NCBI GenBank assembly: GCA_013820875.1
Contig: JACDHS010000037.1
Location: 1-39,615, forward strand
Length of the DNA stretch: 39,615 bases
From: Verrucomicrobiota bacterium
Lineage (GTDB): Bacteria; Verrucomicrobiota; Verrucomicrobiia; Limisphaerales; JACDHS01
Direction: 5' to 3'
The translations under genes and the position numbers were made by a program. Under the pieces are notes generated by a model, which was not told the origin of the DNA, did no database searches, and saw only the letters and a list, made by a program, of their open reading frames with translations. Positions 1 through 39,615 of the stretch are shown in pieces. Every line of letters begins with the position of its first letter. Within the stretch, counting starts at the first letter, position 1.

Positions 1-136
1 GGCCAACGAGGTGTCCAAAACAGAACGAAAAAGTAGGTAGGTTGGCCAACGAGGTGTCCAAAACAGAACGAAAAAGTAGGTAGGTTGGCCAACGAGGTGT
101 CCAAAACAGAACAAAAAAGTAGCAGGGTTGGCCCCA
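1..136. repeat. 43-bp tandem repeat, three copies
   Basis: Copies begin at 1, 44 and 87 and are almost identical; the third diverges at its 3' end, and a fourth start at 130 (GGCC) breaks off at once. Each copy-to-copy junction forms the perfect palindrome GTTGGCCAAC (41-50 and 84-93). The 43-bp period is not a multiple of three, so it does not code for a repeat protein. The array may extend left of the window. The function is unknown. The sequence is unrelated to the 42-bp array at the right end. Confidence 0.9.
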
Positions 137-245
137 GGTTTATCGGTAAAGGTCACTGGTTGAAGATCAAAGACATCTGCTCAGATCCCCATTCATACTT
201 ATTTGATGCGTCAGCCCTGAACCATTTTTAGGCGGCAGAATAGCC

Positions 246-695
246 TCAACTTTTCTCCGCCCACTGGCACGTCACCTCATGGCGGTAATCAAACATCCTT
301 TGGAGCTTCGGAATGATCAGGAGAGGTGCAGCTATGCGACCGAGGATCGAAAAGGGTGGTGTGTATTCAATTTCGTCCCGGAGGATTGCGCCGCCGGGGT
401 GAAGAAGGATGAGATGCTGATGTCGCCAACTCGCGAATGGGCCGGAGATCTGCACGTCCTCGAACAGGCGCGGCGGATCGTATTTGGTGTGTTCGGCGAC
501 CCAGCGCAATCGAATGATCCCGAAAATCTTTTGCTCGACGATGGCGCGAGAACCGATCGTGGAGATGTCTGCTTTCTGGATGATTTTAAGATTCTCCCAG
601 GGTGGAAGCAGTCGCTCAAACGCATCGGGCAATTCGTGAAACGCGAACACGCGCTCCGGGGCGGCTCGGATGATGGATTCTTTTACGAATTGCAT
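246..695 (-). CDS. SRPBCC-family ligand-binding protein
   Basis: A protein of 149 residues that opens with the hallmark of the COG4276-like SRPBCC group: a strand, then residues reading APERVFAFHELPDAFERL followed by PPWE. These proteins have the START/Bet v 1 helix-grip fold with a hydrophobic pocket. They are usually annotated as cyclase/dehydrase-like or cell-division-inhibitor-like without a proven substrate. The ATG at 695 was chosen because the family motif begins directly there. An upstream in-frame ATG at 776 would add 27 atypical residues and run through a hairpin at 724-740. No signal peptide or membrane segment is seen, so it is probably cytoplasmic. It is separated from the kinase gene upstream by about 215 bp and is probably not part of that unit. 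The fold assignment is fairly sure; the role is unknown. Confidence 0.8.
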   Translation of the reverse strand: MQFVKESIIRAAPERVFAFHELPDAFERLLPPWENLKIIQKADISTIGSRAIVEQKIFGIIRLRWVAEHTKYDPPRLFEDVQISGPFASWRHQHLILLHPGGAILRDEIEYTPPFSILGRIAAPLLIIPKLQRMFDYRHEVTCQWAEKS

Positions 696-723
696 AAGAC
701 GTTGAAACTCACTGCCCCGGACC

Positions 724-740
724 GCGAGTCTGTGACTCGC
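724..740. other. Perfect hairpin upstream of the SRPBCC gene
   Basis: GCGAGTC, a three-base loop, then GACTCGC: a perfect 7-bp stem. It lies in the gene-free stretch 696-912, which otherwise shows nothing recognisable. No T-tract follows on either strand, so it is not a convincing terminator. It may be a REP-type dispersed palindrome or a 5'-leader structure. Confidence 0.5.
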
Positions 741-912
741 AGCAATATACGGACGTGCAGCACGTGGGCGAACCATTTACCGGAGAGGCGAACCAGAGCT
801 TCAACCCAAATCCGGCAGTTACTTAACCGCTCCTGACGTCGGCTGCTACCAGCTTTTGGTTGGTCGCCCACTTCGTTTTACCGCAGCAGCGCAATGGTGG
901 AGCAGGCAAGGT

Positions 913-6057
<5,145 letters not shown>

Positions 6058-6066
6058 TCTACCCGT

Positions 6067-6095
6067 TACTTCCAGAAAACCGGACGCAGGTTACG
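6067..6095 (-). promoter_or_regulatory. Candidate ECF promoter of K1
   Basis: On the minus strand: CGTAAC (6095-6090), a 17-nt spacer, then GAAGTA (6072-6067), directly followed by AC. The same layout precedes K2, K3, K4 and sigma-4. The -10-like box ends only 9 nt before the ATG at 6057, so the mRNA would be nearly leaderless. Read another way, this is a GTAAC direct repeat with a 25-bp period, which could be an operator. Confidence 0.6.
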
Positions 6096-6128
6096 CTCAA
6101 TTGTAAAAAATTTTCATTGGCTGAAAAT

Positions 6129-6884
6129 TCATCCACCCGTCATCGCTTTGAACAGATAACCCATTTCTTCTTTCACTTCGTCTGGCGAGGCGACGGTGCT
6201 GGCAATTTCCGCCTGCAACAATTCGCGATACCGCTTGCGCAATCGATGCACCGCCGTTTTCACCGAGCCTTCGTTCATATTCAACTGCGTGGCCAACTCC
6301 GCGTAAGGTTGTGATTCGCGCGAGCCAGCCAGGGTTTGTTTTAGCACATCGAAGATTTGCGTTTTGTTTTCGCAGCGGAATTCGTTCTCCAGTTGAGTCA
6401 ACACTTTATCCAGCAATGCGGTGGCCCATTCTTTGTCGAAAGCTTTGTCCGGTGTCGTCGGATCGGCTGGCTCCAGATCGAACCGCTCTTCCGCCGCTGC
6501 GGCATCAAGCGACAAAGTCTGCCGTCCGCCGCCGCGTTTTTGGGTCTGCAATTTCGCCCATTGTTTTGCGAGGAAATGATTCATTGCGCCGAGCATGAAT
6601 GAACGAAATCGTCCTCGCTCTGGATCAACATTCAGGAGCGATTCGCGTTCGAGCAGGCACTCAAAGAAAGCCTGCGTGAGGTCCTGTGCGTCGTGAGCCG
6701 AGTGGCCGCGACGACGCACGTAGGCATAAAGCGGATACCAATAAGTCTGGCACAATTTTTCCAAGGCAACATGGGCGCGTGTCGTATCGTTGCGCGCGGC
6801 TTTGAGCACAACGCTCCAATGCGTGGTCGCAAAATAATTTCGCGGTTTGGCAGGTTCACCGGAAGATGTGAGGCTCGTTGGCAC
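6129..6884 (-). CDS. ECF-type RNA polymerase sigma factor (sigma-1)
   Basis: About 251 residues. It has the N-terminal NYFATTHWSVVL signature, then TYWYPLYAYVRRRG and HDAQDLTQAFF of sigma region 2 (core and promoter-melting surface). A C-terminal sigma-4 helix-turn-helix (YAELATQLNMNEGSVKTAVH) recognises the -35 element. This type is common beside kinases in Planctomycetota and Verrucomicrobiota. The start is a GTG at 6884. A homologous ATG 35 nt further upstream (6919) is out of frame here but in frame in sigma-2. No anti-sigma gene is adjacent. K1 lies 71 bp downstream, so the kinase is the natural candidate regulator. In Vibrio, an ECF factor of a kinase-linked group is activated by phosphorylation; a similar mode here is inferred. 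Confidence 0.92.
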   Translation of the reverse strand: MPTSLTSSGEPAKPRNYFATTHWSVVLKAARNDTTRAHVALEKLCQTYWYPLYAYVRRRGHSAHDAQDLTQAFFECLLERESLLNVDPERGRFRSFMLGAMNHFLAKQWAKLQTQKRGGGRQTLSLDAAAAEERFDLEPADPTTPDKAFDKEWATALLDKVLTQLENEFRCENKTQIFDVLKQTLAGSRESQPYAELATQLNMNEGSVKTAVHRLRKRYRELLQAEIASTVASPDEVKEEMGYLFKAMTGG

Positions 6885-6962
6885 AAGGCGATTTTACATT
6901 CTGCTGTTGAAAAGCCCATTCGGAAAAATGAGCGATGCAGCGCAATGGTTGAGTAGGCGGGT

Positions 6963-9900
6963 TCACTCGGGCGGTTGCACCGGCATGTAGCCCTTTTCTC
7001 CGGGTGCCAATGCGGCTATTCGGAATGCGGGATGAAAACCGGGCTTCATGATCTCGAATTCTGCATGGATATCCGCCGTGTTGGGGATCGCTGTCGCAGC
7101 GATACCGGTCTGCTTGGCGTGCATGAAGTGGATGCGGGTCTGTGCGCCTGTTTTGTCCAAAAGAATCGGTTCATTGATGCCCGGCAACGGACGCTTGTTC
7201 GGCGAATACATTTTCGCATTGAAGGCGAACCCCCCTTCTTCACGATGAAAAATCGTATTTTTGTCCGAATCTACAAGATCGAGAATCCAACGATCGGGAA
7301 GATAAGCATGGAAACGAATAACAAATCCCAGGTCACGATCAGGCGCGGTTTGGAAGAGAAGATCCTTAGCAGCCTGCGTTTTGCCACCGTAGCCATCTGA
7401 CTGGTAAATCCGCATGAGTAACGGCGAATTCCTTGGAACAATGACCCTCTGCTCGCTCGTAAAGAGAGTGCCAGGCGGGGCAGGGCGGCGTGGTGAACCG
7501 GGTTCATGCCGAACATGTGCCAACAGAATATAGATCCATCCATCGCGATGTTTGAGATGGGCGACCTCGAGGTTGGCTCCTTCGCTCAATTCCTGCCATT
7601 TCCTCGTTTTCCTCTCGATCTCTTTCACTGCCGCCTTAATTTCAGATTCGGTAAACTCCGGTGGCAATCGCCACTCCAGCACATTGTTGTCGCCGACACC
7701 CACCCATCTCCTCTGATTGCCATCTGTCATCAAAAACTCCAATGCGGGACCTTCGCTGTTTGGGCCAGGGATCAGAGTTTGGCTTAACTCAAAGCCGAGG
7801 CCGTAATTTTTGTCGCGTTCGAAATGCAGCAGGATACGACGCGATCCCTTCGGAACTTCTGCTCTGAGGAGTTTGAAATCAATCTGCGTCTTGACCGGCG
7901 GCGAGCTTCGTGAGTCCTCAATGACTGCTTTCTTAACCAGCTTGTAACGAATCTTGGTTTGCCGGAGTCCCTTGGTGAAGCTGCTGATTTGAAGCAGTCC
8001 CACTTGGCCCTGCGCCGTCTGAACGGCCAGCATGATGGGCCACATGGGTTCCTCCGTCAACCAGTAGTGTCGTGCGTCTGACTCAGTGTGGTAACTAATT
8101 CGATCCAATCCCGACTTCAGATGCGCCACAACGTCCTTTACTGTGGCCGCCTCCCAATCTTCGGCTGGGAAATCCGCCAATTTCACGATGTTGGTGCCCA
8201 GCATGAGGCGATGATTTGCGCGCAGATCAGGAACCAAATCCGCGCCGACTCTGTTCATCCATGCGACAATCCCGGCCCATTCATACTCCGATTGTGGCCG
8301 GGAGAAGAGCATGCCGCTGCTCAGTTGCAGGCCTTCCTGACCGTGCCTTGATGCGATTTCATTGACCACTCGCTCGATCACCGGGCCGAAACTGTTGCCA
8401 TCAGTGACGGGCGAGATACGATTGTTCAGTGCCGTTGGGTAAGTATTGATTCCAGCGCCACTACTGGACATTTGAGAAGCCGCCCCTAAATTCTCTGCCT
8501 TTGCGAATCTCTCTTCTCGCGTGTAGATCGAGAAGCGCAAAAAAGCAAACTCACCACTGCCCTCAACTGTCCAATGCTCCTGATCTTGCCGGCGAATCTG
8601 AATGGAAGCAGGAAACTTTTTCCGTACACGCTCCATTAAATCATTTTCCCCGGTAGTTTTTAATTTTGTGCCAAACACCTCTGCAGGCCGAACCCCGCCC
8701 AATGGGTGTGGGGTGTCCGAATCGAGCGACGCGAATTCGAATTCGCATTTAGCACGCGCCAGATTGGGGGAGACGTTGACCACCAGACCATGCACCGTCC
8801 ATCCCGCTTCGTGCAAACGATTTTCAATTTCATTGCGAAGCTTTTCCTCCACTCTGATCACGGTTTCTGGAGAGACTCGCCTGAATGACTTTTCCAAAAA
8901 CAGATACGCGACAACCACGGTTCCCAGAATCAGAACCAACCCTGCCAGCGACGCCCATTTCCTGCCTCCACGATCTTCCCGGGCGAGCGCAGATGAGACG
9001 AGGCCGCTGCTCATTTCACGTCGGCTGCCACCCGAATTTGGATCTACGGTCGGTTGCGTCGGCGCACGCCAGACGTAGCGGACGATCAGCAAGTGAAGAC
9101 CAAGCGCAATTGCCGGGACAGTAATCAGCCGTCCCAGAAACCAGATGACCTCGCCCTGGCGCAGATCGGAGAAGTAACCCCAGACAGCAGCGATCAGAAT
9201 ACTGGCGGTGACCACGAGCACTCGTGAAACAGGATCACCGAATGACGGCGTCTGCCCGTGCGGATGAGAATGGGCGAGAACGGGCTTACCTCCAGCGCCT
9301 CCAGAAGTTGCAACAACCGTCTCCACCTGTGTTTTGAGCACGCTGGCTTGTTGATAGCGCAACTCTGGTTTGCTTTCCAAAGCGCGCAAAACGATTTCAT
9401 CCAGGCGCACGTCGATGTGAACTTTGGTTGAAGGCGCTTCAATCTGTTTGCCGGGTAATTCGCCGGTGAGCATCTGATAAAAGACAACGCCCAGCGCGTA
9501 GATGTCGGCGCGATGATCGACTTCCAGCGGGCGATCTTTTTGCTCTGGAGCCATGTATTGCGGTGTGCCCATGACTTTGCCCGCTTCGGTGAGTTCAGAG
9601 GTAGGGCGCGTCACTCCGTCTTCGTTTTGCGCATGCTCGGCGCGCACGGAGTGACGCGCCCTACCTTCCATTCTGACCAGTTTCGCCAAACCGAAATCGG
9701 CGACCTTCACTTTGCCCCGTCGATCCATCAGAATATTTTCCGGTTTAATGTCGCGATGGACGATGCCGTGATCGTGCGCGAATTGCAGCGCATCACAAAT
9801 TTGTGGAACAATGGCGAGTGCTTCGCGGGACGCAACGCGACCGGTATCGAGCAGTTGTCGCAAATTCACGCCATCGACGAATTCCATCAGGAAAAAGAAA

Positions 9901-10313
9901 AGACCACTCGTTTCGCCAAATTCGTAGAGCGTCACGATGTTCGGATGATTCAGCTTCGCCAGAGCTTTCGCTTCCCGCGTGAAACGTTCTGCAAATGAAG
10001 CCTGATTACCAATGTCCGGCGGGAGAATTTTCAACGCGACAATTCGGTCGAGTCGTTTCTGCCGCGCTTTGTAAACCGCCCCCATTCCACCGCGTCCGAG
10101 CAGTTCAATGATTTCAAGCTGCGGAAATTTTACCGCAAGCTCTTCAGGAGTCGGCGGGACAAATGAAGATGCTTTCGGTTTGGACGGGTCATCCGCGTCG
10201 GACTGGTCGCCGGTTGGAAACGCGCCTTTGAGCATGCACTCGGGACAGAGACCATGAAGCGCGTTGACTTCGACGGGCTTCCCACAGATTGGACATGAGT
10301 TTTCGTTTGCCAT
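6963..10313 (-). CDS. Membrane Ser/Thr protein kinase K2
   Basis: A protein of 1,116 residues, and a close paralogue of K1. The zinc ribbon is at C7/C10/C23/C26. A complete kinase domain (about 62-335) has GRGGMG, VALK, HRDIKPEN, DFG and MAPEQ, plus the same palindrome-encoded insertion in the activation segment. Membrane helices lie around 360-418 and 452-474, giving fewer segments than in K1. The ectodomain carries one copy of the module that starts FGPVIER and ends IRYKLV (about 641-786). The protein ends in VQPPE, and K1 ends in VQAPE, with similar DNA just downstream, so the duplication reached past the stop codon. A GAAGGAAG stretch before the ATG is a reasonable ribosome binding site. 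Sigma-2 lies 65 bp upstream and sigma-1 starts 78 bp downstream. The ligand is unknown. Confidence 0.95.
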   Translation of the reverse strand: MANENSCPICGKPVEVNALHGLCPECMLKGAFPTGDQSDADDPSKPKASSFVPPTPEELAVKFPQLEIIELLGRGGMGAVYKARQKRLDRIVALKILPPDIGNQASFAERFTREAKALAKLNHPNIVTLYEFGETSGLFFFLMEFVDGVNLRQLLDTGRVASREALAIVPQICDALQFAHDHGIVHRDIKPENILMDRRGKVKVADFGLAKLVRMEGRARHSVRAEHAQNEDGVTRPTSELTEAGKVMGTPQYMAPEQKDRPLEVDHRADIYALGVVFYQMLTGELPGKQIEAPSTKVHIDVRLDEIVLRALESKPELRYQQASVLKTQVETVVATSGGAGGKPVLAHSHPHGQTPSFGDPVSRVLVVTASILIAAVWGYFSDLRQGEVIWFLGRLITVPAIALGLHLLIVRYVWRAPTQPTVDPNSGGSRREMSSGLVSSALAREDRGGRKWASLAGLVLILGTVVVAYLFLEKSFRRVSPETVIRVEEKLRNEIENRLHEAGWTVHGLVVNVSPNLARAKCEFEFASLDSDTPHPLGGVRPAEVFGTKLKTTGENDLMERVRKKFPASIQIRRQDQEHWTVEGSGEFAFLRFSIYTREERFAKAENLGAASQMSSSGAGINTYPTALNNRISPVTDGNSFGPVIERVVNEIASRHGQEGLQLSSGMLFSRPQSEYEWAGIVAWMNRVGADLVPDLRANHRLMLGTNIVKLADFPAEDWEAATVKDVVAHLKSGLDRISYHTESDARHYWLTEEPMWPIMLAVQTAQGQVGLLQISSFTKGLRQTKIRYKLVKKAVIEDSRSSPPVKTQIDFKLLRAEVPKGSRRILLHFERDKNYGLGFELSQTLIPGPNSEGPALEFLMTDGNQRRWVGVGDNNVLEWRLPPEFTESEIKAAVKEIERKTRKWQELSEGANLEVAHLKHRDGWIYILLAHVRHEPGSPRRPAPPGTLFTSEQRVIVPRNSPLLMRIYQSDGYGGKTQAAKDLLFQTAPDRDLGFVIRFHAYLPDRWILDLVDSDKNTIFHREEGGFAFNAKMYSPNKRPLPGINEPILLDKTGAQTRIHFMHAKQTGIAATAIPNTADIHAEFEIMKPGFHPAFRIAALAPGEKGYMPVQPPE
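9599..9666. repeat. 68-bp palindromic element inside the K2 activation-loop coding region
   Basis: Second copy of the element: perfect 21-nt arms at 9599-9619 and 9646-9666 with the same 26-nt loop as in K1. It encodes the same in-frame peptide on the minus strand. The flank on the APE side is nearly identical to K1; the flank on the DFG side is more divergent. Confidence 0.9.
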
Positions 10314-10331
10314 ATTTCTTCCTTCACCCGT

Positions 10332-10360
10332 TACAAAGGAGGAATGGCTGAAAGGTTACA
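10332..10360 (-). promoter_or_regulatory. Candidate ECF promoter of K2
   Basis: On the minus strand: TGTAAC (10360-10355), 17 nt, then TTTGTA (10337-10332) followed by AC. The GTAAC-to-GTAAC distance is 25 bp, exactly as for K1 and K4. The ATG is at 10313, so a 5' leader of about 10 nt is expected, which fits the visible Shine-Dalgarno-like GAAGGAAG. Confidence 0.6.
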
Positions 10361-10378
10361 GGGCATTTGAATTTTATT

Positions 10379-11164
10379 TTAATCTGCCAGCGCGCGAAGC
10401 AGAGAGCGAAGTTCATCTTCAATTTCGTCTGGAGTCGCGACCGTTTCCGCAATTCGTTCCCGCAGTCGCTTGCGATAACATTGTCGAATTCGATGAACCG
10501 CCACTTTCACCGCGCCCTCGTTCATGCCCAGCCGTTTTGCAAGATCGGCATAAGGAACCTGGCTGCGCTCTCCCATCAACGAAAAACGCAGCGCCTCGAA
10601 CAATTCGGCTTTTCCTTCCTGCGCGTAATCGTTCCGAAGATCATCGTAAACCTGCTCCAGCAAAGTCATCGCCCAGCGTTTCTCGAACAATTTCTCCGGG
10701 CTGAGCGCGTCGGCGGGTTGTTGCCGGTAGCGGGTTTCGGCAGAAGCGAGGTCCAACGGAATGAGAATTCCGCCATCGCGTTTTTGTGCACGGACCTTGT
10801 CCCATTCGTCCGACATAAAATGATTCATCGAAGCCAGCAGAAATGAGCGGAATTTGCCTTTATCACGATCGACCTGGGCCAACGCATTGCGTCGCAACAG
10901 CGCGAAGAAAAACCCCTGGGTCAAATCCTGCGCATCCTCGACGTTGCACCCTCGCCGACGCGCATAAGCGTAGAGCGGATACCAATATGTTTTGCACAGT
11001 TTCTCCAGCGCAAGATGGGCGCGATCGGTGTCGTGCCTTCCGGCGGTCAGCACCACGCTCCAATGTGTTGTGACGAAATAATTCAGCGGTTTGCTCCGTT
11101 CAGTGGAGGTTGTGATGGTTGTTGCCACGTGGCGGAGTTTATCTTCTGCGATGGAAAATCCCAT
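10379..11164 (-). CDS. ECF-type RNA polymerase sigma factor (sigma-2)
   Basis: A protein of 261 residues from the ATG at 11164, paralogous to sigma-1. It contains NYFVTTHWSVVL, TYWYPLYAYARRRG, a region-2 motif DAQDLTQGFFFALL, a KRDGG linker segment, and a C-terminal helix-turn-helix with YADLAKRLGMNEGAVKVAVH. A GTG at 11128 matches the position of the sigma-1 GTG start and is an alternative start; the 12 residues before it are not shared with sigma-3 or sigma-4. The gene begins 33 bp after K3 stops and ends 65 bp before K2 starts, so it could be cotranscribed with either. No anti-sigma partner is visible. The family call is firm; the exact start and the regulon are not. Confidence 0.92.
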   Translation of the reverse strand: MGFSIAEDKLRHVATTITTSTERSKPLNYFVTTHWSVVLTAGRHDTDRAHLALEKLCKTYWYPLYAYARRRGCNVEDAQDLTQGFFFALLRRNALAQVDRDKGKFRSFLLASMNHFMSDEWDKVRAQKRDGGILIPLDLASAETRYRQQPADALSPEKLFEKRWAMTLLEQVYDDLRNDYAQEGKAELFEALRFSLMGERSQVPYADLAKRLGMNEGAVKVAVHRIRQCYRKRLRERIAETVATPDEIEDELRSLLRALAD

Positions 11165-11197
11165 TCTGAAAATGGAAAGGCCTCGGAGAATCCATCA

Positions 11198-14100
11198 TCA
11201 AGGGTCCAGCGCAGAAACAGGTTTCTTAGCCAATCCGACGAACGTTGCCCAGTTACGCGGGCGGGTTCGCAATTCGAACCGCTCGATTTCTTCTGCTTCC
11301 ATGTTGACCCATCCGACCAGGATCCAACGCTCGTTAGGATTCGATGGAATATCTGTCGGTGCATACGTGTACGCCACCGCAGTTTCTTCGCCTTTCTTGC
11401 CGACCGCCACCAAAGCGGCTTCGGTCTCAGATCCTCCCAGCAACCAGAAACGAATTTCAGTCTGCCCCTTGGACACGAATTTCGGATCACGAGCGCGAAT
11501 TGTTTTCACCGATTCAATGCGGCAGGACACGTCGGCAGAATTCAGGAAACCTGGCTCCGGCGACCCTTTTCCATCGAGGCCTGTTTGCCATTCGCCCACA
11601 CCAAATCCAATCCTTGCCCAAGCCGGATTATTCGTCGTGGATATGCCAACAGCAGTTAAATAAGGAATTGCAATTACTTCACCGACAGGCCCAATTTTGG
11701 CACTCGGTGGGGTCGCACCGGGATGAATTATTTCAAAGACGCAGAGCAAATGGCTGTCCGGCCAGTTCTGACGAAAGTTTTCGCGGAAACGCTGCCAGTC
11801 AGGTTTATCGGGCAAGGATTCACCCTGCGGAGTCCACCATGCAGTTCCGTCGCCGACCGCGTAAAGGCGCACCGAACCACCATGCGGCAACATGACTTTG
11901 TTTTCATTCGTGGAACCTCTATCGCACCAGACGTAAACCGGGTTTGAAGCAGAACCTTTTTGATTGGGAGAAACTGGTTGCGGCAACAATTTCGCCGCCT
12001 GAACCGAAGCCGGCTTCTCTGCCACTGTCGAAGGCAGTTTTTTAAAAAGAAGTTTCAGTCCAATTTGATCACCGCCACCGGCGAGCAAATGTCCGGTGAA
12101 CCGCAACAGGCCGCGGGTGCCATCAGCAGTCGTAAATAGAAATGTGTGATCAGGATGGGTGGCGCGTCCTTTGAGTTGGTGTTCGATCAACTCAATGTCC
12201 ACATCGATGAATTGAAGGGCTTCGCCGCGCTCCGGTTTCAGTTCGCTCCAATCCGATTCCTTCGTGTTTCGCCAAATCTCAGCAGGAACCCGGACGAGCT
12301 TCAATTCATTGTCCACTGGAATGAGTAAACGCCAGGGTTGAAGACCGTTTCCCATCACCATCAGGTCAATGCCTTTTTCTTTCAGCCAATTCTCTTTTTG
12401 AGTGCGCGTCCAACCACCACCTTCACGTCCAAGATCGAATTCACGCGGTGCTTCGATGACACCGTTCTTTTCAAAGTCGAGGAACCGGATTTTCGAGCCG
12501 CGACGGTCCACCGATTCGACGTTCAACTCGACGAAGGAACCATCAGGCAGGATGCCGGCAAAGTCCGGCAAAGGTTTCGATTCTTTGCGACGGAGCGAAG
12601 AATATTCTGCCGTTTCGTTCCTGGAGGATATTGTCGCGTTCGCAGTCGCATCGCTAATACCGATGGCGGTCGTTTGGCCTGGCTCTAACGCAACATTCCG
12701 GAAGGTCATCCATTGATACTTTCGCCGTTGCAGTTCAAATGCTGTGATCTCAGAGAAATCACGTTCGGAAATCAAAGTGAGCCCGTGATTCAGACCAGTA
12801 ACCCCATCGCCGCGAGTGGCCTGAAGCAGCATGAGTGCTCCGCTTCCTTTTACTCCGACTACGCGCGTTTCCCACTCCTCCTTTCTCGACAAACTGAATG
12901 AAACCGCGAACTCTGCTGCAGATTTGGCGCGCACCGCTTCAAATTCGATTTCCCAGACGCCGTCGTCGCGGGACATCTTTGCGCTGCCGTTCAACTTATT
13001 CGTCGCGACCGTAACAGCCCTGACGGTTTCCCATTCTCCGTCGGCTACTCCCAATTGAACATTCACTCGCTGCAACCCAGGAGGACAACCGATCGCCTGG
13101 ACGAAGAATCTCGCACCGCCAGCCTTGGTATCTTTTCCAAAAAACGCCGCTCCCATCCCACCGACAGAGTCCGGTTCAAATCGAGTAACGGGAAGCGACG
13201 CAGTTTCCATCAAACTATGAATCCGAAATGCAATTTCCTTCATCACCTTTCCAGCAGCCCGACTTTGTCCGTCGCGGAAAGGAAATACCTCATCAGCCGG
13301 AGCGCCGCTCGGCAACCACGCCGGCCCGTTAGTGGAAGGATGCGGCGCCAAGCCGACCAATTCGACTGTGCCGCCATCAAAATTTGCGGTGAACGGAGCC
13401 GCAGTGATCATGCGAATTTCGCCGCTGATTGGAGCCTTCGACAGCGTGGAAACTCGGGTATTGAAAATGACTTTTCCGATGATGTCGCTCGCGGGAATTT
13501 CTTTGGGATCTTCGCCCCGCCGTTCGATCAACACTCGATCACGCACTCGCTTTGGAACTGGATCACCTGGGCGAGTTGGCAGATCACCGTCGTAGATCTC
13601 CCCGGCCACGCGGCCCAGCATACTCGTCTGTCCACTTTTATAGACCACAACATCGCCAGCCTCGAACGAATGCGTCAGTTTGAAAACCAAAACTCTGCTG
13701 CCGCGCGGTATTTCGGGACTAACAGCGTCATTGGTTGCGAAATAAAATCCCAAGACAAATGTTCGGAGCAAAAGCGCGATGAACAGGGCCACGACTAAAC
13801 TTCGGAGTGCGGTTCGCCATGTTTTGGATTTTGTGGGCGCAGGAATTTTTTCCAATGACGCTGAAGCGGGAAATGCCAGAAAGCCTAACGCCGCCGTTAC
13901 CAGCGCCAGAATGCAAACCAGAAACACGCCGAAGAACAACTCGTGCGGTTTCAAATCAAACTGCGTCAGTTTCCAGATGCCGATGGCAAAGAAAAAAATC
14001 GCGGCAGCGAAAAGGATCATCTGTATCCAGCGTCTGCCGGTTATTTGGCTCACGAGTTCGCGTTGCAGCGGATTTCCTTTCGGACACGTTGCCGAAGCGC

Positions 14101-15559
14101 TGAAAAGAATCCACGCGGAGATCGGAAGCAATATTGCCCCAACGAAAATCGTGATTACGAAAATTGCTTCCTTCAACTGAGGATTCCATCCATTTGTGTC
14201 ACTGGCAGCCGCATCCAAAAAGAAAATTGCGAATCCTCCAACCATCAAGGCCATAACCGACGTTGCGATTGCGGCGGAGCGAAACCAAATCGTTCCCGCC
14301 GGTTTGCCTTCTGGCGTGATTTTCTGCCAGCGACTAATGGGTTTGCGAAGCGCCATCGCGACAAATGGGAGCGCCAACAGCAAAATCCAAAAAAGCGCGA
14401 TCTCCCCTCGCGGACCAGCTCTGAGAGATTGCACTGCAAGCAAACCAACAGTCATGCCGCCGAAGAAAAAGAGGGAACACAATGCCGCAATGATTTTTCC
14501 TGCGCTTTGAGACGACCGTTCTGCCGAAGTATGAACCTCCTGCGGCGACTCTCCCGCAATGGATTCCACTTTCGTCTTCAACACGCTGGCTTGTTGATAG
14601 CGTAACTCGGGTTTGCTTTCCAAAGCGCGCAAAACGATTTCATCCAGGCGCACGTCGATGTGAACTTTGGTTGAAGGCGCTTCAATCTGTTTGCCGGGTA
14701 ATTCGCCGGTGAGCATTTGATAAAACACAACTCCCAGCGCGTAGATGTCGGCGCGATGATCGACTTCCAGCGGGTGATCTTTTTGCTCTGGAGCCATGTA
14801 TTGCGGTGTGCCCATGACTTTGCCGGCTTCGGTGAGTTCGGAGGTAGGGCGCGTCACTCCGTCTTCGTTTTGCGCATGCTCGGCGCGCTCGGAGTGACGC
14901 GCCCTACCTTCAACACCCACAATTTTCGCCAAACCGAAGTCCGCGACCTTCACGCGACCACGACGATCCATCAGAATATTTTCCGGTTTGATGTCGCGAT
15001 GGACGATGCCGTGATCGTGCGCGAATTGCAGCGCATCACAAATTTGTGGAACAATGGCTAGCGCTTCGCGTGAAGCGATGCGTCCCGTTTCGAGCAATTG
15101 ACGCAGGTTCACGCCATCCACGTATTCCATGAGGAAAAAGAACAGCCCGTCGGCGCGCCCGAATTCAAAAAGCGTGACAATGTTGGGATGATGCAGCTTG
15201 CCCAGCGCTTTGGCTTCGCGGGTGAAACGTTCGGCGAATCCAGGATCATCGCCGATGCCGGGAGGAAGGATTTTCAGCGCAACGATGCGGTCGAGTTCCT
15301 TTTGGCGCACCTTGTAAACTGCGCCCATTCCGCCGCGACCCAGTAATTCCAAGATCTCGAGTTGCGGAAACTTGTCTGCCAGTTCCGCAGGCGTAGGGGG
15401 CTGCTTAAGAACTCTTGTGCCATGCTGCCCAGCTTCATCACTGAACTCGGTTTGCGTGGCCATGTTCATCGCCATGATGCAGCGGGGACAGAGTCCAGCA
15501 GGCGCATTCGCCAGCAACGGCGCGCCGCACTGCGGACACTTTTGAGAATCTGTCGTCAT
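11198..15559 (-). CDS. Membrane Ser/Thr protein kinase K3 with an embedded S26-like domain
   Basis: A protein of 1,453 residues. The zinc ribbon is at C8/C11/C24/C27. A full kinase domain has lysine 96, HRD at 187-189 and DFG at 207-209, with the palindrome-encoded insertion before MAPEQ. About seven membrane helices span 355-608. Right after the last helix (LLLRTFVLGFYF), residues about 610-700 resemble type I signal peptidase: SPEIPRGSRVLVFK, then AGDVVVYK and GRVAGE. The usual catalytic lysine position appears to be glycine (LGRVAG), so peptidase activity is doubtful. The rest is an ectodomain with a module at about 1,000-1,170 and two segments of the WMTFRNVALEPG / WATFVGLAKKP type near 950 and 1,433. 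Its promoter motif is at 15566-15594. No sigma gene is directly upstream; sigma-2 follows 33 bp downstream. Confidence 0.93.
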   Translation of the reverse strand: MTTDSQKCPQCGAPLLANAPAGLCPRCIMAMNMATQTEFSDEAGQHGTRVLKQPPTPAELADKFPQLEILELLGRGGMGAVYKVRQKELDRIVALKILPPGIGDDPGFAERFTREAKALGKLHHPNIVTLFEFGRADGLFFFLMEYVDGVNLRQLLETGRIASREALAIVPQICDALQFAHDHGIVHRDIKPENILMDRRGRVKVADFGLAKIVGVEGRARHSERAEHAQNEDGVTRPTSELTEAGKVMGTPQYMAPEQKDHPLEVDHRADIYALGVVFYQMLTGELPGKQIEAPSTKVHIDVRLDEIVLRALESKPELRYQQASVLKTKVESIAGESPQEVHTSAERSSQSAGKIIAALCSLFFFGGMTVGLLAVQSLRAGPRGEIALFWILLLALPFVAMALRKPISRWQKITPEGKPAGTIWFRSAAIATSVMALMVGGFAIFFLDAAASDTNGWNPQLKEAIFVITIFVGAILLPISAWILFSASATCPKGNPLQRELVSQITGRRWIQMILFAAAIFFFAIGIWKLTQFDLKPHELFFGVFLVCILALVTAALGFLAFPASASLEKIPAPTKSKTWRTALRSLVVALFIALLLRTFVLGFYFATNDAVSPEIPRGSRVLVFKLTHSFEAGDVVVYKSGQTSMLGRVAGEIYDGDLPTRPGDPVPKRVRDRVLIERRGEDPKEIPASDIIGKVIFNTRVSTLSKAPISGEIRMITAAPFTANFDGGTVELVGLAPHPSTNGPAWLPSGAPADEVFPFRDGQSRAAGKVMKEIAFRIHSLMETASLPVTRFEPDSVGGMGAAFFGKDTKAGGARFFVQAIGCPPGLQRVNVQLGVADGEWETVRAVTVATNKLNGSAKMSRDDGVWEIEFEAVRAKSAAEFAVSFSLSRKEEWETRVVGVKGSGALMLLQATRGDGVTGLNHGLTLISERDFSEITAFELQRRKYQWMTFRNVALEPGQTTAIGISDATANATISSRNETAEYSSLRRKESKPLPDFAGILPDGSFVELNVESVDRRGSKIRFLDFEKNGVIEAPREFDLGREGGGWTRTQKENWLKEKGIDLMVMGNGLQPWRLLIPVDNELKLVRVPAEIWRNTKESDWSELKPERGEALQFIDVDIELIEHQLKGRATHPDHTFLFTTADGTRGLLRFTGHLLAGGGDQIGLKLLFKKLPSTVAEKPASVQAAKLLPQPVSPNQKGSASNPVYVWCDRGSTNENKVMLPHGGSVRLYAVGDGTAWWTPQGESLPDKPDWQRFRENFRQNWPDSHLLCVFEIIHPGATPPSAKIGPVGEVIAIPYLTAVGISTTNNPAWARIGFGVGEWQTGLDGKGSPEPGFLNSADVSCRIESVKTIRARDPKFVSKGQTEIRFWLLGGSETEAALVAVGKKGEETAVAYTYAPTDIPSNPNERWILVGWVNMEAEEIERFELRTRPRNWATFVGLAKKPVSALDP
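14842..14909. repeat. 68-bp palindromic element inside the K3 activation-loop coding region
   Basis: Third copy: arms at 14842-14862 and 14889-14909, pairing at 20 of 21 positions. The single change in the right arm turns the valine of RARHSVRAE into glutamate (RARHSERAE). The loop is identical to the other copies and the reading frame is kept. Confidence 0.88.
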
Positions 15560-15565
15560 GCCGAT

Positions 15566-15594
15566 TACTTACCGGTCGCCAGAGGATTGTTACA
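15566..15594 (-). promoter_or_regulatory. Candidate ECF promoter of K3
   Basis: On the minus strand: TGTAAC (15594-15589), 17 nt, then TAAGTA (15571-15566) followed by AT. The -10-like box ends 6 nt before the ATG at 15559, so transcription would start at or next to the ATG (leaderless). The first ten bases, TGTAACAATC, are also found upstream of sigma-4. Confidence 0.62.
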
Positions 15595-15750
15595 TCGCGG
15601 CAGGTGGTTATCGAGAAAAGTCAGTGGCCCCGATTCACAAAGATCCCTTTGGACACTTGGTTTTTCTTAACGGTTTGAGGCTCCTCTGGAGGCCAACGCA
15701 GCCACCAAATGCTGCAGAGGGGATTATGGGAGAATCATCGGGCGCGGCAA

Positions 15751-15828
15751 TCAAGTAAATATGATAAACGGGGCGCTGATCGCCAGTAGAATCAAGGTGT
15801 AAATTGATAGAACTTTTCCGGTGCTCAT
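15751..15828 (-). CDS. Possible 25-residue membrane microprotein
   Basis: A short open frame from the ATG at 15828 (another ATG lies 12 nt upstream, in frame) to a TGA at 15751. It starts MSTGKVLSIYTLILLAIS and continues with a hydrophobic run ending FIIFT, a typical single short membrane helix. It begins 25 bp after the Big_5/HEAT gene stops, in line with the operon. GGAATCC before the ATG is at best a weak ribosome binding site. There is no homologue I can name. The rest of the gap 15560-15853 holds only the K3 promoter. Chance hydrophobic frames of this length occur, so the call is tentative. Confidence 0.3.
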   Translation of the reverse strand: MSTGKVLSIYTLILLAISAPFIIFT

Positions 15829-15853
15829 GGTGGATTCCATAAGTCCGCAACGA

Positions 15854-17623
15854 TTACTTTGCCATCCCGCGCAACTTGTCCAAAAAGTTCCGGTCGCTCT
15901 CGCCGAGTGTTTCCGCAAGTTTGTCGGGCTTCGGTTGACCAGTCCACCAGCGGATGATCTCCGGTTTGAATGACGGTTGGCCGTTCTGTTTATTCCACCA
16001 TTCGCCCCACGCCTTCCAGTCCTCGCCGAAGTTCTGGCCAGTCATTCGGACGAGCGAAATCTGCGCCCACCAACGCGTATTGACGTTCCCGTGATATACG
16101 AGGTGAATCAACTCCGGCACACTCGCTTTGTCCCCGAGGATCCCAAGGGCGCGAATGGCCATCCAGCGGTCGCGATTATCTTTGTCGGCGCGGTCCAGGG
16201 CGATGGCGCGCAAAGGTTCAATCGCTTTTTTGGAACGCAACGCGGCGAGCGAATTAATTGCCGTATAATAGTCGCGATTGTGCGGGCCTTTCAACTGGTC
16301 GAGCAAACGGGTTTCCAGTTCCGCTCTTTCCTCTATGGATATTTGGTTGAAAGTTCGAGCATCGAAAAAGCCTCGAAATTGGCGGTCGGTCCACTCCAGG
16401 ATGGCGCGTTGGTCATCATTCAATCGTTCCATTTTTGCGAGATCGATGATGTGATTCGCGATCACGGTAAATTGAAACGAGTGTTCTTCGTCGTGGCGGG
16501 CAAGTTCGCGTGCCATCTCCCAATTACCTTCCTCCAACGCCTGGCCCATTTTGGCGATGTCATCGAATAAGGTGGCAGAAAATTGGTAATCCGGATCTTT
16601 CATAACTGCGTTGAAATTCGTCAGTAAAGTCGACAAGCGACGAACATTGCTCCTGGCAGCCTCAAGGTTTTTTGCTTTAAACGTCGCGTCGAACCCTTGA
16701 AGGATATTTTCGATGTCATTGAAAAGCGCGACAGCCCGAGCATCATCCCGGACCGGGGCAGCAGGCGCCGTGCTGCCGGAAACAGAATCACCCTGCTTGC
16801 CAGCGGCATCTATATTCTTCCGCATTTCCGCAATGCCGTACGCAAGGTGCTCACTGAGAGAAGTCTCCGGTGGGGAATTGCGAATCAGGGAGTTGCGCCA
16901 GCCCTCTTCTGTCTTCAGAAAGAACAGGACCAGATGTTTTCCTGCGAGTTCCTTTGGGCCTGTGCATTTGACAGCCGCGTAGTTGCCATCCACCAGTGAT
17001 TCACCCACCTGCAATCCAAAAGGTTTTCCGGTCAATTGCTGAAAACGTTCGCGCAACTCGAAAGCGAAATGCGGCAAGGCGTCGCGCCATCCTTTAATGC
17101 AATCGACCGACAACTCCTTGAGCACGTCATCCTCCTTGTCACGTATTGCAGCCAGCATTCGCAGAGCAAGGTCTTCCACAATCACGTTGTCACGGGTCGC
17201 ACCAGCAGCGGCAGTGGCTCCGGTTGTGAAAAAGGTCAGCAGGTATGGCACTGCAGAACGCCCGTTCGCATCTTTGAAGTTCTTGAATTTATCGCTGTTC
17301 AACCAGATCGCGTAGAACTTCGCAGGTTCGAGTTTCACCGGCAGCACGCAGGTTCGCTGGTCGGACAAGTAGCGGGGTTTACCCATTGTCTCAGGGTAAC
17401 TGCCTTCTCCCCAGGTGGACCATGACCAACTGCCGTCTTGCATCGGCTTGCTGTAGGTAACACTAATCTCCGTGAGTGTCGGATCGACATCCTTCGCACC
17501 TGCCACCGGAACGGTTTTCACCACGACAGGCGGTGCGGTTTCAAGAGTGACGCTTTCCGCCGTTACCAGTGTCGCGGAGGCGATGGTGATTGCGACGATA
17601 AATAGCCAACATATTTTTCTCAT
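15854..17623 (-). CDS. Secreted Big_5 (SbsA Ig-like) and HEAT-repeat protein
   Basis: A protein of 589 residues. A signal peptide (1-22, cleavage near VTA-ES) is followed by a bacterial Ig-like Big_5 domain (about 30-135) with EPM/KPMQDGSWSW and RYLSDQRTCVLPVKL motifs. A middle region of about 300 residues is not recognised; part of it (145-240) may be an NTF2-like fold. HEAT-like helical repeats lie around 457-545 (SKKAIEPLRAIALD, DKASVPELIHLVYH). The Big_5 domain closely matches the C-terminal ectodomain of K4, encoded upstream in the same direction. It may therefore share a ligand with the kinase or act as its periplasmic partner; this is inferred. A strong ribosome binding site, AAAGGGAG, sits 4 nt before the ATG. 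It follows the small membrane protein by 24 bp. Confidence 0.82.
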   Translation of the reverse strand: MRKICWLFIVAITIASATLVTAESVTLETAPPVVVKTVPVAGAKDVDPTLTEISVTYSKPMQDGSWSWSTWGEGSYPETMGKPRYLSDQRTCVLPVKLEPAKFYAIWLNSDKFKNFKDANGRSAVPYLLTFFTTGATAAAGATRDNVIVEDLALRMLAAIRDKEDDVLKELSVDCIKGWRDALPHFAFELRERFQQLTGKPFGLQVGESLVDGNYAAVKCTGPKELAGKHLVLFFLKTEEGWRNSLIRNSPPETSLSEHLAYGIAEMRKNIDAAGKQGDSVSGSTAPAAPVRDDARAVALFNDIENILQGFDATFKAKNLEAARSNVRRLSTLLTNFNAVMKDPDYQFSATLFDDIAKMGQALEEGNWEMARELARHDEEHSFQFTVIANHIIDLAKMERLNDDQRAILEWTDRQFRGFFDARTFNQISIEERAELETRLLDQLKGPHNRDYYTAINSLAALRSKKAIEPLRAIALDRADKDNRDRWMAIRALGILGDKASVPELIHLVYHGNVNTRWWAQISLVRMTGQNFGEDWKAWGEWWNKQNGQPSFKPEIIRWWTGQPKPDKLAETLGESDRNFLDKLRGMAK

Positions 17624-17647
17624 AGAACTCCCTTTGAATTGCTGCGG

Positions 17648-18040
17648 TTAAATTGATTTCATGGTGAGTCGAAGATCGGGCTTCTGTTCGCGCGGAAAGA
17701 AAAAGCGCGTGCTCATCAAAATAGGAACGAGCACAACGGCGTTGAGCAGTAAGACGACCAATCCTTTTTGAACGCTGTTGCCGAAAGCGACGACTGCGCC
17801 GCCGATAGAAAACACAATCAGCACCACGTAAGCCCATTTGTGCCCACGATATAAGCCGACGATCAGGGCCATGTTGCAGAGTGCGCCCACAAACAGGCCG
17901 CCCGAATTGCGGCTCACGGCCGCAATTATTTGCAGCAGAGTGATGAAAGTGAGCGCCCCGAGTGCGATCCACACTTCGAGAGGTTTGCCTGTCGCGACTA
18001 CTTCCGTATTGAAGGACTCTGGAATATTTTGCTCTGACAT
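17648..18040 (-). CDS. Small four-helix membrane protein
   Basis: A protein of 130 residues from the ATG at 18040 (MSEQNIPESF). After a short hydrophilic start there are four hydrophobic segments, beginning with LEVWIALGALTFITLLQI and ending with LLLNAVVLVPILMST, then a charged tail. No family is recognised. An in-frame ATG at 18106 overlaps the K4 stop as ATGA, which would allow translational coupling. It would add 22 residues of low-complexity, charged sequence (NCAARAKHEANQLKHNRKN), so I prefer the inner start, although neither has a good ribosome binding site. Its place between K4 and a secreted protein that shares K4's ectodomain suggests an accessory membrane component of that kinase system. 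Confidence 0.68.
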   Translation of the reverse strand: MSEQNIPESFNTEVVATGKPLEVWIALGALTFITLLQIIAAVSRNSGGLFVGALCNMALIVGLYRGHKWAYVVLIVFSIGGAVVAFGNSVQKGLVVLLLNAVVLVPILMSTRFFFPREQKPDLRLTMKSI

Positions 18041-18102
18041 AATTAAATTTTTTCGGTTGTGTTTAAGTTGATTCGCCTCGTGTTTGGCGCGTGCTGCGCA
18101 GT

Positions 18103-20832
18103 TCATTTGCGCGTTTCGAAAATCAGCAAATACGGCACGGCGACCTGGCCTTCATTATCGCGGAAATTCGTGATCTCACCTGAATTCAGCCAAATGCTGT
18201 AAACTTTGCCGGGCGTTAGCTTCACGGGAAGCACGCACGTCCGACCGTCAGCGAGATAACGCGGTGAGCCGGTCATCTTGGGAAACGTTTTATCGTCAAG
18301 TTTCACCCAGGACCAACTCCCATCCTGCATCGGTTCGCTGAAGGTGACGCGAAGTTCGTTCAGTGCCGGATCGATTTCGGAAGCACCAGACTCAGGCACA
18401 GTGCGGATGACTACAGGCGGAACAGTGCCAACAGCTTGAACAGTGGAAACAGAGAAAGGAACCGATCCCTCATTCAGAGCCTCGGTAACCGGCAAGGTCG
18501 CCGGTTTGCCCGGGTCACGTGCATTGAGACTCATCACTAAGGCAACTCCTCCCGCAACACCGAAGGCAGCCATCGCCACCAATGCTGCACCCCGAAAAGC
18601 GCGGCGTCCGAACCATAGGAATCCCACAATTAATGCAATTGTAGAAACGACCACCATGGCGACGGCGTTCCCCCACGCTGTGAGGAGGAGCAGCAGGATT
18701 ATGGCGACTGAAGCGAAAACGCCTGACTCCGGCATCCTGAGGGTTCTGCCAGAAACCTGGGTCGGCGCTGCTTTAGGCTGCGACTGTGCTGGATGAGTTC
18801 CGGAATGCTCGGCGGAAAATTGTGCATCGGAAATGATTTTCTGAAGCGCCTCGGTTTCCCGCGTGTAAATTCTCACGCGCAGACCGCTCGACCGATACCA
18901 TCCTGGCTCCGAGGCTTCTGAGATCGTTTCCAGGTAGCTTCCAAAAAATCCGCGCCCGACCGATACGCCCTTTAGGACGTCCACATTGGGTGCTTTGATA
19001 TCTTGCGAGAACCAAATGCTGAAATCCTGGTAGAGCAAACGAAAGATACTCGACACCACGATCACGCGCCGGTCTGTCACATAAAACCCAGCGTCCCAAA
19101 ATGGCGGAAACGAGAAGAAGAGTCGGTACCCTGGGATTGATTTGCTCGACATCGCCCAAAGCCACTTCTTGAAATGCAGCACACGCTCCCCCGGCAGCAG
19201 TGCTGGGTAAGGATTGAATCTGAATTGCAGGCCTGGTGTTTCGATAGGTGGTTTCGAATCGTCGGCGTCCCGCGAGGAACTAGTCGCATTGGGCTGCAGC
19301 GGTGCGCTGCCCGGAAGTTCCGGTAAACTGCCCCTGCTCAAGGTATACCTCCACCGTCGCGCAAGCAGCTCCGGCATGGCGACTCCGACCCGTTGCCCGT
19401 CTCGTAACTCCATGACGAACCCTTGCTTCCACCAGAGCCGGGTCCCGTTGAACCAGCGCACCTCCCTGATTAGGGCAATGTCCTCCAGATCCACCGTCAA
19501 TGCCGAACCCTTGATCGGAATTAACTCCAGTCGATCCCGATGCAACACCGCCAGGCCTGGCGACTGCATCGCTCCCATCACCATCAACGCTTCCGTCACC
19601 TCACCACTCGAACGCTGCAAAACCGACTTCAACCGACGAACCTTTTTTCCCACCGCTCCATAAATGGCGGCAAATGCAATCCCAACCAGCTCAAAAACTA
19701 AAAGCCACATTCCTTCCGGCCCCCAGTGCGACACGGCGATTGGAAGCGGCACGGCGATCACCACCAGCGGCACAAACAAGTAAGCCAATACAAAGGTGGG
19801 ATCCCATGGCCAGCAGTCGCGCCAACGTTTGATATACATTGGTCCACCCGCAGTTTTCCGATCCGGGGCGCCTGTTGTTGCTGAGATCGTCTCAACATCC
19901 GTCCTCACCTGGCTCGCATTCTGATAGCGGAGCCCTGGTTCTTTTTCCAGCGCGTGCAACACCACTTCATCCAACCGCACATCGATTTGAACTTTCTTCG
20001 ATGGCGGCGAAAACTTTCCGAGGGGCAATTCGCCCGTCAGCATTTCGTAGAACACAACACCCAACGAATAAATGTCCGCGCGATGATCCACGGTCGTGGG
20101 TTTCTCGATCTGTTCAGGCGCCATGTAATGCGGCGTGCCGATGGTTTGCTGTGCGCCGGTTAGATTTTCCTGGCCTTCTGTGCCGAGGATCTTCGCGATG
20201 CCGAAATCGGCGATCTTCACGCGGCCCTTTTTATCGATCAGAATATTTTCCGGTTTGATGTCGCGGTGAACGATTCCCTGGGTGTGGGCGAACTGGAGTG
20301 CGTCGCAAATCGGCGGCACGATGGCCAGCGCTTCTTCCGGCGAAATGTTTTGCGCGCGGATCAGGTCGCGCAGATTCACGCCGTCGATGAACTCCATCGC
20401 CAGAAAATAAAAACCGCTGCTCTCGCCGAATTCATAAACGCTGACAATGTTGGGATGACTGAGCTTCGCCAGCGCGCGTGCTTCGCGTTCAAATCGTTCG
20501 GCAAAGCGACCGCCATTCTGCGGGTCATGCGCAAGAATTTTCAGCGCTACCAAACGGTCCAGACGCGGTTGTCGCGCCTTGTAAACCAGCCCCATTCCTC
20601 CGCGGCCAAGGAACTCAATGATTTCAAAATGCGCGAAATGCTTTTGAACTTCAGATACCGGCAGTGGCACAATCGTGCGGAGAAAAACTTTGGTTCCTTC
20701 CGGTCCAAACTCCTCGGTTTCGGCCGCAAGATTCAGCGCCATGAGGCAACGCGGACACAAGCCCTCCGGCGCATCAGCCCCGAGCGGCAAACCGCAGCGG
20801 GGACATTTTCGGGCATCCGGAGAATCGTTCAT
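18103..20832 (-). CDS. Membrane Ser/Thr protein kinase K4 with PH-like and Big_5 domains
   Basis: A protein of 909 residues. The zinc ribbon is at C10/C13/C26/C29. A kinase domain (about 70-340) has GRGGMG at 77-82, lysine 98, HRD at 189-191, DFG at 209-211 and APE at 238-240. Its activation segment (GTEGQENLTGAQQT) is short and lacks the palindrome-encoded insertion of K1-K3. Two membrane helices lie around 345-397. Two stretches (about 405-490 and 520-680) look like bacterial PH-type beta domains, on weak evidence. A hydrophobic block at 697-767 probably crosses the membrane again. The C-terminus (about 800-905) is a Big_5 Ig-like domain with SEPMQDGSWSW, shared with the secreted protein two genes downstream. 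Sigma-3 lies 155 bp upstream. K4 is the most divergent of the four kinases. Confidence 0.95.
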   Translation of the reverse strand: MNDSPDARKCPRCGLPLGADAPEGLCPRCLMALNLAAETEEFGPEGTKVFLRTIVPLPVSEVQKHFAHFEIIEFLGRGGMGLVYKARQPRLDRLVALKILAHDPQNGGRFAERFEREARALAKLSHPNIVSVYEFGESSGFYFLAMEFIDGVNLRDLIRAQNISPEEALAIVPPICDALQFAHTQGIVHRDIKPENILIDKKGRVKIADFGIAKILGTEGQENLTGAQQTIGTPHYMAPEQIEKPTTVDHRADIYSLGVVFYEMLTGELPLGKFSPPSKKVQIDVRLDEVVLHALEKEPGLRYQNASQVRTDVETISATTGAPDRKTAGGPMYIKRWRDCWPWDPTFVLAYLFVPLVVIAVPLPIAVSHWGPEGMWLLVFELVGIAFAAIYGAVGKKVRRLKSVLQRSSGEVTEALMVMGAMQSPGLAVLHRDRLELIPIKGSALTVDLEDIALIREVRWFNGTRLWWKQGFVMELRDGQRVGVAMPELLARRWRYTLSRGSLPELPGSAPLQPNATSSSRDADDSKPPIETPGLQFRFNPYPALLPGERVLHFKKWLWAMSSKSIPGYRLFFSFPPFWDAGFYVTDRRVIVVSSIFRLLYQDFSIWFSQDIKAPNVDVLKGVSVGRGFFGSYLETISEASEPGWYRSSGLRVRIYTRETEALQKIISDAQFSAEHSGTHPAQSQPKAAPTQVSGRTLRMPESGVFASVAIILLLLLTAWGNAVAMVVVSTIALIVGFLWFGRRAFRGAALVAMAAFGVAGGVALVMSLNARDPGKPATLPVTEALNEGSVPFSVSTVQAVGTVPPVVIRTVPESGASEIDPALNELRVTFSEPMQDGSWSWVKLDDKTFPKMTGSPRYLADGRTCVLPVKLTPGKVYSIWLNSGEITNFRDNEGQVAVPYLLIFETRK

Positions 20833-20841
20833 TCCACTGGT

Positions 20842-20870
20842 TACTTAAGGAACCACAGGCAGTTGTTACA
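20842..20870 (-). promoter_or_regulatory. Candidate ECF promoter of K4
   Basis: On the minus strand: TGTAAC (20870-20865), 17 nt, then TAAGTA (20847-20842) followed by AC. The ATG is at 20832, so the transcript would be nearly leaderless. Since K4 is otherwise divergent from K1-K3 at DNA level, keeping both boxes and the spacing argues for selection and not just recent duplication. Confidence 0.65.
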
Positions 20871-20987
20871 TAATTTCGAATCTACCAGCCTTTGATTCTC
20901 ATGCTTTGGTCTTTTTTGTGAAAGTCCCATTGCCGCGACGGATGCCGTGAACAGTGTGAGCACACCAAACCACATGCCTCGGGCAGC

Positions 20988-21728
20988 TTATCCGGCCAGC
21001 ACGGACATCAGATACCGGACCTCCTCATCAATTGCTTCGGGGCTTGCAACCGTCTGCGCGATTTCCTGTCGAAATATCTCACGAAAGCGTTTTCGCAGGC
21101 GATGAGTCGCCACCCGCAGTGCGCCTTCAGTCATCCCGGCGGTTTTTGCAACTTCGGCGTAGCAAACCGAACTTTTCTCCGCCGTCAAAAAGACTTTGAT
21201 CATGTGAAACTCTTCGTTTTTGCCTGCGGCGGCGAAATCCTGTTTTAGCCGTGCCATCGTTGTGTCCAGCAACGTGAGTGCCCAAGATTGGTCGAACATT
21301 CTTTCGAGTGTGGAGAGCATCGGTGCTTCTGACTCGTAACGTGTCTCGGCCGTGGATGTTTCGAGCGAAACATGCGTTCGCGCGCCGCCGCGTTTCTGGG
21401 CCTGGGCACGATCCCATTCATTGGCTAAAAACCGTTTCAACGCCACGAGCAGAAAGGTGCGGAAGCGACCTTTGTCCCGATCGGCCGCTTTCAAATAATC
21501 TTTTTCAAGGAGTCGCGCGAAAAATTCCTGGGTGAGATCCTGCGCGTCATGCGACGACTGGCCGCAACGTCGCACATAGGCGTAGAGCGGATACCAATAA
21601 GCGCGGCAAAGCGTTTCCAACGCGGCAGCCGTTTGCGTCGAGGAATCCTGCCGCGCCGCGAGCACCACCGACCATCTCGTATGCGGAAAATTCTGAGACT
21701 TCACGCGGGATGTTGTCGTTTCGTTCAT
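20988..21728 (-). CDS. ECF-type RNA polymerase sigma factor (sigma-3)
   Basis: A protein of 246 residues. It has FPHTRWSVVLAARQ, AYWYPLYAYVRRCG, the region-2 motif HDAQDLTQEFFARLLE, and a C-terminal helix-turn-helix (YAEVAKTAGMTEGALRVATH). It ends LMSVLAG, and sigma-2 ends LLRALAD. The ATG at 21728 places the conserved RWSVVL motif near residue 18, as in sigma-4. It is encoded 155 bp upstream of K4 on the same strand, which repeats the sigma-then-kinase order of sigma-2/K2 and sigma-1/K1. No anti-sigma gene is present. No GTAAC promoter motif is seen before this gene, so it is probably transcribed differently from the kinases. Confidence 0.92.
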   Translation of the reverse strand: MNETTTSRVKSQNFPHTRWSVVLAARQDSSTQTAAALETLCRAYWYPLYAYVRRCGQSSHDAQDLTQEFFARLLEKDYLKAADRDKGRFRTFLLVALKRFLANEWDRAQAQKRGGARTHVSLETSTAETRYESEAPMLSTLERMFDQSWALTLLDTTMARLKQDFAAAGKNEEFHMIKVFLTAEKSSVCYAEVAKTAGMTEGALRVATHRLRKRFREIFRQEIAQTVASPEAIDEEVRYLMSVLAG

Positions 21729-22049
21729 TTCAAAGATTCAAACCACAGCCAACACCGATGGACCGATCTCAAATGCTTGTTCACCTTCATTGGTAATCCC
21801 TTCCTGCCGTAAAAACTTCTCACCCATTGCCCAAGACTAAACGTTTCTGGTCATCTCTAATATTCAGATTGGCGACCCAGGCGTTCGCCGCAATAGTTTC
21901 CAGATCAAGCCAGCGGCGGGGCGACACATTGCATGTTTTGTAACCGAGCGTTCTCATCCGCCGACGCAACAGCCCCTGCAGCTTTGTTTGGACGCCCTAA
22001 AGAGGCAGTGCCATTTACATAACCTCCAATCGCGACTTCGCGATCTCTG
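21729..22049. other. Gene-free gap between sigma-3 and sigma-4
   Basis: About 320 bp with no convincing coding frame. The only structure is ATCGCGA-CT-TCGCGAT at 22029-22044, just downstream of the sigma-4 stop on the minus strand. It is a short perfect stem, but without a following T-tract it is only a weak terminator candidate. In the other three sigma loci a kinase follows at 65-155 bp; here none does. Confidence 0.5.
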
Positions 22050-22793
22050 TCATCCTCGCGAAAGCGCCTCGGCCAGATGCCGCAGTTCAGTATCCAGCTC
22101 CTCGCGGCTGGACAGGGTTTGTGAAATTTCCTCTCGATAAATCTCCCGAAAACGTTTTCGTAAACGATGCACCGACACGCGGGCTGCTCCCTCGTTGATC
22201 CCCAACCCCACCGCGACAGAGCCATAATCAATCGCGCCGCGCTCTGCCATGAGACACGTTTTGAGTGCTTCGAAATCGTTCTGTTTGCCAGCTGCGGCAA
22301 ATTCGTTCCGCAACCGATCGAGGGTAAGCTCAATTAGCGTCAGCGCCCATTGCTGATCAAAGACATCATCCGGACGGAGGTTCGCGGAAGCATCAGCAAC
22401 ATAACGGCTTTCGGCGAAAGCAGTATCCATCGGCACAGGAACCTCGCCGCCGCCCCGTTTCTGGGCGGAGGCGCGCCGCCACTCCTTGGCCATAAACTTT
22501 TTCAGCGCCACGATCAGGAATGTCCGCAACCGTCCCTTTTCCCGGTCGGCGGTATCGAGCCACTTTTTCTCGAGAAGCCGACAGAAAAATTCCTGGGTCA
22601 GATCCTGTGCGTCATGGGAAGAATGACCGCAACGGCGGACATGGGCATAGAGCGGATACCAGTAACTCCGGCAGATCATTTCCAGGGCCGCTTGTGATTG
22701 TGCCGAGGTCTCGCGACGAGCCTCCAGCACCACCGACCAGCGGGTCGGCGGAAATCGGTGAGGCAACTCTCTCGATGTCGCTCTTGGGGTCAT
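22050..22793 (-). CDS. Orphan ECF-type RNA polymerase sigma factor (sigma-4)
   Basis: A protein of 247 residues, closest in layout to sigma-3. It has FPPTRWSVVLEARR, SYWYPLYAHVRRCG, SSHDAQDLTQEFFCRLLEKK, and a C-terminal helix-turn-helix with YGSVAVGLGINEGAARVSVH followed by RLRKRFREIYREE. It is not followed by its own kinase: sigma-3 is next, after a 256-bp gap from its stop to the sigma-3 start codon region. It is the only sigma gene here preceded by the TGTAAC-N17-TAATTA promoter motif that the kinases carry, which suggests autoregulation by the same class of sigma factor. It may be the remnant of a sigma-kinase pair that lost its kinase, or a regulator acting in trans. Confidence 0.92.
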   Translation of the reverse strand: MTPRATSRELPHRFPPTRWSVVLEARRETSAQSQAALEMICRSYWYPLYAHVRRCGHSSHDAQDLTQEFFCRLLEKKWLDTADREKGRLRTFLIVALKKFMAKEWRRASAQKRGGGEVPVPMDTAFAESRYVADASANLRPDDVFDQQWALTLIELTLDRLRNEFAAAGKQNDFEALKTCLMAERGAIDYGSVAVGLGINEGAARVSVHRLRKRFREIYREEISQTLSSREELDTELRHLAEALSRG

Positions 22794-22805
22794 TGTTGCA
22801 AAATG

Positions 22806-22834
22806 TAATTACCAAAAATCACCGGATTGTTACA
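22806..22834 (-). promoter_or_regulatory. Candidate ECF promoter of sigma-4
   Basis: On the minus strand: TGTAAC (22834-22829), 17 nt, then TAATTA (22811-22806). The -35-like half is identical over ten bases with that of K3. The -10-like half differs by one base from TAAGTA. The ATG is at 22793, leaving room for a leader of about 5 nt. Confidence 0.5.
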
Positions 22835-22945
22835 TCCAGTTCCTGGCTGTCGTTTCGAGTGCCATTTCTCGCGGCCATTGTAATTCGCCCTCACCCTGTG
22901 TGTTCCCGCGCGATCGGAATCGGGACGGTGCTATACTTTTGTTCC

Positions 22946-24607
22946 CTACGGTGCTGGCGGCGCCATTAATTTGCGATTCATTGCAAGGATCATTTTGTTA
23001 TTGGCGATGGCTTTGGCGCGAAATTCTTCAAACTTAAGCAGGTCTTCTTCAGTCAGAAATGAGCTGGCCTGGCTGGCAGCATTGGCATAAACCTCGTCCA
23101 TTAATTTTAAATTTCTTTCCTCATCTTGTTCGGAAGCGAAATTACGGAAATTCAGTGACGGAACTAACTGAAAATCAGGACTCAGCCCAGCCCTCGCAAG
23201 AGTCTGTATTGTTTCCTGCCGTAGCAGTTGATCCAGTTGTTTGGTTTTAGCATCTTTGGCCGCACTATCGCCGGTGAGCATCGATTTAAATTGTTGCGCG
23301 GTGACGGCGCCCAAGAGATTGCGGGTATAATCCTGATATTCATCCAGGTTCTCCTCCCCGAGCAGATCGCGTACTTGCTCCAGCAAAGCAACTTCCTGGG
23401 CTGCGAATACCTGGTCCATTTCCTCGGGCGTTTTGCCGTCGCGAAGAACCGCACAAATATGCTCAATATTTGTCATCACGTTGTCAGCGAGCAAAGTGTT
23501 CAGTTTCTCTGCCTGTTCTTTTGACAGTTTTAGTTCCTCGGCCAACTGTTTATAAATTTCACCGAGTGCAGCCTTCTGCTGGTCGCGGATCATTTTCATC
23601 ATTTCAGGATTTGCTGTGAGCCCGCTCATGGCACTCGGTTTGGGTATAGAAGCGGCAGTTCGCAAACTAGTGATCTCGCCCCGAGCCTTCAGCAACTCGC
23701 GCGAGGAATCGCTCGTTGCAACCGGGGCGGTTGTCGCTTGTGCGGACAGATTGGCGAGGCGTAGGTTATCCGCCTCGAGTTCGTTTATCCGTTGCACCTG
23801 TTGGCGCAAGGCAGCGCTTTCCTCACGTTGTTCTTTCAAAGCTTTTTGTTGAATGACCAAAGGAATGGCCACGGCGAGCGCCAGGGCTCCGACGATTGCG
23901 ATTTTGAGCTTCGTATTCATAATAGTTAAAAGAGTGAACGTTGTGGTGCCCGCGGTGGTAACTGCAACGCTCGCAAAGGCAGATGCTGCGATCCCGGCTG
24001 CCATTCCAACGGGGGCCGCGCTGACTGCTTGCGTGCTCAAGGCGGTTCCAAGGGAAGCAATCGAAAACACAACTCCTCGATGTTTTAAAAACAGGTGCAG
24101 TTTTTCAAGGGCGCGGTTCACCCGTTTGCGCGCGGCCTCCTCATTGCTTCCCAATGCTTCTCCCACTGAACGAAAGTCGCGCTGTTCGAAAAACCGCAGG
24201 AGAATCGCTTGTCGATCTTCGGTCCCGAGTTGGTTGATGGCTTCATCGAGAACTGGAGCCACGACCGTGAGGTTTTCTTCCGAGTGATCTTCGAGGGAAC
24301 TCATTTCAACGGCCTGCCTTTCGCGGTTTTCCCGACGGCGTTCGCCACGCATCAGGTTGCTGGCAACGAAACAGGTGTGACGATGCAACCAGCCACCGAG
24401 CATCACATTGGGGGACAATGTGCGAGCCAGTCGCGCAAGATCGGCAAAAACCGTTTGCGTAACATCTTCCGCCAGATGGGTGTCACCGTTGACCAGGCGT
24501 AATGCGGTGGAGTGAACCAGATCAACGTAGCGAGCGACCAATTCATGAAAGGCCGATTCCGAACCATTCTTCACGTACTCCGGGAGTAATTGTGGTGTCT
24601 CTGCCAT
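22946..24607 (-). CDS. Sigma-70-family factor fused to a membrane-anchored coiled-coil tail
   Basis: A protein of 553 residues from the ATG at 24607; a GTG at 24616 is an alternative start, but AGTGAAGAAA before the ATG fits a ribosome binding site. Residues about 15-90 are sigma region 2 (AFHELVARYVDLVHSTALRL, HLAEDVTQTVFADLAR). Residues about 120-175 are sigma region 4 (LLRFFEQRDFRSVGEALGSN). An alanine-rich hydrophobic stretch follows (about 180-225), then a clear membrane helix (IAIVGALALAVAIPLVI, near 235-252). A coiled coil comes next (to about 290), then a helical domain of about 250 residues. The tail presumably lies outside the membrane and senses something there, so the sigma factor is tethered by its own chain. 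The gene sits between sigma-4 and the M56/BlaI pair, on the same strand. Confidence 0.88.
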   Translation of the reverse strand: MAETPQLLPEYVKNGSESAFHELVARYVDLVHSTALRLVNGDTHLAEDVTQTVFADLARLARTLSPNVMLGGWLHRHTCFVASNLMRGERRRENRERQAVEMSSLEDHSEENLTVVAPVLDEAINQLGTEDRQAILLRFFEQRDFRSVGEALGSNEEAARKRVNRALEKLHLFLKHRGVVFSIASLGTALSTQAVSAAPVGMAAGIAASAFASVAVTTAGTTTFTLLTIMNTKLKIAIVGALALAVAIPLVIQQKALKEQREESAALRQQVQRINELEADNLRLANLSAQATTAPVATSDSSRELLKARGEITSLRTAASIPKPSAMSGLTANPEMMKMIRDQQKAALGEIYKQLAEELKLSKEQAEKLNTLLADNVMTNIEHICAVLRDGKTPEEMDQVFAAQEVALLEQVRDLLGEENLDEYQDYTRNLLGAVTAQQFKSMLTGDSAAKDAKTKQLDQLLRQETIQTLARAGLSPDFQLVPSLNFRNFASEQDEERNLKLMDEVYANAASQASSFLTEEDLLKFEEFRAKAIANNKMILAMNRKLMAPPAP

Positions 24608-24800
24608 TTTCTTCACTATTAAAGACCCGCCGAAGACGAAAAGCGGACAAAATCTTTTTGAGATGATGGAGGGAGGCTGGGTTTAGTGCAGACAACCCAC
24701 AGACATGCGCAGACATTCTTTTGTTTCAACTGCAAAAAGGCTCACGCGAAGTTCGCTGCAATGCTATATGCCAATCAGCAAAGTAGCGTACCCAGTTTGA

Positions 24801-27800
24801 TTACGGCGCATTTGGTTTGCTGTATTCGGCGTCAGTGCGCTCAATTTCCCGTTGCAGTATTCCGTCGAAAAGCCTGTTCGCTTCGGCTTCAGTGATGTTT
24901 CCGGCGCTTAGTTGTTCTCCAACTTTTAACCATTCCTCGAGACTGGTGGCTGACTGATCCCTGGTCCGCTGCCGGAACTTACCGGCAAGATCCCTGGCTT
25001 TAATCATCTGTTCAGGATTCATTTGCTCACCCAATGTTCGACGCGCCTCGGTCGATGCTTTCGCGAACTCTCCGTCCGGCGGACTAAGTTCCTCGGCAAG
25101 CGTCAGCCATTTGTAAGCCAGGACTTGATCCTTTGGCACACCCTCCCCTTCCGCGTAGAGGAGGCCCAGATAATATTGGGCTTTCACTTGATACCTTTCG
25201 GCGGCTCGCCGAAGCAACTGGAACGCTTCTCCATGGTCCTGGGGGACGCCTAAACCTTTTACATACAGTTGACCAAGAGAAGCTTGAGCACCAGGAAAGG
25301 TGCCATCCGCCGCTTTGCGATACCACTGTGCGGCCTGGCCATAGTTCCGGGCCACACCCAAACCTTCAGCGTAAAAATTGCCAAGCTTCTCCGAAGCAGC
25401 CATGCGAATGCCGCGCAACGCAACAGGGTGCGCATCCGGTTCTGGTGTTTCGGCAGCCTTCCGATACCAATGGACTGACTGGGTGTAGTCCTGGCGAACG
25501 CCTCTTCCTAATTCATAGGCACCAGCCACCAGGTATTGAGCGGAAACACTTCCCTGCTCAGCGGCTTTGCTGTTCCACTTGAAAGCTTTGACCGGATCTT
25601 TCCCCCGATACTGTGCCCCGAGAGTGACCTGTGCATCACGATCTCCGGCTTCGGCTTTCGTCTGCAATTCCTTGTCAATCATGACCTCCGACTCCGCTGC
25701 CCCAGTCCCATTGAGTTTTCCCGCGTCGGATAATGCTTTCTGAATTCGGGCGTCACCCCTCGGGTCAGGCCCTTTGGCGAAAGCGGCGGTGGGATAGGCG
25801 CGATCCATTGTCAGTGTGTTCTCCGGATCATCCAATCGGTCCACACAGATGTTCGGGAGACTGAACGAGAACGAAGAAAGAGAAGTGGTAAACAAGCCAG
25901 GGTAGATGCGCTCTCCATTCACCACCACGACAAAGCCAAGTCCCTGGACCGGCGGTCTGGGAAGGCGCGCCCGAATCGGACCACGGAAATGCAGTCGGTG
26001 CTCTTTCCAATCGTAGCTGTGCAGGTCGGTGTCGGAAATGATCGGGTCGTCCATGAGCGGAACACTTTTCCAATCGCCAGATCCGGACGCAGCCAACCTG
26101 GGATCAATCGGTTGCTTCATGAGATAAATCCCGAAAGCTTGCGTCTCCGCGTTAAGTTCCTTGGGTCTGCCGGGAGCTTTACTGGCCGCCTCGTGGATGG
26201 AGTTAGCTGTCGCTTCAGCCTCCGCATGGGTGAAATTTCCGGTTATCTGCAGCCTGCCTCCTTGAATTACTCCCTGAATGTTGGGCGCTGTAAGGAGCTT
26301 GTTGTTGAAGATAATTGCAAGTTGGTTTCCGATATTTTCCTTTGTGATCTCAGCAAAACGTTTGCTTCCATCAGCAGTGAGATATATCTCCACCTCCCAG
26401 TTGGTTGAGAAAGGGTTCTGTTGCGTAGTAGCCTTGAGAACCATGCTTTCATCGAGCAACACGTCCCGTTGCACACGGTATTCCTGCCCGGCAACGTCTT
26501 GCATCAAATCCAACGTTGTCGCGAGTTCGTACTCTTTTGCCACCAGACTGAATCGCAGAACCGGGGGTTGTTCCTGCTCCGGCGCATCCGCAGTCGATAA
26601 GGCCTCAGAATTGCCTTCATCACGACGAACAAGCGGAACCTTTTCGAATACGATTTCTTTGCCCCAGATCCTGTCCACATCAGGATGCTTCTCCATCATA
26701 CGGGGATTGGGCGTGAGAATAACATCCGCCGTTCGGGCGTCCGGATCCAATGCCTCGACCAGAATGGTTTGTTTCAACTGACTGGTGCGATAAGAAGTGA
26801 TCGGCCCGGAAGGAGACTGGATGGTTATGGTTGGCGTTCTGTAAAGTTCCCCGCCCTCGTAAGTGCGGCCTGCGATGCGAAGCGCCACGTTGAAACCGAA
26901 CGGTACATTCAGCGCCTTATCGAGTCGGAAATTGATTACCGCTTTGGTGGCCTTGCCCGCTCCGCCGACGGTGATCTCTCCGACGGATAATCCACTTTTC
27001 ACACTCGTTTCCAGTGCGGGATCTTCGATCAAACGAACAATCACCGCATCTTTTTCATAGACAAACAATTCAGCCTCGGTGGCTCGCATCCATTGCACTC
27101 GCGGTGCCGGCCAGCTTTCGAACGCTTCTCTACTTTCCATTTTCGTCGGAGCTGGCACCAACAAACTCGAAATCTCACAACGCAAGATGTACTTGCCGGG
27201 CGCCAGTGGAGGTAATTGCAGGGTTCCCTGAAACTCAGGATAATCAGCGACCCGAGCTGTAGGAAACAAACTCTTTACCTCGACCGATTGACCATTGATC
27301 GAAACGGATCGCATCTCGTTGAGCAGAATAAATCCAAACAGGTCCAGATCATTTTTCCACTGCACCACCAACCAAAACGTTTGGTCCGTTTCCCGCAAAC
27401 GTGGCAGGCCCAGAGGGAGTGGATCACCGTGATAGGCCTGCGCGAGCTCAACCATTTTTTCTTCCGAAATCAACCCTTTGGCATGCAGGGGAGCAATCGT
27501 TTCATGGTGAATTCGTTCCAAAGGCTTTCCTTGAGTTTCGTATTGGGGATGCTCGGACATCAACTCGAACAACCCGGTCATGATCAACTCTGCCTGGGGC
27601 GCTGTAATCTCGTTATCTCCGGCGCGTTTTTTCAACTCCTGCCATGCCCAGGGTGATCCTGGCTCATTGATACCAATGCGAATCACTTTTTCTGTTGATA
27701 GTTGCCGCAGCAATCCGGGTTGCGAAGCCAGCCAGCTATCCATCGCTCCCGATTTGTATTCTTCTTTTGCCCTGCCCTGGAGAAGGAACACGGCACAAAC

Positions 27801-28829
27801 AATCACGCTGAGCACAAGCGCACCGCTCATCCATTTGCCGGCACGTCTTCCCTTTTCCGGTGGGTGGTTGAACAGACGCTGGATCCGCCCGAGCAACGAA
27901 CCGTCGCTGGCCGCAAGCGCCAAAGCTGGTCCATGGCGAAGTGCTTCCAGGGTAGCCAGGGCGCGCGCGTAAGAAACCGCATCACCAGACAACTCGACCG
28001 CGACATCATCACAGCAATGCTCGCGCTCGTGGCGAACCTTTTTCGAAATCCACCAGATGGCAGGATGATAAAAGAAGAGAATCTCCAGCATGCTTTGGAG
28101 CAGGTTGACCACAAAATCATGCCGGCGGATATGGGCCAACTCGTGAACCAGGATAGCTTCCAGTTGACCCGGAGTGAGCCCGATCAGGCTGCTCGCAGGA
28201 AGCAAAATGACAGGCCGAATCCATCCAATAACAGTCGGAACTTCGACCATTGCCGATTTCAGCAACTCGACGGTGCGAGTGATGCGCAACCGTTGTTTCA
28301 AATCGTCCAGCGTTTTCTGCAGAGGACCGGTCGCGTCTGCCACCCCGCTGCGCACCAACTTGCGCAGGTAGAGCCAACCCGTCAGAAATCGAATCGAAAG
28401 CACACTGACACCGAATAACCAGGCGATGACAAACCAGGGTAACGCCAACTGCATCTGTTCGTCGAACGTTCGCGGTGATTTGGCGACATTCCCCACCCTC
28501 GATTGCACTTCAGGCACGGGAACTTGAACGGCTGCTGCTGCTGCCATCGGTGGGATCAACTCGACCGCAGGACCGCTGGTGGGCTGAACTTGCTGCGTCT
28601 GAGTGACCGTCGGGCGCAAAGAAAATTCCCCCGCCTGGATACAGAAAGTAATTACCGGCAAAATTATTGCGAAAACCAATGCGACGCAGCCCGCCACATA
28701 ACGTGCATTCGCGGAACGATTTTGCAGAACGAACTGCGCAACCGCAAACAGCGCTGCCAGCACGGCACCCTGCCAGATGAAATGTAGCAGCGTCCACCCA
28801 ATCGATTGAACAAGATGGACCAAAGTCAT
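24801..28829 (-). CDS. M56-family (BlaR1-like) metallopeptidase with SecD-like and Sel1 extensions
   Basis: A protein of 1,342 residues. The N-terminal M56 part has membrane helices near 10-35, 43-65, 128-150 and 333-350. The zinc motif is HELAH at 229-233, followed by HEREHCCDD at 267-275. In BlaR1/MecR1 this domain transmits a signal that leads to repressor inactivation. The long C-terminal sensor part is unlike a penicillin-binding domain. Residues about 755-875 resemble the SecD P1 head (LTADGSKRFAEIT, GNQLAIIFNNKLLTAPNI, QITGNFTHAEAEA). Residues about 1,050-1,260 are Sel1-like repeats (AQYLVAGAYELGRGV, AQASLGQLYVKGLGV, AQYYLGLLYAEGEGV). The start overlaps the repressor stop as ATGA, so the two are translationally coupled. 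The 184-bp gap downstream of the sigma-fusion start (24617-24800) shows no other feature. Confidence 0.92.
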   Translation of the reverse strand: MTLVHLVQSIGWTLLHFIWQGAVLAALFAVAQFVLQNRSANARYVAGCVALVFAIILPVITFCIQAGEFSLRPTVTQTQQVQPTSGPAVELIPPMAAAAAVQVPVPEVQSRVGNVAKSPRTFDEQMQLALPWFVIAWLFGVSVLSIRFLTGWLYLRKLVRSGVADATGPLQKTLDDLKQRLRITRTVELLKSAMVEVPTVIGWIRPVILLPASSLIGLTPGQLEAILVHELAHIRRHDFVVNLLQSMLEILFFYHPAIWWISKKVRHEREHCCDDVAVELSGDAVSYARALATLEALRHGPALALAASDGSLLGRIQRLFNHPPEKGRRAGKWMSGALVLSVIVCAVFLLQGRAKEEYKSGAMDSWLASQPGLLRQLSTEKVIRIGINEPGSPWAWQELKKRAGDNEITAPQAELIMTGLFELMSEHPQYETQGKPLERIHHETIAPLHAKGLISEEKMVELAQAYHGDPLPLGLPRLRETDQTFWLVVQWKNDLDLFGFILLNEMRSVSINGQSVEVKSLFPTARVADYPEFQGTLQLPPLAPGKYILRCEISSLLVPAPTKMESREAFESWPAPRVQWMRATEAELFVYEKDAVIVRLIEDPALETSVKSGLSVGEITVGGAGKATKAVINFRLDKALNVPFGFNVALRIAGRTYEGGELYRTPTITIQSPSGPITSYRTSQLKQTILVEALDPDARTADVILTPNPRMMEKHPDVDRIWGKEIVFEKVPLVRRDEGNSEALSTADAPEQEQPPVLRFSLVAKEYELATTLDLMQDVAGQEYRVQRDVLLDESMVLKATTQQNPFSTNWEVEIYLTADGSKRFAEITKENIGNQLAIIFNNKLLTAPNIQGVIQGGRLQITGNFTHAEAEATANSIHEAASKAPGRPKELNAETQAFGIYLMKQPIDPRLAASGSGDWKSVPLMDDPIISDTDLHSYDWKEHRLHFRGPIRARLPRPPVQGLGFVVVVNGERIYPGLFTTSLSSFSFSLPNICVDRLDDPENTLTMDRAYPTAAFAKGPDPRGDARIQKALSDAGKLNGTGAAESEVMIDKELQTKAEAGDRDAQVTLGAQYRGKDPVKAFKWNSKAAEQGSVSAQYLVAGAYELGRGVRQDYTQSVHWYRKAAETPEPDAHPVALRGIRMAASEKLGNFYAEGLGVARNYGQAAQWYRKAADGTFPGAQASLGQLYVKGLGVPQDHGEAFQLLRRAAERYQVKAQYYLGLLYAEGEGVPKDQVLAYKWLTLAEELSPPDGEFAKASTEARRTLGEQMNPEQMIKARDLAGKFRQRTRDQSATSLEEWLKVGEQLSAGNITEAEANRLFDGILQREIERTDAEYSKPNAP

Positions 28830-29203
28830 TTCTCCTCCATTTGGTCGAGTAATTTTCGAATCTGCTGCAACTCTTCTCGCGAGGCTTTTTTGCTCGAAAG
28901 AGCCTGCATCACTAATTTCTCGGCGGAGCCCCCAAATGCCTTGTCCAATAGATCGGAGACGAGTTGCCGTTGCGTTTGCTCTTCAGCAAGTGCGGCAGTG
29001 TAAATGTGAGTTCGGGCCGAAACATCCCGGGTGACAAGGCCCTTATCAGTCATGATCTGCAGCAGCTTCAGCACAGTTGTGTAACCGGTGCCACCATTCA
29101 GTTTATCGTGGATCTCCCGCACAGTGCTGGCGCCGTCACTCCAAAGCACCCGCAGAATCGAGAGATCTCCATCAGTGGGACGCGGTAAAGGCAAATTTTC
29201 CAT
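28826..29203 (-). CDS. BlaI/MecI/CopY-family winged-helix repressor
   Basis: A protein of 125 residues from the ATG at 29203 (MENLPLPRPTDGDLSILRVL). The winged helix covers about 8-75: TDGDLSILRVLWSDGASTVREIH, then GYTTVLKLLQIMTDKGLV, the recognition helix and wing typical of BlaI/MecI. The C-terminal half is the dimerisation helix region in which BlaI proteins are cleaved or released on induction. A TTG at 29218 would add five residues and place the start against the first operator, so the ATG is preferred. It is the first gene of a two-gene unit with the M56 peptidase (ATGA overlap). Two operator-like palindromes lie directly upstream, which indicates autorepression. Whether the inducer is a beta-lactam is unknown. 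Confidence 0.93.
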   Translation of the reverse strand: MENLPLPRPTDGDLSILRVLWSDGASTVREIHDKLNGGTGYTTVLKLLQIMTDKGLVTRDVSARTHIYTAALAEEQTQRQLVSDLLDKAFGGSAEKLVMQALSSKKASREELQQIRKLLDQMEEK

Positions 29204-29216
29204 TGGATATTCAGAC

Positions 29217-29256
29217 AATGTACGAACACATTCGTATTGTCAACGAACACATTCGT
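29217..29256 (-). promoter_or_regulatory. BlaI-type promoter with two palindromic operators
   Basis: The palindrome TACGAA-CACA-TTCGTA is at 29221-29236, and ACGAA-CACA-TTCGT recurs at 29243-29256. The centres are 21 bp apart, two helical turns. On the minus strand a perfect TTGACA (29243-29238) lies between the two palindromes. A TACATT (29222-29217), 15 bp further on, could serve as a short-spaced -10 box. A repressor bound to both sites would cover the promoter of its own gene. Confidence 0.75.
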
Positions 29257-29314
29257 ACTTAAATGGAAATGAACCTGAACCGGAAGGATTCAGAGCCTAA
29301 AACCGCAGTTTAAC

Positions 29315-29341
29315 CGCTAATCTGCGCTAATGGTCGCTAAT
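29315..29341. repeat. Three CGCTAAT direct repeats with a 10-bp period
   Basis: CGCTAAT occurs at 29315, 29325 and 29335, exactly one helical turn apart. It lies in the 480-bp gene-free region 29237-29719, between the divergent BlaI and PfkB genes. It could be a regulator site, or part of a common dispersed intergenic repeat. Confidence 0.5.
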
Positions 29342-29440
29342 AGAGAAGCAGTTACGCGAGACAAGGATTTCACCCAACAAGCGGTTTATTTTCCAAGCTG
29401 TTTTCCTGGAAATGTAATTCGACTCAGCGTGGTAGTCCTC

Positions 29441-29541
29441 CTTTTACGGGCAAATGGCCACTCTGCGGGAGCCGCACACATACCTTTTACCGTTAAAAGG
29501 TCACTCGGTGGGAACCGCACGCATGCCTTTTACCGGTCACC
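29441..29541. repeat. Imperfect 43-bp tandem repeat upstream of the PfkB gene
   Basis: One copy spans 29456-29498 and a second 29499-29541, matching at about 33 of 43 positions. The tail of a preceding copy (CTTTTACGGGCAAAT) is visible at 29441-29455. Shared core words are GGGA(G/A)CCGCAC and CCTTTTACCG. A frame can be read through it, but it resembles no protein. The remaining DNA up to 29719 shows nothing further. Confidence 0.7.
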
Positions 29542-29719
29542 GTTCATTTTTGGGACTTTCGTGGCTCAGCGCCTATCATTTTGCATTGAACTGCCGTTAT
29601 CTGAGACTAGTCCCCCTCTTCCATTTCTCGCTTCACCATTTCAAATCCAGTGTCTCATCCCTGATCAGATTAGCTTCTCTGATTGCCTTTTTATTGTTTG
29701 CCGCGTTAGACTGACCTAC

Positions 29720-30802
29720 ATGGCACTTCGCTCAATCAATAGCAGTAAAGCTGGAAATTCTAATTCGGCTGTAAAAAATCGCTCGGGGTTACTCGCCGGA
29801 GGCAACTGGATTATTGACCAGGTGAAGATGGTTGATGTCTATCCGCAGCGCGAACAACTCGCCAATATTCTTTCCCAGGCGCAGGGCACCGGCGGCTCGC
29901 CCTACAATGTGCTGGTGGATCTGGCAAAGCTCGGCGCGCCGTTTCCGCTTTTCGGCGCCGGCCTCGTCGGTAAGGATCTCCTCGGCACCGAAATCCTCGA
30001 CGATTGCAAGCGGAACAAGATAGATACTAAACACCTTGGCGCTTCTTCCAAAGCGTCCACCTCCTACACCGATGTGATGACGGAGAAGGGGAACGGTCGC
30101 CGCACTTTCTTTCATAATCGTGGTGCAAACGCCTTCTGGGATGGCAGCGATTTGAATTTCAACAAGATCAAAGCCCGCATTTTTCACCTTGGCTATTTGC
30201 TATTGCTCGATGCGATGGATGCGCCGGATGCGAAATACGGCACGAAAGCAGCCAAATTGCTCGCCGCAGCGCAATCTGCTGGGTTGAAAACCAGCATTGA
30301 TGTGGTCAGCGAAGACAGCGATCGCTTTACAAAAATCGTCACCCCGGCTTTGAAGTATGTAGATTACTGCATCCTGAACGAGATTGAAGCCGCCAAAACA
30401 ACTGGGTTCAAAATCCGTAAAGAGGGCAAACTGGATACTGTGGCGTTGCGCCATGCGGCCGGGGCAATTTTGCAACAGGGTGTTCGGGAAGTGGTCGTGA
30501 TTCATTTTCCGGAAGGTGGCTTTGCCCGAACCCGTCAAGGGGATGATTTCTGGCAGCCTTCGTTGAAGCTTCCGGCGAAATTCATCGCGGGAACGGCAGG
30601 CGCCGGTGACGCGTTCTGCGCGGGTGTTTTGCACGGTTTGCATGAAGGCTGGGATTTGCAACGTTGTTTATCCACCGGTGTTTGCGTTGCGGCAGCGTCC
30701 CTGTCTGATGCGACCTGCACCAATGGTGTCCGCCCCCTCACCGCCTGCTTGTCGCTCGCGAAAAAGTTTGGCGTGCGTCCCTCGCTCGAAAAGCGGGATT
30801 GA
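29720..30802 (+). CDS. PfkB-family carbohydrate (ribokinase-like) kinase
   Basis: A protein of 360 residues. N-terminal motifs are GLLAGGNWIIDQV and GGSPYNVLVDLAKLG, the sugar-binding glycine-glycine region. The C-terminal signature GTAGAGDAFCAGVLHGL (about 291-307) has the GAGD anion hole and catalytic aspartate. The usual DT before xGAGD is GT here. Such enzymes transfer a phosphate from ATP to a sugar or nucleoside hydroxyl; the substrate cannot be told from sequence. The ATG at 29720 was chosen because the open frame upstream (back to 29330) runs through repeats and has no family similarity. No partner gene is cotranscribed; the next gene is convergent. The downstream gap 30803-31007 holds only a 14-bp palindrome (AAGATTTAAATCTT at 30837) and no clear terminator. 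Confidence 0.9.
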   Translation: MALRSINSSKAGNSNSAVKNRSGLLAGGNWIIDQVKMVDVYPQREQLANILSQAQGTGGSPYNVLVDLAKLGAPFPLFGAGLVGKDLLGTEILDDCKRNKIDTKHLGASSKASTSYTDVMTEKGNGRRTFFHNRGANAFWDGSDLNFNKIKARIFHLGYLLLLDAMDAPDAKYGTKAAKLLAAAQSAGLKTSIDVVSEDSDRFTKIVTPALKYVDYCILNEIEAAKTTGFKIRKEGKLDTVALRHAAGAILQQGVREVVVIHFPEGGFARTRQGDDFWQPSLKLPAKFIAGTAGAGDAFCAGVLHGLHEGWDLQRCLSTGVCVAAASLSDATCTNGVRPLTACLSLAKKFGVRPSLEKRD

Positions 30803-31007
30803 TGAGTTGAGGCGCTTGTCTTCGTTCAGCCCCCCAAAGATTTAAATCTTAGGCTGCTGCCCTGGAGGGTCCGTGGACGGCAAAGTATGGAAGTGAACGC
30901 ACTGTGTTGCCTGTCCAACTTGTCATTTTGCGCCCCAATCAGGTTATTGCTTCCAAACTCAGTGGAAAGAACGGCTAAGAAATCACAACGAGTGGGGACA
31001 ACAAGGA

Positions 31008-31688
31008 TTACGAGGATAGGCAGAGATGTTTGACACTGGCTGGGAGGACGATCGTGTTGCTTGCACTCATCACACCCACGACATTCTTGAGGAGAGAACT
31101 CGTTTTCGCGAGGTCTATATGGCCAGAGACCAACGCTCCAGGCCCCGGATGGACCACCATGACATCCACATCTATTGCGCTCATCTTCTGCGCGTCCTGC
31201 TCTGAAAAACCGGTGCCGACCACCAACAGGCCAAGTTCCTTTGCCTGATTCAGCATCGCGACCTCCTGGTCGTAACTAATGTGGCTGTGCTCAAGATGGG
31301 CGCGAAAAGCGCCATCGATCAATCCCACACTCGGCCAGTTCTGCACACCAATAAATCCGAGTTCTTTGATCTGGTGCAACAGCTTTGACGGAATGCGAAA
31401 GGGATCCGTTCCGCAGAGACCAGCCACCACAGGGTAACGTTCAATGAGTTCCCGGTAGAGTTCGGCATTGTGCAAAACTTTCGCATTGGCATTGTCCAGT
31501 GGCAGAAGTTCGGCAGCCGGATGGAATCCAGGAGATGCAGAGGTGTGATCCAGCAGTAATAAGTCTGCACTGGCAAGGTCTTCTGGTGAGGTCGCCAGCG
31601 CACAAGTAATCCGGCGAAATTGAATGGCTTCCCCGGCTTCGCTCTTCCGAAGCAAGCGGGTTTTTAGTGCTGCGGGAGAGAGTTTCAT
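31008..31688 (-). CDS. TIM-barrel PEP_hydrolase-family protein (stand-alone)
   Basis: A protein of 226 residues, belonging with the family called PEP_hydrolase or TIM-br_sig_trns (PF09370). Visible are barrel strands and turns such as YPVVAGLCGTDPFRI, ELGFIGVQNWPSVGLIDG, LGLLVVGTGFSEQDA and VDVMVVHPGPGA. The N-terminal half of the neighbouring sigma-54 activator has the same arrangement (FFGVCAQD, GFAGITNFPSVIFFDGEYR, GLMTIGFCLSLAEA). The ATG at 31688 overlaps the activator's stop codon as ATGA, so the two are translationally coupled. The longer open frame upstream (to 32189) only shadows the activator gene. It is probably cytoplasmic and may make, degrade or buffer the small molecule sensed by the activator. 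Enzyme activity in this family is not established for bacterial members. Confidence 0.85.
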   Translation of the reverse strand: MKLSPAALKTRLLRKSEAGEAIQFRRITCALATSPEDLASADLLLLDHTSASPGFHPAAELLPLDNANAKVLHNAELYRELIERYPVVAGLCGTDPFRIPSKLLHQIKELGFIGVQNWPSVGLIDGAFRAHLEHSHISYDQEVAMLNQAKELGLLVVGTGFSEQDAQKMSAIDVDVMVVHPGPGALVSGHIDLAKTSSLLKNVVGVMSASNTIVLPASVKHLCLSS

Positions 31689-33442
31689 TTCTCGTCGCTC
31701 CTGGGAGATTGCAGCCAGTTGTAAATGGTTTTGCGTGAGACGCCGAGTTCGCGCGCGGCGGCGAGTTTGTTCCCGCGATTCCTGGCGAGCGTTTCCATGA
31801 GGCGATCTCGCGGATCCGCTTCTGAATGAAAACCTTTTTCGCTTCTGCCGAGCAGATGGCGGTCGAGCAGGAAAAGTTCTTCGAGCCACTCCAATGAAAC
31901 TGGTTTTCCACGACCAATGATGAAGCAATGTTCCATGGCATTCTTGAGCTGGCGGATGTTCCCCGGCCAGGAATGACAGACGAGGGCTTGCATCACAGAG
32001 TCGGAGATATGCGGCACCGGACAGCCATAGACGTGACTGAATTCCTGCATCATTTCGTGGACATGAAAGGGAATGTCTTCGCGACGCTCGCGCAACGATG
32101 GAATCCGCAGAACCACGGTGCTCAGACGATAGTACAAGTCCAACCGAAACTTCCCGTCCGGAATAAGTTCGCCAAGCTCCTTGTTGCAAGCGGCAATGAG
32201 TCGCACGTCCACGCGTATTGTTTTTTGGCCGCCGACACGTATAAGTTCATGCTCCTGCAAGACCCGCAGCAGACTGGCTTGCACCGATAACGGCAAGTCG
32301 CTCACTTCATCCATGAACAATGTGCCAGCGTTGGCCATTTCGAATTTACCGAGATGAACGCGGTTTGCCCCTGTAAACGCCCCTTGCTCATGGCCGAAGA
32401 GTTCAGACATCGCGAGACTCTCTGTCACCGCGCCGCAATTCCAACTGACCAACGGTTTGTCCTGGCGGGAACTCAACCGATGAATTTCCCGAGCCACCAA
32501 TTCTTTGCCCGAACCACTTTCCCCAAGAATCAGGATGGGTGCGTTCGACTCGGCAACGCGCCTGATTTTCTCGAACAACTCCTGCATCGGTTCACTGCGA
32601 CCGATCATCGCGCCCAATCGGTCCATTTGTTTACCGGCCTGCGCCATCATTTTGAATTCACGGACCGTTTGCGTAATGATCGGCGCAGCGGGGAAACGTT
32701 CGATGGTGCTGCCGCCAACGTAACCCAGCGCATCGGTTCGTTGATAGACCTGTGCGGTATCCTGTGGCAAAAGAACCGGCCCGCTGAGAACGACGAGGAA
32801 GGCGTCCGGATTAATTTTCTTAACAGCAGCGACGGCTTGGTTGATCACTTGGATGGCGTCGTCCAATGCTTCCTGATGTGCCAGGTCGTCTGGTGGTTGC
32901 CATTCTGCAAAGCCGAGATCCAGGCAAATGATATCGACATTCGCCTGCGCCAAATCTCTTGCCTCAGCAAGGCTCAAACAGAAGCCGATGGTCATCAAAC
33001 CGTGTTTGCCCGCTTTCTTTAGCAGTTCGACTTCTTTGGCAAAACCAAGGCCAGCCGATTCAAGCGCCTCACGATATTCACCGTCGAAAAAGATGACGGA
33101 TGGAAAATTGGTGATGCCAGCAAAGCCGTAATCTTTGGCCTCTTGCAGTTTGGCATCCCAATCCATTGAAAAATCCTGAGCGCAAACCCCAAAGAAGAGC
33201 GGGATGTTGCGGATGCACGGGAGCACTTGCTCGATGCCAATTTGCCAGGTGAGAGCATTGGAATTGGCAAATGGCAAAAGAGCAGCCATTGAGCTTCGTC
33301 CCTGCAGGCGAAAATGGCCGGCGGCAAGCACCATCAGCAGATCCGCGCCGCCAGCTTCAGCCGCCTGGGCGGACATGCCGGAGCCAACTGCCGCCCCGAC
33401 GAGATGTTCGCGCCGGGCAATCTTTTGCCGAAGCTGGTTCAT
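31685..33442 (-). CDS. Sigma-54-dependent activator with an N-terminal TIM-barrel sensor
   Basis: A protein of 585 residues. Residues 1 to about 268 are a PEP_hydrolase/TIM-br_sig_trns barrel (HLVGAAVGSGMSAQAAEAGG, GITNFPSVIFFDGEYR, VLSGPVLLP). Residues about 277-505 are the AAA+ domain with Walker A GESGSGKE (near 304), the sigma-54 contact loop GAFTGA (near 356), Walker B GTLFMDEV and the arginine-rich IPSLRERREDI. Residues about 545-580 are a Fis-type helix-turn-helix (NKLAAARELGVSRKTIYNWL). It should bind an enhancer, hydrolyse ATP and open sigma-54 promoters; the barrel presumably senses a metabolite. No receiver domain is present, so phosphorelay control is unlikely. The gene is divergent from the PGRP amidase, which has a near-consensus sigma-54 promoter, and is coupled to a stand-alone barrel gene downstream. 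Confidence 0.95.
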   Translation of the reverse strand: MNQLRQKIARREHLVGAAVGSGMSAQAAEAGGADLLMVLAAGHFRLQGRSSMAALLPFANSNALTWQIGIEQVLPCIRNIPLFFGVCAQDFSMDWDAKLQEAKDYGFAGITNFPSVIFFDGEYREALESAGLGFAKEVELLKKAGKHGLMTIGFCLSLAEARDLAQANVDIICLDLGFAEWQPPDDLAHQEALDDAIQVINQAVAAVKKINPDAFLVVLSGPVLLPQDTAQVYQRTDALGYVGGSTIERFPAAPIITQTVREFKMMAQAGKQMDRLGAMIGRSEPMQELFEKIRRVAESNAPILILGESGSGKELVAREIHRLSSRQDKPLVSWNCGAVTESLAMSELFGHEQGAFTGANRVHLGKFEMANAGTLFMDEVSDLPLSVQASLLRVLQEHELIRVGGQKTIRVDVRLIAACNKELGELIPDGKFRLDLYYRLSTVVLRIPSLRERREDIPFHVHEMMQEFSHVYGCPVPHISDSVMQALVCHSWPGNIRQLKNAMEHCFIIGRGKPVSLEWLEELFLLDRHLLGRSEKGFHSEADPRDRLMETLARNRGNKLAAARELGVSRKTIYNWLQSPRSDEK

Positions 33443-33450
33443 AGATTGAG

Positions 33451-33476
33451 TGTGTAAGGGGTGACACAGTTACACA
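33451..33476. promoter_or_regulatory. Candidate enhancer (upstream activating site) for the sigma-54 activator
   Basis: TGTGTAA (33451-33457) and TTACACA (33470-33476) form a perfect 7-bp inverted repeat with a 12-bp gap that itself holds GTGACAC. It starts 9 bp before the activator's start codon. It also lies about 135 bp upstream of the predicted start point of the divergent sigma-54 promoter, a usual enhancer distance. A dimeric Fis-type domain would bind such a site. Confidence 0.5.
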
Positions 33477-33572
33477 GATATTTTACCCAGAAGTCAACAA
33501 TGGGAAACAATCGGAAGGTCGAGAACAGGAACAACTGCCTGTAAACAGCATGATTTTGTCAATTTATACAAC

Positions 33573-33589
33573 TTGGCCCATGGCTTGCA
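33573..33589 (+). promoter_or_regulatory. Sigma-54 promoter of the PGRP amidase
   Basis: TTGGCCCATGGCTTGCA matches the consensus YTGGCACGRNNNTTGCW, with GG at -24 and GC at -12 exactly 12 bp apart and one change (C for A) in the -24 box. Transcription would start near 33600, leaving a leader of about 70 nt before the ATG at 33670. Confidence 0.8.
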
Positions 33590-33669
33590 TCTATAAAGAT
33601 GATCCCTTGGAAGCTACAGCGCCAAGCTGTGTCTTTCTTAAAGATCAAAACCAATCCAAAAGGAAACCC

Positions 33670-35412
33670 ATGCCAAAACTAAAAAAACTAAACACAGCCC
33701 TGTTGACGATAACAGGAACATTGTTGCTCGGCACTGCCGCAGAAGCTGCCCAGGGCCCTCAACCCACAATCTGCACACGTCCTTGCTGGGGTGCCCGTGC
33801 TCCCAGCGGCATTACTTATATGAGCGCGCTCTCCCGTGCGATCGTCCATCACACGGCTGGCACCGGTGATTGGACCACAAACTTTGAAACGGCCAAAGCC
33901 AGGGTGCGTGGCGCACAAAATTATCACATGGATGTGAATGGCTGGGGGGACATTGGTTATCACTTTTTAGTCAGCGCCGGCGGTCACATTTTTGAAGGTC
34001 GGCACGCTTCCATGGGCAGTTTGCCGCGCGGCGCCCATGATGGTTGCAACGCCAATAGCTTCGGCTTCACTGTGCTGGGCTATTATCACCCGCCTTACAA
34101 CCAGTCCTTCACATCTGCCGCACGGAACTCATTGGAAGCCGTCATTGCATGGAGAATGCCATCAGCCTGGTCGCCCTATAACTCCGACTCCTACTGCTCA
34201 AAGACCATTGGCACTCTGGATGGTCACTATAAGGTCAAATCTACCGCCTGTCCGGGGGATGTGATCATCCCGCAACTTGCGGGTATTCGGAATGGAGTCA
34301 ACGCAAAGAAGAGTGGTTGCGACATCAACATGACCGGGGGTGCTATTCGGGCGAAATATGAGTCACTCGGCGGTTGCGGTTCATTCCTTGGAGCGCCAAC
34401 TACTTACGAGACAGCAACACCAGATGGTGTCGGACGTTACAATCATTTCCAAAACAACGGTTCGATCTATTGGACTCCTGCGAACGGCGCGTGGTCCATT
34501 TGGGGAAATATCCGAACGAAATGGTCGCAACTTGGTTGGGAAGGCGGCGTCTGCGGGTATCCGATCACGGATGAAAACACTGCGCCGGACGGCGTCGGCA
34601 AATACAATCATTTCGACAAAGGTTGCTCGATCTACTGGACCCCTTCCACTGGCGCTAACCAGGTGGGCGGAGCGATCCGGAACAAGTGGCAAGCTCTCGG
34701 CTGGGAGGGTGGCATCTGTGGTTATCCAACAACCGACGAATCACCCGCTGCTGATGGTGTTGGTCGCTATAATCATTTCAGCAAAAACAATAGTTCCATC
34801 TATTACCATCCAGCCACAGGCGCCTGGTCGGTGCAAGGCGCCATCAAAACCAAATGGGCAAGTCTCGGTTGGGAAACGAGCTGCCTGGGCTACCCGGTCA
34901 GTGACGAATACGCCTGGAACGGCGGACGTCGCAGCGATTTCCAACATGGTTATATCTTTTACAGTGGCGGGGTCGCGACCTCAAGCTGTGGCGAACTGCC
35001 GCCTGCTGTGGATGTGGTGCTTGATAATAACCAACCGGGCTTCTCCGTTATCGGCACAGCGTGGTCAACCGGTACCAGCGCTGCCGACAAATACGGAGCG
35101 GATTACCGTTTTCGTTCCACCGCTGCTGTCAGCGAACCAGCCACCTGGGCGGCAAGCCTGTCTGCTTCTGGAAATTACGCGGTTTTCGCGTGGTGGGCCC
35201 AGGGAGCCAATCGATCCGCGACCGCGCCGTACGTAATCTATCATACCGCAGGTTCTACCACGGTGAACGTAAACCAGCAGATCAATGGCGGTAAATGGAA
35301 CGGGCTGGGCACATACAATCTCGCCTCGGGTAATAACGAAGTGAAATTGTCCTGCTGGACAACGACCGGCTATGTCGTGTTGGCTGATGCCATCCGCTGG
35401 CAGCAGCAGTAA
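33670..35412 (+). CDS. Secreted PGRP/amidase_2-type N-acetylmuramoyl-L-alanine amidase with LGFP repeats
   Basis: A protein of 580 residues. The signal peptide (about 1-28, cleavage near AEA-AQ) is followed by a PGRP/amidase domain (about 35-215). The first zinc-ligand histidine is in AIVHHTAG, a conserved tyrosine in QNYHMDVNGWGDIGYHF, and further ligands in GHYKVKSTACPGD (His and Cys), so catalysis looks intact. Residues about 223-440 are four LGFP-type repeats (LGWEGGVCGYPITDE, DGVGKYNHFDKG, SIYWTP), known mainly from actinobacterial cell-wall proteins. Residues about 445-580 resemble a golvesin-type beta domain (VDVVLDNNQPGFSV, YGADYRFRST). It would cleave the lactyl-amide bond of peptidoglycan outside the cell. 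The ATG at 33670 has AAAAGGA 5 nt upstream, and the signal peptide starts there. It is probably under sigma-54 control. Confidence 0.9.
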   Translation: MPKLKKLNTALLTITGTLLLGTAAEAAQGPQPTICTRPCWGARAPSGITYMSALSRAIVHHTAGTGDWTTNFETAKARVRGAQNYHMDVNGWGDIGYHFLVSAGGHIFEGRHASMGSLPRGAHDGCNANSFGFTVLGYYHPPYNQSFTSAARNSLEAVIAWRMPSAWSPYNSDSYCSKTIGTLDGHYKVKSTACPGDVIIPQLAGIRNGVNAKKSGCDINMTGGAIRAKYESLGGCGSFLGAPTTYETATPDGVGRYNHFQNNGSIYWTPANGAWSIWGNIRTKWSQLGWEGGVCGYPITDENTAPDGVGKYNHFDKGCSIYWTPSTGANQVGGAIRNKWQALGWEGGICGYPTTDESPAADGVGRYNHFSKNNSSIYYHPATGAWSVQGAIKTKWASLGWETSCLGYPVSDEYAWNGGRRSDFQHGYIFYSGGVATSSCGELPPAVDVVLDNNQPGFSVIGTAWSTGTSAADKYGADYRFRSTAAVSEPATWAASLSASGNYAVFAWWAQGANRSATAPYVIYHTAGSTTVNVNQQINGGKWNGLGTYNLASGNNEVKLSCWTTTGYVVLADAIRWQQQ

Positions 35413-35438
35413 TCACCCGCGTTTAAGAAAAGGAACGG

Positions 35439-35479
35439 TGGGTGGATTTGGCAGCGCTGAATCCACCCATGAATTTTTT
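35439..35479 (+). terminator. Rho-independent terminator of the PGRP amidase
   Basis: TGGGTGGATT (35439-35448) pairs perfectly with AATCCACCCA (35460-35469). Six T residues begin 4 nt later (35474-35479). It lies 27 bp after the stop codon. Confidence 0.8.
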
Positions 35480-35520
35480 AGTCCTTCTTGTCTTCCAATT
35501 GACTTGCGGAAATACTCAGA

Positions 35521-35672
35521 GCCTGTCTGAAAATGGATGGCACGGGCTACCAGCCCGTTGTCGGCGGCAACCTGCCGCCGACTGTTCGAGTGTCCGACAA
35601 TGCACTAATCGGTATTATTGCCGTCTGGAACTCGACGGGCTAGTAGCCCGTGCGACCCATTTTCAGGCAGGC
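35521..35672. mobile_element. 152-bp MITE-like element with 40-nt terminal inverted repeats
   Basis: The ends 35521-35560 and 35633-35672 are imperfect inverted repeats about 40 nt long (GCCTGTCTGAAAATGG against GCCTGCCTGAAAATGG). Each arm has its own hairpin (ACGGGCT, three bases, AGCCCGT). A third perfect stem, GTCGGCGGCA-ACC-TGCCGCCGAC, lies just inside the left arm. ACTCAG flanks both sides (35514-35519 and 35673-35678), consistent with a 6-bp target duplication. There is no coding capacity. A transposase would have to act in trans. Confidence 0.75.
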
Positions 35673-35739
35673 ACTCAGTAAAGGCAGCCCAGCTTTGCTG
35701 AATCCATGACGCACCTGGGTTTTGCTCGATAGGTAAAAA

Positions 35740-38700
35740 ATGAAACGTAATTCCACCCTCGCCGCTCTTGTCGGAATAATCTGCTCAAGCTTCCTGGCCA
35801 TCGCCGCTGTCGCCCAATCCCTTCCGGTTGGAAGTTCAGGACTGCCGCTGAATCTCGATTTCGAACAAGGCACACTCAAAGATTGGAAGGCCGAAGGCAA
35901 AGCTTTCGAGGGCCAACCTATCCAGGACGACACCGTGGCGAAAAGAAGAGCCGGCGGGAGCAGTGCCCATCAAGGACGTTACTGGATCGGCGGATTCGAG
36001 AAGCTGGGTGACAATGTGACCGGCACATTGACCTCGGTTCCTTTTAAAGTCACCCATCCATATGCCACTTTCCTGGTCGCTGGTGGTGGCTGGCCCGCCA
36101 CGCGGGTTGAAGTGGTGGAGCTCGCGAGCGGCAAGGTGTTCTTCAAGGCTCATGGTGAGGAGAGCGAAACCCTTCGGCCTGTGCTCGTGGATCTTCGCGC
36201 CCAGCAAGGTAAAGAAATTTTTATTCGCCTCGTCGACGAACAGACGGGGCACTGGGGCCATATCAACTTCGACGATTTTAAATTCCACGACAAAAAGCCA
36301 AAACTGGTGAATGCGATCGATGTCGCGAAACAAGGCGTTGTTCCCGAGGCTGATACGGTGCTGCACGCCGGACTGTCAGGTGAAGAAGCGGTGAAAGTCA
36401 TCTCAATGCCGCCCGGATTCAAGGCGACCCTTTTTGCAGGGGAACCCGACATACTGCAACCGATCGCCTTTTGCTTTGATGATCGTGGGCGGCTGTGGGT
36501 TGCGGAAGGACACACCTATCCCATCCGCGCCAAGGACGGCGAAGGACGCGATCGTATTATTGTTTTTGAAGACACGGATGGGGACGGCAAGTTTAACAAG
36601 CGCACGGTTTTCATTGAGAAACTGAATCTTGTCAGCGGGCTGGAGTATGGCTTCGGCGGGGTGTGGGTTGGCGCTGCGCCGCATCTGTTGTTTATCCCAG
36701 TGCAGGAAGGTGACGTCCCAAAACCGGCTGGTGAACCAAAGGTGATGCTTGATGGCTGGGGTTGGCAGGATACACATGAAACACTCAATACCTTTTTGTG
36801 GGGGCCAGACGGCTGGCTCTACGGTTGTCACGGCGTTTTTACCCATTCCAATGTTGGCAAACCAGGCGCATCGGATTCTGAACGCACCAAAATCAATGCT
36901 GGCATCTGGCGTTATCATCCGACGAAACAGGTGTTTGAAGTTTTCTCGGAAGGAATGAGTAACCCATGGGGACTGGATTACGATGAGCACGGCCAGTTCT
37001 TTGCCGAAGCGTGCGTCATTCCGCACCTTTTCCACATGATCCAGGGTGGACGTTACCACCGTCAGGCGGGCACACATTTCAATCCTTACATCTTCGACGA
37101 CATCAAGACCTGCGCCGATCACGTTCATTACGCTGGCAACAAAGGTCCACACGCCGGGAACAATCGTTCAGATGCAGCGGGAGGGGGGCATGCCCATGCC
37201 GGGTTGATGATTTACCAGGGAGACAATTGGCCCGAGGAATATCGCGGCAATATCTTCATCGGCAACATCGCCGGCCAGCGGATCAACATGGACATCCCGG
37301 AACGGAAAGGTTCCGGCTTCGTCGCGACACACGCTCCTGATCCGATCAATTTCAACGATTCATGGTCGCAAGTGATCAACTTCCGCACCGGCCCGGATGG
37401 CGCGGTTTATTTCATTGATTGGTACGACAAGCAGCAGTGCCATAACAACAACCCGAACGATCACGATCGGAGCAACGGCCGGATTTATAAGATCAGTTAT
37501 GGGGAGCCGAAATTTGAGAAGGTGGATTTGCAGAAGTTGAGTGACGAGAAACTCATGAAGCTTCTCGCCAGCAGAAATAATTGGCAGGCCCGACACGCGC
37601 AACGGATCTTGCAGGAGCGGCACAAAGATCCCAAGGGAAAGGTCGCGAGTGGTTTGATCAAAATGTTGAATGGAAACGTCCCGACAGATCAGAAACTTCG
37701 TGCTCTTTGGACGCTCTCATCCATTGGATCTTTGAGCCAGCAACTCGGCATAAAGCTTTATAAGAATACAGATGAATACGTGCGCGCCTGGACGGTTCAG
37801 CTTTTGATTGAAGGCAGCAGGTCCAGCAGTGATTTGGTTGCAATAGGCAACGAACTCGTTCGCATGGCTCGCGAAGACAAATCCCCGATCGTTCGCCTTT
37901 ATCTCGCCTCAGCCCTGCAACGTCTCCCAGTGGACCAGCGCTGGGATGTTCTGGAAGCTCTTTACAACCATTCTGAAGACGCTGGCGATCACAACATTCC
38001 ACTGATGGTTTGGTATGCTGCCGAACCACTTGCCGCCCTTGATACCAAACGCGCGTTGCTCATGGCTGAGAAGGCCAAGCTGCCGAACATCCTCAGCTTC
38101 ACCGTTCGCCGCACTGCCGCGCTTGGCACTCCGGAAGCCATGGCAACCATCGTCGAAAGTTTAAAGCGCGTTTCTGAAACGCAAAAAACGATTGATATAC
38201 TGACCGGACTCAACACGGCTTTGCGCGGGCAACGCTCAGTCGCGATGCCGCGCGGTTGGGAAGAACTCGAAAGCAAACTTGCCAGCAACTCAAATCCGGA
38301 GATTCGCGCGCAGCTTCAAGCACTCTCTCTCACCTTCGGAAGCAGCGGGGCCCTCGCTTCCCTGCGAAACACCGTGCTCGACAAGAATGCCGACACAAAC
38401 ACCCGCCGGGTCGCACTGGAATCTTTGCTCGGCGCCAAGCCTGCGGACATGGCCAGTTTGTTGCAGGCCTTGTTGAGCGAACCCGGTCTTCGCGGCACCG
38501 CATTGCGCGGGCTCGCCGCTTACGATGACTCCCAGACCGCGGCGAAAATTGTGCAGGCATACAATTCCTTTGATCCCGGAGAAAAACGGGACGCCCTTAA
38601 CACGCTGGTTTCCCGTATCGGGTTTGCCAAAAACCTCGTGCAAGCTGTCGCTGAAGAAAAGGTTCCGAAGCAGGATCTGTCTGCTGACCTGATTCGCCAG

Positions 38701-39267
38701 TTACGCGCGTTGAAAAACGAAGAGTTGAACAAAGATCTCGAAAAAGTCTGGGGCGCAGTGCGCGAAGCTTCTGCCGACAAACAGAAAGAGATCGCAAAAT
38801 TCCGCCAGATTTTCCGGGCAGGGGGATCCCAACCCGGCGATGCCTCACGCGGTCGGGCTGTCTATGATCGCGCTTGCGCACAATGCCACATCCTGTTCGA
38901 TGTCGGCGGAACGGTAGGTCCTGACCTGACTGGATCGAGTCGTGGCGACCTGGAATACATCCTCGAAAACATGGTGGATCCGAATGCCGTGATTCCCAAT
39001 GATTACCGCACCTCCACCATTGACACCAAAGATGACCGGGTTATCACCGGCATCGTGAAGAAACAGGATGATAAATCGGTGACGATTGTTACGGCCAACG
39101 AAACCCTGGTAATTCCACGCGACGAGATTGCGTCCATCCATCAAAGTGAACTTTCAATGATGCCCGAAGGATTGCTCGACCCGCTGAACGACCAGGAGGT
39201 CCGCGATTTGATTTATTACCTCCGTCAACCGGGCCAGGTGCCGCTCCCTAAAGTGACCGCCAATTAG
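35740..39267 (+). CDS. Secreted beta-propeller dehydrogenase with HEAT repeats and CxxCH heme domain
   Basis: A protein of 1,175 residues. A signal peptide (about 1-26, cleavage near AVA-QS) is followed by a jelly-roll-like N-terminal domain (about 30-190: NLDFEQGTLKDW, HWGHINFDDFKF). A six-bladed-propeller sugar-dehydrogenase-like domain comes next (about 206-585: FDDRGRLWVAEGHTYP, FEDTDGDGKFNKRTVF, GFGGVWVGAAPHL). HEAT-like repeats run to about 1,000. A C-terminal cytochrome-c-type domain has CAQCH at about 1,046-1,050 (GRAVYDRACAQCHILFDVGG). This layout is the 'putative membrane-bound dehydrogenase / PVC heme-binding' family expanded in Planctomycetota and Verrucomicrobiota, thought to oxidise sugars or glycan parts in the periplasm and pass electrons to the heme. 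The substrate is unknown. It stands alone, after the MITE-like element. Confidence 0.92.
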   Translation: MKRNSTLAALVGIICSSFLAIAAVAQSLPVGSSGLPLNLDFEQGTLKDWKAEGKAFEGQPIQDDTVAKRRAGGSSAHQGRYWIGGFEKLGDNVTGTLTSVPFKVTHPYATFLVAGGGWPATRVEVVELASGKVFFKAHGEESETLRPVLVDLRAQQGKEIFIRLVDEQTGHWGHINFDDFKFHDKKPKLVNAIDVAKQGVVPEADTVLHAGLSGEEAVKVISMPPGFKATLFAGEPDILQPIAFCFDDRGRLWVAEGHTYPIRAKDGEGRDRIIVFEDTDGDGKFNKRTVFIEKLNLVSGLEYGFGGVWVGAAPHLLFIPVQEGDVPKPAGEPKVMLDGWGWQDTHETLNTFLWGPDGWLYGCHGVFTHSNVGKPGASDSERTKINAGIWRYHPTKQVFEVFSEGMSNPWGLDYDEHGQFFAEACVIPHLFHMIQGGRYHRQAGTHFNPYIFDDIKTCADHVHYAGNKGPHAGNNRSDAAGGGHAHAGLMIYQGDNWPEEYRGNIFIGNIAGQRINMDIPERKGSGFVATHAPDPINFNDSWSQVINFRTGPDGAVYFIDWYDKQQCHNNNPNDHDRSNGRIYKISYGEPKFEKVDLQKLSDEKLMKLLASRNNWQARHAQRILQERHKDPKGKVASGLIKMLNGNVPTDQKLRALWTLSSIGSLSQQLGIKLYKNTDEYVRAWTVQLLIEGSRSSSDLVAIGNELVRMAREDKSPIVRLYLASALQRLPVDQRWDVLEALYNHSEDAGDHNIPLMVWYAAEPLAALDTKRALLMAEKAKLPNILSFTVRRTAALGTPEAMATIVESLKRVSETQKTIDILTGLNTALRGQRSVAMPRGWEELESKLASNSNPEIRAQLQALSLTFGSSGALASLRNTVLDKNADTNTRRVALESLLGAKPADMASLLQALLSEPGLRGTALRGLAAYDDSQTAAKIVQAYNSFDPGEKRDALNTLVSRIGFAKNLVQAVAEEKVPKQDLSADLIRQLRALKNEELNKDLEKVWGAVREASADKQKEIAKFRQIFRAGGSQPGDASRGRAVYDRACAQCHILFDVGGTVGPDLTGSSRGDLEYILENMVDPNAVIPNDYRTSTIDTKDDRVITGIVKKQDDKSVTIVTANETLVIPRDEIASIHQSELSMMPEGLLDPLNDQEVRDLIYYLRQPGQVPLPKVTAN

Positions 39268-39407
39268 TTAGTAGCCGCGAAAGAACGCAAAAACAGAAGG
39301 AGAAGCGGGGGATAAGAGAGCTTTTTATGCTGTCACCTGTTGAGGGAAAGAAATCGTGGGCTTTGTCTTTGCAAGTGCCTTAAATAAAGCTGTTTGTGAC
39401 TTTTGGA

Positions 39408-39428
39408 TTCAACTGCGGAGCAGTTGAA
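39408..39428. other. Perfect hairpin downstream of the dehydrogenase
   Basis: TTCAACTGC-GGA-GCAGTTGAA: a 9-bp perfect stem with a three-base loop, about 140 bp after the stop codon. No T-tract follows, so intrinsic termination is unlikely. It lies just before the 42-bp array. Nothing else is recognised in 39268-39444. Confidence 0.55.
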
Positions 39429-39444
39429 ACAACCGCCACCCGTA

Positions 39445-39615
39445 GGATGATCTGAAAACGGCCTGGAACGTGTGCGGACGGTTTCCGGATGATCTGAAAA
39501 TGGCCTGGAACGTGTGCGGACGGTTTCCGAATGATCTGAAAACGGCCTGGAACGTGTGCGGACGCTTTCCGGATGATCCGAAAGTGGCCTGGAACGTGTG
39601 CGGACGGTTCCCGGA
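39445..39615. repeat. 42-bp tandem repeat array, cut by the window end
   Basis: Copies begin at 39445, 39487, 39529 and 39571, and a fifth at 39613 is cut off. Each contains GATGATCTGAAAA(C/T)GG and CCTGGAACGTGTGCGGACG; a few positions vary between copies. The 42-bp period equals 14 codons, but no start or ribosome binding site is seen, so coding is not assumed. There are no spacers, so it is not a CRISPR array. Confidence 0.9.

Follow-up and report, generated by a model that had tools for sequence, protein, structure and literature searches.

BlaR1-type switches are familiar mainly as antibiotic sensors. The window analysed here, which is the whole 39,615-nucleotide stretch of contig JACDHS010000037.1 from a Verrucomicrobiota bacterium of the order Limisphaerales, encodes a membrane peptidase of this type in which no penicillin sensor is recognized. 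The locus raises the question of which kind of signal such a switch would receive, and through which of its parts.

The N-terminal part of the protein matches Peptidase_M56 in Pfam at residues 30 to 300 (E 1.3e-33; 116.9 bits against a cut-off of 31), and this score together with the intact HExxH motif places it in the M56 family. When PDB sequences were searched with this part, BlaR1 was the only protein retrieved at E ≤ 0.001 (8exs/8exp, E 1.6e-9, residues 135 to 275). Hydropathy revealed strong hydrophobic stretches at residues 12 to 36, 39 to 71, 126 to 153, and 330 to 355, with a weaker one at residues 200 to 218. Because lysines and arginines are found on the N-terminal side of the segment at residues 330 to 355, and by analogy with BlaR1, the ~990 residues past it are predicted to lie outside. 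The preceding gene, whose end shares 4 nt with the start of the peptidase gene, encodes a protein matching Penicillinase_R/BlaI (E 1.5e-25; 90.2 bits against a cut-off of 22.6). The initial annotation had described the pairing of M56 and BlaI as classical, and these matches bear it out. Given the gene overlap and what is known of the family, the repressor would be cleaved by its M56 partner.

Features of the locus, with positions in the window
Feature	Position	Strand	Basis
ECF sigma factor with membrane segment, next downstream gene (184-nt gap)	22946..24616	-	Pfam; segment by eye
M56 (BlaR1-type) membrane peptidase, 1,342 aa, with ectodomain of ~990 aa	24801..28829	-	ORF list and Pfam
Sel1 repeat region, about residues 1070-1287, five stretches	24969..25622	-	Pfam
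Module POST (unnamed), residues 894-1041	25707..26150	-	Sequence match
SecDF P1 head-like domain, residues 755-885	26175..26567	-	Pfam, PDB sequence search, profile, structure model
Module LINK (unnamed), residues 355-744, common to two Ser/Thr kinases of the order	26598..27767	-	Sequence match
Final membrane segment, residues 330-355, with K/R-rich N-terminal flank	27765..27842	-	Hydropathy
Zinc-binding HELAH, residues 229-233	28131..28145	-	Aligned to BlaR1 of PDB 8exs/8exp
BlaI-type repressor, likely start ATG at 29203	28826..29218	-	Pfam and ORF list
Tentative promoter: TTGACA, 17-nt spacer occupied by operator 1, weak CATTGT	29215..29243	-	By eye
Operator 1, exact TACGAA-N4-TTCGTA	29221..29236	.	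Pattern search
Operator 2, one mismatch, 21 bp from operator 1 centre to centre	29242..29257	.	Pattern search

No transpeptidase or penicillin-binding family was found by Pfam in the 1,342-residue protein at E ≤ 1, and the NCBIfam BlaR1 equivalog scored 99 of 400 bits, far under its cut-off. The protein does not present the C-terminal penicillin-binding or class D-like domain of BlaR1/MecR1 sensors, in agreement, as far as sequence goes, with the earlier view that its sensor part is of another kind. By itself this is nothing unusual, as judged from sequence, and inspection by eye of the other two M56 proteins of the same genome likewise revealed no penicillin sensor.

The ectodomain is composed of four parts recognizable in the sequence, which are LINK, a SecD-type P1 head, POST, and Sel1 repeats. 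LINK matches L122 and L123, both Ser/Thr kinases from the order, with 31 to 36% identity over ~390 residues, and it retrieved no match in Pfam or among PDB sequences; no P1 head was found on these two kinases. POST matched no Pfam family and occurs in a 258-residue protein with a hydrophobic N terminus (L136), and open frames of 179 and 182 residues in two additional genomes match the same stretch. The repeat region, for which at least four Sel1-like repeats had been claimed, contains five stretches that score as Sel1 (E 1.4e-34; 117.7 bits against a cut-off of 30.7). The modules at residues 355 to 744 and 894 to 1041, like the operators described below, are absent from the initial annotation. 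A model of residues 355 to 1075 built from the single sequence had a pLDDT of 39.6, too low for use.

The SecD-like periplasmic head proposed earlier was recovered by several searches. SecDF_P1_head (PF22599) matches residues 778 to 879 (E 4.8e-25; 88 bits against a cut-off of 27), the isolated domain retrieved SecDF 3aqo from PDB sequences (E 3.2e-9), and a profile built from 12 such heads matched SecDF with an E value of 2.6e-28. A model of residues ~760 to 895, built from the window sequence and one Lentisphaerae homologue (pLDDT 69, pTM 0.61), was compared by Foldseek with known structures, the check that the initial annotation had suggested. All of the top ten PDB matches were SecDF or SecD chains (3aqo at E 1.1e-4; TM 0.44 to 0.56 by query), and the eleventh match had an E value of 0.8. 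Both the Pfam score and the SecDF fold thus assign the head to PF22599. The SecD family profile TIGR01129 gave 64 of 244 bits, confined to the head region (residues 778 to 885); no further SecD part was found in the protein by this NCBIfam-type profile search, and no membrane segment is predicted C-terminal to the head. The protein is therefore not a full SecD translocase with its membrane bundle. A distinct SecDF, C61, is encoded in the same genome and carries a P1 head as well. A weak P1-like stretch of 23 bits is also seen in C27 of this genome.

Residue conservation was compared between 15 SecD heads of the order and 27 heads borne by signalling proteins, hereafter transducers. Positions G821, F825, A848, P849, and G864 are kept in all 15 SecD heads and in 27, 26, 25, 26, and 26 of the 27 transducer heads, respectively, and by this measure the transducer-borne heads retain the SecD core residues. 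The remaining columns conserved in SecD are laxer in transducers, as at L845, which is leucine in 15/15 SecD heads and most frequently valine in transducers (13/27).

With a profile built from transducer heads (A1), 293 genomes belonging to the order were screened, at most 14 candidates being scored per genome, and the counts that follow are minima. Loci were fetched for the best non-SecD matches and for some weaker ones and sorted by dedicated profiles, with a Pfam check on ten proteins. The P1 head was found on at least ten M56 proteins of the order (window, L126, L138, L139, L141, L149, L150, L155, L157, and L160), on at least 12 Ser/Thr kinases (L008, L124, L125, L127, L128, L129, L142, L143, L144, L146, L147, and L152), and on at least three ECF sigma factors with a hydrophobic segment (L140, L145, and L153). 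The kinase count leaves out L151, where the P1 frame overlaps a kinase frame. The L008 kinase belongs to the genome of the window, and the L124 kinase bears two heads. The head occurs as well in small proteins (L131, L133, L158, L161, L163, L164, L165, and L166), several of which present by eye a signal-peptide-like or lipoprotein-like N terminus. Three P1 matches of the genome search (L132, L162, and L168) have no open frame assigned to them. The contig of L160 contains a run of N, and L159 resembles the remnant of an ECF sigma factor with a head.

In the transducers, membrane segments are predicted between chassis and head and none past the head; in L150 and L157, no segment rises above threshold within the stretch examined. 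By sequence, the P1 head is thus a shuffled module carried on three chassis and in small exported-looking proteins, and its presence on unrelated kinds of signalling protein suggests a plug-in sensor.

Outside the order, an additional M56 protein with a P1 head occurs in a Lentisphaerae MAG (L015), and its head, together with the ~150 residues after it, aligns as a single block (385 to 655) with kinases of the order. Among the 34 genomes with surveyed loci, mostly from other phyla, no P1 match of transducer strength was found except in the L015 genome. The phylum to which L015 belongs was covered by 288 genomes; 14 of them have matches at E ≤ 1e-29, and most of these resemble SecDF by frame length, besides L015 and one 170-residue frame. 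Within 58 relatives, PF05569 gave 68 matches above cut-off in 30 genomes, some genes being split into two matches, and at least two of the M56 genes among them carry a head. Such genes are therefore a rare variant, a point that counts against the best explanation offered below.

A tree computed from 52 M56 domains requires five changes of the P1 label, of which at least four are forced by starred branches; this tree was built by a quick method with about half of the surveyed genome-contig loci included and has long branches, and proteins truncated at the end of a contig, L016 among them, may have been counted as headless in error. In an unrooted tree of 68 heads, with the L015 head entered twice (as L015 and L186), the window head sits among kinase-borne heads, and its nearest neighbour is the L143 head, with which it shares 45% identity. 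This group has a support of 84 and is distinct from the main SecD group (support 96, starred). The latter also includes L157 and two small proteins. The label 'SecD?' in this tree was given to every P1 protein of more than 330 residues with no other chassis match, and the truncated or broken transducers L148, L151, L154, and L156 therefore carry it. Inner support in the head tree is weak (6/64 branches starred), which also counts against the best explanation.

On the output side, two copies of the palindrome TACGAA-N4-TTCGTA lie in tandem immediately upstream of the repressor gene. The Penicillinase_R domain and a palindromic candidate operator before its own operon mark the repressor, by sequence, as a BlaI/MecI protein. 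A consensus promoter scan did not report the promoter candidate noted by eye over operator 1. The 5.70-Mb genome contains a single exact copy of the palindrome, located before the blaI gene of the window; ~0.25 copies are expected from base composition. In 79 loci obtained by protein search of genome contigs (821,257 bases), it occurs 58 times, whereas 60 control palindromes made by permuting the half-sites average 0.017 occurrences. Of the 63 loci in which a BlaI frame was identified by profile, 30 carry an exact copy no more than 300 nt upstream of the BlaI domain, and 33 have no exact copy there. This single genomic copy and its recurrence in related loci probably reflect a self-repressing circuit.

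The operator also precedes the P1-bearing pairs of L150 and L015. Allowing up to three mismatches, none was found before blaI of L126, L138, L139, L141, and L149 or of the C64 and C197 loci of the same genome; at L160 the scan covered the first 40 bases only, and at L157 BlaI was not found. Because it is present at some P1-bearing pairs and missing at others, the operator goes with a BlaI lineage and is untied from the P1 head. Sites with one mismatch outside the window (4, against ~9 expected genome-wide) do not exceed chance, and the sites with up to two mismatches (159, against 182 for the reversed pattern) reveal no additional targets beyond it. One of the four one-mismatch sites lies just upstream of a 323-residue open frame (L173), and three lie within open frames.

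Genes for four Ser/Thr kinases and for five ECF sigma factors lie in the window, all on the same strand, of which the last is the ECF gene behind the peptidase; this gene is possibly co-transcribed with the operon. None of the four kinases matches P1, LINK, or POST. The chassis types that share the head in the order thus adjoin one another in the window, an arrangement that may allow easy exchange.

On balance, the locus appears to encode a proteolytic derepression switch of the BlaR1/BlaI type in which a swappable ectodomain input stands in place of the β-lactam sensor. By analogy with the classical BlaR1 scheme, described in PMC7593790, the repressor would occupy its own promoter in the resting state, and a ligand engaging the ectodomain would lead the M56 domain to cleave it. 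This would turn on the repressor-peptidase operon (autoinduction) and perhaps also the ECF sigma gene behind it. Two further observations weigh against this reading, as follows: any of the other three ectodomain parts might be the sensor, and no further operator stands out beyond the operon.

The P1 head is most likely a ligand-binding or partner-binding input module that evolution has plugged into several chassis. An exported or unfolded polypeptide is the favoured guess for its ligand, and a plausible one, because the P1 head of SecD is a substrate-binding subdomain that binds the translocating polypeptide, according to PMC7793623 and PMC11470409. The interpretation in the initial annotation, an envelope or secretion-related signal in place of β-lactams, is thus partly supported: the SecD-like head is genuine and no β-lactam sensor is recognized by sequence, while an export-related signal is plausible. 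An alternative of appreciable weight, though unlikely, is that the head is a passive spacer or a general protein-protein interaction domain and that LINK, POST, or the Sel1 repeats act as the sensor. The four-part ectodomain and the occurrence of LINK on two kinases on which no head was found are consistent with this, whereas the reappearance of the head on three chassis, its SecD core residues kept, argues for an input role. The same is indicated by L150, where the head is the first part of the ectodomain, directly after the M56 domain.

The other alternatives have far less to commend them. β-Lactam sensing was rejected for want of a penicillin-binding domain at E ≤ 1 in Pfam, and it is very improbable that a response to β-lactams or cell-wall damage persists via an unrecognised site: the history of the BlaR1/BlaI family and an M56 domain closest to BlaR1 models favour it, but other modules account for almost the whole ectodomain. 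Even less probable is a metal, redox, or cofactor switch. CopY repressors carry a cysteine motif; the repressor of the window has no cysteine at all and therefore lacks it, and TIGR02698 (CopY/TcrY copper repressors) scored 53 of 122 bits, below cut-off. A precedent for BlaI/M56 pairs with non-β-lactam signals, which favours this alternative, is the cyanobacterial PetR/PetP system (PMC7896320). Least probable of all is that the protein acts in secretion itself as a SecD relative, since the SecD profile does match, but on the head alone, no membrane segment follows, and a separate SecDF is encoded.

Returning to the input-module reading, its boldest form is that the SecD-type, polypeptide-binding head has become, in this order, an interchangeable periplasmic sensor feeding M56/BlaI derepression, Ser/Thr phosphorylation, and membrane-anchored ECF sigma factors, which would jointly signal how heavily protein export is loaded or that it fails. 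This extension is speculative and rather doubtful; if true, it would describe an unfolded-polypeptide or secretion-stress network made from part of the export motor. The tandem operators, the shuffling of the P1 head over three chassis, the sharing of LINK with two kinases, and the at least four label changes on the M56 tree are new here. Among open-licence papers, literature searches listed nothing on P1 heads borne by signalling proteins. A BlaR1 chassis here bears an ectodomain that includes a module for which the class of ligand in SecD, translocating polypeptide, has been established, and as kinases and sigma factors share this head, it offers a concrete, testable guess at the signal of a group of uncharacterised signalling proteins. 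The conserved operator, in turn, marks BlaI–M56 circuits across several phyla.

The staphylococcal BlaI/MecI operator is of the TACA/TGTA type, from which the palindrome of the window differs. In other respects the locus resembles BlaR1/MecR1 and BlaI/MecI of Staphylococcus and Bacillus, with an HExxH-bearing M56 peptidase, a coupled BlaI repressor gene, a predicted ectodomain after the last membrane segment, and palindromic operators upstream of the repressor gene. In contrast to BlaR1/MecR1, the place of the penicillin-binding ectodomain is taken by the SecD-type head and the Sel1 repeats, together with the unnamed modules LINK and POST. PetP/PetR is likewise a BlaI/BlaR1-family pair with a non-β-lactam signal; it controls the swap between a copper and an iron protein, plastocyanin and cytochrome c6, and a SecD-type head is unmentioned in the available part of its description (PMC7896320). 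With the P1 heads of SecD and SecDF (PDB 3aqo, 3aqp, 5xan, and 5xap) the window head shares fold and core residues, whereas it is excised from SecD and joined to a signalling protein. The Ser/Thr kinases of the order, often adjoining ECF sigma factors, bear the P1 head in at least 12 cases and LINK in two others; their output is a kinase, whereas the output proposed for the window is proteolysis of a repressor.

The palindromic operator TACGAA-N4-TTCGTA occurs upstream of BlaI-M56 operons of several phyla (among 79 loci, L013-L091, gathered by protein search), and at some of these loci it is present in two or three copies spaced 23-57 nt apart. A literature search returned, among the matches listed, no published description of this palindrome before BlaI-M56 operons. 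In the window, a non-coding stretch that by eye appears degenerate and repeat-like lies between the repressor gene and a divergent pfkB-type kinase gene, whose true start is probably well within the listed ORF.

The four Ser/Thr kinases of the window are interspersed with ECF sigma factors in one cluster, and the third kinase listed in the table shows a weak match to signal-peptidase S26 (E 1.6e-4), slightly under the cut-off. A kinase of the same order, at L123, carries a Peptidase_M23 domain between its membrane part and LINK, the unnamed module shared with the window M56 protein.

Features of the window and of related loci
Locus	Feature	Coordinates	Strand
Window	Kinase/ECF sigma cluster	913-22793	-
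Window	Ser/Thr kinase	913-6057	-
Window	ECF sigma factor	6129-6884	-
Window	Ser/Thr kinase	6963-10313	-
Window	ECF sigma factor	10379-11164	-
Window	Ser/Thr kinase	11198-15559	-
Window	Ser/Thr kinase	18103-20832	-
Window	ECF sigma factor	20988-21728	-
Window	ECF sigma factor	22050-22793	-
Window	Repeat-like stretch	29450-29560	
Window	Sigma-54 activator with Fis-type HTH, fused to PEP_hydrolase-like domain	31685-33442	-
Window	Golvesin C-terminal domain and LGFP repeats in one protein	33550-35412	+
L123	Ser/Thr kinase with Peptidase_M23	2429-5797	+
L157	M56 protein with Secretin domain	2349-5969	-
L010 (own genome)	M56 protein	1871-4477	-

In Pfam, the M56 protein of L157, from the same order, carries a Secretin domain (PF00263, E 7.8e-26) together with a P1 head. 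The C terminus of the own-genome M56 protein at L010 resembles, by eye, that of the L157 protein. As predicted from sequence, the Secretin domain is a second secretion-related part on the M56 chassis, besides the P1 head.
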